From Sphingobacterium sp. (GTDB lineage: Bacteria > Bacteroidota > Bacteroidia > Sphingobacteriales > Sphingobacteriaceae): 64,000 bases of DNA. The stretch covers positions 1 through 64,000 of the forward strand of contig JALAGS010000116.1 of the NCBI GenBank assembly GCA_022712315.1. The letters are read 5' to 3'. The notes under the pieces are model-generated. The model ran no database searches, had not been told where the DNA came from, and saw only the letters and a program-made list of their open reading frames with translations. Position numbers and translations under genes: made by a program. Below are positions 1-64,000 of the stretch, one piece after another. Each line of letters starts with the position of its first letter. Within the stretch, counting starts at the first letter, position 1.

Positions 1-196
1 CCACAACACCACCTTTAATGAACACTTCTTGTTCACCTTTACCTTGTTGAATAATTACTTTTCCATCTTCCAAAGTAGAAACAATGGCAGCGTGGTCTTT
101 CAAAATCTGGAAAGAGCCCGCAGAGCCAGGTACAGTAACAGATGTTACTTCGCCTTCGAATGCTAATTTGTCTGGAGTGATAATTGTTAATTTCAT
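1..196 (-). CDS. atpC: F1Fo ATP synthase epsilon subunit, AtpC (partial, C-terminus outside window)
   Basis: Translating the minus strand from the ATG at 196-194 gives MKLTIITPDKLAFEGEV..., then a VTVPGSAGSFQILKDHAAI segment. This is the N-terminal beta-sandwich of the epsilon subunit of the F1 sector, which sits on the central stalk and couples rotation to catalysis and inhibits ATP hydrolysis. About 65 residues are present and the frame runs open through base 1, so the gene is cut by the window edge and was missed by the ORF track. It lies 109 bp downstream of atpD on the same strand, the usual atpD-atpC order in Bacteroidota, where this pair is often apart from the other atp genes. Co-transcription with atpD is likely. 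Confidence 0.93.
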   Translation of the reverse strand, partial: MKLTIITPDKLAFEGEVTSVTVPGSAGSFQILKDHAAIVSTLEDGKVIIQQGKGEQEVFIKGGVV

Positions 197-305
197 TATT
201 CTTAGATATAAGATTTGAGATATGAGATTTGAGAACTTTAGGTTTTCAAATAGATATGAGATAATCGAAAGTCTATTATCTCATATCTAGTGTCTAATAT
301 CTAAA
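197..305. repeat. Repetitive, hairpin-forming spacer between atpD and atpC
   Basis: The 109 bp spacer is built from variants of one word. Two adjacent 14-mers, AGATATAAGATTTG (204-217) and AGATATGAGATTTG (218-231), differ at one base. AGATATGAGA recurs at 252-261 as part of a perfect 15 bp inverted repeat, TAGATATGAGATAAT (251-265) and its complement (275-289), with a 9-nt loop. It may be a small dispersed intergenic repeat of the kind scattered through Sphingobacteriaceae genomes, or an RNA hairpin that tunes atpC relative to atpD. It lacks a T-run, so a strong terminator is unlikely. Confidence 0.6.
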
Positions 306-1826
<1,521 letters not shown>

Positions 1827-1876
1827 TTATTAATCAATTTTATATAAGAGACATAAAAGGCCTCTTTTTTGGTCAG

Positions 1877-1908
1877 CAAAAATAAGGTTATTCGTTTTTA
1901 AAAACAAA
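1877..1908 (-). promoter_or_regulatory. Bacteroidota-type promoter of atpD-atpC
   Basis: On the minus strand the sequence reads TTTG, 20 bases, then TATTTTTG. This is an exact match to the Bacteroidota primary sigma factor consensus (TTTG at -33, TAnnTTTG at -7, spacing 19-21). Transcription would start about 60 nt before the atpD ATG. It is the only regulatory element in the left part of the 369 bp gap 1809-2177; the right part holds the hairpin at 2100-2143. Confidence 0.8.
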
Positions 1909-2099
1909 TAGAATTTGCAATTAAATTACAATTTTATTAATGTAGGTCAAAATGTTATCGATTGTAATTCTGTCTGTTCCGATTCTTCTACCTGCAAATA
2001 TAGTTTTTCTCTTTTATCTTGCTATAGATTTTTCAAGATTACCCCTTTGTTTCGGTGAATCTTTTGTCTTTTTTTCTGGATGGGAAGATGTTAAATGAA

Positions 2100-2143
2100 A
2101 TCGACCTGTAACGAAATGCTTTGATCCTTCGTTACAGGTCGAT
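2100..2143 (-). terminator. Hairpin terminator candidate after the coiled-coil membrane gene
   Basis: A perfect 16 bp inverted repeat, ATCGACCTGTAACGAA (2100-2115) and its complement (2128-2143), encloses a 12-nt loop. It begins 35 bp downstream of the stop codon of the minus-strand gene at 2178-2828. The tail read on the minus strand (TTTCATTTAAC) is only modestly T-rich. Terminator function is inferred from position and stem quality. Confidence 0.6.
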
Positions 2144-2177
2144 CTAGACACACCTGCTATCTTGTCGGAATGGGGCG

Positions 2178-2828
2178 CTATATTTTTTTGTTTAGTTCAT
2201 CTTGTAATTGGCGTTTGAGCAGTTGCTCTTTCTCCATCGACTTTTTGCGGAATGTAGCAAATTCTTCTTGGGATTGCTCAGCAGTTTTTTGAAACTCCAC
2301 CGTGTCCACTTTTGCTTTCCGATAAGAAAATAAAAAGATAAACGCTGCTACTGCCAATACCGAAATGATCGTCCAGACCACAGTACTATAAAATGTTTTT
2401 GATGTGTTTATTCCTAAGAACGAGAAACTTTCTGTTTTTTCCTTCTCCTGTGCCAGCTGGTCTTTTAAAACCTGAATAGAATCCTGTAAAGTTTTAGTAT
2501 TTGACGTATAGTTACTGGAAGAGGATTTCAAGGAGCTGATCTCTTTGTGAAGTTTTGCTACGGTATCAATTACATTTCTTTTAACAATATCAAGATTGGT
2601 TTTGCGCACCATCTTGAAGTCATAGTTATTTTTTGAGATATAATTGAGGTGGTCAAATTGATTTGCCAAACTTCCTTTTTTTAATCCATCTGGACTGTAT
2701 TTGAAGGCATTATCCTGTTGTGTCGCCGTAGAAGAGGGGGCTGCCGCAGGAGTCTGTGCCTGTAATTGTGTATAGGATGAAATAAATAAAATTGTAAAGA
2801 ATATAAATGCTAATCTCAATTTGCTCAT
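2178..2828 (-). CDS. Single-pass membrane protein with coiled coils, function unknown
   Basis: I do not recognise a catalytic family. The 216-residue product starts with a hydrophobic signal-like segment (LAFIFFTILFISSY, residues 6-19) ending near LQAQ. A low-complexity PAAAPSSTATQQ stretch follows, then a predicted coiled coil (about residues 85-135, HKEISSLK...TLQDSIQVLKDQLAQEKEK). One strong transmembrane helix (about 149-170, VVWTIISVLAVAAFIFLF) is followed by a charged C-terminal coiled coil rich in Q, E and K. This predicts a periplasmic coiled-coil domain anchored by one helix with a cytoplasmic tail. Similar small Bacteroidota proteins sometimes carry doubtful methyltransferase labels; nothing here supports that. 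It lies downstream of araR on the same strand, but a hairpin between them suggests separate transcription. Confidence 0.75.
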   Translation of the reverse strand: MSKLRLAFIFFTILFISSYTQLQAQTPAAAPSSTATQQDNAFKYSPDGLKKGSLANQFDHLNYISKNNYDFKMVRKTNLDIVKRNVIDTVAKLHKEISSLKSSSSNYTSNTKTLQDSIQVLKDQLAQEKEKTESFSFLGINTSKTFYSTVVWTIISVLAVAAFIFLFSYRKAKVDTVEFQKTAEQSQEEFATFRKKSMEKEQLLKRQLQDELNKKI

Positions 2829-2860
2829 AGTTGTTTATTTTTATAGAATACGTTTATTCA

Positions 2861-2890
2861 GCATATCCTCATTGTAAAAATAGGATATGC
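2861..2890. terminator. Intergenic hairpin between araR and the coiled-coil membrane gene
   Basis: GCATATCCT (2861-2869) and AGGATATGC (2882-2890) form a perfect 9 bp stem with a 12-nt loop. It lies 88 bp after the araR stop and 33 bp before the ATG of the next minus-strand gene. It could terminate araR transcription or act in the leader of the next gene. Confidence 0.4.
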
Positions 2891-2977
2891 CTGTGATAAA
2901 TATAAGGAATTATTGAAAAAACGAAAATGGAAAGTGAAATATATTCCTTTTCCTTTGTCTGATTCCTGATCGTGTTC

Positions 2978-3682
2978 TTATGATTCGATTGACCAGCTGG
3001 GCAAATAACGTAAGAAGGACATAATCTTTTCTTTATAGATAGCTGTATTCAGTTTGAAATAGTAGGCTCCTTTTTTAGAATTTTCTTTATCTTTTTCCTG
3101 CAGTTTAATAATGAGATCAGATGCAAGCAGTTTTCGGCTAAAATTGCGTTTATCCAATTCGATATTGTATACGCCCTCATAGAGCGCAGCAATTTGAGGG
3201 ATTGTGAATTTTTCAGGGAGCAACTCGAACAAAATCGGATACAAGGCTGCTTTCATACGTAAACGATGCTGTGCTGAAGAAATCATTTGGTCATGATCGA
3301 AGATCAACGCTGGATGCTGCTGTAAGGGAAACCATCGGGCTTCGTAATCGTCACTTAGGATATGTTTGTATTGTTGCGTATCAATTAATGCAAAATAACA
3401 GATGCTGACAACCCGATCGTTGGGTTCACGGTTAGGTTCCCCAAATACACTACACTGCTCCATGTATACATTTTCAAGTCCGGTTAATTGTCTGAGTACT
3501 CTGCTCGCGGCCTCTTCGGGACTTTCGTCAGATTGAACGAAGCCGCCCATTAGACTCCATTTATTTCTTTCTGGTTCGAAATCTCGTTTAATTAAAAGCA
3601 CTTCCAGGGATTCGCCGTTAAATCCAAATATGATACAGTCTACCGCCAAAAGGATCCCTGAATCTTTTTTATAATATTCCAT
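2978..3682 (-). CDS. araR: Nudix-type arabinose regulator, AraR/NrtR family
   Basis: The 234-residue protein has an N-terminal Nudix fold (about residues 8-145: LLAVDCIIFGFNGESLEVLLIKR, then WSLMGGFVQSDES). A C-terminal winged helix follows (about 160-225: FTIPQIAALYEGVYNIELDKRNFSRKL). The Nudix box GxxxxxEAASRVLRQLTGL keeps its glycine but is degenerate at catalytic positions, as in regulators that bind rather than hydrolyse their ligand. In Bacteroides thetaiotaomicron a protein of this architecture is the arabinose-responsive repressor AraR. Divergent placement next to araB supports the same role: L-arabinose would release it from the araB control region. A related NrtR-like role in NAD metabolism is less likely given the neighbours. 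Confidence 0.88.
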   Translation of the reverse strand: MEYYKKDSGILLAVDCIIFGFNGESLEVLLIKRDFEPERNKWSLMGGFVQSDESPEEAASRVLRQLTGLENVYMEQCSVFGEPNREPNDRVVSICYFALIDTQQYKHILSDDYEARWFPLQQHPALIFDHDQMISSAQHRLRMKAALYPILFELLPEKFTIPQIAALYEGVYNIELDKRNFSRKLLASDLIIKLQEKDKENSKKGAYYFKLNTAIYKEKIMSFLRYLPSWSIES

Positions 3683-3732
3683 CGTCTATCGTTTTATCTT
3701 TTTATCTGACTTCATCCCGTTTATTCACTCAG

Positions 3733-3762
3733 CAAAACTATGTAAAAAAGTAAATAGCTAAA
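3733..3762 (-). promoter_or_regulatory. Candidate araR promoter
   Basis: On the minus strand TAGTTTTG (3740-3733) matches the TAnnTTTG -7 element exactly. The -33 position is only approximate (TTTA at 3762-3759, spacing 18). Transcription would start about 45 nt before the araR ATG. Confidence 0.5.
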
Positions 3763-3862
3763 AATAAGTATAATAATTGTCTGATATGTCCCGCAAAAAT
3801 GCTTTTGTATGCCAATAACAAGGGTTCGGGTTCACCATAATTTGCTGGGATGAAGTTAGCTC

Positions 3863-3904
3863 AATTTTTTAAATATGAAAATTTTCTTTCATATTTAAAA
3901 AATT
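3863..3904. promoter_or_regulatory. Large perfect palindrome upstream of araB, candidate AraR operator
   Basis: AATTTTTTAAATATGAAA (3863-3880) is followed after 6 nt by its exact complement (3887-3904), an 18+18 bp perfect inverted repeat. It lies in the 330 bp araR-araB divergent region, ending 9 bp before the TTTG of the putative araB promoter. Dyad symmetry suits a dimeric regulator such as AraR, which is encoded next door. A divergent terminator is a weaker alternative, because no gene ends here. Operator function is inference. Confidence 0.55.
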
Positions 3905-3913
3905 AAATGTTTA

Positions 3914-3947
3914 TTTGACACTAATTATTTTTAAAGTGCTAACTTTA
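3914..3947 (+). promoter_or_regulatory. Candidate promoter of the ara operon
   Basis: TTTG at 3914-3917 and TAACTTTA at 3940-3947 approximate the Bacteroidota -33 and -7 elements, with 22 nt between them and one mismatch in the -7 box. Predicted transcription start is about 3953, so the GTG the ORF track uses as the araB start would be at the very 5' end of the transcript. This favours the ATG at 4013. Confidence 0.5.
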
Positions 3948-4012
3948 CGAGTGTGGTATTGAAAAATAAGACGTTAGAAACAATTATAAGTTATAAACCA
4001 AATTCAGCAAAA

Positions 4013-5701
4013 ATGTATAAATCGTATGTCATTGGCGTGGACTATGGAAGTGATTCAGTCCGTTCGGTCTTGGTCGATGCTAACAATGGCGAGGAAATAG
4101 CTTCTTCCGTATTTTATTATCCTCGATGGAAAAGAGGTGAGTATTGTGATGCCGCTTCCAGTCAGTTCAGGCAACACCCTTTGGATTACATCGAAGGATT
4201 GGAAGCGACAATAAAGGATTGTTTGCTCAAATCGGGGTTGAATAATATCGGGACTGCTGTAAAAGCAATTTCCGTGGATACAACGGGATCGACTCCAGTG
4301 GCCGTCAATGCGCAAGGAGTTCCCTTGGCTCTACTTGATGAGTTTAAAGATAATCCTAATGCGATGTTTGTCTTATGGAAAGATCATACAGCTGTTCAGG
4401 AGGCTAAAGAGATTAATCTTCATAATCAAAATAGCGCAGTGGATTATCTGAAGTATGTGGGCGGTGTCTATTCTTCAGAGTGGTTCTGGGCTAAATTGCT
4501 TCATGTTTTTAGAGTAGATGAGCAGGTAAGGAAGGCAACATTCAGTTGGGTTGAACACTGCGATTATATTCCCTTTTTATTAACAGGTGGTGTAGATGCT
4601 TCCGCGATCAAACGAGGTGTATGTGCGGCAGGGCATAAGTCGCTTTGGGCTGAAGAATTCGATGGATTACCTCCGAACGCATTTTTTTCTGCCCTAGACC
4701 CTTTGCTGGATGGCTTTGTGGATCGCTTGTTTTCTGAGACCCATACTTCAGATAAGCCAGCGGGCCAGCTTTCAGAAGAATGGGCGCAACGGTTGGGTCT
4801 TACAACATCGGTGGTTGTTGGGATAGGTGCATTTGACTGTCATATGGGGGCCGTTGGTGGGCAAATTGAGCCCTATTATCTGAGTAAGGTCATGGGGACT
4901 TCAACCTGTGATATGTTGGTGGCACCTAAAGAAGAGGTGCAGCATACATTAGTCAAAGGCATCTGCGGTCAAGTGGATGGTTCGATCATTCCGGGAATGA
5001 TTGGTATGGAGGCAGGTCAGTCCGCATTTGGAGACGCTTATGCCTGGTTGAAACAAATTTTATTGTGGCCAACGAAAAACCTGATTCAAGGAGTTGATGG
5101 AATCACAGCGACTATGGGAGAACAAATTCTAGCGACTTTGGAAGAAAAGCTACTGGTTAGTTTAAGTGAGCAGGCAGCACTTTTGCCTGTAACAGCAAGT
5201 TCGGAATTAGCCCTAGACTGGCTTAATGGGCGTCGGACTCCCGATGCAGACCAATCCTTGAAAGGTGCGGTTACGGGCTTGCATCTTGGAACAGATGCTC
5301 CCCGAATCTTCCGTGCGATTGTTGAAGCGACATGCTTTGGCGCAAAGGCTATTGTGGATCGATTTGTAGAGCAGGGTATTCCCGTCAAAGGTTTGATTGG
5401 TTTAGGGGGAGTGGCAAAAAAATCACCATTTATTATGCAGATGATGGCCAATGTGATGAATATGCCTATTCGTATTCATAAGAGTGAACAGACTTGTGCT
5501 ATTGGCGCAGCGATGTTCGCCGCGACTGCAGCAGGGCTGTATGACCGTGTTGAGGATGCCATGGAAGCCATGGGGCAAGGCTTTGAACGAACCTATGTCC
5601 CAGAGGATAAATGGGTGTCTATGTATGCTGAGCGTTATGAACGTTACAAGGCTCTGGGCGCTTTCATCGAAGGAAAAGAGTTATTGTCCATTACCGTTTA
5701 A
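4013..5701 (+). CDS. araB: L-ribulokinase, AraB
   Basis: FGGY-family kinase that phosphorylates L-ribulose to L-ribulose 5-phosphate, the second step of bacterial arabinose catabolism, in the cytoplasm. From the ATG at 4013 the protein is 562 residues, the usual AraB length, and begins MYKSYVIGVDYGSDSVRSVLVD, the N-terminal ATP-binding phosphate loop. Further marks are SVDTTGSTPVAVN, the substrate region GIGAFDCHMGAVGG, and the C-terminal GLIGLGGVAKKSPFIMQMMANVM and QTCAIGAAMFAA segments of the second actin-like domain. The ORF track starts 20 codons earlier at a GTG; those residues match nothing in the family and sit at the predicted transcript start. First gene of the operon, 17 bp before araD. 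Confidence 0.97.
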   Translation: MYKSYVIGVDYGSDSVRSVLVDANNGEEIASSVFYYPRWKRGEYCDAASSQFRQHPLDYIEGLEATIKDCLLKSGLNNIGTAVKAISVDTTGSTPVAVNAQGVPLALLDEFKDNPNAMFVLWKDHTAVQEAKEINLHNQNSAVDYLKYVGGVYSSEWFWAKLLHVFRVDEQVRKATFSWVEHCDYIPFLLTGGVDASAIKRGVCAAGHKSLWAEEFDGLPPNAFFSALDPLLDGFVDRLFSETHTSDKPAGQLSEEWAQRLGLTTSVVVGIGAFDCHMGAVGGQIEPYYLSKVMGTSTCDMLVAPKEEVQHTLVKGICGQVDGSIIPGMIGMEAGQSAFGDAYAWLKQILLWPTKNLIQGVDGITATMGEQILATLEEKLLVSLSEQAALLPVTASSELALDWLNGRRTPDADQSLKGAVTGLHLGTDAPRIFRAIVEATCFGAKAIVDRFVEQGIPVKGLIGLGGVAKKSPFIMQMMANVMNMPIRIHKSEQTCAIGAAMFAATAAGLYDRVEDAMEAMGQGFERTYVPEDKWVSMYAERYERYKALGAFIEGKELLSITV

Positions 5702-5718
5702 TCATCGAAATTTTAACC

Positions 5719-6411
5719 ATGTATAATTCAATTAAAGAGGAAGCCTACCATTGCAATATGCAATTGCCCCAGTTGGGTCTTGTGCTTTTTACATTTGGAA
5801 ATGTCAGTGTTGTCGATCGTCAGCACGGAGTTTTTGCCATAAAACCGAGCGGCGTTCCCTATGAGGAGCTTTCACCGGATCATATGGTGATTGTTGACTT
5901 CGAAGGGAATGTAGTTGAAGGTCACCTTAGGCCTTCGTCAGATACAAAAACGCATGCGGTATTGTATAAACATTGGAAAGAAATTGGTGGGATCACCCAC
6001 ACGCACTCTACCTATGCAACTGCTTGGGCACAGAGTCAACGTGATATTCCGATTTTCGGAACAACTCATGCAGATCATTTGACGGTAGATATTCCTTGTG
6101 CGCCCCCAATGCGTGATGAAATGATTGCAGGGAACTATGAACATGAAACGGGCTTCCAGATTATCAATCATTTCGCTGAAAATAAACTGGATCATAAAGA
6201 GGTGGAAATGATCTTAGTGGGTAATCATGCGCCCTTTGTGTGGGGTAAAACCGGAATAAAGTCTGTTTATAACAGTGCCGTACTGGAACAAGTGGCTAAA
6301 ATGGCCTGGTTGACGGAACAGATCAATCCCGAAGCACCTCGATTAAAACCTGCGTTAATCAAAAAGCATTATGAACGGAAGCATGGGACAAATGCCTATT
6401 ATGGTCAATAA
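5719..6411 (+). CDS. araD: L-ribulose-5-phosphate 4-epimerase, AraD
   Basis: Class II aldolase/epimerase family enzyme that converts L-ribulose 5-phosphate to D-xylulose 5-phosphate, delivering arabinose carbon to the pentose phosphate pathway. The 230-residue length is normal. The phosphate-binding FGNVSV segment (about residue 28) and KPSGVPYEEL are present. The zinc ligands appear in HTHSTYATAWAQ (about residues 94-106) and in a later histidine near GNHAPF. The C-terminal half matches AraD rather than fuculose aldolase (NSAVLEQVAKMAWLTEQINP). It sits between araB and araA, with short spacers, in the order araB-araD-araA. Confidence 0.97.
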   Translation: MYNSIKEEAYHCNMQLPQLGLVLFTFGNVSVVDRQHGVFAIKPSGVPYEELSPDHMVIVDFEGNVVEGHLRPSSDTKTHAVLYKHWKEIGGITHTHSTYATAWAQSQRDIPIFGTTHADHLTVDIPCAPPMRDEMIAGNYEHETGFQIINHFAENKLDHKEVEMILVGNHAPFVWGKTGIKSVYNSAVLEQVAKMAWLTEQINPEAPRLKPALIKKHYERKHGTNAYYGQ

Positions 6412-6453
6412 TTCTGAACAATAAAAAAACTATAGCAAAAACTACAATTTAAA

Positions 6454-7956
6454 ATGAATATCAATTTAAGAGAACTTGAGGTCTGGTTTGTTGTTGGGAG
6501 CCAGGATCTTTATGGAGAAGAAACATTAAGACAGGTTGCTGTTCACGCCGAAGAAATCGCAAATTATTTACATGCGCAAGGGACGATTCCTGTGGCGGTA
6601 AAATACAAACCGATCGTCAAAAATACAGATGAGATTTATGCGACGTTGACTGCTGCTAACAATGAGCAGAATTGTATTGGAGTCATTACCTGGATGCATA
6701 CGTTTTCACCTGCAAAGATGTGGATCAGAGGTTTAAAAGCGTTACAAAAACCGTTGTTGCATCTACATACGCAGTATAACCAAGATATTCCATGGAATAG
6801 TATCGACATGGATTTTATGAACCTAAACCAAAGTGCACATGGTGATCGTGAATTTGGACATATCGTCAGCCGTTTAAAAATAGGCCGTAAAGTTGTAACC
6901 GGGCATTGGCAGGATGCGGAAGTGCTTGAACGGATCAATGTTTGGGCACGTGCAGCTGCAGGGTGGCATGACTGGCAGGGTGCTAAATTTGCACGATTCG
7001 GCGATAACATGCGTTATGTGGCCGTCACAGATGGCGATAAGGTGGAAGCTGAGTCGCAATTTGGCTTTTCGGTAAATACGTATGCCATTGGCGATTTGGT
7101 CGAGATAATCAATGCAAGCACTGAAGCAGAAATAGCGGCCTTAGTGGCGGAGTACGAGGCAACTTATGAACTAGCCGAAAATGTGCAAGCGGGTGGTGTA
7201 TTTCGCCATAACTTAATCGAAGCGGCCAAAATAGAAATTGGTCTGCGGAAGTTTTTGGAGCAAGGCAACTTTAAAGGTTTTACAGATACTTTTGAGGATT
7301 TGCATGGCATGGTACAACTCCCTGGTTTGGCGGTACAACGTCTAATGGCTGAGGGCTATGGTTTTGCCGGTGAAGGGGATTGGAAGACTCCGGCTTTGGT
7401 GCGTGCTTGCAAAGTGATGGGGGCAGGATTAGCGGGAACAACAGCATTTATGGAAGATTATACCTACCATTTTGATCCGCAGAATCCCCTGGTACTTGGC
7501 TCACATATGTTGGAAGTGGATCCGGCTTTAGCAACGGGCAAACCACGTATAGAAGTACATCCCCTTGGAATTGGCGGCAAGGCAGATCCTGCGCGTTTGG
7601 TTTTCAATGGCCAGAGCGGAGATGCATTGAATGCCTCCTTGGTCGATATGGGAACGCGCTTTCGCTTGATCGTTAATAAAGTACAAGGTATTTCTGTGGA
7701 AGAGGAATTACCCAAACTTCCTGTTGCGCGTGTGTTATGGAAACCGCTTCCTGATATGAAAACAGGCTGCAGTGCCTGGATTGTAGCGGGGGGGGCACAC
7801 CATACCGCATACAGCTTGAGCTTAACACCCGAATATCTGGAGGACTTTGCTCGTATTGCGGGACTAGAATATGTGTTGATCGACGAGGAGACTACGGTTG
7901 CGAAACTCGAAGATCAATTAAAATGGAATGAACTTTATTATTTACTCAGTAAATAA
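6454..7956 (+). CDS. araA: L-arabinose isomerase, AraA
   Basis: Interconverts L-arabinose and L-ribulose, the entry step of the pathway, in the cytoplasm with a divalent metal. The 500-residue length is standard. The N-terminus LEVWFVVGSQDLYGEETLRQV is diagnostic of AraA. GVITWMHTFSPAKMWIRGL, GFTDTFEDLHGMVQLPGLAVQRLMAEGYGFAGEGDWK (with metal-binding glutamates) and MLEVDPALATGKPRIEVHPLGIGGK follow in the expected order. It follows araD by 42 bp and is followed by a hairpin before the transporter gene, so mRNA levels on the two sides may differ. Confidence 0.98.
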   Translation: MNINLRELEVWFVVGSQDLYGEETLRQVAVHAEEIANYLHAQGTIPVAVKYKPIVKNTDEIYATLTAANNEQNCIGVITWMHTFSPAKMWIRGLKALQKPLLHLHTQYNQDIPWNSIDMDFMNLNQSAHGDREFGHIVSRLKIGRKVVTGHWQDAEVLERINVWARAAAGWHDWQGAKFARFGDNMRYVAVTDGDKVEAESQFGFSVNTYAIGDLVEIINASTEAEIAALVAEYEATYELAENVQAGGVFRHNLIEAAKIEIGLRKFLEQGNFKGFTDTFEDLHGMVQLPGLAVQRLMAEGYGFAGEGDWKTPALVRACKVMGAGLAGTTAFMEDYTYHFDPQNPLVLGSHMLEVDPALATGKPRIEVHPLGIGGKADPARLVFNGQSGDALNASLVDMGTRFRLIVNKVQGISVEEELPKLPVARVLWKPLPDMKTGCSAWIVAGGAHHTAYSLSLTPEYLEDFARIAGLEYVLIDEETTVAKLEDQLKWNELYYLLSK

Positions 7957-7961
7957 TAACC

Positions 7962-8001
7962 TAAGCCATTTATACTTCATCTTCGGGGTATAAATGGCTT
8001 A
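7962..8001 (+). promoter_or_regulatory. Intercistronic hairpin between araA and the symporter gene
   Basis: TAAGCCATTTATAC (7962-7975) and its exact complement (7988-8001) form a 14 bp stem around a 12-nt loop, starting 5 nt after the araA stop. The 3' flank is AGATAATAACC, with no T-run. An RNA processing or stabilising element, or partial attenuation, is more likely than full termination. Confidence 0.5.
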
Positions 8002-8024
8002 AGATAATAACCAATTTGGGAAAT

Positions 8025-9725
8025 ATGGAAAAATTTGCAACGGTAGATTACATCATCTTCGTAATTTACTTCTTTATTGTAGCCGGCTATGGCTACTGGA
8101 TTTATCGTAAAAAGACGAATAGTTTAAGCAGCAGCAAGGACTACTTTTTGGCGGAAGGATCACTGACCTGGTGGGCCATCGGCTCTTCGTTGATCGCATC
8201 GAATATTTCTGCTGAGCAGTTTATTGGCATGAGCGGTAATGGATTTGAGGTCGGTATTGCTGTAGCCGCTTATGAGCTTATTGCTGCAGTAGCTTTAATT
8301 ATTGTTGCGGTTTGGTTTATACCAGTCTATCTGAAAAATAAGATTTTCACCATGCCTCAATTTTTGAACAACCGATATAATGAAACGACGAGTCTCATTA
8401 TGGCAATTTTCTGGTTGTTTTTATATGTGTTTGTTAACCTGACATCGATTTTGTATCTAGGGGCAATCGCTATTTCGAGTATGGCAGGTGGCGGAGACAG
8501 CTTTCATACCATAACAGTTGCTTTAGCCGTTTTTGCCGTCATCATTACCTTAGGCGGAATGCGTGTCATTGGTTTTACAGATGTTATTCAGGTGGTTGTA
8601 TTGATTATTGGCGGTATAGCGACAACCTATGTGGCATTGACTTTAGTCAGTGAACATTTTGGTTTGGGACAAGATGCTTTGGCTGGATTCAATAAGCTGA
8701 TGGAAGATTCTCCGGAACATTTTAACCTATTTGTCGATAAACCTGGACCGGGGGCCAGTCAGGAAGATATCAATAAGTATCTGATGCTGCCTGGGATAGG
8801 GATGTACCTTGCAGGAATCTGGATTGTCAATTTAAATTATTGGGGCTGTAATCAATACATCACACAACGTGCTTTAGGAGCTGATCTAAAAACTGCACGT
8901 ACTGGAATTCTCTTTGCGGGATTTCTAAAACTGTTTATGCCAATTATCGTTATGCTTCCCGGAATTGCTGCTTATGTGCTCTACAAAAATGGCGCGCTGC
9001 AACAGGAAATGGCTCCTGGAGGGGTATTTCATGCCGATAATGCGTATTCGGCGATATTGGGCTATCTACCAAATGGTATGAAAGGGCTTGCGCTGGCAGC
9101 ACTTACAGCAGCAATTGTAGCCGGATTGGCCGGAAAAGCAAATAGTATCGCAACGATTTTTACACTGGATATTTTTAAGAAATACCTCAACAAAGATGCG
9201 AGTGAAGCTAAAATGGTATGGGTGGGAAAAATAACGATTATTGTATCTATTTTACTGTCGGTATTATTTACCTGGAATGATGCCTTAGGAATTGGTGGGG
9301 CTGGTGGCTTTACCTTTATCCAAAAATATACAGGTTTTATCAGTCCGGGTGTTTTTGCGATGTTTTTGTTGGGCATGTTTTGGAAAAGGACTACGGGAGC
9401 TGCTGCGATCACTGGACTCGTTACCGGTTTTGCGTTATCCGTATTTTTCAATGAATTTGCTACAAAAGTGCTTGGTCCCGAAACATGGCTGTATACTGCC
9501 TATCCAAATAAAGCGGGCGTTTATGAGATTCCATTTCAAATATGTATGGGATTAGCATTTGTATTTACTATGTTGGCCATGATTGCTGTGAGCTTATTTG
9601 GACCAAAGGTCAATCCAAAAGCTTTTGTATTGGATCGATCGATGTTTAAAGTAGAACCATCTGTATTAGCATTAATTGTTGTGACTTTACTGATGGTGAC
9701 TGCTATTTATGTGCGTTTCTGGTAG
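8025..9725 (+). CDS. Sodium:solute symporter (SSS/SGLT family), probable arabinose transporter
   Basis: Inner-membrane Na+-coupled sugar uptake. The 566-residue protein has about 14 hydrophobic helices, starting VDYIIFVIYFFIVAGYGYWIY. The SGLT signature SSLIASNISAEQFIGMSGNG (helix 1) and NYWGCNQYITQRALGA (about residue 275) are typical of Bacteroidota sugar symporters. Its place directly after araBDA and before an aldose 1-epimerase argues for L-arabinose; another monosaccharide such as galactose cannot be excluded from sequence. The ORF track starts at a TTG at 8016; the ATG at 8025 (MEKFATVDYI) fits the family start. Confidence 0.92.
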   Translation: MEKFATVDYIIFVIYFFIVAGYGYWIYRKKTNSLSSSKDYFLAEGSLTWWAIGSSLIASNISAEQFIGMSGNGFEVGIAVAAYELIAAVALIIVAVWFIPVYLKNKIFTMPQFLNNRYNETTSLIMAIFWLFLYVFVNLTSILYLGAIAISSMAGGGDSFHTITVALAVFAVIITLGGMRVIGFTDVIQVVVLIIGGIATTYVALTLVSEHFGLGQDALAGFNKLMEDSPEHFNLFVDKPGPGASQEDINKYLMLPGIGMYLAGIWIVNLNYWGCNQYITQRALGADLKTARTGILFAGFLKLFMPIIVMLPGIAAYVLYKNGALQQEMAPGGVFHADNAYSAILGYLPNGMKGLALAALTAAIVAGLAGKANSIATIFTLDIFKKYLNKDASEAKMVWVGKITIIVSILLSVLFTWNDALGIGGAGGFTFIQKYTGFISPGVFAMFLLGMFWKRTTGAAAITGLVTGFALSVFFNEFATKVLGPETWLYTAYPNKAGVYEIPFQICMGLAFVFTMLAMIAVSLFGPKVNPKAFVLDRSMFKVEPSVLALIVVTLLMVTAIYVRFW

Positions 9726-9760
9726 AAATGCCATCGGAAGAATTAACTAATTATGAACCA

Positions 9761-9778
9761 TTCCTATTGAATTAGGAA
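9761..9778 (+). other. Small nested hairpins in the symporter-galM spacer
   Basis: The 90 bp spacer holds TTCCTA/TAGGAA (6 bp stem, 9761-9778) nested inside a distant pair CCATCGG (9731-9737) and CCGATGG (9791-9797). No promoter consensus was seen, so read-through into the next gene is expected. Confidence 0.3.
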
Positions 9779-9815
9779 GCCTCCATCAGACCGATGGAAC
9801 AAAACTTAATTGCAG

Positions 9816-10964
9816 ATGAATAAGAAAATTATTATTGGTTTGTTGACTTGTGCTTCATTAGCTTACGGCTGCCAGTCTTCATCAACTCAAAATAAGCAGG
9901 CGGCAGCGTTGGCTGATTCTGCTTCCGGCCAAGCTTTCGATAGCCAGATCGATGGTAAAGAGGTTAAACTGTTCCAGCTCAGAAATGACAAACTTGCCAT
10001 AACTTTGACAAACTATGGTGCCCGCCTGGTAAGTTTAAAAGTCCCCAATAAGGACGGGAAAGTGACTGATGTGATTTTGGGTTATGATTCAGCCAAAGAA
10101 TATAAGGATAACTATAATAATTTTTACGGCGCAATTGTGGGGCGTTATGGTAATCGGATTGGTAAAGCTTCTTTCAAACTGAATGGCGAAGTGTATGTGC
10201 TTGAAAAGAATGATGGAGAGAATTCACTTCATGGCGGTACCAATGGGGTATACAACAAGGTATGGGATGTGATTAGCAATACTGAAACATCGATCACACT
10301 GGCCTATACTTCACCTGATAAAGAAGCAGGCTATCCCGGAACGGTTAAGATGGAGGTTACCTATACGCTGGAGGAAAATGGAGGTCTGGCTATAAGCTAT
10401 CAGGCAACGACGGATAAGGAGACGGTCTTAAATCTAACTAACCACGCTTATTTCAATCTGAATGGAGCTGGTGATTCTTCGATTTTAGATCACGAGCTTC
10501 AGATCGATGCAAAAGCAATTACCGAAGTGGACAATACCTTGATCCCAACAGGAAAGAGCTTGCCTGTAGGGGGTACAGCATTCGACTTTACAAAACCCAT
10601 ACTCGTTGGTGCTCATATAGAAGATGAAAATGCACAATTGAAGATCGGAAAAGGTTATGATCATAATTTTGAACTTAACAAGAAGGATGGCTTTCAAAAA
10701 GTGGCATGGGTGTATGCTGCAAAGACGGGTATCCAAATGGAGGTTTTTACGACTGAGCCAGGTCTGCAATTTTACAGCGGTAATTTTATGAAGGACTCAG
10801 ATCCAAAAGGAAAAGAAGGGAAAGTCTATCCATTTCGTTCAGCATTTTGCCTGGAAACACAGCATTTTCCTGATGCGCCAAATCATCCCAATTTTGCATC
10901 AACGGTCTTGAAGCCCGGAGAAAAATATAGTTCAAAAACAACTTATCGATTTAGTGTCAAATAA
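9816..10964 (+). CDS. galM: Aldose 1-epimerase (mutarotase), exported lipoprotein
   Basis: Catalyses interconversion of alpha and beta anomers of aldoses, so released arabinose or galactose is supplied in the anomer the transporter or isomerase prefers. The N-terminus IIIGLLTCASLAYGCQSS is a lipoprotein signal with the lipidated Cys near residue 19, so the enzyme is extracytoplasmic, as often in Bacteroidota. Family marks are LTNYGARLVSLKVPNKDGK, NNFYGAIVGRYGNRI, GENSLHGG, LTNHAYFNL (catalytic His) and a C-terminal LETQHFPDAPNH with the catalytic Glu. The 382-residue length is normal. The ATG at 9816 is preferred over the TTG two codons earlier. It ends 13 bp before the GH51 gene. Confidence 0.95.
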   Translation: MNKKIIIGLLTCASLAYGCQSSSTQNKQAAALADSASGQAFDSQIDGKEVKLFQLRNDKLAITLTNYGARLVSLKVPNKDGKVTDVILGYDSAKEYKDNYNNFYGAIVGRYGNRIGKASFKLNGEVYVLEKNDGENSLHGGTNGVYNKVWDVISNTETSITLAYTSPDKEAGYPGTVKMEVTYTLEENGGLAISYQATTDKETVLNLTNHAYFNLNGAGDSSILDHELQIDAKAITEVDNTLIPTGKSLPVGGTAFDFTKPILVGAHIEDENAQLKIGKGYDHNFELNKKDGFQKVAWVYAAKTGIQMEVFTTEPGLQFYSGNFMKDSDPKGKEGKVYPFRSAFCLETQHFPDAPNHPNFASTVLKPGEKYSSKTTYRFSVK

Positions 10965-10977
10965 TAAAGTCTATATC

Positions 10978-12519
10978 ATGAAATTAAGATTAAAACTAGG
11001 CGTTGCTTTTACGCTAATCAATGGATTGTTGTATGGACAGAGTAGCGTAAGATTGGAAACCGCACCGCAGGAACAGATTATCAGTCGGCATATCTATGGG
11101 CACTTTGCAGAGCATTTGGGGCGCTGTATATATGATGGTTTCTATGTCGGTGAGAAAAATGACTCGATTCCACATGCTGATGGCATTCGTAAGGATGTGA
11201 TTGAAGCACTTAAGAATTTGAATATTCCCAATTTACGATGGCCAGGGGGCTGTTTTGCCGATACTTATCATTGGAAGGATGGAGTCGGACCTAAAGCAAA
11301 ACGTCCTGCTATCGTAAACAACTGGTGGGGAGGCGTGACGGAAGATAATTCTTTTGGTACACACGATTTTCTTAATATGTGTGAATTACTGGGGGCAGAA
11401 CCTTATCTAGCTGGTAATGTGGGGAGCGGTGAAGTGCAGGAGCTTGCCGACTGGGTTCAATACGTGAATTTTAAGGGAGAAAGTCCCATGTCGGATTGGC
11501 GACGAAAAAATGGTAGGCAGGAACCTTGGAAAGTGAAATTCTGGGGTGTGGGAAATGAAGCCTGGGGCTGTGGCGGCAATATGACCGCTGATTATTATAC
11601 AGACATTTACCGTAAATACGCCACGTTTATGTCGGATTGGACCAATGGGAGTGGCTTATATCGAATCGCTTCTGGAGCCAATAGTGCTGATTACAATTGG
11701 ACGGAGACCTTGATGAAGAAAATTCCGGCTGGTTTGATGAAAGGTATGGGGCTTCACCATTATGCCGTGATCAACTGGGATAAAAAGGGCTCTGCAACGG
11801 CCTACTCGGAAGAGGAGTATTTCAAAACCATGAAATCAGCTTGGTTTATGAATGAGCTGGTGGAAAAGAATATTGCCATTATGGACAAATACGATCCCAA
11901 AGGGCTTGTGGATCTGATTGTAGATGAATGGGGAGGCTGGTATGAAGTGGAGCCTGGTACGAATCCGGGTTTTCTCTATCAACAAAATACCATGCGTGAT
12001 GCCATGATTGCTGGAATGACCCTGAATATTTTTAACAACCATGCCCGTCGCGTGAAGATGGCCAATCTGGCACAAGCAGTCAATGTATTGCAGGCTGTTA
12101 TTTTGACAAAGGGGAAGAGTATGATTTTAACGCCAACTTATCATGTAATGGAAATGTATAAGGTACATCAGGATGCGAAATTAATTCCGATCTCTCTTCA
12201 ATCAACCGATCTGGAATTTAAAAATGAGAAAATTCCTGCTGTGTCTGTTTCCGCATCACAAGATAAACAAGGACGTACACATATTTCCTTGGTGAATATT
12301 GATCCAAAAAAGAAGAATAAGATACAAGTAGATTTGGGGGCATTGAAGGCTGGAAGAGTAACAGGTAGAATACTCACGGCTGAGCATCTGCGCGATTATA
12401 ATTCGTTCGAGAAACCCACCACAATTACACCGGTTGTGTACAATAAAGCAAAGCTTGTGAATGGTACAATTGAAGTCGAAATTCCGGCATTTTCAGTTAT
12501 TGTATTGGAATTAATATAA
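10978..12519 (+). CDS. Alpha-L-arabinofuranosidase, GH51 (single-domain type)
   Basis: Exported retaining enzyme that removes alpha-L-arabinofuranosyl residues from arabinan, arabinoxylan or pectic side chains. A short signal peptide (LGVAFTLINGLLYGQ) precedes the GH51 start SRHIYGHFAEHLGRCIYDG. The TIM barrel shows NLRWPGGCFADTYHW, the acid/base Glu in WGVGNEAWGCGG (about residue 194) and the nucleophile Glu in IVDEWGGWYE (about 317). A C-terminal beta-sandwich completes the 513 residues, normal for the compact GH51 group. The ORF track begins at an upstream GTG overlapping galM; the ATG at 10978 gives a proper signal peptide. Its products feed the symporter encoded upstream. Confidence 0.96.
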   Translation: MKLRLKLGVAFTLINGLLYGQSSVRLETAPQEQIISRHIYGHFAEHLGRCIYDGFYVGEKNDSIPHADGIRKDVIEALKNLNIPNLRWPGGCFADTYHWKDGVGPKAKRPAIVNNWWGGVTEDNSFGTHDFLNMCELLGAEPYLAGNVGSGEVQELADWVQYVNFKGESPMSDWRRKNGRQEPWKVKFWGVGNEAWGCGGNMTADYYTDIYRKYATFMSDWTNGSGLYRIASGANSADYNWTETLMKKIPAGLMKGMGLHHYAVINWDKKGSATAYSEEEYFKTMKSAWFMNELVEKNIAIMDKYDPKGLVDLIVDEWGGWYEVEPGTNPGFLYQQNTMRDAMIAGMTLNIFNNHARRVKMANLAQAVNVLQAVILTKGKSMILTPTYHVMEMYKVHQDAKLIPISLQSTDLEFKNEKIPAVSVSASQDKQGRTHISLVNIDPKKKNKIQVDLGALKAGRVTGRILTAEHLRDYNSFEKPTTITPVVYNKAKLVNGTIEVEIPAFSVIVLELI

Positions 12520-12670
12520 GGTAATGTGAATACCCTGATTGATTTAAAATTCAGGATCATATAACCGAATGTACCGAGTTTATTTATACCATCGAAAATA
12601 TGGGGGGGACATACCGCTAATGCGGCATGAATACCTATGTGATTCAAAATTAATGAATAGATAATTAAAG

Positions 12671-14632
12671 ATGAAGAAAGTTGTATCGTTGATGCTAGTG
12701 CTAGCGAGTTTAGGCTTTTCAGTTGTGGCGCAGTCACCAATTGAGTTAAATATACAGTTAGATAAACCTACAGGCAACGTATCGCCACACATGTGGGGAG
12801 TTTTTTTTGAGGACATCAATCTTGGCGCAGACGGAGGAATCTACGCTGAATTGGTGAAGAATAGATCATTTGAGTTTGATCAGCCCTGGATGGGCTGGAA
12901 AAAGCTCGAAAATGGCGCTGAGGGTACCTATCTTTTGCTAAACGATAGTAAGCGTAAAGGCAACAACCGTTATTTGAGGCTAAATAACGCTGCTAATCTG
13001 AAGTTAGGGCTACAAAACGAAGGATTTAGAGGAATGGGCGTGAAAACGGGCGCAGCATATGAGTTTTCTTTACAGTACCTAAGTGCAGCTCCGGGAATGA
13101 AAATCCATGTTGAACTACTCGATGAACAGAATAAGGTTATTGGGGCCGCTGAACTTCCTCTTGCTCCAGTCTCCTCTTGGTCAGAAGCGGCTGTCAAATT
13201 TCCTGTAACGAAAACAACTGACAAGGCGAAATTAAATGTTTGGTTTACGGGAGTAGGTACGTTAGATGTCGATATGCTGTCGTTATTTCCAGTGGATACT
13301 TGGAAAGGAAGGCCAAAGGGTTTACGAAAAGATATGGTTCAGATGCTAGCCGATATGAAGCCTGGATTTATCCGTTTTCCGGGAGGCTGTATTGTTGAAG
13401 GAAAAGATTTGGCCAATCGGTTTCAGTGGAAAAAAACAGTAGGACCAATAACAGAACGGGAGTTGATTATCAACCGATGGAATACCGAGTTTAGTCATCG
13501 TTTGACACCAGATTATTTTCAGACCTTTGGTTTAGGATTTTATGAATACTTTTTGCTGGCAGAGGATATTGGCGCATCTCCGGTTCCCATTCTTAATTGC
13601 GGCATGGCCTGTCAATTTAATACGGCAGAACTTGTGCCCTTGGACGAACTTGAAACGTATGTTCAAGATGCGCTGGATCTGATTGAGTTTGCCAATGGCT
13701 CAACAGTTACAAAATGGGGGAAATTACGTGCGGATATGGGACATCCAGAACCTTTTAACCTCAAAATGCTGGGGGTTGGAAATGAAAATTGGGGGCCTCA
13801 ATATATCGAAAGGTTGGCTGTCTTCAAGAAAGCGCTGAACGAAAAGTATCCAGAAATCAAAATTATTGCCAGTTCGGGAACGGATCCCGAAGGAGATCGC
13901 TTTGATTTCTTAAATGATAAGCTACGGGCGATGAATATCAATATCATTGATGAACATTATTACCGTCCACCATCCTGGTTTCTCTCGAGTGCCAGCCGTT
14001 ATGACAATTACGACAGAAATGGGGCGAAAATTTTCGCAGGGGAATATGCCTCGCATGCCACGCGGCCAAATGGTCCCGGGAAAAGTACTTGGGAGGCGGC
14101 GCTTTCCGAGGCAGCTTTCATGACTGGTCTAGAACGAAATGGCGACGTAGTTGAGATGGCATCTTATGCGCCCTTGTTCGGTCATGTCGATGGATGGCAA
14201 TGGTCACCGGATTTAATTTGGGTTGATAATTTACAAGTATATGGAACACCCAGCTACCAGGTACAGAAATTATATGCGACCAATAAAGGGACAAGTATTG
14301 TTCCGATCAAACGGAATGGTGAATCCGTAGCTGGAAAAGATAGCCTATATGCTTCGGCAGTATATGATTCGGCATCCCAGCAGCTCATTGTGAAAGTTGT
14401 CAATTACAATAGTAAGCCCATGAAACTGAATCTCGATGTGGATTCGAAGAAGAAATTGGCTACGATGGCAGAGAAAATCACTTTGGCCAATGCCGACCTA
14501 AACGTAAGTAACAGTCTCAAAGAACCATTGAATATTCGTCCAAAACAAAGCACGGTAACGTATAAGGGGAAAAGGATTGTTGAAACATTTGAACCTTATT
14601 CCTTGACTTTGATAAAATTGACCGTGAAATAA
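12671..14632 (+). CDS. Alpha-L-arabinofuranosidase, GH51 (long form with carbohydrate-binding-like domain)
   Basis: Second exported GH51 arabinofuranosidase, 653 residues. A clear signal peptide (VVSLMLVLASLGFSVVAQ) is followed by SPHMWGVFFEDINLGADGGIYAELVKNRSFEF. A beta-sandwich insert resembling a CBM4/9-type module (about residues 75-210) precedes the catalytic barrel. FIRFPGGCIVEG, the acid/base Glu in LGVGNENWGPQ (about 375) and the nucleophile Glu in IFAGEYASHA (about 457) are intact. It differs from the neighbouring GH51 in architecture and active-site context, so the two probably act on different linkages or polymers. The 150 bp upstream spacer has only short imperfect repeats. The GH43 gene follows after 1 nt, implying translational coupling. 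Confidence 0.95.
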   Translation: MKKVVSLMLVLASLGFSVVAQSPIELNIQLDKPTGNVSPHMWGVFFEDINLGADGGIYAELVKNRSFEFDQPWMGWKKLENGAEGTYLLLNDSKRKGNNRYLRLNNAANLKLGLQNEGFRGMGVKTGAAYEFSLQYLSAAPGMKIHVELLDEQNKVIGAAELPLAPVSSWSEAAVKFPVTKTTDKAKLNVWFTGVGTLDVDMLSLFPVDTWKGRPKGLRKDMVQMLADMKPGFIRFPGGCIVEGKDLANRFQWKKTVGPITERELIINRWNTEFSHRLTPDYFQTFGLGFYEYFLLAEDIGASPVPILNCGMACQFNTAELVPLDELETYVQDALDLIEFANGSTVTKWGKLRADMGHPEPFNLKMLGVGNENWGPQYIERLAVFKKALNEKYPEIKIIASSGTDPEGDRFDFLNDKLRAMNINIIDEHYYRPPSWFLSSASRYDNYDRNGAKIFAGEYASHATRPNGPGKSTWEAALSEAAFMTGLERNGDVVEMASYAPLFGHVDGWQWSPDLIWVDNLQVYGTPSYQVQKLYATNKGTSIVPIKRNGESVAGKDSLYASAVYDSASQQLIVKVVNYNSKPMKLNLDVDSKKKLATMAEKITLANADLNVSNSLKEPLNIRPKQSTVTYKGKRIVETFEPYSLTLIKLTVK

Positions 14633-14633
14633 G

Positions 14634-15686
14634 ATGAATATCCGCATACTCTTTTTCATTACCGTGATTTTATTGGTGAATAATTTGTCTGCACAGGTAA
14701 AGGAATCGGATCTGGCCGCTTATCTAATGGTTTATTTTAAGGATGAAAGCCATGGTCTATATATTGCAGTCAGTCAGGATGGCTATTCTTTCACCGATGT
14801 CAATAAGGGTAAGCCGATTATTGCCGGTGATAGTATTGCACAGCAGAAAGGCATTCGAGATCCCTATATCATGCGTGGAAAGGATGGTTATTTTTATATG
14901 GTCATGACGGATTTACACATCTACGGACAAAAACGTGGTTATAGAAATACGGAATGGGAGCGAGACGGTGCCGCATTTGGCTGGGGCAACAACCGTGGTA
15001 TTGTCTTAATGAAATCGACTGATTTAATTCTGTGGACCCATAAGGAGCTCTACTTAGAGAAGGCCTTTACAGGCTGGGAAAATGTAGGCTCCTTTTGGGC
15101 ACCCGAACTCATCTATGATGATCGTACTGGTAAAATGATGATCTATTTTACAATGCGGTTTGGCAATGGGCTGAATCAGCTTTATTATGCCTATCTGAAC
15201 AAAGAATTTACGGCTTTTGCATCTGAACCACAGTTATTGTTTCAATATCCCAAAGCAAATAAAAATTATATCGATGGGGATATCACGAAAGTGGGTAATA
15301 AGTACCATCTTTTTTATGTTGCCCACGATGGTGTCCCAGGTATTAAGCAAGCTGTTTCAGATTATCCGAATGGCCCCTATCAATATGATGATCGTTTTTA
15401 TGATCCGGAGCCAGCGGCTTGCGAAGCTCCGAATGTCTGGAAAAGGATAGGGGAAAATAAATGGGTGTTAATGTATGATATCTATGGGATATCGCCGCAT
15501 AATTTTGGTTTCAGTGAAACCACAGATTTCAAAAATTTTGTCGATTTGGGACGTTTTAATGAAGGGAAAATGAAATCCACTAATTTTACTTCCCCTAAAC
15601 ATGGGGCGGTAATCCCTATAACAAGACAGGAACTGGAGCGACTTGCAAATCATTGGGGATTGAACTTATCTTCCATAAAAAAATAA
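14634..15686 (+). CDS. Glycoside hydrolase family 43, probable arabinosidase
   Basis: Exported five-bladed beta-propeller inverting enzyme, 350 residues, with the signal peptide ILFFITVILLVNNLSAQ. The mature start AAYLMVYFKDESHGLYIAVSQDGYSF is typical of a Bacteroidota GH43 group. GIRDPYI (about residue 76) provides the pKa-modulating Asp, WAPELIYDD follows, and CEAPNVWK (about 264) provides the acid Glu. Given the operon, arabinofuranose or arabinan oligosaccharides are the likely substrates, but GH43 also contains xylosidases and galactanases, so specificity is open. Last gene of the ara operon; a hairpin follows before the convergent minus-strand gene. Confidence 0.9.
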   Translation: MNIRILFFITVILLVNNLSAQVKESDLAAYLMVYFKDESHGLYIAVSQDGYSFTDVNKGKPIIAGDSIAQQKGIRDPYIMRGKDGYFYMVMTDLHIYGQKRGYRNTEWERDGAAFGWGNNRGIVLMKSTDLILWTHKELYLEKAFTGWENVGSFWAPELIYDDRTGKMMIYFTMRFGNGLNQLYYAYLNKEFTAFASEPQLLFQYPKANKNYIDGDITKVGNKYHLFYVAHDGVPGIKQAVSDYPNGPYQYDDRFYDPEPAACEAPNVWKRIGENKWVLMYDIYGISPHNFGFSETTDFKNFVDLGRFNEGKMKSTNFTSPKHGAVIPITRQELERLANHWGLNLSSIKK

Positions 15687-15717
15687 ATGCTTTTCTGTAT
15701 GCGGGGCACTTATTTTT

Positions 15718-15740
15718 GGAGGAATAGTACGCTATCCTCC
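15718..15740. terminator. Hairpin between convergent genes, candidate bidirectional terminator
   Basis: GGAGGAATAG (15718-15727), loop TACG, then CTATCCTCC (15732-15740) forms a 9 bp stem with one bulged A. The UACG tetraloop belongs to the very stable UNCG class. It lies in the 106 bp between the converging GH43 and DUF294 genes. T-runs are weak on both sides. Confidence 0.5.
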
Positions 15741-15792
15741 GTTTCTGGGGTAGAGACTGAAGCGATCAGAAAGTTCCGGTGGTATTCGGTCT

Positions 15793-17706
15793 TTAGCCAA
15801 ATAAATTACTGGTAAATTTCAGTTTAATGCCCAATTGGAAATTATTGATTGTCTTAAATATTTCTTTGATCGTTGCCTTTTCGATGTTTGTTAAACTATC
15901 GATTGGCACATAGTTATTTGGACTTAATTTAGCGATACGGATCTGATTAGCCTGATTTTTTAAACGGATCGACATCAAATAATAATAGGATTGGTTTAAT
16001 TCCTCATACTGTTCCTGTGTGAAGATGCCCAGTTCAAGCAGCTGTTTCAACCTCCCACCGGTATTTTCTTCATAAATTCTGTTTTTAAGGGCATACACCC
16101 TGACTAAGTCAACAATGGGTGTCATTGCTTTTTTTATATTGAATACTTCAGATGAACCTATTGTCTGGGTTTTTATTGCTTTGAAAAATGTGAGCGGTGG
16201 TTCATATTGCAGCGCATTTTTTGCAATGAAAGTAAAAAAACGCTCATTTGGCTTTTGTAATTCGACATTGAGAAATTCTTTGAGTTGATCAATAATACCC
16301 TGGTCTCCATATAATCTTCTGCAATCGAAGAAGGTTGAAAATTTAATGGCATTTTCCGGAATACTTTCTTCAATCCACTTTTTATAGTTGTTTTTCCAAT
16401 GGGAGAGCGAATGTGTCCACTCTGGATTACTGGCCATATATCCGCCGGTGCAGTAACTGAAGCCAATGGTATTGAGGTGATCCGACACGCGACTGGCAAA
16501 ATTTAAAAAATATTCCCTGACGAGCTCACGGTGTTCATTTGCTTTGTCTTCATAGATAATTGCATTATCCTGATCCGTCATCAAAGTTTGTTCTTTCCTT
16601 CCTTCGCTACCTGTTACCATAAACACAAATTTTGCAGGTGGTTCGCCCATTTCCCCGATCACTTTTTCAATTACTTTAAGGGCAATACTGTCGGCAACGG
16701 TTGTAATGACCTGGTTCGCAATCTCGGCATTTACACCCCTACCGAGCAATTGGTGAATAATCTCAGGAACATTATTCCATTTTTCACGCAATTCATCCAA
16801 TGTTTCTGCGAGTTTAACCGATTGAATAAATACGAGGGGAGACTGCCCTTGTTCACTCAATAGCCGATTTCGGCTCAGGAAGCCGATATAATTGCCTTCT
16901 TTCTCAACAAGGAGGTATCTCGATTTCGTGCGGAACATCATCAGTACAGCCTCGTAAAGATAAGCCTGATCGGAAATACTAACAATGGGGTTATCCATTA
17001 CCTGAGCGATAGCTTGTGACGCCGGGATTTGTTTTGCTACAACATTGTCTCTTAGCGTAATATCGGTCGCGTAACCGATGATGTTACCTTTGTCTTTGAT
17101 AAAAATGCAGCTAACCTTGTGCTTGGCCATGGTTTGTGCGACCTCGAAAATAGGCGTTTCGGGGGGACAAGAAACAATATCTTTGTAGGTGATATGTTCG
17201 ATTTTTCGCGAATAAAGCTGGTCTGCAGCAAAATAGCTTTCTTCAAAAGATGCCGGTGATTTGACGAAATGGGAAAATTCCTCATCCAACATTCTTTTTC
17301 CAAACGAGCTGGTGAAAAAATGGAAAAACTCTTCATTCGCATTGCAGAGTTCAATAAAGTCTTTTCGAGGTAAACGATAAATAACTGTACCTTTTTTGGC
17401 AAGGACCGACTTTAGAGCCTTGGTTCGGTTCAATAAAACTGATATGCCGCCAAAGCAATAGGGTTTATGGTGGATTTCTACTAATCTTTTATTGTCTGAA
17501 ACGTCGAGAAAGAATGTTTCATATTCACCTTCGAAGATTAAATCAACACCATCCATGTCGGTTATGTTCTGCCGGTAGACTAAGGTATCTTTGGAAAAAC
17601 GATGTTCATTGAATCTGTCGACAATACTCAACTGTAGCGTTTCGGGTAGTATTTGAAATGGTTGAGTAGATTTCAGTAGGGATAGAATAGCGGCTGGATT
17701 TTTCAT
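15793..17706 (-). CDS. cNMP-binding/CBS-pair/DUF294 nucleotidyltransferase-like protein
   Basis: Cytoplasmic multidomain protein, 637 residues. An N-terminal cyclic-nucleotide-binding fold (about 1-140, with FEGEYETFFLD and CFGGISVLLNR) is followed by a CBS pair (about 185-300) and a DUF294 nucleotidyltransferase-like domain (VTGSEGRKEQTLMTDQDNA, about 365). A DUF294 C-terminal helical domain follows. The GS...DxD-like nucleotidyltransferase motif is intact. Substrate and product are unknown; a nucleotide-sensing, signalling role is usually proposed. The ORF track's start overlaps the upstream exonuclease gene; the ATG at 17706 (MKNPAAILSLLK) removes the overlap and leaves a 10 bp gap. In proteobacteria DUF294 proteins commonly neighbour a DnaQ-type exonuclease, as here. 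Confidence 0.88.
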   Translation of the reverse strand: MKNPAAILSLLKSTQPFQILPETLQLSIVDRFNEHRFSKDTLVYRQNITDMDGVDLIFEGEYETFFLDVSDNKRLVEIHHKPYCFGGISVLLNRTKALKSVLAKKGTVIYRLPRKDFIELCNANEEFFHFFTSSFGKRMLDEEFSHFVKSPASFEESYFAADQLYSRKIEHITYKDIVSCPPETPIFEVAQTMAKHKVSCIFIKDKGNIIGYATDITLRDNVVAKQIPASQAIAQVMDNPIVSISDQAYLYEAVLMMFRTKSRYLLVEKEGNYIGFLSRNRLLSEQGQSPLVFIQSVKLAETLDELREKWNNVPEIIHQLLGRGVNAEIANQVITTVADSIALKVIEKVIGEMGEPPAKFVFMVTGSEGRKEQTLMTDQDNAIIYEDKANEHRELVREYFLNFASRVSDHLNTIGFSYCTGGYMASNPEWTHSLSHWKNNYKKWIEESIPENAIKFSTFFDCRRLYGDQGIIDQLKEFLNVELQKPNERFFTFIAKNALQYEPPLTFFKAIKTQTIGSSEVFNIKKAMTPIVDLVRVYALKNRIYEENTGGRLKQLLELGIFTQEQYEELNQSYYYLMSIRLKNQANQIRIAKLSPNNYVPIDSLTNIEKATIKEIFKTINNFQLGIKLKFTSNLFG

Positions 17707-17716
17707 GAAAGTCGCG

Positions 17717-18337
17717 TTAAAAGATGTTATCGAATTGAGATTGTTGATTTCGTATATCCTGTTCAGATAATTCATTCTTTCGCATCATTTCAAAATAGCA
17801 TTTCGCGGTAATTTCGGCATCTTTTTCAGCATTATGCATGTCTGTCGCCTGGCTCGCGAACAATGTTTCATGTAGTGACGAAAGGGGAAGATGCACCATA
17901 TTCGGATTTCTAACGTATTTTTTGCTATGTAACAAGGTGCAAAAATAAGCTATGTTATGAAATGGAATGGCCAAATTGGATCGATAGAATTCGGCTGCTA
18001 AAACCTGCAGGTCAAATGAAAGAAAATGCCCGATAAGCTGTGGCTTATATTTTTTGAGGTCATGACTGAATTTCCGTAATACGTCTTTTTTCTTTTCACC
18101 ATATTTCATTAGAAAAGGTGGCGTCAATCCATGAATCTGTTCTGATGCAGGACTGATTGGTATTAACGGCTCGTAAATATATTTATTGGTTCGTTTAACT
18201 TCATTTTGTTCTTCGTCAAAAATAATCCAAGCCAATTGCAAGATATGGGGCCAGTTATCACTGTCCCTATAACTCTTGTTCCATTTTTTCGGTAAGCCAG
18301 ATGTTTCTGTATCCAGGAATAGCAAATATTTTTTCAA
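17717..18337 (-). CDS. DnaQ-like DEDDh 3'-5' exonuclease
   Basis: Cytoplasmic exonuclease-fold protein of 206 residues. The ExoI motif is LFLDTETSGLPKKW (Asp and Glu at residues 9 and 11). The ExoII motif is LIGHFLSFDLQVLAAEF (about 101). The ExoIII motif is DMHNAEKDAEITAKCYFE, with the His and Asp spaced as in DEDDh enzymes. It resembles the polymerase III epsilon/RNase T superfamily but lacks polymerase-binding or helicase parts, so the nucleic acid target is unknown. It is transcribed with the DUF294 gene 10 bp downstream, which suggests a functional pair. It is divergent from the pectin locus. Confidence 0.88.
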   Translation of the reverse strand: MKKYLLFLDTETSGLPKKWNKSYRDSDNWPHILQLAWIIFDEEQNEVKRTNKYIYEPLIPISPASEQIHGLTPPFLMKYGEKKKDVLRKFSHDLKKYKPQLIGHFLSFDLQVLAAEFYRSNLAIPFHNIAYFCTLLHSKKYVRNPNMVHLPLSSLHETLFASQATDMHNAEKDAEITAKCYFEMMRKNELSEQDIRNQQSQFDNIF

Positions 18338-18501
18338 TGAATTGTAGTTGAATGAATTCTAAAATACTAAAATAATCTAGTTAATAATAGATAAATCTCT
18401 ACTTGTAGAAGGATAACCTTTGTAAAAAACGAGATACTTTTTAAATTTTTAAAATTTTATATGTAAAATTGACATTTATTAGTGAATTAAAATAACCAAT
18501 T

Positions 18502-21207
18502 ATGTACAGAAGGCTATTATGCACGTTACTCTGTGTCTGTTCCCTTGTTGTTGAGATCAACGCAAGAGATAAAACATCCTCGGTTTCCTATACAATGGAT
18601 GGGATTATAAATCGTGATAGATTTCAGTATGCAATTGAACTTCTCCAACATGAGTTGGAGATCTCGTCATTAACCACGAAGATAGAAATCAGTACAGTGG
18701 TCCAACATAATTCTTTGCCCGATTCTTTGAAAGAAAAGCTAGTTAATCGGGAACATTTTATTATATATAGAAAATCCAGCAAAGGAGCAATATCCTTGAT
18801 TGGTATGGACGAATCTGGTGTGCTTTACGGATGTATGACATTGCTTGCACACAGACAATGGTTGAAAGAGGAACCATTCTTTTTTGCCGACGGTCCAAAA
18901 ATGGTTATGCGCGGGACAAGTGTTGGACTTCAGAAAACAACCTATTTGCCCGGGCATGATATTTACGAGTATCCTTACACACCAGAATCGTTTCCTTGGT
19001 TTTACGATAAGAAGTTATGGTTAAACTATCTGGATATGATGGCCGAAAATAGATATAATGCCCTGTATCTATGGAATGGACATCCTTTTTCTTCGTTAGT
19101 AAAATTAAAGGATTATCCATATGCGCTAGAGGTGGATGAGGAAACATTTGGAAAAAACGAGGAGATTTATACATTTCTGACCAAAGAAGCCAATAAGAGA
19201 GGGATCTGGATTATCCAGATGTTTTATAACATTATCTTGCCAAAACCATTCGCCGATCGCCATGGTTTAAAGACCCAGGAACGAAATCGGGTTATTACGC
19301 CCTTAATTTCCGATTATACCCGAAAAAGTGTTTCCGCTTTCGTGTCTAAATATCCTAATGTAGGTTTACTAATTACGTTGGGAGAGGCCATGGAGGGTGT
19401 TGGCCAGGACGATATCAACTGGTTTACGAAGACAATTATCCCGGGGGTACAGGACGGGTTACATGCTTCAGGTATCAGCATTGAACCGCCTATTATTTTA
19501 AGAGCACACGATACCGATGCACCTGCCGTAATGAAGGCCGCTTTACCTTTTTATAAGAACTTGTATACCATGGCAAAGTATAATGGTGAGGCGTTGACTA
19601 CTTATACACCAAGAGGGAAGTGGGCTGAATTACACCGCTCTCTAAGTGCTATTGGTACGGTCCATATTCAAAACGTGCATATTTTGGCGAACTTGGAGCC
19701 TTTTAGATATGGCTCACCTGATTTTATTCAAAAATCAATGAAAGCAATGCACGAAATTCATCATTCCAATGGTATCCATATTTATCCACAAGCTTCGTAT
19801 TGGGATTGGCCATATGCTGCCGACAAGGTCGATAATAGATTGCTGCAACTGGATCGGGATTGGATGTGGTACAAAGCGTGGGCACGGTATGCCTGGGATG
19901 AAAATAGAAATTTACCACAAGAGCGATCTTATTGGTCAAATGAACTTGCACAATATTATGGGATTTCTGAGAAAGATGCACAGAAATTACTATTAGCGAT
20001 TGAAGAAATTGGTGAGATATCGCCTAAAATTCTGCGACGATTTGGTATTACAGATGGCAACAGACAAACATCTTCTTTGGGAATGTTGATGACGCAATTT
20101 ATTAATCCTTATCGCTATGGATTATTTACTCTTCTTTATGAATCCGAGGCTCCAGAAGGGGAGATGATCATTGAGTATGTAGAGAAGGATTATCACAATA
20201 AAGGCCATATTGGAGAAACGCCTGCCCAAGTGGCAAGAGAAATTGTGCAGCATGGAGAACGTGCGGCAACGCTGATTAAGGAATTGGGACAACCGACTAA
20301 AAATGTAGCTGAATTTAATCGCTGGCTTAATGATATCCAGATTCATCAATTGTTGGCCAATCATTATAGTTATAAGGTTAAAGCTGCTATTCAGCTGCTT
20401 CGATATAAATATTCACATAATCTGAATGCTCTTCGAAATGCTGTGCCGGATTTGGAACAAAGTGTTTCGGAATATCGAAAACTTACGGATATCACAAATA
20501 AGACCTATTTATATGCAAACAGTATGCAGACTAAACAACGTAAGATACCGATGCGTGGAGCCGATGCTACGTTCGTTCACTGGAAAGAGATGCTCCCGGT
20601 CTTCGAAACCGAGTTAAATAACTTTAAACATGCAATAGATTCTTTATCAAAGATGGGGGGTAATGCTGCTCATTCAAAAGTGGTAATAAAGTCCCAACAG
20701 GTCACGTTTTTGGATCATCAGCAATTGATTCCATTGAAAAAGGGAGCAAAATTGTACGCAGATCAGGAGTTGGTGGTGACACATATTGCGAATGAATTAG
20801 AAGGACTACAAGGCATAGAAATTGATGCTGAAAAGCAAAAACTGCAAGGAACACACCTTCGGTTTAAAAATGAAAAACCCGTAAAGATATTGGTTGGCTA
20901 TTTCAATGGCACAGACAAAGTTTTTGCACCAAAGCCTGTGCTGGAAATTGACGCAAGTGCGAACGATTTTGGGCAAGCGGAGGCGAAAATACGTAATGCT
21001 ATCCGTATACAATACATGCCTATGGTTGATATTCATACATATTCTTTTCCGATAGGGACAAATGAACTAAAACTTCCAAAAGGAGAAGTGCTGATTTTGG
21101 GTATTGTGGATGACAAGGAACTTCCTAATCCATATAATGCTGATGTGGACAATCAGGGGGACGATCTGGACGATCTATTTGGCTATTATCATGGAACTAA
21201 ACTGTAA
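18502..21207 (+). CDS. Exported alpha-glucuronidase-like TIM-barrel protein, family unassigned
   Basis: First gene of the pectin block, 901 residues, with the signal peptide LLCTLLCVCSLVVEINA. The N-terminal part (about 25-130) resembles the small alpha/beta domain found before the barrel in GH20, GH67, GH84 and GH115 enzymes (GAISLIGMDESGVLYGCMTLL). A barrel follows (about 135-480) with MRGTSVGLQKTTY, WLNYLDMMAENRYNALYLWNGH, LLITLGEAMEGVGQDD and PQASYWDWPYAADK. A helical region (about 490-720) begins LDRDWMWYKAWARYAWDEN, like alpha-glucuronidases. A beta-rich tail ends in an acidic stretch (DNQGDDLDDLFGYYHG). I cannot place it in a numbered family. An exo-enzyme acting on a uronic acid or other pectic side-chain sugar is inference. 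Glu in GEAMEG is a candidate catalytic residue. Confidence 0.8.
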   Translation: MYRRLLCTLLCVCSLVVEINARDKTSSVSYTMDGIINRDRFQYAIELLQHELEISSLTTKIEISTVVQHNSLPDSLKEKLVNREHFIIYRKSSKGAISLIGMDESGVLYGCMTLLAHRQWLKEEPFFFADGPKMVMRGTSVGLQKTTYLPGHDIYEYPYTPESFPWFYDKKLWLNYLDMMAENRYNALYLWNGHPFSSLVKLKDYPYALEVDEETFGKNEEIYTFLTKEANKRGIWIIQMFYNIILPKPFADRHGLKTQERNRVITPLISDYTRKSVSAFVSKYPNVGLLITLGEAMEGVGQDDINWFTKTIIPGVQDGLHASGISIEPPIILRAHDTDAPAVMKAALPFYKNLYTMAKYNGEALTTYTPRGKWAELHRSLSAIGTVHIQNVHILANLEPFRYGSPDFIQKSMKAMHEIHHSNGIHIYPQASYWDWPYAADKVDNRLLQLDRDWMWYKAWARYAWDENRNLPQERSYWSNELAQYYGISEKDAQKLLLAIEEIGEISPKILRRFGITDGNRQTSSLGMLMTQFINPYRYGLFTLLYESEAPEGEMIIEYVEKDYHNKGHIGETPAQVAREIVQHGERAATLIKELGQPTKNVAEFNRWLNDIQIHQLLANHYSYKVKAAIQLLRYKYSHNLNALRNAVPDLEQSVSEYRKLTDITNKTYLYANSMQTKQRKIPMRGADATFVHWKEMLPVFETELNNFKHAIDSLSKMGGNAAHSKVVIKSQQVTFLDHQQLIPLKKGAKLYADQELVVTHIANELEGLQGIEIDAEKQKLQGTHLRFKNEKPVKILVGYFNGTDKVFAPKPVLEIDASANDFGQAEAKIRNAIRIQYMPMVDIHTYSFPIGTNELKLPKGEVLILGIVDDKELPNPYNADVDNQGDDLDDLFGYYHGTKL

Positions 21208-21219
21208 ATGTAACAATGC

Positions 21220-21232
21220 TCAGGATAGTACA
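21220..21232 (+). promoter_or_regulatory. Shared 13-mer TCAGGATAGTACA, copy 1
   Basis: This word lies 12 nt after the stop of the 18502 gene and 70 nt before the ATG at 21303. The identical 13-mer occurs at 30745-30757 before the DUF3826-SusC-SusD unit. An operator for the regulator of this locus is inferred from sequence identity and matching position. Confidence 0.45.
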
Positions 21233-21302
21233 GGACAAACAACATAAACAAAATAAGTATTTTACGAGAAACGTCTACTAACTTTTTGATATTAAATAAG
21301 GA

Positions 21303-22841
21303 ATGAAAATTAAAAAATCTATTCTTGCGCTTCTTTTTTGTACGCTTTCCTATGTAAAGGCACAGGAAAAATTAGTGGATAAAGTACAAGCCTATGTTCA
21401 AGAGTTTAATAATAACGATAGCGAAGCAGTGATCAATAAGATTCCAAACAAGGATGCCTACGTCTGGATGATGGCGAATATTCCTTTATTGGATTGTCCA
21501 GATAGGGAAATTGAGCAAACTTATTATTTCCGATGGTGGTCCTATCGAAAGCATATTAAGTCGAGCCTTGAAGGTACCTTGGTGACAGAATTTATAGAAC
21601 CGGTAAAACATGCCGGCAAATACAATTCGATCAGTTGCGCACTGGGTCATCATTTGTATGAAGGGAGATGGATTCGCGACAATGCGTTTTTAAAAGAATA
21701 CATTGATTTTTGGCTTTATCATGCCGATAAAGGTCAGTCCAAGCGCAGGTTCCATCAGTTTAGCTCTTGGCTACCCGATGCTTTATTAGCTTATTATAAA
21801 GTCAATCCGGACAAGCAATACTTAAAAGACCGACTATCTGATCTGGATCTAGATTTTGAAAAATGGGAGCAGGAAAGGAAAGGTAAGAATGGTCTCTTTT
21901 GGCAATTTGATGTTCAGGATGGAATGGAAGAGTCTGTCTCTGGTGGACGCAAAGTCCATAATATGCGACCTTCGATCAATAGCTATATGTATGGAAATGC
22001 TGTAGCGATAGCAGCAATTGCCGAATTGGTGTCTAATCCAATATTAGAGAAAAAGTACAGCATGTATGCGCAGTCTTTGCGCCAATTGGTGCTGGATTCA
22101 CTCTGGGACAAAGAGAATCAGTTCTTTAAAACAAAACTGGAGAAAGGTTCTTTACATCCCACCCGTGAGGCAATTGGTTTTGTTCCTTGGTACTTTCATT
22201 TACCGCCAGACAAAGCGACTTATGGAAAAGCTTGGCTCCAGTTGCCGGATACAGCAGGGTTTAATGCTCCGTGGGGAATAACGACGGCTGAGCGGCGAGA
22301 ACCTACATTTAGGACGCGTGGCACTGGGCATAGTTGCGAATGGGATGGTGCCATTTGGCCATTTACGAGTTCACAGACGATTCGGGGAATGGCTAATTAC
22401 TTAAGTGACTATAAAAAAAATAAGGGGATAAATGCTAACGACCTATACGAACAAGTTCATAAATATGCCAAGTCCCATGTGATGAATGGTAGACCTTATA
22501 TAGGTGAATATCAGGATGAAAAGACGGGAGAATGGTTGAAAGGCGACAATCCGAGAAGTAAATTTTATAACCATTCGACATTTGCAGATATCATTATTCA
22601 GGATTTAATCGGAGTAAAGCCGCAAACTAATTCTTTGCTTGAGATAAAACCATTGATTTCGAAAGATAAGTGGGATTACTTTGCACTAACCCAATTGACG
22701 TATCACCATAAGAACATTGCTATTTATTGGGATGTTACAGGTGAAAGATATCACAAAGGAAAAGGATTGACCATCTATGTAGATGGGAAGATGTCCTTAC
22801 AACAAAAGGATTTAAAAAATTGTAAGATTAACTTAAATTAA
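21303..22841 (+). CDS. Exported (alpha/alpha)6-barrel glycoside hydrolase, MGH1/GH63-like
   Basis: 512 residues with the signal peptide SILALLFCTLSYVKAQ. The helical repeats show YYFRWWSYRKHI, ALGHHLYEGRWIRD, WLPDALLAYYKV and SINSYMYGNAVAIAAIAEL. CEWDGAIWPFTSSQTIRGMANYL and a C-terminal FYNHSTFADIIIQDLIGV follow; these are typical of the trehalase/GH63/MGH1-like group of (alpha/alpha)6 enzymes. Acidic residues in RWIRD and CEWDG are candidate catalytic groups. GH142, a pectin beta-L-arabinofuranosidase family, shares this fold, but I cannot prove membership. The gene starts the unit 21303-30736 (this gene, GH28, GH95, GH2), with 1 nt to the next gene, so it is translationally coupled to GH28. 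Confidence 0.82.
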   Translation: MKIKKSILALLFCTLSYVKAQEKLVDKVQAYVQEFNNNDSEAVINKIPNKDAYVWMMANIPLLDCPDREIEQTYYFRWWSYRKHIKSSLEGTLVTEFIEPVKHAGKYNSISCALGHHLYEGRWIRDNAFLKEYIDFWLYHADKGQSKRRFHQFSSWLPDALLAYYKVNPDKQYLKDRLSDLDLDFEKWEQERKGKNGLFWQFDVQDGMEESVSGGRKVHNMRPSINSYMYGNAVAIAAIAELVSNPILEKKYSMYAQSLRQLVLDSLWDKENQFFKTKLEKGSLHPTREAIGFVPWYFHLPPDKATYGKAWLQLPDTAGFNAPWGITTAERREPTFRTRGTGHSCEWDGAIWPFTSSQTIRGMANYLSDYKKNKGINANDLYEQVHKYAKSHVMNGRPYIGEYQDEKTGEWLKGDNPRSKFYNHSTFADIIIQDLIGVKPQTNSLLEIKPLISKDKWDYFALTQLTYHHKNIAIYWDVTGERYHKGKGLTIYVDGKMSLQQKDLKNCKINLN

Positions 22842-22842
22842 T

Positions 22843-24429
22843 ATGATCAGAAAGCGCTATCATTGCGGAATAGTAATTGTTTTTCTTTGTTTATCCATGT
22901 TGGGTTTGCAAGCCCAAACTTGGCTAAATGTCACGGATTTTGGCGCGAGGAAAGACAGTACCGGAAGCAATACATTGGTAATCAAAAAAGCTATTGCAGC
23001 AGCTGCAAATAGAGGTGGGGGAACGATTTATTTCCCAGCAGGAAAATATATCACAGGACCAATTCATCTGAAAAGTAATATTACGATTCATATTGATGCT
23101 GGTGCTGAGTTACATTTTAGCGATAATTTTGATGATTATTTACCTATGGTAGAATCCAGGTGGGAAGGAACTGCTGTTACGAACTTTTCGCCATTATTTT
23201 ACGGGAATAACCTTGAGAATATTAGTATTCAAGGACGTGGGATCATTGACGGACACGGTAAAAAATGGTGGGGCTATTCGGAGGTTGAAGTTAAGAAACA
23301 GACTGAAGACAGTAAATGGCAAAAAGAATTTAAACGCCTCAATAAGGATGTTTTGGCTCCAGATCTTCCCGGATGGATCGAAAGAGGATTTTTACGTCCA
23401 CCGTTTATACAGTTCTTAAACTGTAAAAATATACAGATCAAAGATATTAAAATTCAGAATTCACCTTTTTGGACAATTAATCCACAATATTGTGATAACG
23501 TAACCGTGGATGGTGTGACTATAGACAACCCGCCGTCCCCTAACACCGATGGCATTAATCCAGAATCATGTTCCAATGTTCGCATCGCCAATTGCCACAT
23601 TAGTGTGGGGGATGACTGCATCACCATAAAATCTGGTAAGGATCGATCGGGAAGAAAGATCAATATCCCAGCAGAGAATTATACCATTACAAACTGTACA
23701 ATGCTTCGCGGGCATGGCGGGGTCGTTATCGGAAGTGAGATGTCGGGCGGAGTAAAAAATATTGTGATTTCCAACTGTATTTTCGATGGAACCGATCGCG
23801 GTATACGTCTAAAAACCGCCAGAGGTAGAGGCGGTGTGGTTGAAAATATTCAAGTATCTAATATTGTCATGCGCGACATTAGGGACCAAGCAGTCGTCAT
23901 GGATATGGAGTACGCTAAAAGTGAACAGGAGTCTATTAGTGAACGCACGCCTAAGTTCAGGAATATCTATATTAACAATTTATCTGGAACAACAAACCGT
24001 ATTGGTTATATAAGGGGCTTGGAAGAGATGCCTATAGAGAATGTGGTATTTTCGGATATTAATATGCAGGGAGTTACTGGTTTTTCAGCACTGAATGTGA
24101 ATGGGTTAACATTGAGTAACGTGAACGTATCGATCAAGCAAGGTGGCCTATTATCCGTCAATAATGGCAAAGAACTGAATCTATTAAATTTAAAAAACAC
24201 GACGCCAATAGCAGAAAAAGCGCTTATCGAGCTAGAAAACTGTAAAGAAGTTAATGTGCAGAGCTGTTTTCCTACTATAGGCACAGCACTATTTTTGGAC
24301 TTAGTTGGTTCTGCGAATGAATATATTTATGTTCATAGTAATAATCTAGCAAGAGTAAAACAAATTCTCCGTGGTACCTACAAAAGTGGTCAGCTCACAT
24401 CAAATATAAATCCTTTGGAAACTAAATAA
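22843..24429 (+). CDS. Glycoside hydrolase family 28, polygalacturonase/rhamnogalacturonan hydrolase type
   Basis: Exported right-handed parallel beta-helix enzyme, 528 residues, signal peptide IVFLCLSMLGLQAQ. The N-terminal VTDFGARKDSTGSNTLVIKKAI with GGGTIYFPAGKYITGPI is the common GH28 entry. All GH28 active-site motifs are present: NTDGIN (about 233), GDDC (about 255), GHGG (about 290) and GIRLKT (about 320). It hydrolyses galacturonosyl linkages with inversion. An exo-acting or rhamnogalacturonan-specific enzyme is likely in this setting, since the backbone lyases are encoded elsewhere in the locus. The stop overlaps the next start by 1 nt (TAATG). Confidence 0.95.
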   Translation: MIRKRYHCGIVIVFLCLSMLGLQAQTWLNVTDFGARKDSTGSNTLVIKKAIAAAANRGGGTIYFPAGKYITGPIHLKSNITIHIDAGAELHFSDNFDDYLPMVESRWEGTAVTNFSPLFYGNNLENISIQGRGIIDGHGKKWWGYSEVEVKKQTEDSKWQKEFKRLNKDVLAPDLPGWIERGFLRPPFIQFLNCKNIQIKDIKIQNSPFWTINPQYCDNVTVDGVTIDNPPSPNTDGINPESCSNVRIANCHISVGDDCITIKSGKDRSGRKINIPAENYTITNCTMLRGHGGVVIGSEMSGGVKNIVISNCIFDGTDRGIRLKTARGRGGVVENIQVSNIVMRDIRDQAVVMDMEYAKSEQESISERTPKFRNIYINNLSGTTNRIGYIRGLEEMPIENVVFSDINMQGVTGFSALNVNGLTLSNVNVSIKQGGLLSVNNGKELNLLNLKNTTPIAEKALIELENCKEVNVQSCFPTIGTALFLDLVGSANEYIYVHSNNLARVKQILRGTYKSGQLTSNINPLETK

Positions 24430-27227
24430 TGCGTTTATACCTGTATCTCATTGCCTCGGTTTTATCGATGTGCCCCTTCAGTTCCGCTTTGGCACAAACA
24501 CGTGTGTGGTTTGATCATCCTGCCCATCAGTGGGAGGAGGCTTTACCGATTGGTAATGGGCGGTTGGGAGCGATGGTTTATGGAGGAGTCGAGAAAGAAG
24601 AATTACAATTTAATGAAGAGTCGTTATGGACGGATGGGCCGCGAAATTATAATAAAAAGGGTGCATCGAAGTATCTTTCACTTATACGGGACTTGCTTGA
24701 TCGCGGACAGCAGAAAGAAGCAGAATCTTTGGCGATGCGGGAATTTATGGGCCTTAAAAGTGAATCAGAAGATCCTATTACTTGGTTGGAGAAGATTGGA
24801 CACATTCGGGAGCAAGCACATGGGCCTTTTGAGTTCGCTTTTGATGATAGCAAATGGCCCCTTATAACAGTTCCGCATTATGAAGGTTGGGAGAGTCAGG
24901 GGCTGGAAGGACTGGACGGGGCTGTTTGGTTTCGTTATGAATTTAACCTTTCAAAAAATGAGCTATCAGAGCGCTGGTCGTTGGATTTAAATAAGATCCG
25001 AACTAATGATTATACTTACATTAATGGTAAACTCGTAGGTCATTCGACAGGAGATGAAACCAGAAGATTGTATCAAATCCCGTTGAATTTATTGCGGGAA
25101 GGAAAGAATAGTATAGCAATTCAGGTGATCAATCTTGAAGGAAAAGGTGGTGTAGCAGGGTATAAAGATTCTAAACAATCCATAGGGTTAAAAAGTAACA
25201 GGGGGAAATTTGTCTCGTTAAATGGACAGTGGAAATACCATATTCAAGATCAAAACAGTCCCAAAATAGGGAATTATCAGGCATCCTATCAGCCTTTTGG
25301 TACGTTAAATTTACAATTCGATCATAAAGTTGCAAAGAACTATAGGCGAATCCTCGATTTGGATAAAGGCGAGGTTCGCGTCAACTATGATGCTAATGGA
25401 ATTCATTATAAAAGAACTTACTTTGCAAGTTATCCCCAGAATTTTATTGGTATACTGTTAGGTGCTGATCAGAAGAAAAAAATTACTTTTAGGCTTAGCC
25501 TGAACACCAAACACCAGCGATCAAAACTTGAACGCCTTGATAATTCTTCAATCCGTTTGGAGGTATGGGTGAAAAATGGATCCATGCGAGGAACAGCTTT
25601 CCTACAGCTTAAATTGAAGGGGGGGCAGATGTCATATAATGGTAACGAGCTTATCGTGCAACAAGCGGATGAAGCTCAAATTTATCTGACTGCCGCAACA
25701 AATTTTAAATCTTATCGCGAGCTGACCGATCAGTATGCTGCTGTCGCATTGGAGAGATTTAAAAATGTATGTACCTTGGACTTTAATCAATTGTATCAAA
25801 TTCATCAACGAGATTATCAGCTTTTGTATCATCGCTTTGCAATAGATTTTGGTGCTGGAAAACAGCTTGATACGATCCCAATAGATAGGCGGTTACAAAA
25901 GTCAGCAATGCTTGATGATCCAGGTCTGCTCGCACTTTATGTACAATTTGCCCGTTATTTACAGATTGCTGCGTCTCGGCCAGGTAGCCAACCCATGAAT
26001 CTTCAAGGTATTTGGAATCCACTTTTGGAACCATCCTGGGGGAGCAAATATACTACCAACATTAATTTGGAGATGAACTATTGGCCCACGGAAGCCTTAA
26101 ATCTATCGGAATTACAGCACCCCTTATTTCAAATGATTAAAGATCTTCATCTGGCGGGTTCAGAAACCGCTAAAGAATATTATGCTGCTCGTGGTTGGGT
26201 TTTACATCATAATACAGATTTATGGCGAGGTACAGCTCCCATCAATAATTCCAATCATGGTATATGGCCCACGGGTGGTGCTTGGTTGGTGAGACATCTT
26301 TGGGAACATTATCAATATACACAAGACCGACAATTTTTAAAGGAATATTATCCAATCATTAAGGACGCAACCTTATTTTTTAAAGATTTTCTCGTCAAAG
26401 ATAAGGCAACTGGATGGTTGGTAAGTTCGCCTTCCAACTCACCAGAAAATGGAGGTTTGGTCAAAGGACCTACCATGGATCATCAGATTATTCGTTCATT
26501 GTTTGATATTTTCAATAGATGCTCAATGTTATTGGACAAGGATATTATCTTGCGGGATTCAATTATTGCCATGCGGGATCAGATTGCACCGAACCAAATT
26601 GGTCAATATGGTCAACTCCAGGAGTGGTTGACAGATTTGGACGATCCAGAGAATAAACATCGGCATGTGTCCCATTTGTGGGGTTTATTTCCAGGGGATG
26701 AAATCAACAGGGTTCAATCCCCGAAATTGGTTGAAGCGGCAAAGCGCTCTTTGGTATTAAGAGGAGATGAAGGAACAGGTTGGAGTCTGGCTTGGAAAAT
26801 TAACTTTTGGGCTAGATTAAAAGATGCCCAGCATGCCTATCATATGGTAAAAATGCTATTGCGGCCCGCGGGTAAAGACGGAGGTTCTTATCCTAATTTA
26901 TTTGATGCCCATCCACCATTTCAAATCGATGGAAATTTCGGTGGAGCATCGGGAATTATCGAGATGTTGCTTCAGAGCCATGTCGATGGGATTGAACTAT
27001 TACCAGCATTACCAGCTGAAATCGGCACAGGCAACGTCAAGGGACTCAAAGCGCGAGGGGCATTTCAGATCAATATGGAATGGAAAGATAATCAATTATT
27101 AGGATTGACTGTTGAATCGCTTTCAGGTGAAGAACTGCATCTGCGTTATGGCAGTCGTGACGTAAAGATGAAAACAAAAAGAGGCAAATCTTATGCTTTT
27201 GATAAAGAATTGAAGTTAAAGAAATAA
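24429..27227 (+). CDS. Glycoside hydrolase family 95 with an inserted jelly-roll domain
   Basis: Exported alpha-L-fucosidase/alpha-L-galactosidase family enzyme, 932 residues, signal peptide near ALAQ. The N-terminal domain starts WEEALPIGNGRLGAMVYGG...ELQFNEESLW, classic GH95. After FMGLKS (about 110) a segment of about 175 residues interrupts the usual run into YQPFGTLNL (about 287). It contains VWFRYEFNLSKNE, TYINGKLVGHSTG and GKNSIAIQVINL, a GH2-type sugar-binding jelly roll. The (alpha/alpha)6 domain keeps the Asn pair in TTNINLEMNYW (about 543), the Glu in SPSNSPENGG (about 673) and the Asp in FQIDGNFGG (about 832). GH95 enzymes act on fucose or L-galactose in xyloglucan and rhamnogalacturonan II side chains. 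Confidence 0.95.
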   Translation: MRLYLYLIASVLSMCPFSSALAQTRVWFDHPAHQWEEALPIGNGRLGAMVYGGVEKEELQFNEESLWTDGPRNYNKKGASKYLSLIRDLLDRGQQKEAESLAMREFMGLKSESEDPITWLEKIGHIREQAHGPFEFAFDDSKWPLITVPHYEGWESQGLEGLDGAVWFRYEFNLSKNELSERWSLDLNKIRTNDYTYINGKLVGHSTGDETRRLYQIPLNLLREGKNSIAIQVINLEGKGGVAGYKDSKQSIGLKSNRGKFVSLNGQWKYHIQDQNSPKIGNYQASYQPFGTLNLQFDHKVAKNYRRILDLDKGEVRVNYDANGIHYKRTYFASYPQNFIGILLGADQKKKITFRLSLNTKHQRSKLERLDNSSIRLEVWVKNGSMRGTAFLQLKLKGGQMSYNGNELIVQQADEAQIYLTAATNFKSYRELTDQYAAVALERFKNVCTLDFNQLYQIHQRDYQLLYHRFAIDFGAGKQLDTIPIDRRLQKSAMLDDPGLLALYVQFARYLQIAASRPGSQPMNLQGIWNPLLEPSWGSKYTTNINLEMNYWPTEALNLSELQHPLFQMIKDLHLAGSETAKEYYAARGWVLHHNTDLWRGTAPINNSNHGIWPTGGAWLVRHLWEHYQYTQDRQFLKEYYPIIKDATLFFKDFLVKDKATGWLVSSPSNSPENGGLVKGPTMDHQIIRSLFDIFNRCSMLLDKDIILRDSIIAMRDQIAPNQIGQYGQLQEWLTDLDDPENKHRHVSHLWGLFPGDEINRVQSPKLVEAAKRSLVLRGDEGTGWSLAWKINFWARLKDAQHAYHMVKMLLRPAGKDGGSYPNLFDAHPPFQIDGNFGGASGIIEMLLQSHVDGIELLPALPAEIGTGNVKGLKARGAFQINMEWKDNQLLGLTVESLSGEELHLRYGSRDVKMKTKRGKSYAFDKELKLKK

Positions 27228-27241
27228 TAAAGATTGGATTG

Positions 27242-30200
27242 ATGTTGTTGAGAAAACTGTTTTGCTGTGTCTGTATGTTATGGTATGGACTATTTTCATT
27301 TGGTCAGAACGTTCGTAAAACGATCGCGTTAGATTCTGGATGGGAAACCATAATGGATCAGAAAGATTCTGCAAGGTACAATGGATTTCACAATGTGTCT
27401 TTTAAGACAGATAAGGACTGGCGGAAAGTAGATGTTCCTCATAATTGGGATGGCTACGAGGGTTATCGTAGATTGCTTCATGGCAATTTACATGGTTATT
27501 CCTGGTATCGAAAAAATTTCTCGATCAAACAGCAAAAGAACAAAAATCGGTTCTATTTATTCTTCGAAGGGGTAGGCTCCTATGCGACAGTTTGGTTAAA
27601 TGGTATATGCGTGGGATATCACGCTGGGGGAAGAACTACATTTACATTGGATGTTACTGATGCAATTAAATTGGATGGTACCCCCAATCTTTTAGCTGTT
27701 CGAGCAGACCATCCGGCACATATTATGGATTTACCCTGGGTAGATGGGGGCTGTTCGACAGAAAGGGGATTTTCTGAAGGATCGCAGCCCATGGGAATCT
27801 TTAGGCCAGTGAGTCTATTGATTAAGAATGAAGTTTCTGTTACGCCCTTTGGCGAGCATTATTGGAATGATGAGACTGCTGATCATAAAAAGGCGATTCT
27901 ACATCAAATCGTCGAAGTGAGTAATAAAAGCCGAGAAAGTAAAGATTTGGAGATTGTAACCGAAGTTTTGGATCAGAATGGTAAATCAGTTATTCGATCA
28001 ACATCGAACGATCAAATAAAGGAGAACGTAATAAAGGAAATTCGGCTGAAAGATCTTATCTTAAAAAATCCGGAATTATGGTCTGTAGAGTCGCCCTATT
28101 TGTATCGTATAAAAATGCAGATCAAAATTGGTGGTCAGGTTATTGACGAGGTAGAAACACCTTATGGAATTAGGTCTGTTCGTTGGTCAAAAGGTTTAAA
28201 ACCTTCTGGTGATCCACGCCTCCTGGTTAATGGGAAGCCTATATTTATTAATGGCATTGCTGAATATGAACATAAATTGGGGCAATCGCATGCCCTTGAT
28301 AAGGAGGAGATTGATGCTCGAACTAGACAGATCAGGACGCTTGGATTCAACTCCTTTCGCGATGCCCACCAGCCACATAATCTGCGTTATCAACAAGCTT
28401 GGGATCGACATGGTATTTTATTATGGACACAGCTGGCAGCTCATATTTGGTTTGATACCCCCGTATTTCGGGAGAATTTCAAAAAATTATTGACAGAATG
28501 GGTCCGCGAACGTAGAAATAGTCCATCGGTAATTTTGTGGGGTCTTGAAAATGAAAGTACGCTACCAGAAGATTTTGCACATGAGTGTACGGTATTGATT
28601 CGGAAATTAGACCCGACTGCTTCTATACAACGATTAGTGACTACTTGTAACGGTGGCAGTGGAACCGATTGGGATGTTCCGCAAAATTGGACAGGTACTT
28701 ATGGGGGGGATCAGAAAACTTATGGCGATGACCTAATAAAGCAACAGCTTGTAGGCGAGTACGGCGCTTGGCGAAGCTTGGGTTTACATGCCGAACCACC
28801 TTATCTTCCTAATGAAAATAACTATAACGAGGAGCGTTTCGCTGATATTTTACAAACGAAAGTGCGTTTGGCAGACTCTGTTAAAAATAGCGCTATTGGA
28901 CATTATTTATGGCTTTGGAACTCACATGATAATCCGGGGCGTATTCAGGGGGGAGAAGGAAATCGGGATATCGACCGGATTGGTCCAGTGAATTATAAAG
29001 GCCTATTGACGCCTTGGGGGGAACTAACAGATGCTTATTATATGTATCTATCCCATTATGGTAGGAAGGAACAGCCCATGGTATATATTGCCATGCATTC
29101 TTGGCCAAATCGTTGGTTGGCTCCCGGAGTAAAAGACAATATTCGTATTTTCTCCAATTGTGATGAAGTTGAACTTTTTAATGATTTAGGATCCCTATCA
29201 TTAGGGAAAAAACGACATCCTGGGTTTGGGCATCATATTGAATTTGATGGTGTTAATGTGAAGTATAATATATTATATGCTGAGGGACGAATAGGTGGAG
29301 TAGTTGCTAGTCGTGATACCATCATACTACAGAACCTTCCAGAAAGTCCACATTTTGATGACTTGTATAGCACTCCATCGGAAATTCTAAAACCAGATTT
29401 GGGATATCACTATCTCTACCGTGTTAATTGTGGTGGTGATAATTATACAGATGAATTCGGGGGAGAGTGGAAAGCTGACCAACCTTATCGGTCCAAATTG
29501 TGCTGGGGCAGTAAATCTTGGGCGGATCAGTTTGAGGGGATGAACACTAATTTTGCCAGTCAACGGATAATTTTAGACCCAATTAAAGGAACAAGGGACT
29601 GGCCGCTTTTTCAGACCTTCCGCTATGGGCTAGATAAGTTGGGCTATCAATTTGACTTACCTAATGGAGATTATTTGGTCGAACTCTATTTTGCTGAGCC
29701 CTGGTATGGGAAGTTTTCATCCGGAAAAGGGGATCGTATTTTTGACATTGCTATTAATGGTCAAATTGTAGAACATAAGTTTGATATTTATAAAGAAGGA
29801 GGGTTCCAGCGTGCAGTCAGAAAAAGGTATTCTGTTAAGGTAGTTGCCGGAAAGATTTTTATAGATTTCCCACGTGTTTATGCTGGACAGGCGGTGTTAC
29901 AGGCGATTGCCATTGCCACAAAGGAGCATGTTCACCTCGTTTCAGAATTAGGCGATCAAGATTATTATAATCTAGATTCATTGCGTCAAAATATAAAACT
30001 TCATGGTTGGCTGGATATCGGCAGTGTATTGAAAAAGGAAGGGACTAAGGTAGTGTCATTTTTTTCGTTGCCATCGCCCTTGTTTGGTTCGGAATATTTT
30101 GAGCTTGATATCAATAAAACCTATAAGCTACGTTTTAAAGAAGCCACCAACGTTTTCTATCTAGGAAATAGGAAGCCTGATGATTTTGAAAGTACAAAAG

Positions 30201-30736
30201 ACAGTGTTCAATTGAACACGGGAAAATATTTTGCCGTATTCCGTAAGGTATTGAAGGCCGGGGAGGAAATTTTTATAAAGACAGCGCGCCGTGGAGAAAT
30301 TGTGGCTTTTCAGCAGCAAAGTGGTCTTCTGCCAGTGTATGACTTGAAAGAAGTTAAAAACTATAAAGCTTATCAAACCGCTTGGCGGGGAGGTGTTTCC
30401 GAAATCGAATTTGCGGGACAAAAACGTTTGGCTTTTAACAGTAATGAAGGGTATATCGCTTGGCAGTTTCAGGTCGGTGCGGCAGATGTATATGCATTAT
30501 CAATGAAGTATCATAATCCATTTAAGGAGGTGCGTCGTGCTTACTATGAAATTTTAGACAAAGAAAAGCATGTGTTAGTAGCCAGAACTCCCATACAATT
30601 AGAACCTACGCGCTCAGGAAAATGGAATTATATCAATACTGATACAAAGACAATGATTAACGCAGGTATCTATTTTGTTAAGTTGTATTCTGTTGATTCA
30701 GAAGGTGTTATTCTTGATAATCTAGAGGTTAAATAG
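27242..30736 (+). CDS. Glycoside hydrolase family 2 with C-terminal malectin domain
   Basis: Exported retaining hydrolase of 1164 residues. After the signal peptide (CCVCMLWYGLFSFGQ) come a jelly-roll sugar-binding domain (VDVPHNWDGYEGY, FEGVGSYATVWLNG), an immunoglobulin-like domain, and a TIM barrel. The barrel has the acid/base Glu in ILWGLENES (about 435) and the nucleophile Glu in LVGEYGAWRS (about 504). A malectin-like domain follows (about 760-905: DYLVELYFAEPWYG, GDRIFDIAINGQ), then two further beta domains at the C-terminus. It is longer than usual GH2 enzymes because of these modules. Beta-galactosidase, beta-glucuronidase or arabinopyranosidase activity are all possible. The TTG start in the ORF track is replaced by the ATG at 27242. 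Confidence 0.92.
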   Translation: MLLRKLFCCVCMLWYGLFSFGQNVRKTIALDSGWETIMDQKDSARYNGFHNVSFKTDKDWRKVDVPHNWDGYEGYRRLLHGNLHGYSWYRKNFSIKQQKNKNRFYLFFEGVGSYATVWLNGICVGYHAGGRTTFTLDVTDAIKLDGTPNLLAVRADHPAHIMDLPWVDGGCSTERGFSEGSQPMGIFRPVSLLIKNEVSVTPFGEHYWNDETADHKKAILHQIVEVSNKSRESKDLEIVTEVLDQNGKSVIRSTSNDQIKENVIKEIRLKDLILKNPELWSVESPYLYRIKMQIKIGGQVIDEVETPYGIRSVRWSKGLKPSGDPRLLVNGKPIFINGIAEYEHKLGQSHALDKEEIDARTRQIRTLGFNSFRDAHQPHNLRYQQAWDRHGILLWTQLAAHIWFDTPVFRENFKKLLTEWVRERRNSPSVILWGLENESTLPEDFAHECTVLIRKLDPTASIQRLVTTCNGGSGTDWDVPQNWTGTYGGDQKTYGDDLIKQQLVGEYGAWRSLGLHAEPPYLPNENNYNEERFADILQTKVRLADSVKNSAIGHYLWLWNSHDNPGRIQGGEGNRDIDRIGPVNYKGLLTPWGELTDAYYMYLSHYGRKEQPMVYIAMHSWPNRWLAPGVKDNIRIFSNCDEVELFNDLGSLSLGKKRHPGFGHHIEFDGVNVKYNILYAEGRIGGVVASRDTIILQNLPESPHFDDLYSTPSEILKPDLGYHYLYRVNCGGDNYTDEFGGEWKADQPYRSKLCWGSKSWADQFEGMNTNFASQRIILDPIKGTRDWPLFQTFRYGLDKLGYQFDLPNGDYLVELYFAEPWYGKFSSGKGDRIFDIAINGQIVEHKFDIYKEGGFQRAVRKRYSVKVVAGKIFIDFPRVYAGQAVLQAIAIATKEHVHLVSELGDQDYYNLDSLRQNIKLHGWLDIGSVLKKEGTKVVSFFSLPSPLFGSEYFELDINKTYKLRFKEATNVFYLGNRKPDDFESTKDSVQLNTGKYFAVFRKVLKAGEEIFIKTARRGEIVAFQQQSGLLPVYDLKEVKNYKAYQTAWRGGVSEIEFAGQKRLAFNSNEGYIAWQFQVGAADVYALSMKYHNPFKEVRRAYYEILDKEKHVLVARTPIQLEPTRSGKWNYINTDTKTMINAGIYFVKLYSVDSEGVILDNLEVK

Positions 30737-30744
30737 TCACTAGG

Positions 30745-30757
30745 TCAGGATAGTACA
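30745..30757 (+). promoter_or_regulatory. Shared 13-mer TCAGGATAGTACA, copy 2
   Basis: Identical to the word at 21220-21232. It begins 9 nt after the GH2 stop and ends about 150 bp before the DUF3826 gene, in the control region of the SusC/SusD unit. No exact Bacteroidota promoter was found in the rest of this gap. Operator function is inference. Confidence 0.45.
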
Positions 30758-30904
30758 TGATGGTTGTCCGTGAAATTTTCAGTTATATTGGATACTCAAA
30801 ATTTTTTATGTCGTTTTGACGTTTATTTTGAGGAATTATAAAAAGAAATAAAGTTAAGGGACTTTATTTAATGTTTAATAACCAAAAAAGGGATAAACCA
30901 TTTC

Positions 30905-31519
30905 ATGCCTATGAAACGTTTTGCACTATTCACATTTTTATTTTTAAGTGTGTCTATGACATTTAGTCAAACAGAAGACACCTATTGGAAAACTATTACA
31001 GATCGGTCTGCAAAAATTGTAGCTAAACTAGGGTTAGCGGATCTGACCAAACAAGAAACAGTAGTTCACATTATTCGTGATCAGTATTATCTTTTAAATG
31101 CTTGTTATACACTTCGTGATTTAAAAATCAAGGAGAATACGGATAAGAGCTTAAAAGAGCAGATCACACGGGAGACGCTTCAAGAAACAACCAATTTAAA
31201 TCAAGCTTTTGTAAAACGACTAAAAGAAGTTTTAACAGATTCAGAAGTCGAAGCGGTTAAAAACGGTATGACTTATAATGTTTATCCGAATACCGTAAAG
31301 GCCTATCAAGATATGATTCCTCGCCTTACAAAAGACGAAGTGCATATGATTGACAGTTTGCTTTATGAGGCGCGCGATTTTGCGATGCAAGCTGAATCGT
31401 CGGAAAAAAAACACGCTTGGTTCGGTAAATACAAAGGCAAAATCAATAACTATTTAGCGTCTCATGGCTATAACCTAAAAGAAGAAGGCGATAAATGGGC
31501 TGCGAGATTAAAAAAATAA
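30905..31519 (+). CDS. DUF3826 family exported protein (first copy)
   Basis: 204-residue protein with the signal peptide RFALFTFLFLSVSMTFSQ. The rest is predominantly alpha-helical, with LTKQETVVHIIRDQYYLLN and a C-terminal LTKDEVHMIDSLLYEARDFAMQA...WFGKYKGKINNYLASHGYNLKEEG. These features match the DUF3826 family, found in pectin and hemicellulose utilization loci of Bacteroidota; function is unknown. It lies 13 bp before SusC, so it is made with the importer. A structural or accessory role in the SusCD complex, or a small enzyme, are both possible. A paralogue is encoded at 54677-55315. An ATG two codons further in (30911) is an alternative start. Confidence 0.8.
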   Translation: MPMKRFALFTFLFLSVSMTFSQTEDTYWKTITDRSAKIVAKLGLADLTKQETVVHIIRDQYYLLNACYTLRDLKIKENTDKSLKEQITRETLQETTNLNQAFVKRLKEVLTDSEVEAVKNGMTYNVYPNTVKAYQDMIPRLTKDEVHMIDSLLYEARDFAMQAESSEKKHAWFGKYKGKINNYLASHGYNLKEEGDKWAARLKK

Positions 31520-31532
31520 CCCAGTAAATCAA

Positions 31533-34500
31533 ATGAATACCCAAATTATGAATCAGCTCATATTCCCGAGTAAATCCTCTAAAAGGTTGGCACAACTGCT
31601 GGCTATTGGAATAATGACTGGCGGGATTATTCCGTCATACTCCTATGGAGTAAATTTAAGTGAACACAATTTAAATTTTTTTAAAAATATAACAGGAAAG
31701 GTCGTTGATCAAAATGGAAAACCGCTTGCCGGGGTAACGATTTCCATTAAAGGATCAAAAACTGCGACTTCAACGGATGCAGATGGTACGTTTAGGCTAA
31801 ACTTGCCCGCTGGAAATGAGATTTTAGTGCTCAATTTTGTTGGGTATAAAAAGTTGGAAGTTCCGGTTGGAAACCAAAATGTCTTAAATATACGGATGGA
31901 AGCCGAGAGCCAGGAACTTGAAGAAGTTATTACTGTTGGTTATACCACGCAGAAAAAAGCACATTTAACAGGCTCTGTTGTGGCAATAAAAGCGGAGGAG
32001 ATAGAAGATTTACCGACGACGAATATTGGTGCTGCGTTAGCGGGGCGTGTTACTGGATTAAGTGTCAGTGGCGGCAATACTCGACCTGGAACGAAAGCGG
32101 CTTTAACTATACGAAAACCGATGGGGCCAAGTAAAGACGGAGGAACAACAGATCCTTTGTACGTTATTGACGGGATGGTACAGGTTGATGGACAAAATCA
32201 ACCCGATGCAACATTGTTTGGAAATTTAGACCCTTCCGAAATTGAGAGTATATCTTTTTTGAAAGATGGAGCAGCTGCAGTTTATGGCGTACGAGGGGCA
32301 AATGGAGTCGTTTTGGTTACGACGAAAAGGGGAAAAGTAGGCACTCCTAAAATTAGCTACAATGGTTCCTATGCTATTAATGATGAAGCTTACCGAACAA
32401 AAATGATGGATGCTTATCAATATGGCATGTACTTCAATATCATGAATGGGCCAAATGGGAGCAATAGTGATCCAACAAAACCAGGCTTTGATAAATGGTT
32501 TTTTTCACAGGATGAGCTCGATTATTTTAAAAATCATTCCTACAACTGGTTGGACGATGCTTGGAAATCGAGTTATTTGACCAGACATTCCTTGAATATT
32601 TCAGGAGGAGCTGATAAAGCAACTTATTTTGCGAATGTTGCATACAGCAAACAAGACGGAAATTTAGGTACGCTCGACTATGATCGTTGGAACTTTAGGG
32701 CAGGTAGCGATATCCAAGTAGCAAGTAACTTTAAAGTTGGGATACAGGTGTCTGGGAACACGGGAAACCTACAAAAAACATTTAACAAAATTGGTGGCGA
32801 AAATGATGATAACGATTATCGTAATTTGTTGTTGGCTTCTCCCTATGTGCCAGCCTATGTGAATGGTTTGCCAGTTCGACTACCAGGGACATCAGGAGAT
32901 CTATCAGCCTATCATTATTTTGAATTGCAAAAGCTTGGTAATCTGGCAACGTCAGACACCCGTCAATTCAGTATCAACTTAAATGGAGAATATCGTGCTC
33001 CATGGCTTGATGGGTTGGTTTTACGCGGATCTTACAATCGAAATTTGAAAAATGATAGAGGTACCCAAATAGGTACAAAATACCAAACTTATACCTTTAC
33101 GAGAGCGGGTGACAATGGACATATCTATGATCTTGCTACAGATCCGAAAGCAGTTACTTTTAGTAATGGTAACAGAGTTTATTTTTCGAATGCGGCAGGC
33201 AGCAACTATCAGGTAAATTTTACCGCTACCTATGATAAACAATGGAAAAAACATAATTTCTCTGGATTATTTTCTGTTGAAAAAGCCGAGGCTAATAGTT
33301 CACAAGAAGATGTTTGGAAAGACGATCCTTTGGCAACAACGAATGGCCAATTTAACACCGCTTTTGGAGCGGTGAGTGGTCGTACGGCAGCTTATGAATC
33401 AGGAACACTAGGTTATGTGGGACGTTTGAACTATCGTTATGGTAATAAATATCTTGGGGAGATTTTGTTTCGTTCAGATGCGTCAACAAAATTTGCTCCG
33501 GAGAATTACTGGGGAAATTTTTACAATGTTTCTGCAGGTTGGGTGATCAGTGAAGAAAGCTTTTTTCATTCAAAGGCGATTGATTATTTGAAGTTACGCT
33601 TGTCTCATGGTAAGCTAGGTAATGACCAGACTGCTGCCTGGGGATGGTTACAACGCTACACTTATCAGCAGGGAAAAGGTGGTGTTTTTGGTGAAAATAA
33701 TAATTCCATCGATGCGAGTACTGGCTTAAAAATGGAAAAATCTCCGAATAGAAATGCGACTTGGGCCAATGAATATAAAAATAATATTGGTATTGATGCG
33801 CGGTTTCTAGATAGTCGATTATCTGCAACAGTCGATGGCTATTACAACAAAGGCTATGATCTTTTAGTAATAAGAACAGGGAATATTCCTGTTTCAGTTG
33901 GGGGATCTGTAGCGGCAGAAAATTATGGACGTAAAAATACCTTCGGCTATGAGTTTGAATTAGGTTGGCAAGATAAAGTTAATGAGTTTAACTATGGCAT
34001 TAGCACTCGCTTTTCTTGGTCTAATGATAAGGTTATATTGGGCGATTTTAATGATATTGACGCTCTATCCCCATGGAAAGCACATCCGAATGGGCCGTCT
34101 GACAATGGTGCCTGGGGATATGATTATTTAGGGATGTTTAAAACGCAACAGGATATTGATAATTATATAAGTCAATACAATATTACACAAGTATTTGAGG
34201 AGACTGTTGATAAGCTTAGACCAGGTATGCTTTATTACCGAGATGTCCGTGGTGCACTCCAGGCGGACGGTACATTTGCGGGGCCAGATGGGATTATCAA
34301 TGAAAATGACCAAATACAATTAGCCAAAAATAGTACAAACCATTACGCATTAGGCATGACTTTTAAAGCGGGTTATAAAGGATTTAGTGCCGAGGCTGTA
34401 TTGACTGGATCCTTTGGTGGATATGCTGAAATTACTGAACGGAATAAACTGAATAACGATATTTCGCGTGTTTATACCAATCTTCCAGTTATTTGGGGAA

Positions 34501-34811
34501 ATATCTACGATCCAGATCTTAATCCTACGGGTACAATGCCGAACCCACAATGGTCTGATATTTATAACCGAGTATCTAATTTTTGGTCGGTTCCAGCTTT
34601 TCAGATGCGTATGAGTAGTTTCAATATAGGTTATAGATTACCTGAAAAACTGGTGAAATATCTGAAAGTAGCCAATGCTCGTGTGTATGCCAGCGCAATG
34701 AATCCTTTAACTATCTATAATCCATTTAAATATAAGGATGGTAATGGAGCTGCTTGGGATACATATCCAAACTTGCGCACGTATTCTTTTGGTGTAAATG
34801 TAACATTATAA
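31533..34811 (+). CDS. SusC-type TonB-dependent outer membrane transporter
   Basis: Outer membrane importer of oligosaccharides, powered by TonB and working with the SusD lid protein encoded next. 1092 residues. After the signal region comes a carboxypeptidase-D-like regulatory domain (about 53-130: ITGKVVDQNGKPLAGVTISIKG). The TonB box region is LEEVITVGYTTQKKAHLTGSV and the plug starts NIGAALAGRVTGLSVSGGN, with SIEFLKDGAAAVYGVRGANGVVLVTTKRGK-type SusC signatures. The remainder is a beta-barrel ending in the aromatic LRTYSFGVNVTL. No STN domain precedes the regulatory domain, so ECF sigma/anti-sigma signalling through this protein is unlikely. Substrate is inferred as a pectic oligosaccharide from the neighbours. 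Confidence 0.97.
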   Translation: MNTQIMNQLIFPSKSSKRLAQLLAIGIMTGGIIPSYSYGVNLSEHNLNFFKNITGKVVDQNGKPLAGVTISIKGSKTATSTDADGTFRLNLPAGNEILVLNFVGYKKLEVPVGNQNVLNIRMEAESQELEEVITVGYTTQKKAHLTGSVVAIKAEEIEDLPTTNIGAALAGRVTGLSVSGGNTRPGTKAALTIRKPMGPSKDGGTTDPLYVIDGMVQVDGQNQPDATLFGNLDPSEIESISFLKDGAAAVYGVRGANGVVLVTTKRGKVGTPKISYNGSYAINDEAYRTKMMDAYQYGMYFNIMNGPNGSNSDPTKPGFDKWFFSQDELDYFKNHSYNWLDDAWKSSYLTRHSLNISGGADKATYFANVAYSKQDGNLGTLDYDRWNFRAGSDIQVASNFKVGIQVSGNTGNLQKTFNKIGGENDDNDYRNLLLASPYVPAYVNGLPVRLPGTSGDLSAYHYFELQKLGNLATSDTRQFSINLNGEYRAPWLDGLVLRGSYNRNLKNDRGTQIGTKYQTYTFTRAGDNGHIYDLATDPKAVTFSNGNRVYFSNAAGSNYQVNFTATYDKQWKKHNFSGLFSVEKAEANSSQEDVWKDDPLATTNGQFNTAFGAVSGRTAAYESGTLGYVGRLNYRYGNKYLGEILFRSDASTKFAPENYWGNFYNVSAGWVISEESFFHSKAIDYLKLRLSHGKLGNDQTAAWGWLQRYTYQQGKGGVFGENNNSIDASTGLKMEKSPNRNATWANEYKNNIGIDARFLDSRLSATVDGYYNKGYDLLVIRTGNIPVSVGGSVAAENYGRKNTFGYEFELGWQDKVNEFNYGISTRFSWSNDKVILGDFNDIDALSPWKAHPNGPSDNGAWGYDYLGMFKTQQDIDNYISQYNITQVFEETVDKLRPGMLYYRDVRGALQADGTFAGPDGIINENDQIQLAKNSTNHYALGMTFKAGYKGFSAEAVLTGSFGGYAEITERNKLNNDISRVYTNLPVIWGNIYDPDLNPTGTMPNPQWSDIYNRVSNFWSVPAFQMRMSSFNIGYRLPEKLVKYLKVANARVYASAMNPLTIYNPFKYKDGNGAAWDTYPNLRTYSFGVNVTL

Positions 34812-34896
34812 CGGAAAATAAACTGTCCAAGACAAACTAAAGATAATTTGATTGTATGGTCAGCTCCATCGAATGATGGAATAAAATTATATACAA

Positions 34897-36927
34897 ATGA
34901 AAAAAATATCAATATTGAATATAGCATTAGTATGCCTACTCTTGACAAATCAAGCTTGTAAGGATAATTTTCTAGAAGAGAAAACGGACTTAGCCGCTGT
35001 CAAAGAGGATGATGTATTCAAAGATCCCATTTTGGCGCGTGCATATGTGGATTATGTTTACGGTTTGTTTTTGCCGCCAAATAATGCGCAAACATTTGTG
35101 GCGACGCAAGATGCGTCTGAAAATGGAGGGTATAGCAATACATTTACCCAAACTACAGATGAATTGGCGGGAGAAACGGATTATAACAAAAAATGGAATA
35201 CAATCTCTTATATTAATAATCATGCTAATAAATATTTTGGTCAACGAATGTCAGCAAGCGTAGGAAATAACGTTTGGACCAGAATGAAGGAGATCAATGT
35301 TTTTTTAGAAAAAATCGATCAAGGGGGAATTGACGAGGCAACGCGAAACCAAATGAAAGGTCAACTATATTTCTGGCGCGCATTTCAGTACTTTCAACTG
35401 GTTCGGATGTATGGCGGTGTGCCTTTAGTATTAAGTTCACAGACGCCCGTTGTCGGAAATAATGAAGAGAATTCTATTCAAAGGAGCAGCACTGCGGAGT
35501 GTATCGCCCAAATTGTAAAAGACTTAGACATGGCAAAGAGCCTTTTGCCAGGAAAATGGGATGCCGCAAATTGGGGTCGTATTACAAGTGGGGCGGCAGC
35601 TGCATTAAAGGGACGCGTTTTGTTAACCTATGCTAGTCCGCAATTTAATCCAAACGATTCCCGTGATCGGTGGCAAGCTGCATATACGGCCAATTTGGAG
35701 GCGAAAAATTTGTTGGAGCAAAATGGCTTTGGTTTATTTCAGAATGGTGGCACAGCGAATGGTAAAGCTTGGGCTGACTTGTTTTTAACCGAAGGCAGTG
35801 CAAATCCGGAGGCGGTAATAGTTTATGGATTTAACAATTTAACTTCAACAAGTGGAGCTGTTAAAAATAACGGTTGGGAACAAGTGGTTAGACCTCGTGC
35901 CCTTTCCGGCTCGGGGTCTATTTCCCCTACTAAACAAATGCTGGATGCATTTCCAATGCTAGATGGGAGAAGTATAGATGATCCATCATCTGCTTATAGT
36001 TACGATAAACAAAAGTTCTATAAAAATAGGGATCCACGATTTTCAAAGACATTTGTATTTAACGGCGCGCTTTTTCCATATGGGAGTGGTAGCGAATATC
36101 GCCAGTGGACTTATTATTGGAAGAATAAAAAAGGAGCCTATATTTCTACCGAAACCCAAGGTGCTAATGCCAGCGGTATTTATTTGAAAAAAGGTGCTGA
36201 TCCAAAAGCTTCTGGAACATCAAATGGTGCAGCAGGTTTCCAACAAAGTGGAACTGATTTTATTGAATTACGCTTTGCGGAAGTGATATTGAATTTAGCT
36301 GAATCGGCTATTGGGTCAGATAAATTAACAGAGGGGCTTGCTGGAATTATTGAGATTCGTAAGCGTGCTGGGCTTGAGGATAAGGATGGATCGTACGGTT
36401 TAAGTGCTGCGGTAGGGAACAGAAATAAGTTATTTGGGGCGGTGATTAATGAGCGTAGATTAGAGTTCGCTTATGAAGGGAAACGGTTCTACGATCTAAG
36501 GAGATGGAAGCTTTTCGAGGCAGACTCTCCTACTGCGCAAAGGATAGGGGTAAAACCATTGAATGGCACAAGGCGCACAGGGCTATTAATTACTGTGAAA
36601 AGCAATGGAATGGATTATGTTGGTGATCTAGATCCGTTATTAAGGGATAGTAAAAACGGTGTGCCAGTAATCGAGCGCCAGCCTGCATCATATCCACCTG
36701 GAATTGCAAATCAAGATGAATATTTGGATTATTTATACGACAATTACTTCACTATTGCAGAAAAAGATGATTTGGACCCTACAAATGGAGCATGGACCTT
36801 CACCTGGTATCCACAATATTATTTCTTTGGACTAAACCAGACGATCTTATCTACCTCACCTTATTTACAACAAACTACAGGTTGGGATAGCATGAATGGA
36901 GCAGGAACTTTTGATCCACTAAAATAA
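34897..36927 (+). CDS. SusD/RagB-family surface glycan-binding lipoprotein
   Basis: Cell-surface lipoprotein that captures glycans and caps the SusC barrel. The signal ends in CLLLTNQACKDNF (lipidated Cys about residue 21). SusD hallmarks are the helical TPR-like scaffold (YFWRAFQYFQLVRMYGGVPLV), ELRFAEVILNLAESA and NERRLEFAYEGKRFYDLRRWKLF near the C-terminal third. At 676 residues it is longer than the usual 500-600, with extra length in the region after residue 400, perhaps for a large branched ligand. It is 85 bp after SusC and is followed by a strong hairpin. Confidence 0.96.
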   Translation: MKKISILNIALVCLLLTNQACKDNFLEEKTDLAAVKEDDVFKDPILARAYVDYVYGLFLPPNNAQTFVATQDASENGGYSNTFTQTTDELAGETDYNKKWNTISYINNHANKYFGQRMSASVGNNVWTRMKEINVFLEKIDQGGIDEATRNQMKGQLYFWRAFQYFQLVRMYGGVPLVLSSQTPVVGNNEENSIQRSSTAECIAQIVKDLDMAKSLLPGKWDAANWGRITSGAAAALKGRVLLTYASPQFNPNDSRDRWQAAYTANLEAKNLLEQNGFGLFQNGGTANGKAWADLFLTEGSANPEAVIVYGFNNLTSTSGAVKNNGWEQVVRPRALSGSGSISPTKQMLDAFPMLDGRSIDDPSSAYSYDKQKFYKNRDPRFSKTFVFNGALFPYGSGSEYRQWTYYWKNKKGAYISTETQGANASGIYLKKGADPKASGTSNGAAGFQQSGTDFIELRFAEVILNLAESAIGSDKLTEGLAGIIEIRKRAGLEDKDGSYGLSAAVGNRNKLFGAVINERRLEFAYEGKRFYDLRRWKLFEADSPTAQRIGVKPLNGTRRTGLLITVKSNGMDYVGDLDPLLRDSKNGVPVIERQPASYPPGIANQDEYLDYLYDNYFTIAEKDDLDPTNGAWTFTWYPQYYFFGLNQTILSTSPYLQQTTGWDSMNGAGTFDPLK

Positions 36928-36947
36928 ATCCATTTGTAAAAAATATT

Positions 36948-36984
36948 AAAGCAATGTATGTGAATTGTGACATGCATTGCTTTT
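36948..36984 (+). terminator. Hairpin terminator or attenuator after susD
   Basis: AAAGCAATGTATGT (36948-36961) pairs with ACATGCATTGCTTT (36970-36983) through 14 pairs including one G-U, with an 8-nt loop, followed by TTTTAATAAAT. It starts 21 bp after the SusD stop. It should end or lower transcription between the importer genes and the lyases. The remaining 63 bp before the PL1 gene contain no clear promoter consensus. Confidence 0.65.
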
Positions 36985-37046
36985 AATAAATGTGCAACCG
37001 ACATATATTTGAATAAGAAATTATAAATCCTACTAACTAGATAAAC

Positions 37047-38678
37047 ATGTTACACAAAATAACGCTGACAGCATTGCTAAGTCTCATTACATCAATCGCA
37101 TTTTGTCAGTATCCCAAAATTCCAGAAGACGTTAAGAAGTCCACAGATGACCTAATGAAGAAAGCATATCAGCAATCTGACGATGCATGGCAAAAAGCAC
37201 TGCCTGTGATAGAAGAATATGCAAAACAAGGAAAACCTTATATTCCGTGGGCTGGACGGCCTGACGATCTGCCACAAGCTAAGATTTTGGCTTTTCCAGA
37301 AGCGGAAGGCGGCGGTAAATTCACTTTCGGTGGACGTGGTGGGAAGGTTTACGTTGTGACGAGCCTGGAAGATAACGGTCCCGGTTCATTGCGGGAAGCT
37401 TGCGAAAAAGGCGGTCCTCGCATTATCGTATTTAATGTTTCAGGTATCATACGCCTTAAAACCCCATTAATTATCCGGGCTCCTTATGTAACGATTGCAG
37501 GGCAGTCTGCTCCTGGAGATGGTGTCTGCGTGGCCGGAGAATCTGTTTGGATTAATACACACGATGTTTTGATCCGACATATGCGTTTTAGACGTGGGGA
37601 AACCTATGTCGGCCGTCGCGATGATGCCATTGGTGGTAATCCGGTTGGAAATATCATGATTGATCACGTTTCTGCTAGCTGGGGCCTAGATGAAAATATG
37701 TCTATGTACCGTCATATGTATAATGATAGCACCGGTAAAGCAGAAGAGAAACGTGGTACCGTCAATATTACCATTCAGAATTCTATTTTCTCTGAGGCCC
37801 TGGATACCTGGAACCACGCCTTCGGTAGCACCTTAGGGGGAGAAAATTGTACGTTTATGCGTAACCTCTGGGCAAATAATGCGGCCCGTAACCCGTCTAT
37901 TGGTTGGAATGGTTTGTTCAATTTCTATAATAACGTTGTTTACAACTGGGTGCATCGATCAATTGATGGCGGTGATTATCAGGCAACTTATAATATTGTG
38001 AATAATTACTTTAAACCAGGTCCTGCGACCCCGTTGGATCAGCCTGTAAGTTACCGCATCTTAAAACCTGAATCGGGTAGAAGTAAATTGCCCTATGTGG
38101 TATTTGGCCGTGCGCATGTGAAAGGAAATGTTGTTGAGGGCAACGCGAAGGTAACAGCCAATAACTGGGATGGTGGTGTGCAGTTGGAAAATAAAAAAGG
38201 CGATGCAATGACTTTTTCAGAAGCACAACCTTACTTTGCAGCGATGAGTGTAAAGGAAGCATTTCCGCACGCTAATTTCCCGGTAATGACTGCGCAGGAA
38301 ACTTATGGTTTTGTTCTTGATCATGCCGGAGCGACTCTGCCTAAACGGGATCCTGTAGATACGCGGGTGATAGGCGATGTTAAAAATGGTAAGCCAGTGA
38401 GACTATTAAGCAACGTGAAATTACCTGAAAAGGATTTTGAACACAGAAGATTGTCAAAAGATTCGTATAAGATTGGCATTATCACCGACATATCCCAAGT
38501 GGGCGGATACCCAGTATATAAAGGGACACCTTACAAAGATTCCGACAATGATGGAATTCCGGATGCAGTTGAAAAAGAAATGGGACTGAATCCAAATGAT
38601 CCTAGTGATTCCGCGAAGATTACAGCGTCAGGTTATGCAAACATCGAACTCTATCTGAATAAATTAGCTGCTAAATAA
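37047..38678 (+). CDS. Pectate lyase, PL1 family (first of a tandem pair)
   Basis: Exported beta-helix lyase, 543 residues, signal peptide ITLTALLSLITSIAFCQ. An N-terminal helical extension with IPWAGRPDDLPQAKI leads into AFPEAEGGGKFTFGGRGGKVYVVTSLEDNGPGSLREAC, the PL1 entry. GDGVCVAGESVWINTHDVLIRHMRFRRGE, RRDDAIGG and GNIMIDHVSASWGLDEN form the conserved calcium- and substrate-binding strip. It cleaves unesterified or low-esterified homogalacturonan by beta-elimination. The C-terminus has a calcium-binding-like DSDNDGIPDAVEKEMGLNPND module. It is roughly two-thirds identical to the next gene product over the core. Confidence 0.94.
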   Translation: MLHKITLTALLSLITSIAFCQYPKIPEDVKKSTDDLMKKAYQQSDDAWQKALPVIEEYAKQGKPYIPWAGRPDDLPQAKILAFPEAEGGGKFTFGGRGGKVYVVTSLEDNGPGSLREACEKGGPRIIVFNVSGIIRLKTPLIIRAPYVTIAGQSAPGDGVCVAGESVWINTHDVLIRHMRFRRGETYVGRRDDAIGGNPVGNIMIDHVSASWGLDENMSMYRHMYNDSTGKAEEKRGTVNITIQNSIFSEALDTWNHAFGSTLGGENCTFMRNLWANNAARNPSIGWNGLFNFYNNVVYNWVHRSIDGGDYQATYNIVNNYFKPGPATPLDQPVSYRILKPESGRSKLPYVVFGRAHVKGNVVEGNAKVTANNWDGGVQLENKKGDAMTFSEAQPYFAAMSVKEAFPHANFPVMTAQETYGFVLDHAGATLPKRDPVDTRVIGDVKNGKPVRLLSNVKLPEKDFEHRRLSKDSYKIGIITDISQVGGYPVYKGTPYKDSDNDGIPDAVEKEMGLNPNDPSDSAKITASGYANIELYLNKLAAK

Positions 38679-38790
38679 TTGCTTTGGAATACTCCTGTTT
38701 AGGCGATAGATACAGATTCAAATAGGTTGGGGTATTGCAGATCGCTGATAAATTAAACTGAGCTTATGGACTTAGGTTAATCATGTACAT

Positions 38791-40419
38791 ATGAAATCAT
38801 TATTTAATCGAAATACCATGTTACTATTGGGTTTAATAAGCCCAATAGTAACACTGGCCCAATATCCAGTTATTCCAGATTCGCTGAAGAAATTGGCAAC
38901 TGAGCAGGAAAATACGGAAAACATACGTTTAGAAAAAGTCTGGGCGGAAGCACAGGAAATTATAAAGAAAGAAGGGAAGCCCTATATTCCTTGGGCTGCC
39001 AAACCTAATGACTTACCACAGGCGAAAATTAAGGCATTTCCTGGGGCTGAAGGTGGAGGTGCTTACACTGCCGGTGGCCGGGGTGGAAAAGTTTTTGTTG
39101 TGACGAGTCTTGCGGACAGTGGACCGGGAACGTTAAGAGAAGCCTGTGAAGCCGGTGGTGCCCGTATTGTTGTATTTAATGTTGCTGGCATTATTCGACT
39201 TGAGAAACCGATTGTCGTAAAAGCACCCTATATTACGATTGCTGGACAGACAGCACCAGGAGACGGAGTGTGTGTTGCTGGTGAATCTTTTCTAATTGAT
39301 ACACACGATGTTATTTTACGCTTTTTACGTTTACGTCGCGGTGAAACTGACGTGACGCGTCGTGATGATGCTGTAGGAGGAAATGTAGTCGGCAATATTA
39401 TGATTGATCACGTATCTGCAAGCTGGGGATTGGATGAAAATATGTCTATCTACAGGCATGTATACGACCGGGAAGACAAAAATCTCAAATTACCTACCGT
39501 CAATATTACAATCCAGAATTCTATTTTTTCTGAAGCATTAGATGCTTACAACCACGCGTTCGGAAGTACAATAGGCGGATTGAATAGTACCTTTATGCGT
39601 AATCTATGGGCTTCAAATATTAGCCGGAATCCATCTATCGGAATGTATGGCGACTTTGGATTTGTCAACAATGTCATTTGGAACTGGTGGAATCGAAGTG
39701 CTGATGGCGGAGACAATAAATCCTTATTCAACTTTATCAATAATTACTATAAACCCGGGCCGATTACCCCCAAAGATAAGCCAATTGCCTATCGGATCTT
39801 AAAGCCAGAGTCTGGAAGAGATAAAGCGTTTAAAGATCAGTATGGAAAGGTATATGCACATGGTAATGTAGTAGAAGGTTTTCCAAAGGTTACTGAAAAT
39901 AACTGGGCTGGCGGAATTCAGATCGAAGACCTAGCGAATGTAGGTAGCCGTGAAAAAGAAATCCGCGTGGATAAAGCTTTTCCAATGGCACCCGTGACCA
40001 CACTATCCGCACAGGATGCCTACAGCTATGTACTTAAAAATGTTGGTGCATTTTTGCCAAAGCAGGATGCCGTTGATCAACGGATCATTAAGCAAGTGTC
40101 GGAGAATAAAGTCTATTATGATACGACGAAAGCGCAACATGGATTTGTATCGCCATATGTTAAGCGACGCCTCCCAGAAGATTCTTACAAACAAGGAATT
40201 ATATCGGATATCGCGCAGGTGGGCGGTTATCCAACTTATGTGGGGGAACCTTATCAAGATTCAGACAAAGACGGCATTCCTGACAATGCGGAGAAGAGCA
40301 TGGGTTTAAATCCCAATGATCCCGGCGATTCGAGAAAAATTGCTAAAAATGGCTATGCCAATATTGAGAATTATTTAAATGGGGTTGTTGCATTAGATGC
40401 CGTCGTGCCCAAAAAATAA
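38791..40419 (+). CDS. Pectate lyase, PL1 family (second of a tandem pair)
   Basis: Paralogue of the preceding lyase, 542 residues, signal peptide MLLLGLISPIVTLAQ. It shares the same modules in order: AFPGAEGGGAYTAGGRGGKV, GDGVCVAGESFLIDTHDVILR, RRDDAVGG, GNIMIDHVSASWGLDEN and a C-terminal DSDKDGIPDNAEKSMGLNPND. Differences concentrate in the loops after GMYGDFGFVNNV and in the C-terminal third, which suggests different endo/exo action or different tolerance for methyl or acetyl groups. The divergence shows an old duplication. 112 bp separate the two genes with no obvious promoter; the next gene follows after 9 bp. Confidence 0.94.
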   Translation: MKSLFNRNTMLLLGLISPIVTLAQYPVIPDSLKKLATEQENTENIRLEKVWAEAQEIIKKEGKPYIPWAAKPNDLPQAKIKAFPGAEGGGAYTAGGRGGKVFVVTSLADSGPGTLREACEAGGARIVVFNVAGIIRLEKPIVVKAPYITIAGQTAPGDGVCVAGESFLIDTHDVILRFLRLRRGETDVTRRDDAVGGNVVGNIMIDHVSASWGLDENMSIYRHVYDREDKNLKLPTVNITIQNSIFSEALDAYNHAFGSTIGGLNSTFMRNLWASNISRNPSIGMYGDFGFVNNVIWNWWNRSADGGDNKSLFNFINNYYKPGPITPKDKPIAYRILKPESGRDKAFKDQYGKVYAHGNVVEGFPKVTENNWAGGIQIEDLANVGSREKEIRVDKAFPMAPVTTLSAQDAYSYVLKNVGAFLPKQDAVDQRIIKQVSENKVYYDTTKAQHGFVSPYVKRRLPEDSYKQGIISDIAQVGGYPTYVGEPYQDSDKDGIPDNAEKSMGLNPNDPGDSRKIAKNGYANIENYLNGVVALDAVVPKK

Positions 40420-40428
40420 AAAATAACC

Positions 40429-43400
40429 ATGAGTAAAAGAATACTGTTCTTTTCTTGTCTCGGACTATATGCCTTCATCTGTACTGCACATGCACAACAA
40501 ATGAAGGCATATAGTCCTTTGGTATGGGATGAGGGAAAGTTTGTTTACCATGCGGATTCGCTTGGAAACCAAATTCCTGATTTTTCCTATGCAGGATATA
40601 AAGGAGGCAACGAAGCTATTCCTACAGGACAGATTGCTGTCGTTGTTCCTGTAAAATCAGGTGATGCGACGCAACGAATACAAGCTGCCATTAACTATGT
40701 GTCAATGCTACCGTTGGGTAAAGATGGATTACGAGGAGTGGTGCTTTTACAAGCGGGAGTTTATTCTGTTTCCGGTTCTCTTAAAATAAGTGCCTCAGGT
40801 GTTATTCTGCGTGGTAGTGGTTTCACAACAAATGGAACTGTCATCATTGGTGAAGGAACAACAAGAGAAACACTCATCCGTATTCTCGGAAAAGACAATA
40901 TCACGTTTGCAAAAAAGACAAACGTAACAAGTGCTTACGTCCCTGTCAACGCGCGGGTATTGGATATTGATCATGCAGCTTCCTATAAAGCTGGAGATAA
41001 AATTAGGATTACAAGACCTTCCACGCAAGATTGGATTAATCAGCTTGGCACCGGTCATTTCGGCGGCGGGATCACTTCTTTGGGTTGGAAGCCTGGGCAA
41101 CGTGATGTTCATTGGGATAGAACGATTGTCGCTGTGAAAGGCAATCGTATCGAGATCGACGCCCCAATCACAACGGCCTTGGATAAACATTACGGTCAGG
41201 CGACCGTCGAACGATATACTTGGAAAGGAAGAATCGAAAATGTCGGTATAGAAAATATTGCACTTAAATCTGCTTTCGATGCTAATAACCCGAAAGACGA
41301 AGACCATCGCTGGATGGCGATTACTATTGAAAATGCGGAAAACGTATGGGTGCGCCGCATGCAGTTTCAGCATTTCGCAGGATCAGCCGTTTACGCTTTA
41401 GCAAGTACCCAAAAATTAACTGTTGAGGATTGTATTTCTCGGGACCCGGTGTCAGAAATCGGTGGCCAAAGAAGATATACTTTTTTCACAAAGGGGCAAC
41501 AGACCTTATTTCAGCGGCTTTATTCTGAGCAGGGATATCATGATTTTGCAGTGGGCTACCTGGCAGCAGGGCCAAATGCTTTTGTCCAATGCCAAGCAGT
41601 AGAGCCTTTCAGTTTCAGTGGTGGAATAGACAGCTGGGCGTCGGGAGTTCTTTTTGACAATGCAGATATAGATGCGCAGGCACTAAGCTATAAAAACAGA
41701 GGTCAAGATGGTCAGGGAGCTGGCTGGTCGGCAGCAAATTCTGTATTTTGGCAATCGACAGCTGGACTTGTAGAGTGTTACCAACCGCCAACCGCGCAGA
41801 ACTGGGCCTTTGGCATTTGGTCTCAATTTCAGGGAAATGGTTATTGGGAGCAATCTAATGAATACATTAAGCCCAAAAGTTTGTATTATGCCCAGTTGCG
41901 CGAAAGGATTGGCCCGGCTGCTGATGAGCGGGCGGTACTGTTGCCGGTGCTGACTGAAGCGTCCAGTAGTCCGCCCGTCAGTGTTGCCATGGAGTTGACG
42001 AAACAATCGATAAACCCAATGATGGAGCTGGTTGATTTTATTACTGAGGCGAACAAGCGTTATACCTTAAATACCACGGCAACTAAGGTAAAAACCATTG
42101 ATCAGATTGATTATAAAGAGCTCATTCCTCCGAAAAAACAAGCTGATATGCGTGTCGTGAACGGTTGGTTGGTACGAGGCGATGAAGTACTCGTGGGAGC
42201 GAAATCGGATGTGCCCTGGTGGAATGGTAGCGCTCGCCCATATGGCGCCGAGAAAGCAAAACCACATATCACCCGCTATGTCCCTGGAGAAATTGGCAAT
42301 GGGCTCACCGATGACCTGGATGCCATGACCGATAGCATGCTTCAAAACAATGTATTGGCTATTGATCACAACTACGGACTGTGGTATGACCGCCGCAGGG
42401 ACGACCACGAGCGTATCCGTCGGATAAATGGGGAGGTGTGGCCTCCGTTTTATGAATTGCCATTTGCACGTAGTGGTCAGGGGTTAGCCTATGACGGCCT
42501 GTCTAAGTATGATTTGACAAAGTACAACAAATTTTACTGGGGACGCTTGAAACAATATGCAGATCTAGCAGACCAAAGAGGTTTGGTATTGCTGCATCAA
42601 AATTATTTTCAACATAATATTATCGAAGCTGGTGCACATTATGCGGACTTCCCATGGCGTGCAGCTAATAATATCAATAATGTCGGATTTCCAGAACCGG
42701 TTCCTTATGCTGGTAATAAACGAATTTTCATGGCAGAACAGTTCTACGATATCGATAACCCTGTTCGTCGTTCATTACATCGCGCTTATATCCGTCAATG
42801 CTTGGATAACTTTAAAGATAACTCGGGAGTCATTCAGATGATCAGCGCGGAATATACGGGACCCTTACATTTCGTTCAGTTTTGGGTCGACGTAATCAAA
42901 GAATGGAAAGTGGAGACAGGTAAAAATCCAATTATTGGTTTGAGTGCAACAAAAGATGTACAAGATGCTATTTTAGCCGATAAAGAACGTGCTAAAGAAA
43001 TTCAGGTCATTGATATCCGCTACTGGTATTATCAAGCCGATGGAAAGAGCTATGCTCCCCAAGGTGGGCAAAATCTGGCGCCGCGTCAGCATGCACGATT
43101 GTTGAAACCAAAGAAAACATCGATGGAGGCCGTTTATAAAGCCGTATCCGAATACCGCACAAAATATCCTGATAAAGCAGTATTATACTTTGCTGACAAC
43201 TACCCAACGATGGCTTGGGCATCTTTTATGGCAGGTGGTTCTATGGCAAACCTACCTAAGATAGGAAACAACGATTTCTACCGTGCAGCATCGGCGATGA
43301 AAGCGACAGAAATCAATGGCGCCTTGTTGCTAAAAGGTAGCCAAGGTCTGATCATTTATAAGGAAAAATCTGATGCAGCAGATATTGATCTATCCGATTA

Positions 43401-43539
43401 TAAAGGTGGTTTTGAAATGACACGCATTAATCCGAAAAACGGAACGATTATCAAAATAGAGAAGATCAATCTCGGGAAGCATATTCATTTGAGCAATTAT
43501 ACAAAAGAGCCAGAAATTATTTGGCTAAATAAGAAATAA
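40429..43539 (+). CDS. Beta-helix plus TIM-barrel-like fusion protein (DUF6298-like), function unknown
   Basis: 1036-residue exported protein (signal peptide ILFFSCLGLYAFICTAHAQ). The first half (about 55-490) reads as a right-handed parallel beta-helix: IQAAINYVSMLPLGKDGLRGVVLLQAGVY, SGVILRGSGF, ENVGIENIALKS, ENVWVRRMQFQHFAGSAVYAL. These resemble pectate lyase/GH28-type folds but lack their catalytic signatures. The second half (about 620-1000) looks like a hydrolase barrel: NVLAIDHNYGLWYDRRRDDHERI, YWGRLKQYADLADQRGLVLLHQNYFQHN, VIQMISAEYTGPLHFVQFWVDVIKEW, IGLSATKDVQDAIL. SAEYTG (Glu about 805) is a candidate catalytic site. The second half resembles the DUF6298 domain to my recollection. 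It lies 5 bp before GH140, so a role on the same substrate is expected. Confidence 0.75.
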   Translation: MSKRILFFSCLGLYAFICTAHAQQMKAYSPLVWDEGKFVYHADSLGNQIPDFSYAGYKGGNEAIPTGQIAVVVPVKSGDATQRIQAAINYVSMLPLGKDGLRGVVLLQAGVYSVSGSLKISASGVILRGSGFTTNGTVIIGEGTTRETLIRILGKDNITFAKKTNVTSAYVPVNARVLDIDHAASYKAGDKIRITRPSTQDWINQLGTGHFGGGITSLGWKPGQRDVHWDRTIVAVKGNRIEIDAPITTALDKHYGQATVERYTWKGRIENVGIENIALKSAFDANNPKDEDHRWMAITIENAENVWVRRMQFQHFAGSAVYALASTQKLTVEDCISRDPVSEIGGQRRYTFFTKGQQTLFQRLYSEQGYHDFAVGYLAAGPNAFVQCQAVEPFSFSGGIDSWASGVLFDNADIDAQALSYKNRGQDGQGAGWSAANSVFWQSTAGLVECYQPPTAQNWAFGIWSQFQGNGYWEQSNEYIKPKSLYYAQLRERIGPAADERAVLLPVLTEASSSPPVSVAMELTKQSINPMMELVDFITEANKRYTLNTTATKVKTIDQIDYKELIPPKKQADMRVVNGWLVRGDEVLVGAKSDVPWWNGSARPYGAEKAKPHITRYVPGEIGNGLTDDLDAMTDSMLQNNVLAIDHNYGLWYDRRRDDHERIRRINGEVWPPFYELPFARSGQGLAYDGLSKYDLTKYNKFYWGRLKQYADLADQRGLVLLHQNYFQHNIIEAGAHYADFPWRAANNINNVGFPEPVPYAGNKRIFMAEQFYDIDNPVRRSLHRAYIRQCLDNFKDNSGVIQMISAEYTGPLHFVQFWVDVIKEWKVETGKNPIIGLSATKDVQDAILADKERAKEIQVIDIRYWYYQADGKSYAPQGGQNLAPRQHARLLKPKKTSMEAVYKAVSEYRTKYPDKAVLYFADNYPTMAWASFMAGGSMANLPKIGNNDFYRAASAMKATEINGALLLKGSQGLIIYKEKSDAADIDLSDYKGGFEMTRINPKNGTIIKIEKINLGKHIHLSNYTKEPEIIWLNKK

Positions 43540-43543
43540 CAAC

Positions 43544-44944
43544 ATGTCTATTCGTAAGAAACTTATACTATTTACAGTTGCAGGAGCACTTTTTTCGTGT
43601 ACGTCCAATAAAGAGGCGAAGCACCCTACACTTTTGAAAATTTCGGAAAACGGTAGGTATATCATGACCGAAGATGGGAAACCTTTCTTTTGGCTGGGCG
43701 ATACGGGCTGGTTGCTTTTCAACAAGATGAACCGGGCGGAAGCGGAGCAATACCTGGAGGATCGGAAACAAAAAGGTTTCAATGTCATCCAGGCCATGGT
43801 CCTGCATACCGTTCCTTCCGTAAATAGTTATGGTGATTCTTCGCTTGTCAACAAAGATATTTCGAGACCGCTTGTGACCGAAGGGAACAATCCGGATAAT
43901 GCAACAGCGTATGATTATTGGGATCATGTCGATTACATTATTGATAAGGCAGCTGAAAAGGGACTCTATGTTGCTTTGGTCCCGGTTTGGGGATCACCGG
44001 TGAAGGATGGAAAAGTATCAGCTGAGCAAGCAGAAAAATATGCCACATTTCTTGCGGAAAGGTGGAAAGACCGTCCGAATATCATTTGGTTAAATGGTGG
44101 TGATATTAAGGGATCAGATAAGATGGAAGTGTGGGAGAAAATCGGCCAAACAATAAAATCCATCGATCATAACCATTTAATGACTTTTCATCCTAGAGGA
44201 CGAACGGCTTCTTCGGATTGGTTCCACGATAGACCCTGGCTGGATTTCAATATGGTGCAATCTGGACACCGTACCTACGCTCAGGACACTTCCGCGAATG
44301 AACAGAAACATTATGGCGAGGATAACTGGAAGTTTATGGCAGCCGACTGGGATATAAAACCCATTAAACCAACGATCGACGGGGAACCTTCTTATGAAGG
44401 CATCCCACAGGGATTACACGATATCACCCAACCGCGCTGGAAAGATGCTGACGTCAGAAGATATGGCTATTGGTCTGTATTTGCTGGTGCATTTGGTTAT
44501 ACCTATGGGCAAAACTCGGTCATGCAGATGCATGGGAAGCAAGATTCCACCTCGGCCTATGGTTCGGATGAGCTATGGAGTTCGGCAATCAATGCGCCGG
44601 GTGCGTCCCAAATGAAATTTTTGAAGGAGCTTATGCTGTCAAGAGACAATTATTTTGATCGTGTTCCCGATCAGTCTTTAATTGCGGATAATGGTGATAA
44701 ATACAATCGTTTACTAGCGACAAGAACTGGGAATTACGCATTTATCTACAATTACAACGGTAGGGAAATGAAAATTAATATGGGAAAAATCAATGGGGAC
44801 AAAGTAAAAGCGTCCTGGTTTGATCCCCGAAATGGGTCGACCAAAGTGATCGGAGAGTTTGAAAATAAAGGTGTACAAACTTTTGTACCTGAGGGAGGAC
44901 AAAAAGATGGAAACGACTGGGTATTGATCTTAGATAGCATTTAA
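43544..44944 (+). CDS. Glycoside hydrolase family 140 (apiosidase type), lipoprotein
   Basis: 466 residues with a lipobox (VAGALFSCTS, Cys about 19). The DUF4038-type barrel begins GRYIMTEDGKPFFWLGDTGWLLFNKMNRAEAEQYLEDRK. The catalytic pair reported for the B. thetaiotaomicron apiosidase BT1012 (Asp and Glu near 187 and 284) is matched by WLNGGDI (about 186) and TIDGEPSYEG (about 280). A C-terminal beta-sandwich (YAFIYNYNGREMKINMGKI) is the usual collagen-binding-like domain. GH140 cleaves apiose linked to galacturonic acid at the base of rhamnogalacturonan II side chains A and B, the strongest pointer in the window to rhamnogalacturonan II or another apiosylated pectin. The stop overlaps the next start by 1 nt. 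Confidence 0.92.
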   Translation: MSIRKKLILFTVAGALFSCTSNKEAKHPTLLKISENGRYIMTEDGKPFFWLGDTGWLLFNKMNRAEAEQYLEDRKQKGFNVIQAMVLHTVPSVNSYGDSSLVNKDISRPLVTEGNNPDNATAYDYWDHVDYIIDKAAEKGLYVALVPVWGSPVKDGKVSAEQAEKYATFLAERWKDRPNIIWLNGGDIKGSDKMEVWEKIGQTIKSIDHNHLMTFHPRGRTASSDWFHDRPWLDFNMVQSGHRTYAQDTSANEQKHYGEDNWKFMAADWDIKPIKPTIDGEPSYEGIPQGLHDITQPRWKDADVRRYGYWSVFAGAFGYTYGQNSVMQMHGKQDSTSAYGSDELWSSAINAPGASQMKFLKELMLSRDNYFDRVPDQSLIADNGDKYNRLLATRTGNYAFIYNYNGREMKINMGKINGDKVKASWFDPRNGSTKVIGEFENKGVQTFVPEGGQKDGNDWVLILDSI

Positions 44945-45873
44945 TGAGGAATTTGGTCAAATTGTTTATTTTATTTAGTGTGGCATCGATCTTGGCTTCC
45001 TGTCAGCGGGATGTTTACCTATTTACCTCGTTCCACGAACCCGCCAATGAAGGTTTGCGCTATCTGTATAGCAAAGATGGCTACCATTGGAGTGCGATTA
45101 ATGGGGTTTATTTAAAACCAAAATTAGGAAAACAGAAAATCATGCGCGATCCGTCGATGATACGGGATAAACAAGGTATTTATCATTTGGTATGGACCAT
45201 TGGTTGGCAGGGAAATGAAGGAATCGGCTACGCACGTTCAAAAGACTTGATCCATTGGGAAAATCAACAGATTGTTCCAGTGATGCAACAAGAAGCAACC
45301 ACCGTCAATGTTTGGGCGCCAGAGTTATTTTATGATGATATAGAAGACCGGTTTATTATTATTTGGGCTTCCACCATTCCTTATCGCTTCGCAAAAGGCG
45401 TAGAAGAAGAGAAAAACAATCACCGCATGTACTATACGACAACAAAGGATTTTAAATCCTTTACGGAGACGAAATTATTTAGCGATCCGGGCTTTAGTAT
45501 CATTGATGCGGTCATTGTCAAAAAAGAGCAAAAGGATTATGTGCTTGTATTAAAGGATAATACGCGGCCCAATCGAAATCTAAAGGTAGCCTTTGCGAAA
45601 AATCCGTTGGGGCCATTTCAGCAGATATCTGAGCCTTTCTCGCCGTATTTAAGTGAGGGACCTGCGGTGCTTAAAGTCAAGGATCAATGGTTAATCTATT
45701 TCGATTCATATGGTAGCAAAAGCTATGAGGCTGTGTCCACCAAAGATTTTAAGGTCTTCGAAAAAATCAACGACAAGATTTCCGTTCCAGAAGGGCATAA
45801 ACATGGAACGATCTTCAAAGCGTCCAATAAAGATTTAAAAAATTTGCTTCGGGATGAAGCCAAAAAGAAATAA
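44944..45873 (+). CDS. Glycoside hydrolase family 43-like lipoprotein
   Basis: 309-residue five-bladed propeller with lipobox ASILASCQRD (Cys about 20). VYLFTSFHEPANEGLRYLYSKDGYHW is the GH43 first blade, IMRDPSMIRDKQGIYHLVWTIGW has the central Asp, VWAPELFYDD follows, and the region SEGPAVLKVKDQWLIYFDSYG has the Glu that replaces the more usual EAP context. It is short and domain-pure. Arabinofuranosidase action on rhamnogalacturonan II or arabinogalactan side chains is likely because GH43 enzymes sit beside GH140 in B. thetaiotaomicron loci, but the activity is not proven. It is coupled to GH140 (TAATG) and to the next gene (1 nt). Confidence 0.87.
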   Translation: MRNLVKLFILFSVASILASCQRDVYLFTSFHEPANEGLRYLYSKDGYHWSAINGVYLKPKLGKQKIMRDPSMIRDKQGIYHLVWTIGWQGNEGIGYARSKDLIHWENQQIVPVMQQEATTVNVWAPELFYDDIEDRFIIIWASTIPYRFAKGVEEEKNNHRMYYTTTKDFKSFTETKLFSDPGFSIIDAVIVKKEQKDYVLVLKDNTRPNRNLKVAFAKNPLGPFQQISEPFSPYLSEGPAVLKVKDQWLIYFDSYGSKSYEAVSTKDFKVFEKINDKISVPEGHKHGTIFKASNKDLKNLLRDEAKKK

Positions 45874-45874
45874 T

Positions 45875-47707
45875 ATGACGATCAAATCAGTATTAGTCAG
45901 TCTATCGCTGGCTGCTGCCGTGCAACAGGTGGTAGCACAGCAAGACACGGTACGGTATATAGGAAAGACATTATCCAATGTGGATTATCACCATGGACAG
46001 CTGACACCTGCTGTGGGTACGCACAATATCCAGGTATTTCGAGCAAACAGAGAATTTCCTGAATTGGCCGGCGGACATCACTTTACCTATAACCATCAGC
46101 CTTTCTTAGCGTATTGGAATGATACTTATTATTTACAGTTTCTGAGCAATCCTGTGGGGGAGCATATCGCGGAAGGAAAAACCTTGTTGTTAACATCAAA
46201 AGATGGTCGCAATTGGTCCAGCCCTATAGATCTATTCCCTACTTATCTGGTTCCAGAAGGCTTTACCAAGCCGGGACGAACTGATAAGGCCGGAAAAAAC
46301 CTGTATGCAATCATGCACCAGCGTATGGGCTTTTATCATGCAAAGAATGATAAATTGCTGACGCTTGCTTATTACGGTGTAGCCCTGGATGCCAAGGACG
46401 ATCCAAATGATGGGAATGGTCTTGGACGTGTCGTCCGGGAGATCCACAAAGATGGTAGCTTTGGGCCAATCTATTTTATTCACTTCAATGCCTCTTTCGA
46501 TGAGAAGGGTGCCAAATATCCTTTTTATAAAAAGAGCAAGGATAAGGCCTTTATACAAGCTTGTGACGAATTGCTGGGCACGCCACTCATGATGCAGCAA
46601 TGGGTAGAGGAGTCCGATCGAAACGATCCATTAATTCCTTTGCAGCGTCCGGTAAAAGCGTTTTCCTTTTATCATCTCAATGATGGAAGGGTCGTCGGTT
46701 TATGGAAGCATGCATTGACATCGGTGAGCAAGGACAATGGAAAAACCTGGCAATACTCACCGTTGCGCGCCCCCGGATTTGTGAACAGCAATGCAAAAAT
46801 CTGGGGACAAAAAACATCCGATGGGCGCTACGCAACAGTGTATAACCCATCGGAATTCAGATGGCCCCTAGCCGTATCAACCAGCAATGATGGTTTGAAC
46901 TATACCGATTTGTTATTGGTTAACGGTGAGATCACCACAATGCGTTATGGCGGTAACTATAAGTCTTATGGACCGCAATATGTTCGTGGTATCGTCGAAG
47001 GAAATGGCATGGTTCCCGATCGTAACATGTGGTTGACGTACAGTATGAACAAAGAAGATATTTGGACTGCTGTTGTACCTGTTCCGATCATTTCTACCGT
47101 AGAAGAGGCCGTGAACGATGATTTTTCGAAAAATGAAGGACAAGCCTATAACAACTGGAATATTTATAGTCCATTGTGGGCAAGTGCCAAGGTTGAAGGA
47201 AAAGCGTTGGTCTTGCGTGATAAAGATCCTTTTGACTATGCGAAGGCAGATCGTGTGATTCAATCGGCACAAAAAGGCACCATTGAATTTACCGTAACGC
47301 CACAACAAAATGATCATGGCTCTTTACAGATTGAGTTGGTGAATGATAGTGGCTTAGCAGCTGCGAGAATTATTATGGATAAAGATGGCATTATAAAAAA
47401 TAAAGCCGGGTACCGAAATGCTTCGTTGACGAAATATGAGGAGGGAAAAACGTATCACTTTGCATTGACTTTCGATGTGAGCACCCGCTCTTATCAAGTT
47501 GCCATTAACGGAGAGGATAAAGGGACAAAGTTATTTTTCCAACCGGTAAGTAATGTGAGCAAAGTGTCGTTCCGTACAGGCGATGTCAGAAGGTTTCCCA
47601 ATGCGGATACGGAAACAGATCAGGACTTTGATGTCGAAAATGCGGGAGCTTCGGTAAAAGAAGCCACTTATCAGATTACTTCGTTGAAAGCTCAAAAGCT
47701 GAAATAA
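45875..47707 (+). CDS. Exported beta-propeller protein with C-terminal lectin-like domain, family unassigned
   Basis: 610 residues after choosing the ATG at 45875, which directly follows the GH43 stop; the ORF track start lies 7 codons into that gene. The signal peptide is LVSLSLAAAVQQVVAQ. Residues about 35-400 carry sialidase/BNR-like blades (LLLTSKDGRNWSSPIDLFP, SVSKDNGKTWQYSPLR, VSTSNDGLNYTDLLLV). The last 190 residues look like a concanavalin-type sandwich (IEFTVTPQQNDHGSLQIELVND, YHFALTFDVSTRSYQVAINGEDKG). Sialic acid is not a plant sugar, so a keto-deoxy sugar such as Kdo or Dha, both in rhamnogalacturonan II, or another acidic residue is a possible target. Binding without catalysis is also possible. 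Confidence 0.75.
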   Translation: MTIKSVLVSLSLAAAVQQVVAQQDTVRYIGKTLSNVDYHHGQLTPAVGTHNIQVFRANREFPELAGGHHFTYNHQPFLAYWNDTYYLQFLSNPVGEHIAEGKTLLLTSKDGRNWSSPIDLFPTYLVPEGFTKPGRTDKAGKNLYAIMHQRMGFYHAKNDKLLTLAYYGVALDAKDDPNDGNGLGRVVREIHKDGSFGPIYFIHFNASFDEKGAKYPFYKKSKDKAFIQACDELLGTPLMMQQWVEESDRNDPLIPLQRPVKAFSFYHLNDGRVVGLWKHALTSVSKDNGKTWQYSPLRAPGFVNSNAKIWGQKTSDGRYATVYNPSEFRWPLAVSTSNDGLNYTDLLLVNGEITTMRYGGNYKSYGPQYVRGIVEGNGMVPDRNMWLTYSMNKEDIWTAVVPVPIISTVEEAVNDDFSKNEGQAYNNWNIYSPLWASAKVEGKALVLRDKDPFDYAKADRVIQSAQKGTIEFTVTPQQNDHGSLQIELVNDSGLAAARIIMDKDGIIKNKAGYRNASLTKYEEGKTYHFALTFDVSTRSYQVAINGEDKGTKLFFQPVSNVSKVSFRTGDVRRFPNADTETDQDFDVENAGASVKEATYQITSLKAQKLK

Positions 47708-49141
47708 ATGAGACGGTTTATTGTACATATAGCTTTACTGGTAGCCGGTTTTTCGGCAAAGGCGAATGTCATATTGCCGAATATTTTTGCGAATCACATG
47801 GTTTTGCAGCGCAACCAACCGGTCGCAATTTTTGGTTCAGCGAGCCCTGGCGAGCAGGTAAGCGTAGCTTTTCAAAACCAGTTGAAGACGACAGAAGCCG
47901 ATCAAAATGGTCGTTGGAAAGTTGAACTAAGAGCCATGCCGGCTAATGCGGTTGGACAGACGTTGACCATCAGGGGAAACAATACGATCGAGCTTAAAGA
48001 TGTTTTGGTCGGTGAAGTATGGTTGTGCTCGGGCCAATCGAATATGGAATACCAAATGCGTAAAATTGAGAAAGTTAAAGCTCCGTTGAGAGGTGCCTAT
48101 TTCCCTAAAAACGAAGTTTCCGAAGCAAACAATCCCAATATTCGAATTTTTTTAGTACGCCGAAAATTTCTGGCCAAGCCGGATGGCCAATATGAGGGCT
48201 GGGCTGTAGCCCGGGATTCGGCACTGCGTCAATTTTCTGCACCGGCCTATTTCTTCGGGAAAACGCTACAGCAAGAATTAGGTGTTCCTGTAGGCATTAT
48301 TTCATCAGCTGTGAGCGGCAGCAGAATCGAGCCCTGGTTCTCCGAAGAATATTGGACAAGTTCACCTTATCTGAAAGATAAAAAGAAAGAAGGCGATCCC
48401 GGTAAATTCTTTCATACAATGATTGAACCTTTGGCGCCTTATACCTTAAAGGGATTTATTTGGTACCAGGGGGAATCCAATACCTTTCTAAAAGAGAATA
48501 TTAGTTACAGTTATAAAATGAAGGCACTGATCGAAAATTGGCGGACCATTTGGGGAAATTCCAAATTACCGTTTTATTTTACAGAGATTGCGCCATTCTA
48601 TTATTCATTGGACGAAAAAGGTCATGTCCGTATGCCGAGAACAGTGTTGCCGGAATTTCGGGAAGCCCAAGATCTGGTTCTCCAACTACCGCATACAGCC
48701 CGTATCATTACGACAGATCTGGTCGATGATCCACACGATCTCCATCCAAACTATAAGTGGGAAATCGGCCGTCGCCATGCCTTCCAAGCTTTAAAATATG
48801 TCTATCATAAAAATATTGTAGCCGACGGTCCTGAACTAGAGGCCGTAAAATATCAAGGCAAAAAAGCGATGGTAAAATTGAGACATGCTGCCGGATTAAA
48901 GTCCGTAGACGGCAAGCCCTTAACATCATTTGAGGTTGCAGGTGAGGATGGCATCTTTTATCCAGCACAGGCTGCTATCAACGGACAGACAGTTGTACTT
49001 GAAAGTGACCAGGTACAACAGATCCGTCAGATCCGGTTCGGATGGGACGAAGCTGCCCAGCCCAACCTGGTGAATACCGCTGACCTGCCGGCCGCACCTT
49101 TTAGAACAAATAATCCATTACAACATATTAAATTGAAATAG
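47708..49141 (+). CDS. SGNH-type sialate O-acetylesterase-like carbohydrate esterase
   Basis: Exported esterase, 477 residues, start adjoining the previous stop. After a signal peptide (ALLVAGFSAKANV), LPNIFANHMVLQRNQPVAIFGSASPGE is the usual N-terminal beta domain of this family. The nucleophile Ser is in VWLCSGQSNMEY (about 107), the second block is FIWYQGESNT, and the catalytic Asp and His are in DPHDLHPNYKWEIGRR (about 341 and 344). These enzymes remove acetyl groups from sugars. Rhamnogalacturonan II and homogalacturonan are O-acetylated, so deacetylation before hydrolase action is the likely job here. Specificity between family members cannot be read from sequence. Confidence 0.9.
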   Translation: MRRFIVHIALLVAGFSAKANVILPNIFANHMVLQRNQPVAIFGSASPGEQVSVAFQNQLKTTEADQNGRWKVELRAMPANAVGQTLTIRGNNTIELKDVLVGEVWLCSGQSNMEYQMRKIEKVKAPLRGAYFPKNEVSEANNPNIRIFLVRRKFLAKPDGQYEGWAVARDSALRQFSAPAYFFGKTLQQELGVPVGIISSAVSGSRIEPWFSEEYWTSSPYLKDKKKEGDPGKFFHTMIEPLAPYTLKGFIWYQGESNTFLKENISYSYKMKALIENWRTIWGNSKLPFYFTEIAPFYYSLDEKGHVRMPRTVLPEFREAQDLVLQLPHTARIITTDLVDDPHDLHPNYKWEIGRRHAFQALKYVYHKNIVADGPELEAVKYQGKKAMVKLRHAAGLKSVDGKPLTSFEVAGEDGIFYPAQAAINGQTVVLESDQVQQIRQIRFGWDEAAQPNLVNTADLPAAPFRTNNPLQHIKLK

Positions 49142-49153
49142 TCTTTAGCGATC

Positions 49154-51931
49154 ATGAACTTGAAAACAAAAATAGCGTTATCCTTACTTTTTTTGGGGAC
49201 TATGGGATTGCATGTATCTGCCCAAAAAACAGCGAGCCAATACCTCTCTGGAACAGGAAAGGATGATGGTGTGTTATGGGATTTTTATGTGACCGAAGGC
49301 TTGAAAGCTGGGAAATGGACTAAAATACCAGTTCCCTCCAACTGGGAACAACAGGGTTTTGGGAAATATAATTACGGCTTTAATAAAGAGGCTGATAAAG
49401 GCAAAGAGGTCGGTCACTATAAATATAGATTTAATGTATCCGATGCCTGGAAAGATAGGCAGGTTCGGATAGTTTTTGAAGGTTCGATGACCGATACCGA
49501 AGTCAAGATCAATGGTAAGCTGGCCGGCGCTATCCATCAAGGATCATATTATGTTTTCAAATACGATATTACGAAGCTATTGAAATTTGGTGAAGAAAAT
49601 CTATTGGAGGTCCATGTTGCTAAGCATTCGGCAAACAAGTCGGTGAATGCGGCGGAACGGGAAGGTGACTTCTGGATTTTCGGCGGCATTTTTAGACCGG
49701 TCTATTTGGAGGCCCTGCCCCAGCATCATATTGAACGTGTTTCATTGGATGCAAAGGCCGATGGTACATTCCGGGCAAAAATAGCGACAGCGGGAGAGGC
49801 GGACGAAATTACGGTTCAACTGCTTGATGCAAAAGGAAAGAAATTTGGAAAACAGCTGAAAGCAAAGCTGTCAGACAAAAACAATTGGCTCGAGGGACAA
49901 TTTTCAGCTCCGCAATTATGGTCTGCAGAATTTCCGAACTTATATACAGCGCAATTTACCTTGTCGAAAAATGGTAAGGTACAGCACCAGCTGGAGCAAA
50001 AATTTGGTTTTCGAACCATAGAAGTCAAAGAACGTGATGGCGTTTATGTCAATGGCGTAAAGGTCCGATTTAAAGGGGTCAATCGGCATGCGTTCGTTCC
50101 GGAATCCGGACGGACGACGAGTAAAGAAGTTAGCATTGCCGATGTGAAGCTCATGAAGGAAATGAATATGAACGCTGTCCGAATGGCCCATTATCCACCA
50201 GACAATCATTTTCTGGCTGTCTGTGATTCATTGGGTTTATATGTCATGAACGAGATAGCGGGCTGGCACGGACACTACGATAAGGAAGTCGGTACTAAAT
50301 TATTGCGGGAGATGATGGTGGTATCCGAAAATAATCCGTCTGTTGTTTTCTGGGCAAATGGGAATGAAGGTGGGCATAATCCTGATTTTGACCCCATCTT
50401 CGCAGAAGAGGATATTCAAAAACGTGCTGTGATTTATCCTTGGGCCGTACATGACGGTTTTGAAACAACCCATTACCGGGAATATAACTATGGTATTGGT
50501 ACCTATGATCATGGGCATAATATCATTATGCCGACTGAGTTCTTGCATGGCATGTACGATGGTGGGCATGGTGCCGGATTAGAGGATTATTGGAAAGCGA
50601 TGCTTGCCAATCCCCTTGCTGCGGGTGGATTCTTGTGGGATTTTCGTGATCAGGGCATCGTCAGGACGGATAAAGGTGGTATCATAGATACTGACGGAAA
50701 TCGTGGTCCGGATGGTATTATTGGTCCGCATGGTGAAAAGGAAGGAAGTTTCTTTACTATTAAAGAAGTATGGAGTCCTATCTTCTTTGAAAAACGAGAA
50801 ATGACCAAAGGGTTTGATGGTTCGTTCCATATTGAAAATAGATATTCTTTTACCAATATTAATCAGTGTACATTTTCGTACGAACTCCGAAAGTTGGGTG
50901 GTTATGATGAAGTGAAAGCAACAAAAAGCGGAACGATTGTCGCTCCCAATATCCGTCCTGGTGATAAAGGGATTTTAAAAGTTGACTTTCCTACGGGTTG
51001 GGAGGACTTTGATGTCTTATATATTACCGCAAAAGATGTGCATCAACAGGAACTCTTCACCTGGAGCTTTCCAATTACATTGCCGAATCAGGTGGCAAGT
51101 AGCCTCCTGAAACCAAGCGGAACAGGGGATATTGCCGTACAGGAGACCGCGAATGCCTATCTGGTGAAAGCGAATGACATTAGCTATCAGATCAATAAGA
51201 CAAGCGGATTGCTGGAGCAGGTTCAAAATGCCAAAGGAGTAATTCCTTTCAAAAACGGGCCGGTTTTGCAGGAAGCGGCGACAAATTATAAGAATTTCAA
51301 ATTGGACCGTGAGGATGGAAAGGTGATTATCGCATCTACTTTTGATAAAAAAGATAGTTACAATACCTTGCGTTGGGAAATCCTTTCTTCGGGACAGTTG
51401 AAAATGCATGTTCAATATTTTCCTGAAAGTTATTTTACACGTTTTGTTGGGGTGAATTTCGATTTTCCAGAAGATCAAATCGAAGGTGTTGAATATCGAG
51501 GAATGGGCCCTTATCGGGTTTGGAAAAATCGGATGAAAGGGAATCAGTTTGGCGTTTGGAAAAAGAAGTACAATAACACGGCAACGGGCGAATCGCCATT
51601 CGAATATCCCGAATTTAAAGGGTACCATGCCAATATGTACTGGACCAAATTTATCGGAAAGGATCAAAGTTTCCGCGTGTTTACCGATCGGGAGGATGTG
51701 TTTCTGCGTTTATATACGCCAAAAGAACAGCAAGATACCGAATGGAAAAACATGGAACCTACTTTTCCGAAAGGCGATATTTCTTTTATGAATGGTATTT
51801 CAGCCATCGGCACGAAAACACAAAAGCCAGAAACGACCGGGCCTATGGGCATGAAGCACGTTTACTACGATTTTGAGAAGGAACCGAGCCGGGCGCTGCA
51901 TATGGTCCTCTATTTTGATTTTGAAAACTAA
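49154..51931 (+). CDS. Glycoside hydrolase family 2, beta-galactosidase/glucuronidase-like
   Basis: Exported retaining enzyme, 925 residues, signal peptide LSLLFLGTMGLHVSAQ. The jelly-roll domain has KIPVPSNWEQQGFGKYNYG and VRIVFEGSMTDTEVKINGKLAG. The barrel shows FKGVNRHAFVPESGR, MNMNAVRMAHYPPDNHFLAVCDSLGLYVMNE, the acid/base Glu in FWANGNEGGH (about 403) and the nucleophile Glu in IIMPTEFLHGMYDGGHG (about 461). A C-terminal beta domain similar to the beta-galactosidase small chain completes it. Architecture differs from the malectin-bearing GH2 at 27242. Candidate substrates are beta-galactosyl, beta-glucuronosyl or beta-arabinopyranosyl residues of pectin side chains. The stop overlaps the GH78 start (TAATG). 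Confidence 0.93.
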   Translation: MNLKTKIALSLLFLGTMGLHVSAQKTASQYLSGTGKDDGVLWDFYVTEGLKAGKWTKIPVPSNWEQQGFGKYNYGFNKEADKGKEVGHYKYRFNVSDAWKDRQVRIVFEGSMTDTEVKINGKLAGAIHQGSYYVFKYDITKLLKFGEENLLEVHVAKHSANKSVNAAEREGDFWIFGGIFRPVYLEALPQHHIERVSLDAKADGTFRAKIATAGEADEITVQLLDAKGKKFGKQLKAKLSDKNNWLEGQFSAPQLWSAEFPNLYTAQFTLSKNGKVQHQLEQKFGFRTIEVKERDGVYVNGVKVRFKGVNRHAFVPESGRTTSKEVSIADVKLMKEMNMNAVRMAHYPPDNHFLAVCDSLGLYVMNEIAGWHGHYDKEVGTKLLREMMVVSENNPSVVFWANGNEGGHNPDFDPIFAEEDIQKRAVIYPWAVHDGFETTHYREYNYGIGTYDHGHNIIMPTEFLHGMYDGGHGAGLEDYWKAMLANPLAAGGFLWDFRDQGIVRTDKGGIIDTDGNRGPDGIIGPHGEKEGSFFTIKEVWSPIFFEKREMTKGFDGSFHIENRYSFTNINQCTFSYELRKLGGYDEVKATKSGTIVAPNIRPGDKGILKVDFPTGWEDFDVLYITAKDVHQQELFTWSFPITLPNQVASSLLKPSGTGDIAVQETANAYLVKANDISYQINKTSGLLEQVQNAKGVIPFKNGPVLQEAATNYKNFKLDREDGKVIIASTFDKKDSYNTLRWEILSSGQLKMHVQYFPESYFTRFVGVNFDFPEDQIEGVEYRGMGPYRVWKNRMKGNQFGVWKKKYNNTATGESPFEYPEFKGYHANMYWTKFIGKDQSFRVFTDREDVFLRLYTPKEQQDTEWKNMEPTFPKGDISFMNGISAIGTKTQKPETTGPMGMKHVYYDFEKEPSRALHMVLYFDFEN

Positions 51932-54672
51932 TGAAAGCAGGAACTGTCATATCTATTGTAATGGTCTTCTTGTCGATCTTGTGGCATCAAGCTACAGCAC
52001 AGATCACTGTTGCAAACCTGCGGACTGAATTACGTTCGAATCCGATCGGTATAGATGTCATTGCTCCAAGACTGAGCTGGCAATTGCAGGGCAGTGAGCG
52101 GTCTATCCGACAAGAAGCCTATCAGGTACTTGTCGCTTCCTCACAAGAAAAACTGGATCAGAATATCGGCGATTTTTGGGATTCTGGGAAACAACTTTCG
52201 AATAATTCCAGGCATGTTATTTATGCAGGCAGCGCTCTGCAGAGCCGCATGGAAGTGTTCTGGAAAGTAAAAGTGTATACGAATAAGGGTGAAAGTAGCT
52301 GGTCTGAGCCGGCTGGTTGGACTATGGGACTGCTGTATTACAAGGATTGGACAGGACGCTGGATTGGTTTTGATCAGTATTTCCCATCAGACAATGAAAA
52401 GACTGGTCAATTGGCTGCCCGTTATTTCAGAAAGGAATTTACAACAACCAAGCAGATAAAACAGGGTACAGCCTATGTGATGGGGCTCGGACTTTATGAG
52501 TTATATATTGACGGCAAGAAGATAGGGGATCAAGTACTGGCTCCAGTGCCTACGGATTATACCAAAAACATTAAATATAATGTTTTGGATGTAACAAAAT
52601 CACTTTCGCAGGGTAAACATGCGCTTGGTGTCATTTTGGGAAATGGACGGTTTTATGCCATGCGTCAAACAAAACCTTATAAAGTAAAAACCTTTGGATT
52701 CCCAAAATTGCAGATGCAGCTTATGCTGACTTATACAGATGGTTCAACAGAGGTCATTAAGACCGATGATTCGTGGAAAGGAACGACCGAAGGACCCATA
52801 ACGGCAAATAACGAATATGACGGTGAGAATTATGATGCCAGAAAAGAACTAACGGGTTGGGCAAATCCGGATTATGACGATAAAACATGGTTAAAGGCTG
52901 CTTTTGTGCAGGAGCCCGGTGGCAATTATGAAGCGCAGTCGGAAGGTATGAAGGTGATGCGAGATATGGCACCAGTTTCGATCATCAAAAAGTCTGAAGG
53001 AAAATACATCCTTGATTTCGGACAGAATTTCTCGGGTTGGGTAAAGATGACGGTGTCCGGTACGCGTGGAACTGCGGTGACACTGCGTTTTGCAGAATCT
53101 TTGACGGAAGAAGGTGAATTATTTACGACCAATTTACGTGACGCGAAAGCAACGGACCATTATGTATTAAAAGGTGGCGGAAAGGAATCCTGGGAGCCGC
53201 GATTTACCTATCATGGATTTCGTTATGTCGAAGTCAGCGGCTATCCGGGTATAGCTTCAAAAAGTAATTTTGTTGGCCGCTTTGTCTACGACGATATACC
53301 CGATGCGGGAACTTTTGTGTCTTCCAACACACTCATCAATCAGATCCATCAAAATGCATGGTGGGGTATCGCTTCCAATTACAAAGGTATTCCGGTAGAT
53401 TGTCCACAACGCAATGAGCGTCAGCCCTGGTTGGGGGACCGTCCAGTTAGTGCATACGGTGAGAACTTCCTCTTTGATAACGCCAATTTTTATCATAAAT
53501 GGCTCGAAGATATTCGGCTGTCCCAAAAGGAAGATGGCGCGTTACCGGATGTTGCACCGGCCTTCTGGCGCTACTATAGTGATAATATCAGCTGGCCAGG
53601 AACATACCTATTTATCGCCGATATGCTCTATCAGCAGACTGGCGATCTGCGCATTTTGGAAAAACATTATCCGGCCATGAAAAAATGGATGGATTATATG
53701 CAGGCCCGTTATACAGGCCATGGTGGTATCATTACCAAAGATAGTTATGGAGATTGGTGCTTTCCACCGGTAACCGTCGAAGCCGGAAGAGGAAAGATCG
53801 CCGATAAAAAATATCCAAGCGCATTGATAGCGACATCTTATTACTATCATTTGCTACAAATGATGAGCCGATTTAGTGTCCTCGTCGGCAACGGACAGGA
53901 TCAAGCTAACTTTTTGGATCGTGCAGCGAAGATGAGAGTAGCATTCAATGCTGCGTTCTATCACGATGCAGGATATTATGGTAGCAATTCATTGACTGAT
54001 AATCTATTGGCGCTATCTTTTGGCTTAGTCGAAGATACAAACAAAGAAAAGCTCAGCAACCGGATTGTGGAGATTGTCGAAAAAGAAAATCGGGGGCATA
54101 TGAGTACAGGACTTATCGGAACACAATGGATTATGCGCACGCTGACCAAAATAGGTCGTGTGGATCTTGCCTATAAAATTGCAACCAATAAGACCTATCC
54201 TTCCTGGGGTTATATGGTCGAAAATGGGGCCACAACAATTTGGGAGTTGTGGAATGGCAATACAGCCCATCCCAAGATGAATTCACAAAATCATGTGATG
54301 ATGTTGGGCGATCTCTTGGTATGGCTCTATGAGGATTTGGCGGGTATCAAATCAAAGGAGCATGCCTTTCAGACTGTTGTCATGAAACCGCAGGTCGTAG
54401 CAGGGTTGGATCATGTGGATGCAAGCTACAAAAGTGTTTATGGAACCATTCAATCCAATTGGAGCAAAAGCAAATCGCTTTTTGAATGGAAGATTTCTAT
54501 TCCGGCCAATACCAAAGCAGAGATTTATCTGCCCACAACGGTACTGTCATCTATCCTGGAAAGCAACCGAAAATTAAAAAACGATAAAGATATTCAGATC
54601 CTACGACAGGAAAAATTAGGCACTTGGTTTATGATCGGATCCGGAGATTACCAGTTCAGCATTAAATTATAA
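51931..54672 (+). CDS. Alpha-L-rhamnosidase, GH78 (first copy)
   Basis: Exported inverting rhamnosidase, 913 residues, signal peptide near LSILWHQATAQ. N-terminal beta domains start VANLRTELRSNPIGIDVIAPRLSWQLQGSE. Further domains contain AYVMGLGLYELYIDGKKIGDQVLAP and the FGQNFSGWVKMTVSG motif. The (alpha/alpha)6 catalytic domain has DCPQRNERQPWLGDRP (about 489) with the general acid Glu and downstream Asp conserved, and the base Glu in GATTIWELWNGN (about 770). It releases alpha-linked L-rhamnose. It differs clearly from the second GH78 at 60306 in the active-site strip, so the two probably serve different linkages. Confidence 0.95.
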   Translation: MKAGTVISIVMVFLSILWHQATAQITVANLRTELRSNPIGIDVIAPRLSWQLQGSERSIRQEAYQVLVASSQEKLDQNIGDFWDSGKQLSNNSRHVIYAGSALQSRMEVFWKVKVYTNKGESSWSEPAGWTMGLLYYKDWTGRWIGFDQYFPSDNEKTGQLAARYFRKEFTTTKQIKQGTAYVMGLGLYELYIDGKKIGDQVLAPVPTDYTKNIKYNVLDVTKSLSQGKHALGVILGNGRFYAMRQTKPYKVKTFGFPKLQMQLMLTYTDGSTEVIKTDDSWKGTTEGPITANNEYDGENYDARKELTGWANPDYDDKTWLKAAFVQEPGGNYEAQSEGMKVMRDMAPVSIIKKSEGKYILDFGQNFSGWVKMTVSGTRGTAVTLRFAESLTEEGELFTTNLRDAKATDHYVLKGGGKESWEPRFTYHGFRYVEVSGYPGIASKSNFVGRFVYDDIPDAGTFVSSNTLINQIHQNAWWGIASNYKGIPVDCPQRNERQPWLGDRPVSAYGENFLFDNANFYHKWLEDIRLSQKEDGALPDVAPAFWRYYSDNISWPGTYLFIADMLYQQTGDLRILEKHYPAMKKWMDYMQARYTGHGGIITKDSYGDWCFPPVTVEAGRGKIADKKYPSALIATSYYYHLLQMMSRFSVLVGNGQDQANFLDRAAKMRVAFNAAFYHDAGYYGSNSLTDNLLALSFGLVEDTNKEKLSNRIVEIVEKENRGHMSTGLIGTQWIMRTLTKIGRVDLAYKIATNKTYPSWGYMVENGATTIWELWNGNTAHPKMNSQNHVMMLGDLLVWLYEDLAGIKSKEHAFQTVVMKPQVVAGLDHVDASYKSVYGTIQSNWSKSKSLFEWKISIPANTKAEIYLPTTVLSSILESNRKLKNDKDIQILRQEKLGTWFMIGSGDYQFSIKL

Positions 54673-54676
54673 CAAT

Positions 54677-55315
54677 ATGAAAAAGGTCTTATCAATTTTT
54701 ATACTAAGTCTACTGCTGAGGAGCCTGTATGCGCAGGACAATACAACGGAGCAGAAAAAATCGCAGGAGTGGACTGCAGAGCTCAAGCTTGCCAATCCGG
54801 CAAAAGAAGAAAAGATCAAAAGCCTGATCTTGAGTCATCTGATAGCCGTGAAAGAGTGGCACAATAGCCATCCGATTATTACTGTTCCAGCAGGAATAAA
54901 TCCGTACACGGGCGAAAAATTAAGTGATATAGACCGTTCCATTATTGCAGATTCAGCGCAGCCCGATTCTATACACAACAACTTGATGGCTGGTTTGCGT
55001 CAAGAGCTTGAAGAGCAACAGGTTGCTTTTATCTTGGACAAATACACGATCGGAAAAGTTGATTTCACCTTAAAAGGATATAAGGCAATTGTCCCAGATC
55101 TGACAGCAGTTGAGGAACAGACCATCCGTAAAAATTTAGAAGAAGCCCGCGAAAAAGCAATAGATTATAAAGGGATTAAGCAAGTTTCTGCCATTTTTGA
55201 AATTTACAAAAATAAATGTGAGGCTTACTTAAATGCCAACGGCCGCAACTGGCGTCAATTATTCAAAGATTATGTGGCAAAGGTAAAAGCCGAAAAAGAA
55301 AAGCAACAGAAATAG
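54677..55315 (+). CDS. DUF3826 family exported protein (second copy)
   Basis: 212-residue protein, signal peptide LSIFILSLLLRSLYAQ. Helical throughout, with PAKEEKIKSLILSHLIAVKEWHNSH, EELEEQQVAFILDKYTIGKVDFTLKGYKAIVPDLTAVEEQTI and a basic C-terminus. The pattern parallels the first copy at 30905: a Thr/Gly-containing strand, then P-x-L-T followed by acidic helix and a Y-L-x-x-x-G segment. Function unknown. It is 4 bp after GH78, far from SusC, which argues against an obligate role in the importer and favours an enzyme or binding protein acting with the exo-hydrolases. Two copies in one locus are unusual. Confidence 0.78.
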   Translation: MKKVLSIFILSLLLRSLYAQDNTTEQKKSQEWTAELKLANPAKEEKIKSLILSHLIAVKEWHNSHPIITVPAGINPYTGEKLSDIDRSIIADSAQPDSIHNNLMAGLRQELEEQQVAFILDKYTIGKVDFTLKGYKAIVPDLTAVEEQTIRKNLEEAREKAIDYKGIKQVSAIFEIYKNKCEAYLNANGRNWRQLFKDYVAKVKAEKEKQQK

Positions 55316-55355
55316 ACTTGAGTTTACCAAATCAATTCCAATCAAAAACAAACAT

Positions 55356-55396
55356 CGTATGCGTTGGTAGGGGAAAAACCAGTTAAGATGCATACG
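55356..55396 (+). other. Inverted repeat in the spacer before the sialidase-fold gene
   Basis: CGTATGC (55356-55362) and GCATACG (55390-55396) flank a 27-nt centre in the only sizeable spacer (101 bp) of the 40-63 kb block. It may mark an internal regulatory or RNA processing site. No promoter consensus is evident. Confidence 0.3.
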
Positions 55397-55416
55397 TATA
55401 AAATATCGATAAACAG

Positions 55417-56565
55417 ATGAAGATAAAGATCAAATTGGCAACAGCCCTATTGTTTTTATGCTCCTTGAGTTCTTACGGACAAAATCCGACATTAAAAGAA
55501 TGGCAAAAAGGGGTCATAAAAGATGAGTTTATTTATGATACCGCATCTTTCCCTTCCTGTCATTCCGCTACCATGGCAGAGACCGATCAAGGTTTGGTTT
55601 ATGCCTTTTTTGGTGGAACGAAAGAACGTCATCCCGATGTGGAGATCTATGTGAGTAGATTTGAAAACGGCAACTGGTTAGCGCCGGTGTCGGCAGCGGA
55701 TGGTGTACAACCGGATGGCAAGCGCTTGCCGACCTGGAACCCAGTTTTATATCAAATACCTAACGGAGATCTCTTGTTATTCTATAAAATTGGGCCTAAA
55801 CCATCGGAATGGTGGGGCATGCTCAAACGCTCCAAAGATGGCGGTAAGACCTGGTCTGCTGCCGAAAAGTTGCCTGAGGGCTTTATTGGACCGGTGAAAA
55901 ATAAGCCTGTTCTTTTGCAAAATGGCACCTTGCTGAGTCCTTCAAGCACCGAAGGAAATGGTTGGAACGTACATTTTGAGGCGAGTTCGGATTTTGGTAA
56001 GACCTGGCGTAAAATAGGGCCGATTGCCCGTGGCGCAGATAATCTGGATGCCATACAACCGAGCATACTTGACCACGGAAATGGTCAGTTGCAAATATTA
56101 GCGCGCACACGCAACCGTGCGGTTGTGACATCCTGGTCAAAGGACTGGGGTGAGCACTGGACCCCACTGGAAAAAACGACGCTCCCCAATAATAATTCGG
56201 GTACGGATGCTGTAACGCTAAAAGACGGACGGCATGTATTGGTGTATAACCACGTGCTTCCGGAAGGTAACTTAGCCAAAGGGGCGCGTACACCATTGAA
56301 TGTGGCTTTTTCCAAAGATGGCAAGCAGTGGCAGGCCGCACTTATACTCGAGGATTCGCCAATCAGTCAGTATTCTTATCCTGCAGTGATTCAAACGAAA
56401 GATGGGCTACTGCATTTTGGCTACACCTGGCGTAGAAAGAAAATGAAACATGTCGTCGTAGATCCGAAGAAAGTGAAATTAATCCCAATTGAGGACGGCA
56501 TCTGGCCAACAAAAAAAGGATATAAAAAACCAGACCCTAATGCATATGTTAAGGAAGAAGATTAA
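55417..56565 (+). CDS. Sialidase-fold (BNR) exo-glycosidase-like protein
   Basis: 382 residues, signal peptide KLATALLFLCSLSSYGQ. The mature part is a six-bladed propeller of the neuraminidase superfamily. It contains FPSCHSATMAETDQGLVYAFFGGTKERHPDVEIYVSRF, two Asp-box repeats (SKDGGKTWSAAEKL, SSDFGKTWRKIGP), IQPSILDHGNGQLQILARTRN with the arginine-bearing strand, and SYPAVIQTKDGLLHFGYTWRRKKMKHV. Classical bacterial sialidases start from the FRIP motif, which is absent. In a plant-pectin locus the target is more likely rhamnose-, uronate- or Kdo-type residues than sialic acid; proteins of this type are common in rhamnogalacturonan loci. It overlaps the next gene by 20 bp if that gene starts at 56546. 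Confidence 0.8.
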   Translation: MKIKIKLATALLFLCSLSSYGQNPTLKEWQKGVIKDEFIYDTASFPSCHSATMAETDQGLVYAFFGGTKERHPDVEIYVSRFENGNWLAPVSAADGVQPDGKRLPTWNPVLYQIPNGDLLLFYKIGPKPSEWWGMLKRSKDGGKTWSAAEKLPEGFIGPVKNKPVLLQNGTLLSPSSTEGNGWNVHFEASSDFGKTWRKIGPIARGADNLDAIQPSILDHGNGQLQILARTRNRAVVTSWSKDWGEHWTPLEKTTLPNNNSGTDAVTLKDGRHVLVYNHVLPEGNLAKGARTPLNVAFSKDGKQWQAALILEDSPISQYSYPAVIQTKDGLLHFGYTWRRKKMKHVVVDPKKVKLIPIEDGIWPTKKGYKKPDPNAYVKEED

Positions 56566-57958
56566 GTTCGTCTGTGCAGTCTGCTTGTTTTTTGTCTCGC
56601 TTGTTGTCCAGGGGCAGGACAGCTTACTCAATTATGAACATAAATTTAAGCAACCCCTGGAAAAAGTTCTGGCAATGATGCAAGAACGGTATCAGGTCAA
56701 GATCAAATATGATCCACGCAATGTCAAAGACATTATGGTGGACTACGCACCTTGGAAGTTTAGGGCAGATCTTGTGGGCACAGAAATCAATTTGCTGTAT
56801 CCCTTGGGTTTTAAACTGCAGGAGGAAGCCAAGCCCGATACCTACAAATTAAAATCATACGAATATAACCGCTGGAAACCACAGGAGGGTTGGGATTTTT
56901 TGAGCTTACTGTCCAACAAATATACGGATCAGGCAAGTTGGGAAAAGAGAAAAGATCAATTGCGTGTTGCGTTGAGACAAGCGATGTACTGGGATAAGCT
57001 GCAAAGTATACCGAATCAACCCATTCGATTGGGCAAGGTACGTCGCTATGCGGATTACCAAGTTCAGAATTTTGCCTTAGAAATTATACCGGGAGTCTAT
57101 ATCAATGGCAGTATCTATTCGCCGCTCAAGCAAAAGAAAAATATACCAGTGGTGCTCTCTCCTGATGGCCATTGGCCACAGCAGCGTTATCGTTCGGACG
57201 CGCAGAAGAGATTTATCACCTTGGCTCGACTGGGCTGTATGGCTGTAAGCTATGACCTATTTGCCTGGGGCGAATCCCTATTACAGTTTGCGTCAACGGA
57301 CCATCGCAGCAGTGAGGCTATGTTGATGCAGACCTGGGGTGCAGCACGTATTTTAGATTATGTCATGAGTTTACCACAGATCGATCGAAGCAGGATAGGC
57401 ATTAGTGGCGGATCGGGTGGGGGTAGCCACAGTATTTTAATGGCTGCTTTAGACGATCGCTTTACGTTGGTCGCCCCTGTCGTGGCAATGTCCTCCTACT
57501 TCTTTGGTGGCTGCCCCTGTGAGAGTGGACTGCCCGTACATTTTGTCCGTGGCGGGACCAATAATGTCGAACTGGCTGCGATGACAGCGCCCAAACCACA
57601 GCTGATCATCTCCGATGGACAGGATTGGACGAAGGAGACCGCTATTAACGATTTTCCATACCTGCAACATATTTATGGTTATTATGGGCAGCAAAATCAG
57701 GTGCAACACGCACATTTCCCCGATGAAGGTCATGATTTTGGCTATAACAAAAGGCAGGCACTCTACAAATTCCTGCTCGATCATTTTCATTTAGATCAAG
57801 CTAAAGCTACCGATATCATCGCGGAGACCGGTATTCAGATCGAGCCGGAGGAATTATTATACAGTTTTGGAAAGAAGGGGGAAAACTTACCAAAAAACGC
57901 GATTCGTGGGATGGAACAATTGAAAGCATTGTTAAAATCATATCAGATTGAACTATGA
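56546..57958 (+). CDS. STN-like domain fused to an exported alpha/beta-hydrolase esterase
   Basis: About 470 residues from the ATG at 56546; ATG 56540 is equally possible, whereas the ORF track start lies far inside the previous gene. After the signal peptide (FVCAVCLFFVSLVVQGQ), residues about 30-105 form a beta-alpha-beta unit resembling STN/secretin short domains (FKQPLEKVLAMMQERYQVKIKYDP, then MVDYAPWKFRADL). The alpha/beta-hydrolase part has NIPVVLSPDGHWPQQRYR, the nucleophile Ser in RIGISGGSGGGSH (about 287), PKPQLIISDGQDWT and the His in FPDEGHDFGYN (about 395). It resembles acetylxylan/dienelactone-hydrolase esterases of Bacteroidota. A pectin acetyl- or methylesterase role is inferred. 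Its stop overlaps the next ATG (ATGA). Confidence 0.83.
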   Translation: MLRKKIKFVCAVCLFFVSLVVQGQDSLLNYEHKFKQPLEKVLAMMQERYQVKIKYDPRNVKDIMVDYAPWKFRADLVGTEINLLYPLGFKLQEEAKPDTYKLKSYEYNRWKPQEGWDFLSLLSNKYTDQASWEKRKDQLRVALRQAMYWDKLQSIPNQPIRLGKVRRYADYQVQNFALEIIPGVYINGSIYSPLKQKKNIPVVLSPDGHWPQQRYRSDAQKRFITLARLGCMAVSYDLFAWGESLLQFASTDHRSSEAMLMQTWGAARILDYVMSLPQIDRSRIGISGGSGGGSHSILMAALDDRFTLVAPVVAMSSYFFGGCPCESGLPVHFVRGGTNNVELAAMTAPKPQLIISDGQDWTKETAINDFPYLQHIYGYYGQQNQVQHAHFPDEGHDFGYNKRQALYKFLLDHFHLDQAKATDIIAETGIQIEPEELLYSFGKKGENLPKNAIRGMEQLKALLKSYQIEL

Positions 57959-58836
57959 TGAACCGAAAAAAATTTATATGCGATACCTTGGCCTTAATTG
58001 GTGTAGCAGCGCTGCCTTCTGCTGTCTTTGCCGCACCTAAGCAGCGTTACAATGTCGCCGTAATTGATCTGATGATTTTAAAGCGGCAAAAACTAAGTGC
58101 ATTTGACCTGGCAAAAGAAATAGGAGCGGATGGGTTGGAAGTTGATATGGGCGGATTGGGCAACCGGATTACTTTTGATAGTAAGTTGGGCGATCCTGCG
58201 CAACGGAATGCCTTTCTTGACAAAGCAAAGGAAACCGGAATAACGATCTGTTCGTTGGCCATGACCGGCTTTTATGCACAGTCTTTTGCAACGCGGCCGA
58301 CTTATCAGCAGATGGTAGGGGATTGTTTGGACACTTGTCAGAAAATGGGGGTTAAAGTGGCTTTTTTGCCTTTAGGCGTGACGTGCGACTTGGTTAAATA
58401 TCCCGAACTGCGACCTGCTATCGTCGAGCGTCTTCGTATAGTAGGTGAAATGGCAAAAAAGGCCGGTGTGATCATCGGGATTGAAACAGCATTGGATGCA
58501 AAAGCTGAGGTTGATCTTTTAAAGGAAATTGGGTCCAAACATATTCAAATCTATTTTAATTTTTCCAATCCGTTGAAAGAAGGGCGTGATCTGATTCAGG
58601 AGCTGACTATTTTAGGAAAGAAGCGGATCTGTCAGATTCACTGTACGGATGAAGATGGTGTATGGCTCGAAAATAACAAACGACTGAATATGCCTTTAGT
58701 AAAACGGACCTTGGACCGTATGGGCTGGCGCGGTTGGCTCGTGATCGAGCGATCTCGCGATGCTAATCTATCACCACGTGCCGTCAAAGAAAATTTTGGT
58801 GCAAATACACGTTACGTAAAACAGCTGTTTCAATGA
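57955..58836 (+). CDS. Exported sugar-phosphate-isomerase/epimerase-like TIM barrel protein
   Basis: 293-residue AP-endonuclease-2/xylose-isomerase-like barrel. An N-terminal signal (ICDTLALIGVAALPSAVFA) directs it out of the cytoplasm; NRKKF resembles but does not match a twin-arginine motif. Fold marks are AFDLAKEIGADGLEVDMGG, ITICSLAMTGFYAQSF, VIIGIETALDAKAEVDLL, IQIYFNFSNPLKEG and CQIHCTDEDG with VIERSRD near the end, where metal-binding Glu, Asp and His are expected. Phosphosugars do not occur outside the membrane, so the substrate is likely a free sugar, possibly an unusual keto or uronic product of the locus. It is coupled by ATGA overlaps to the genes on both sides. Confidence 0.85.
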   Translation: MMNRKKFICDTLALIGVAALPSAVFAAPKQRYNVAVIDLMILKRQKLSAFDLAKEIGADGLEVDMGGLGNRITFDSKLGDPAQRNAFLDKAKETGITICSLAMTGFYAQSFATRPTYQQMVGDCLDTCQKMGVKVAFLPLGVTCDLVKYPELRPAIVERLRIVGEMAKKAGVIIGIETALDAKAEVDLLKEIGSKHIQIYFNFSNPLKEGRDLIQELTILGKKRICQIHCTDEDGVWLENNKRLNMPLVKRTLDRMGWRGWLVIERSRDANLSPRAVKENFGANTRYVKQLFQ

Positions 58837-60296
58837 AATTAAACTGGATAATATCGCTTGTCGTAGTAGTAATGGGCATGCAGGGATGTCGAAGTCTTTC
58901 GGTCGAAAAGCAACTGGATAAGAATCTTTTGCGTGCCGATCAAGTAGGGGCAGGACAGATGCCCGCTGAGCCAGAAAAGGTGCAATCCCCTTTTACGATA
59001 TGGAATGTCCAGCGGCCGACATTTCCGATGCGACAAGATACGGTATGGCCAAATGACGATATTCAGGGTAAGCTCGATCAGCTTGCTGCACAGGGTGGTG
59101 GGACTTTGATATTGAAAGGGCATCATCATACCGGACGGATTACGCTGAGATCCCATATTAATCTACAACTGGATGCGGGTTCAGTATTAGAATTTGAAAG
59201 TGAAATTGAGGACTTTCTTCCAGTAGTGTTTACACGGAACGAAGGGGTAGAATTATATAGTTTGGGAGCCTGTATTTATGCCAATGGGGCAGAAAACATT
59301 GCCGTCACGGGATCCGGTAGAATTATTGGCCCCGGTGAAGGCAGCGTCCGGAATAAAACCATGACGCATGACGTCATTGAAAATATTGTCGACAGTAAGC
59401 GGCCTGTCGAGCAGCGGATCTACGATGGAAGGACCGCAGATTTTATCTTTCCACCGGCACTCATAGCACCTATTAACTGCAAAAGGGTCTGGATTGAAGG
59501 TGTATCGCTCGAGCGTACCGCTTTTTGGAATATCGTGCCCACTTATTGTGAGGATGTCGTGATCCGTGGGGTACGTATACAGTCAATGGGTATACCACGT
59601 GGGGATGGGATCGATATTGAATCGTGCAACCGTGTACTTGTGGAGTACTGTACCCTGAATACCGGCGACGACTGCATTGCCGTGAAAGCAGGACGTGGAT
59701 ATGATGGATTGCGGGTGAACAGACCTTCGCAGGATATTGTTGTCCGCTATTGTTTTTCGGAAAAAGGTCATGGTGGATTTACGATCGGTAGTGAGACTGC
59801 CGGCATGGCCAAGCACGTGTATGTCCATGATTGTGTGTTTGGAAAAACCAATGTTGGTATCCGTTTTAAGACCAGAAGGCCACGGGGTGGTGGCGGATCT
59901 GATATTTACTTTGAGCGTATCCGGATGCAGGAGGTGGAATCAGCTTTACGCTGGGATATGCTGGGACAAGCCCAACATGTGGGCAATCAGGCTAGCCGTG
60001 ATTTCGAAGTTCAGAAGAACGCTCTGACACCTTGTTTCTCGGATATCCAAATAAAGGATATCTATATTGATGCGGCTAAAAATTGTATTAAGATCGAAGG
60101 TATTCCGGAGTCTGTTTTGGAAAACGTATCTATTGATCGCGTTTTTGGACGTGGTGACCAGTATTTGTCGATTAAGGACGCTAAAAATATCAAGATTAAA
60201 AATAGTGTTTTTGTGTGTAAAGATACCAGTATCTCAACGACCAATGTTTTCGGGCTGATACAAGATCGCGTACGTGTCATCACGGAATCGCCCTAA
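58833..60296 (+). CDS. Glycoside hydrolase family 28, lipoprotein (second GH28)
   Basis: 487-residue beta-helix enzyme with a lipobox (VVVMGMQGCRS, Cys about 19), so surface or periplasm anchored, unlike the first GH28. GGGTLILKGHHHTGRITLRSHINLQLDAG opens the helix. Active-site motifs are RGDGIDIESC (about 255, where NTD is usual, with the Asp kept), GDDC (about 277), GHGG (about 311) and GIRFKTRRPRGGGG (about 343). The RGD-for-NTD change and lipid anchor suggest an exo-acting or specialised galacturonidase. The 4-bp ATGA overlap with the preceding gene indicates coupled translation. Confidence 0.93.
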   Translation: MKLNWIISLVVVVMGMQGCRSLSVEKQLDKNLLRADQVGAGQMPAEPEKVQSPFTIWNVQRPTFPMRQDTVWPNDDIQGKLDQLAAQGGGTLILKGHHHTGRITLRSHINLQLDAGSVLEFESEIEDFLPVVFTRNEGVELYSLGACIYANGAENIAVTGSGRIIGPGEGSVRNKTMTHDVIENIVDSKRPVEQRIYDGRTADFIFPPALIAPINCKRVWIEGVSLERTAFWNIVPTYCEDVVIRGVRIQSMGIPRGDGIDIESCNRVLVEYCTLNTGDDCIAVKAGRGYDGLRVNRPSQDIVVRYCFSEKGHGGFTIGSETAGMAKHVYVHDCVFGKTNVGIRFKTRRPRGGGGSDIYFERIRMQEVESALRWDMLGQAQHVGNQASRDFEVQKNALTPCFSDIQIKDIYIDAAKNCIKIEGIPESVLENVSIDRVFGRGDQYLSIKDAKNIKIKNSVFVCKDTSISTTNVFGLIQDRVRVITESP

Positions 60297-60305
60297 TCGT
60301 TGGTT

Positions 60306-63080
60306 ATGAATACAGTCGGGGAAAAAAGAAAAAGAATGAAGAATATTTTAAAACAGGGAATCGTTTTAGGAAGCATTTTCCTGTTATTGCTAGTTATGCC
60401 CCTAGTTGGTATGGCCAAGTTATCAGTAACGCGTGTTTTGGTAGAAGGACGCGAAAACCCATTGGGTATAAATACATTAAAACCTTCATTTAGCTGGCAA
60501 TTGCACAGCGATAAATTTGATGTGCAACAGCAGGCTTATCGTATCGAGGTCAGTAAAAGTGCTCGTTTTGCGAAGCAGGATTTGCTTTGGGATTCCCAAT
60601 GGGTCGCGACAGAGCAATCCCTAAATTTGTTATACCAGGGAAATCCTTTAGCTACAGGTACAAGTTATTACATCAGGATACACGTTCGTGATAATAAAAA
60701 GGAGACGGCCACAAGTGCGGTGCAACGGTTCCACACAGGGTTATTGCAAGCCCAAGACTGGGGCAATGCAAAGTGGATTGCAAAAGATATATTACCAGAT
60801 TCATTGGTCAATCCACTGCCGCTAAGCTCCAGTAAGCTCCGCCTGGATAAAAGTTATGACCTTCCGGTTTTCCGGAAATTGGTTCAGCTGAAAAAGAAAA
60901 TCAGTTCGTCAATCGCTTATGTGGCAGGCCTGGGACATTACGAGTTGCTATTGAACGGCAAGCGGGTAGATGATGCGGTATTACAGCCGGGCTGGACGAA
61001 ATACGATAAAGAAGCCTATTATGTAGTTTACGATCTTACAGAAGCCTGGCGACAGGGAAAGAATACGATCGCAGCCCTATTAGGAAATGGGTTTTATTAT
61101 ATTCCACCAATTAAAGGCCGATTTCAAAAACATAAAGTGGCTTTTGGCCTGCCAAAGCTCAAACTTAAGATCGTCAATACCTACACGGACGGGACGCAAG
61201 AAATCATCGTTAGTGATGCCGGCTGGAAAACACATCGGTCGCCAATTACTTTTTCCAGCATGTATGGAGGCGAGGATTATGATGCGCGGATTTTGCCTGA
61301 GCATTGGTCAGCTCCTGCTTACGATGACCGCAGCTGGCAGCAAGCGCTCATAACGGATGGACCACATCTACGGGCACAGGATATCGATCCGGTGAAAATT
61401 ATGCAGCGCTTCGCACCCGTTGGATTACAGCAGGCTGATGGGGGGAAACGGATCACCTATGATTTTGGACAGAATGCATCAGGCATTGTCACCATGCAAA
61501 TGACCGGACAAGCGGGAGATACGATACGAGTGTATCCGGCCGAATTGCTGACTGTGGATGGACGCCCTAGTCAAAAACATTCAGGAAGCCCCTATTATTA
61601 TCAATATATTTTTGCAAAAGATGGGACGGTATCCTGGCAGCCACGTTTTACGTATTATGGATTTCGTTATGCCGAAGTTCAGTTGCATCCTGCCGGTAGC
61701 AAAGCGGTTCGGATGGATGCGATACAGTTGGCTCATATCCGGAATAGTACGGCGCAGGTAGGAAGCTTTCAAAGCTCCGATACGCTATTTAATCAGATCC
61801 ATGGATTGATCAATTGGGCTATTAAGAGTAATATGGTCAGTGTCTTTACCGATTGTCCACACCGCGAAAAATTGGGCTGGCTGGAGCAGTTACATTTAAT
61901 GGGGCCTTCGGTACAATTTAATTTTGATGCTGAACGCCTGTTTGCCAAGTCGCTACGAGATATGCGACAATCTCAGACAAAGGATGGTCTGGTTCCTGAA
62001 ATAGCGCCCGAATATGTACAGTTTGACTGGGGAGGCGATATGTTCAGGGACTCACCCGAGTGGGGGAGCAGCTCGATTATCCTGGCCTGGTATGCCTATC
62101 GCTGGTATGGAAACAAGGCTTTTCTTGCCGATAATTATGCTATGATGACCCGTTACATCGATTATTTGGGCACAAAGACGAAGGGGCATATTTTGACACA
62201 GGGCTTGGGTGACTGGTATGATTTGGGACCAGAGCGTCCCGGTGTTTCCCAGCTGACTACCCCGGGAATCACGGCTACGGCAATCTATTACTATGACCTC
62301 AAACTGATGAAAGAAATTGCTACGCAGCTTGGAAAAAAAGAAGATGCCAAAAAATTTGAGACGTTACAGCAGGCTGTATTCAATGCGTTTAATCAGCAAT
62401 TTTATCGACCTCAGGGGCATAGTTATGGCTCCGGTAGTCAGACGGCGTTGGCTATGCCGCTCTACGTTGGTTTAGTACCCCAGGAGGCCGAACAGGCAGT
62501 CTTTGACAGATTAACAAAAATGGTCTGTCAAAACGATACGGCGTTGACAGCCGGAGATATCGGTCACCGTTACCTATTACAGGTGTTGCAAGCCCACAAC
62601 CGTGATGATCTGATCTATGCCATGCATCACCGTGATGACAGGCCCGGATATGGTTATCAGCTGCGAAAAGGTGCCACGGCACTGACCGAGTCCTGGGCGG
62701 GCCTTTCAAACGTCTCCAATAATCATTTTATGCTCGGACACCTGATGGAATGGTTTCATACCGGTCTGGGTGGGATACAGCAAGCTGCAGGTTCTACCGC
62801 ATTTAAACATTTTCGAATCGAACCCAAAATGCTGGACCTGCTGAAGGATTGCGAAATAAGATTTGAAAGCCCTTATGGGAAGATCTATTTTAAGCGGGAA
62901 CAAGCGGAAGTGTACAAGTTGGAGATCCCTGTCAATAGCCAATGTACCTTGGTATTGCCAAAGGGAACTTATCAGGTCAATGGAAACGCCATGGAGGCCC
63001 AAACGGTCAATGTAAAAGAAAACCATCTTGAATTGCAATTGGGTTCGGGAAAATATACCATTAGACAACAACGTAAATAG
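60306..63080 (+). CDS. Alpha-L-rhamnosidase, GH78 (second copy)
   Basis: About 924 residues from the ATG at 60306; the ATG at 60336 gives a tidier signal peptide (MKNILKQGIVLGSIFLLLL) and is a fair alternative. N-terminal VTRVLVEGRENPLGINTLKPSFSWQLHSD and SYYIRIHVRD are the fibronectin-like start. DFGQNASGIVTMQMTGQAGD is the beta-sandwich motif. The catalytic helical barrel has FTDCPHREKLGWLEQ (about 516), a common variant in which Gln stands at the position of the second Asp, and GATALTESWAGLSN (about 791) with the base Glu. The final beta domain ends in LELQLGSGKYTI. It cleaves alpha-L-rhamnosides, probably of a different linkage from the GH78 at 51931. Confidence 0.94.
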   Translation: MNTVGEKRKRMKNILKQGIVLGSIFLLLLVMPLVGMAKLSVTRVLVEGRENPLGINTLKPSFSWQLHSDKFDVQQQAYRIEVSKSARFAKQDLLWDSQWVATEQSLNLLYQGNPLATGTSYYIRIHVRDNKKETATSAVQRFHTGLLQAQDWGNAKWIAKDILPDSLVNPLPLSSSKLRLDKSYDLPVFRKLVQLKKKISSSIAYVAGLGHYELLLNGKRVDDAVLQPGWTKYDKEAYYVVYDLTEAWRQGKNTIAALLGNGFYYIPPIKGRFQKHKVAFGLPKLKLKIVNTYTDGTQEIIVSDAGWKTHRSPITFSSMYGGEDYDARILPEHWSAPAYDDRSWQQALITDGPHLRAQDIDPVKIMQRFAPVGLQQADGGKRITYDFGQNASGIVTMQMTGQAGDTIRVYPAELLTVDGRPSQKHSGSPYYYQYIFAKDGTVSWQPRFTYYGFRYAEVQLHPAGSKAVRMDAIQLAHIRNSTAQVGSFQSSDTLFNQIHGLINWAIKSNMVSVFTDCPHREKLGWLEQLHLMGPSVQFNFDAERLFAKSLRDMRQSQTKDGLVPEIAPEYVQFDWGGDMFRDSPEWGSSSIILAWYAYRWYGNKAFLADNYAMMTRYIDYLGTKTKGHILTQGLGDWYDLGPERPGVSQLTTPGITATAIYYYDLKLMKEIATQLGKKEDAKKFETLQQAVFNAFNQQFYRPQGHSYGSGSQTALAMPLYVGLVPQEAEQAVFDRLTKMVCQNDTALTAGDIGHRYLLQVLQAHNRDDLIYAMHHRDDRPGYGYQLRKGATALTESWAGLSNVSNNHFMLGHLMEWFHTGLGGIQQAAGSTAFKHFRIEPKMLDLLKDCEIRFESPYGKIYFKREQAEVYKLEIPVNSQCTLVLPKGTYQVNGNAMEAQTVNVKENHLELQLGSGKYTIRQQRK

Positions 63081-63115
63081 TTCAGATTGTACTAACGAAG
63101 AAAAAGAGTATACAG

Positions 63116-64000
63116 ATGAAAAGATTAATGCTATTGCTATCCATTGCTTTGGTCGGCCCTAAATTAAAGGCTCAGACTCCGGCAGTTTCCAGTGCGGAAA
63201 TGACAAAAATTTATGAAGAAATAAAGACGCCTTACAAATATGGGCTCGTGTTGGTCCCACAGCGTAAAGGTGAGCTGATGGATTGTCCGACCATTTATAA
63301 GGAAGGAAAATATTGGTATATGACCTATATTGTGTTTGATGGAAGTGGTTATGAGACCTGGCTGGCGCAGAGCTCGGATCTTTTGAACTGGAAGACCTTG
63401 GGGAAACAACTCTCCGTGGCACCAGATGGCAGCTGGGATGCTAAGCAGCGAGCAGGATACAATGCCTTGGTTGATACAAAATGGGGCGGGAAGTATAAGC
63501 TCAACAGCTACGCTGGAAAATACTGGATGTCATATTTCGGTGGTTCCACAGCTGGTTACGAACCTGAGCCGCTGGCGATTGGAATGGCTTATACAACTAA
63601 AAAACCAACACAACCTGTGGAATGGCAACGGTTGTCCAAGCCCGTGTTGACCAGTACGGATCCGGATGTTTCCTGGTGGGAAAATCGGCATAAGTTATTC
63701 AAAAGCTATGTGATTGAGGATCCTGATAAACAGACGGGGCATCGCTTCGTGATGTATTACAATGCCGTAGGGGACTCCTTGGCAAACAACAAACCCACTC
63801 GTTGGTACGAACGTATCGGTATGGCTGTGTCAGATGATATGGAAAACTGGAAGAGGTTCCAGCCGAACCCTGTGGTTCACCATCCGGTAGGAATTACGGG
63901 AGACCCTATGATTCAGCGGATCCATAATACTTGGGTCATGTTTTATTTTGGCGCATTCTGGAAAGACCGTAAAGGGGCATTCAATCGCTTTGCGGCATCC
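63116..64000 (+). CDS. GH43/GH130-like five-bladed propeller protein (partial, C-terminus outside window)
   Basis: Open frame of 295 codons from the ATG at 63116 to the window end, omitted from the ORF track because no stop lies in the window. The signal peptide is LMLLLSIALVGPKLKAQ. The mature part begins YKYGLVLVPQRKGELMDCPTIYKEGKYWYMTYIVFDGSGYETWLAQSSDLLNW. MDCPTIY has the first-blade Asp, GITGDPMIQRIHNTWVMFYFGAF is a later blade, and WYERIGMAVSDDMENWKRF is a middle blade. This is the GH43/GH32/GH62/GH130 superfamily fold. Phosphorylase or hydrolase activity cannot be told apart from the visible part. It follows GH78 by 35 bp on the same strand. Confidence 0.82.
   Translation, partial: MKRLMLLLSIALVGPKLKAQTPAVSSAEMTKIYEEIKTPYKYGLVLVPQRKGELMDCPTIYKEGKYWYMTYIVFDGSGYETWLAQSSDLLNWKTLGKQLSVAPDGSWDAKQRAGYNALVDTKWGGKYKLNSYAGKYWMSYFGGSTAGYEPEPLAIGMAYTTKKPTQPVEWQRLSKPVLTSTDPDVSWWENRHKLFKSYVIEDPDKQTGHRFVMYYNAVGDSLANNKPTRWYERIGMAVSDDMENWKRFQPNPVVHHPVGITGDPMIQRIHNTWVMFYFGAFWKDRKGAFNRFAAS

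Follow-up and report, generated by a model that had tools for sequence, protein, structure and literature searches.

In the window, by which we mean the whole 64,000-nucleotide stretch of Sphingobacterium sp. DNA analysed here, an uninterrupted frame runs from an ATG at position 40429 to a stop at 43539 and encodes 1036 amino acids. It starts 9 nt past a PL1-like gene and stops 4 nt ahead of the ATG of a GH140 apiosidase gene (43544). A signal peptide ending in ...TAHA, followed by QQ, lies at its start, and the protein is probably exported to the periplasm. An earlier note, made from the letters of this DNA alone, had proposed an exported fusion of two folds in a GH140 and RG-II context. The open frame, the signal peptide and the fold matches described below bear out the first point, and the apiosidase gene next door, together with the GH138 and GH143 homologues in the window, bears out the second.

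Judged by its gene content, the window is an RG-II locus, because it holds homologues of GH138, GH140 and GH143 besides other glycan genes, namely GH28, GH95, GH2, GH78 and GH43-like genes, an acetylesterase-like gene and a SusC/D pair (Table 1). The two tandem PL1-like genes are strongly conserved, yet no Pfam lyase model matches them. The locus also contains an MGH1-like glycosidase gene (21303-22841) and two stand-alone DUF3826 genes (30905-31519 and 54677-55315). DUF3826 also ends the pectin methylesterase BT1017, where this domain did not bind RG-II (PMC7939467).

Table 1. Parts of the fusion protein and neighbouring genes in the window.
Feature	Position (strand)	Basis and remarks
GH138 homologue (RG-II chain A galacturonidase)	18502..21207 (+)	6hzf BPa0997, E 8e-289
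Second PL1-like gene	37047..38678 (+)	NCBIfam; 59% identical to the 38791..40419 gene
PL1-like pectate lyase gene, directly upstream	38791..40419 (+)	NCBIfam PelZ partial match
Signal peptide	40429..40494 (+)	Residues 1-22; putative cleavage after AHA; mean conservation 0.31 (family alignment)
N half, predicted right-handed beta-helix, lyase-like module	40495..41913 (+)	Residues 23-495; Foldseek, weak NCBIfam match, other architectures
Linker and small strands	41914..42228 (+)	Residues 496-600; conservation 0.57; model
Predicted (beta/alpha)8-type barrel	42229..43248 (+)	Residues 601-940; DUF6298 match, models, Foldseek, conservation
C-terminal beta-sandwich, GH140-like	43249..43536 (+)	Residues 941-1036; secondary structure, low-probability hhalign
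GH140 apiosidase, next gene downstream	43544..44944 (+)	Pfam Apiosidase, E 2e-119; BT_1012 3kzs/5msy, E 2e-147
GH143-type gene (Dha hydrolase half of BT_1020), RG-II marker	45854..47707 (+)	5mqr, E 2e-229; BT_1020-like propeller (Pfam)

Fold, family and distribution of the fusion

Modelled with AlphaFold on an alignment of 50 relatives, the mature protein reached a pLDDT of 76 and a pTM of 0.79. In Foldseek, the N half of this model matched beta-helix depolymerases and lyases, including 9k4a (E 1e-10), 7w1c and a K1 capsule lyase, and its C half matched the GH5 mannanase ManDH5 and GH140 apiosidases including BT_1012 (9gpg, 5msy and 8t9w, 5msy being BT_1012 itself). A separate model of the C half from 81 sequences was better than the whole-protein model (pLDDT 82.6, pTM 0.82), with confidence below 50 in two conserved loops. 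Since this C-half model yielded barrels alone (E down to 8e-13), the beta-helix matches can be assigned to the first half. Against GH140, it gave E 1.5e-11 with 5msy and TM-scores of 0.58-0.60 by target with 8t9w. Such moderate TM-scores (0.5-0.6) therefore indicate fold kinship, not family membership, and the back half is, as modelled, a distant fold of the clan GH-A/GH140 type. Overall, the confident models and the fold matches firmly support a two-fold anatomy, in line with the earlier description of a beta-helix that carries no standard pectinase signature, followed by a TIM-barrel-like half.

By sequence, residues 471-957 belong to the Pfam family DUF6298 (PF19815; E 1e-252), the sole Pfam domain found. 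The score of 839.7 bits compares with a gathering threshold of 28.1, and model positions 1-487 of 487 are covered. Pfam assigns no function to this family, no publication naming DUF6298 or PF19815 was found in the literature searched, and searches for a described Bacteroides thetaiotaomicron counterpart of the fusion returned none. The protein had been put forward as an undescribed pectin enzyme: the function is indeed undescribed, but the family was already catalogued. In PDB sequence searches, for which the queries were the whole protein, a profile of each half and a stand-alone relative, the only matches were weak ones of the N half to beta-helix lyases, and PADLOC gave no match. Although Pfam describes DUF6298 as a domain by itself, every full-length member carries it joined to a beta-helix. 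The Pfam boundary at 471 probably cuts into this helix; the helix-type sequence common to stand-alone modules extends to about residue 490.

At least 572 relatives came up in a genome scan, and 80 of them were kept for comparison. Nearly all of the kept relatives come from Bacteroidota, and two lie in assemblies labelled Phycisphaerae and Sedimentisphaerales. Both halves are covered in all 80. In a sample of 396 Bacteroidota genomes, 19 carried a full-length copy, each as one open frame of 1011-1083 aa. The fusion of beta-helix and DUF6298 is thus fixed, beyond chance, as a single frame in 80/80 relatives and 19/19 sampled genomes.

The most constant neighbour is the PL1-like gene, which is the nearest labelled upstream gene in 76 of the 80 kept relatives. 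Within a 10-kb neighbourhood, GH140 accompanies 62 and GH143 accompanies 64 of the 80. In two genomes with GH140 about 64 kb off, the PL1-like gene still lies directly before the fusion or one gene away. Across the 396 genomes, the 19 with full DUF6298 are exactly the 19 with a GH143 homologue at 51% identity or more, and two further genomes carry GH143 homologues at 43%. GH140 is present in 19/19 DUF6298 genomes (Fisher p 1.5e-23 for genomes and 7e-10 for genera, with kinship ignored). With GH140 in 34 genomes and DUF6298 in 19, the former at first seemed frequent without the latter; this objection was dropped, as most of the additional GH140-family genes are distant and all of them lie outside such loci. 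The genomic tie between the DUF6298 fusion and RG-II enzymes is therefore firm, and the fusion is a core gene of RG-II loci.

The beta-helix half

The N half partially and weakly matches the BT_3328 hyaluronan/chondroitin lyase family in NCBIfam (NF058554, E 2e-10). That family has been placed in PL29 (PMC9067506), but at 39.5 bits against a cut-off of 1100, the N half falls far outside it. A copy of PL1 was ruled out as its origin, because its profile, compared with that of the PL1-like family next to it, gave a negative result (11%). The N half also resembles GH141 in being a beta-helix of an RG-II locus; the GH141 enzyme BT1002, an RG-II fucosidase, is a catalytic beta-helix encoded in such a locus (PMC10154630). 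On the other hand, its domain arrangement differs from that of GH141, and the PDB sequence searches gave no match to 5MQP.

A profile of the N half finds the same module elsewhere. Some copies stand alone (507-522 aa), others carry T9SS tails, and in the same genome the module follows a GH88-like domain. In another genome, a stand-alone gene for the module is followed by a GH88 gene. The substrates of GH88/GH105 enzymes are lyase products, and by analogy with these partnerships the module is therefore probably a uronate lyase. The GH88-like fusion of this genome (899 aa; contig C112, 8118-10814, minus strand; L147) lies beside alginate-lyase-like, GH95 and GH2 genes and a hybrid two-component regulator, genes by which this locus appears as another uronate locus of the genome.

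We compared 81 family members with 20 lyase-like relatives of 30-39% identity. H293 is invariant in both sets (81/81 and 20/20), R349 is nearly so, and the N half retains H371. By contrast, position 370 is Arg in 20/20 lyase-like relatives and in 0/81 members of the DUF6298 family, which have Tyr, Phe, Met or Asn (Y370 here), and position 400 is His in 20/20 relatives and in 0/81 members, which have Ile, Val or Thr (I400 here). As two basic residues invariant in the relatives are gone, the alignment suggests that lysis has been lost or altered in the N half of the DUF6298 clade. What is new here, at the level of sequence comparison, is that the N half belongs to a lyase-like module occurring elsewhere alone or with GH88, and that the DUF6298 clade is without the Arg and the His invariant in its lyase-like relatives.

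The barrel half and its candidate acid

The barrel (residues 601-940) is the most conserved region of the protein, with a mean of 0.81 and 90/340 positions invariant, compared with 0.73 and 76/473 for the N half and a mean of 0.45 for the terminal sandwich. The SAEYTG motif highlighted in the earlier note contains E808, the Glu that the note had placed near 805, which is invariant in 81/81 and located directly after strand 801-807, at the end of beta4. Strands were numbered from the model and by comparison with GH140 by eye. In the model, E808 occupies the place where clan GH-A retaining enzymes carry their acid/base carboxylate. For the nucleophile expected at beta7, no invariant acid follows strand 917-920, as assigned in the model; the best candidate is D923 (61/81). 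Another acid, D862, lies on beta6, and the barrel protein has the conserved loop motifs RRRDDHER, FQHNIIEAGAH and KDVQD.

GH140 apiosidases (BT_1012, 5msy/3kzs; 8t9w) share with this half a barrel followed by a C-terminal beta-sandwich, an acid at the beta4 end and the same loci. Unlike them, the protein gives no hit with PF13204, the Apiosidase model, up to an E-value of 1, is without the beta7 Glu of GH140 (IDGEP) and carries an extra N-terminal beta-helix. Assignment of the C half to GH140 by hhalign was rejected, as the probability was 8% and covered the C-terminal sandwich only.

Stand-alone DUF6298 relatives of about 480 aa, at 13-19% identity, share only two acids with the barrel, E808 and D695, and align an NE motif at the E808 position. 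Such relatives with the NE motif (480-570 aa; L020-L030) have a weak Pfam assignment or none, and their settings differ, with sulfatase neighbours in L114. One stand-alone DUF6298-like gene lies about 15 kb from a full-length gene (genome G287, contig C11, 80000-99000), where a RuBisCO-like gene, an SBD_N/NBD_C sugar-acid kinase and GH127 also occur; these genes suggest apiose breakdown in connection with RG-II.

Possible roles in RG-II breakdown

In our preferred reading, to which we give a probability of roughly 0.4, the barrel is catalytic on RG-II with E808 as its acid, the beta-helix holds the uronate backbone, and the protein is a core component of the RG-II locus. The C-terminal barrel, resembling glycoside hydrolases of the GH-A/GH140 kind, would be the catalytic part, and E808 would be the general acid. 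The second group would be one other than a beta7 Glu, the candidates being D862 and the acids in the conserved loops of beta2, beta3 and beta5. The neighbouring PL1-like lyase would make RG-II fragments; the beta-helix, descended from a uronate-lyase module and stripped of two residues invariant in its relatives, would mainly hold their galacturonate backbone, while the barrel may act on a side-chain linkage near that backbone. In favour of this reading are the genomic tie to RG-II enzymes, the fold and conservation of the barrel, E808 and the GH88 partnerships of the N-half module. The missing Arg and His at 370 and 400 lend indirect support to the earlier note's suggestion that one half could bind the galacturonan backbone and the other act on a branch. 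The conservation of the N half counts against this reading, since it exceeds the needs of a mere binding domain, and closeness to RG-II genes does not point to any one linkage.

The high conservation of both halves, with many invariant polar residues, would fit both being enzymes, the helix cutting the backbone or a uronate branch and the barrel a neighbouring linkage, as in the two-domain BT_1020 (5mqr), a fused enzyme of RG-II loci. Nevertheless, each half is short of some of the catalytic or invariant residues seen in its relatives, and we consider this arrangement unlikely. It is a little less probable still that the beta-helix alone is active, with a rearranged site (H293, R349, H371 and D372), either as a lyase still or as some other uronate enzyme, the barrel being ancillary or inactive. 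H293 and R349 are preserved across family and relatives, the entire N half is well conserved, the module accompanies GH88 elsewhere and the most constant neighbour is lyase-like; however, the Arg and His of all 20 relatives are missing in all 81 members, and conservation is higher in the barrel than in the helix. That neither half is catalytic, the protein instead binding, chaperoning or handling cross-links of RG-II in the periplasm, would fit the missing beta7 nucleophile and lyase residues but is quite improbable given the very high conservation of one acid, in the acid/base place, and of pocket-type loop motifs.

Returning to the reading of a catalytic barrel, we propose, with the odds somewhat against it, that DUF6298 may represent a family of glycoside hydrolases (or of uronate-processing enzymes) that is new and is needed for RG-II breakdown across Bacteroidota, in which a GH-A-type barrel without a beta7 nucleophile would receive its substrate from a former lyase beta-helix. 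Residues E808, D862, Y370 and I400, together with the separable halves, offer concrete points for testing. RG-II, the most complex of the pectins, also ranks high in complexity among plant glycans generally, and most of what is known about its enzymes comes from a single gut species. The fusion occurs wherever the sampled Bacteroidota carry genes for dismantling RG-II, and so probably supplies a part that the pathway has been missing. A gene that coincides with close GH143 in every sampled genome, with no function assigned, hints at a step or an accessory activity absent from the pathway as described.

Follow-up and report, generated by a model that had tools for sequence, protein, structure and literature searches.

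A reading frame in a Sphingobacterium sp. contig raises the question of why a secreted esterase carries, at its N-terminus, a small domain that resembles the STN fold of TonB-dependent transducers, and what such a domain does there. The gene is located in a 64,000-nt stretch of contig JALAGS010000116.1, referred to as a whole as the window. The initial annotation had described an STN-like domain at residues ~30-105 ahead of a secreted alpha/beta-hydrolase with an intact GGSGGGS nucleophile elbow, and had proposed that the domain docks the esterase to another periplasmic or outer-membrane protein or binds the polymer. The domain was recovered by AF2 modelling with Foldseek, by hhalign and by a search of 295 genomes, and the elbow is present, with Ser290 as the nucleophile. 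The coordinates of all features are given in Table 1.

The first 20 bp of the esterase gene are shared with the 3' end of the gene before it (55417-56565). The ORF and its start are considered sound, since the same 20-bp overlap is found in other Sphingobacterium genomes. A broken or mis-started ORF was ruled out, as the reading frame is conserved in these relatives as well. The protein is secreted and probably periplasmic.

Table 1 Features of the window that bear on the esterase and its locus
Feature	Position	Strand	Evidence
Second stand-alone DUF3826 protein, adjoining SusC	30905..31519	+	Pfam PF12875, E 2e-52
SusC/SusD pair	31533..36927	+	Pfam
Apiosidase (GH140), RG-II marker	43544..44944	+	Pfam Apiosidase, E 1.8e-119; PDB 3kzs/5msy, E 2.4e-147
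BT_1020-like protein, RG-II marker	45854..47707	+	Pfam PF24067, E 1.6e-115
Stand-alone DUF3826 protein	54677..55315	+	Pfam PF12875, E 1e-66
CE19-type esterase ORF	56546-57958	+	ATG start, 470 aa
Esterase signal peptide, residues 1-23 (approximate)	56546..56614	+	by eye, MLRKKIKFVCAVCLFFVSLVVQG|QD
STN-superfamily (FecR_C/STN-like) domain, residues ~31-105, by predicted fold	56636..56860	+	AF2 and Foldseek; hhalign with controls; 295-genome profile search
CE19-type alpha/beta-hydrolase catalytic domain, residues 112-470	56879..57955	+	phmmer to 6goc; full-length model against 6goc
Catalytic nucleophile Ser290 (BT1017 Ser282)	57413-57415	+	6goc alignment; conserved in 37/37 sequences
Cys323-Pro-Cys325, two of the four zinc ligands	57512..57520	+	6goc alignment; invariant in 37/37
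Catalytic Asp360 (BT1017 Asp352)	57623..57625	+	6goc alignment; conserved in 37/37
Catalytic His396 (BT1017 His388)	57731..57733	+	6goc alignment; conserved in 37/37

A phmmer search of the PDB sequences matched residues 28-462 of the esterase to 6goc, the structure of Bacteroides thetaiotaomicron BT1017 (E 1.1e-122). The esterase is an ortholog of BT1017 across both domains, with homology over the catalytic module. BT1017 is the founding member of family CE19, a pectin methylesterase required for the use of rhamnogalacturonan-II (RG-II) (PMC7939467, PMC10483417), and was the sole functionally characterised CE19 enzyme in a 2023 survey (PMC10483417). The enzyme type, the crystal structure and the two-domain architecture (‘domain 1’ of BT1017) are already known; the initial annotation had been unaware that a fusion of an STN-like domain with an esterase exists in a solved structure.

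The triad of BT1017 consists of S282, D352 and H388, with S282 as the catalytic nucleophile (PMC7939467). By alignment, the zinc ligands C315, C317, H201 and H244 of BT1017 correspond to C323, C325, H209 and H253, and all seven residues of triad and zinc site are invariant in the 37 sequences compared. By our own count, H201 is one position out of step with the offset that otherwise links the paper's numbering to the PDB chain. A full-length AF2 model gave a 443-column alignment with 6goc (E 2.4e-41, TM 0.76, rmsd 6.4 A). It was not used for placing the N-terminal domain relative to the active site because of this rmsd, a shallow alignment and weak loops.

The window is an RG-II utilisation locus, the setting that is typical of the BT1017 branch. 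Besides the two marker genes and the SusC/SusD pair, it encodes GH95, two GH28, two GH78, two GH2, GH43 and an acetylesterase (SASA). In the GH95 protein (24429-27227), the match to the N-terminal GH65N_2 domain is split in two, and a GH2-type sugar-binding domain (residues 154-237) is apparently inserted into it. A 1036-aa protein (40429-43539) consists of an N-terminal half without a domain name followed by DUF6298 (residues 471-957); in L095, too, a relative adjoins the apiosidase gene.

BT1017 and the Sphingobacterium esterase share an STN-fold domain 1 followed by the alpha/beta-hydrolase, the triad, the zinc ligands and the type of locus. They differ in DUF3826: BT1017 carries it as a C-terminal fusion (PMC7939467), whereas here it is encoded by separate genes. 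DUF3826 sequence also follows the esterase in a 660-aa frame of L021/L092 and in an 852-aa frame of L009. Since both parts form a single polypeptide in Bacteroides and in L021, the comparison points to a possible joint action of the esterase and the stand-alone DUF3826 proteins in these loci. L009 (positions 4579-8502, from an Alistipes genome) contains two tandem esterase genes of the family, the second of them in the 852-aa frame with two DUF3826 stretches.

To characterize the N-terminal domain, residues 24-112 were folded alone with AF2, with nine relatives in the alignment; this covers the segment 30-110 for which structure prediction and Foldseek had been proposed. The model has a mean pLDDT of 83.6 and a pTM of 0.73. 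The order of its elements is b1-a1-b2-(short helix)-b3-a2-b4-b5, and it contains the two beta-alpha-beta repeats by which the STN fold is defined (PMC7186176). In a Foldseek search of the PDB, rank 1 was 6GOC (E 2.8e-5), and ranks 2-28 were exclusively STN or secretin-N0 domains. These include FecA (2d1u; TMq 0.63, rmsd 2.1, probability 1.00, E 3.4e-3), the STN domain of PupR (6ovm; TMq 0.65, TMt 0.71, rmsd 1.8), PupB (9cuv), FpvA (2iah), LspD, a Parabacteroides anti-sigma factor, and XcpQ, EscC and GspD, whose N0 domains were ranked after the STN domains of FecA, PupR, PupB and FpvA. With these four, the esterase domain shares the fold of two beta-alpha-beta units at a probability of 1.00 and a TM of 0.61-0.65. 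For a domain of this size, modest E-values are to be expected (0.003 to 1.4 for the STN and N0 matches); the weight of the result lies in the consistency of the list and in probabilities of 0.9-1.0 near its top.

At the sequence level, the domain is named by neither a plain Pfam nor an NCBIfam scan. Pfam STN (PF07660) gave no match at E <= 10, and hence none reaching its cut-off, for the protein or the domain alone. FecR_C matched the esterase below threshold (E 0.0034 for the protein, 0.0039 for the domain alone) and 7/10 family members, again below its cut-off (best E 6.7e-5). A profile of the domain found nothing above chance among the PDB sequences except 6goc; because the sequence-profile search reaches no further, the link to STN required structure and profile-profile comparison. 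For the latter, a profile of 27 domains was compared by hhalign to 20 FecR_C domains from the same genome and to 20 STN domains. The probability was 90.7 (score 35.8) for FecR_C and 69.2 (score 28.6) for STN. None of 100 column-shuffled controls equalled the real scores (top scores 25.0 and 17.6, respectively), and the probability did not exceed 1.8 for the reversed profile or 0.5 for nine catalytic-domain slices. The FecR_C domain of Bacteroidota FecR proteins (PF16344) is the closest by profile similarity, which is weak but controlled.

The domain profile was also run in an open search against the six-frame translations of 295 genomes, and nine of the non-esterase matches were annotated with Pfam. 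Two of these proved to be FecR anti-sigma factors that contain FecR_C. The other seven carry a carboxypeptidase-regulatory domain, in six cases with a TonB-dependent-receptor plug domain, and in the TonB-receptor-like matches the domain profile falls at the N-terminal STN position. A tenth match (L121) lies in a frame with stops. Model, profile comparison and genome search agree that residues ~31-105 are, by predicted fold, a separate domain of the STN superfamily.

The relatives of the esterase form two groups, one with the domain (27 sequences in the tree and, in addition, L111) and one without it (10 sequences; L013 and L029-L037). In the latter, homology begins at about residue 110, directly behind the signal peptide. 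Their catalytic domain, triad and zinc ligands are the same, but they lack an STN-like domain, lie outside RG-II loci and are separate from the STN-bearing clade. That the N-terminal segment lies outside the esterase core, as the initial annotation implied, is borne out by this branch; a segment that forms part of the hydrolase core was ruled out, since the active site is kept in its absence.

A phylogenetic tree was built on the catalytic domain alone. A single branch separates all 27 domain-bearing sequences from the 10 domain-less ones, with a support of 81/99 and in 100% of 200 bootstrap trees. The BT_1020-like family is present in 16/16 genomes with the domain and within 15 kb of the esterase in 15 of them; the exception is G270, where the distance is 174 kb. 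Where larger stretches were compared, apiosidase, BT_1020-like, GH78, GH2, GH43, GH95 and GH28 families are found near the domain-bearing esterases. None of these families was found within ~10 kb of the domain-less relatives, whose neighbours are unrelated, and the BT_1020-like marker occurs in one of their nine genomes, on another contig. As the tree needs a single change, the association with RG-II counts as one evolutionary event rather than sixteen independent ones. The change was apparently a gain of the domain rather than a loss. In L011 and L012, the domain-bearing esterase lies beside a rhamnosidase-like gene, with no recognisable RG-II marker within 6 kb. The L011 contig belongs to a Lachnospiraceae MAG, while its esterase groups with Muribaculaceae; it is possibly a mis-binned Bacteroidota contig.

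A role for the domain is suggested by BT1017, whose domain 1 is described as a globular alpha/beta layer and as ‘what appears to be a flexible cap’ (PMC7939467). The contact of the cap with the active site is taken from that description of BT1017. There, R101 and R245 are placed on a basic surface outside the active site (PMC7939467). By alignment, R101 maps to the end of the STN-like domain and R245 to R254; the counterpart of R101 is R109 or W110, uncertain by one residue owing to the numbering offset at H201. Most relatives keep R48, R73 and R109 of the domain, but the branch of L022-L026 and L028 has lost or altered them, as in part have L019, L020 and L027, so any substrate-binding role for them may not be universal.

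The available text of the BT1017 paper does not give domain 1 the name STN, and ‘Stn’ occurs in it solely as part of StnA, a different enzyme (PMC7939467). No publication joining an STN domain with such an esterase, none on a ‘secretin and TonB’ domain with a carbohydrate esterase and none on an STN domain with polysaccharide utilization, was found in the open literature, in which few subscription journals are covered. What appears to be new is the recognition of the BT1017-type lid as an STN fold and the finding that it is confined to the RG-II clade.

On balance, we consider it fairly probable that the esterase is a BT1017-type RG-II methylesterase whose STN-superfamily domain was acquired once, caps the active site, helps to select RG-II and has no function in signalling. 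The enzyme would strip methyl esters from uronic acids of RG-II in the periplasm, and their removal would let glycosidases proceed. Release of methanol from methylated RG-II uronic acids was demonstrated for BT1017 (PMC7939467). Catalysis would proceed via the Ser290-Asp360-His396 triad beside the zinc site (Cys323, Cys325, His209, His253). The N-terminal 75 residues were apparently gained by the ancestor of the branch associated with RG-II, with a TonB-dependent receptor or a FecR-type anti-sigma factor as the possible donor. As a lid over or beside the active site, the domain may help to choose the branched substrate. An active-site cap for RG-II is its likeliest role, rather than an outer-membrane dock, and the earlier suggestion of polymer binding sits nearer to such a cap.

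It is unlikely that the domain is a structural relic or stabiliser that aids folding or secretion and takes no part in substrate choice. It evolves faster than the full-length protein, with an identity to more distant relatives of 22-38% as compared to 38-53% for the whole protein, and the domain-less relatives retain the full active site, both of which would fit such a role. Against it, all sampled esterases of the RG-II branch keep the domain, even where its identity drops to 22%, and it is confined to this branch.

Rather improbable is a tethering of the esterase to the uptake machinery, in which the domain would bind a TonB-dependent receptor, an STN-bearing anti-sigma factor or SusC/D. 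Transducers and anti-sigma factors do bind one another through their STN domains: the N-terminal signalling domain (NTSD) of PupB binds PupR with a Kd of 0.69 uM, and the STN subdomain of PupR is part of the binding region (PMC7186176). The 21 STN and 39 FecR_C matches in this genome could provide partners. However, the 183-kb contig of the locus is devoid of any STN or FecR_C family match, Pfam finds no STN domain in the SusC of the locus, and in BT1017 the domain is described as capping the enzyme to which it belongs (PMC7939467). STN signalling domains are attached to a TonB-dependent barrel or an anti-sigma factor and have a cognate partner, whereas the present one is fused to a soluble esterase, falls under the Pfam cut-offs and lacks a signalling partner within the locus. 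These findings do not support the initially proposed docking to a protein of the outer membrane or periplasm; the one positive sign for docking to other proteins is the fold. It is very improbable that the domain has kept its protein-binding function and anchors the periplasmic esterase to a TonB-dependent receptor or anti-sigma factor that bears an STN domain and is encoded at another place in the genome; if true, this would couple the de-esterification of RG-II to uptake or to the control of genes.

An acetyl or glucuronoyl esterase in place of a methylesterase is highly improbable, as the Pfam matches to GCE_fung (6.2e-8) and AXE1 (6.9e-7) around the nucleophile span just 50-60 residues at the elbow, compared to 435 residues at 1e-122 for BT1017, which is inactive on acetylated RG-I and on 4-nitrophenyl acetate (PMC7939467).

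With the domain as a cap, the unnamed lid of the only solved CE19 enzyme would be explained as a reused receptor-signalling fold that was gained or lost a single time in the family and tracks with RG-II degradation. This raises a testable question, namely whether an STN domain may serve as a substrate-selecting lid in an enzyme.
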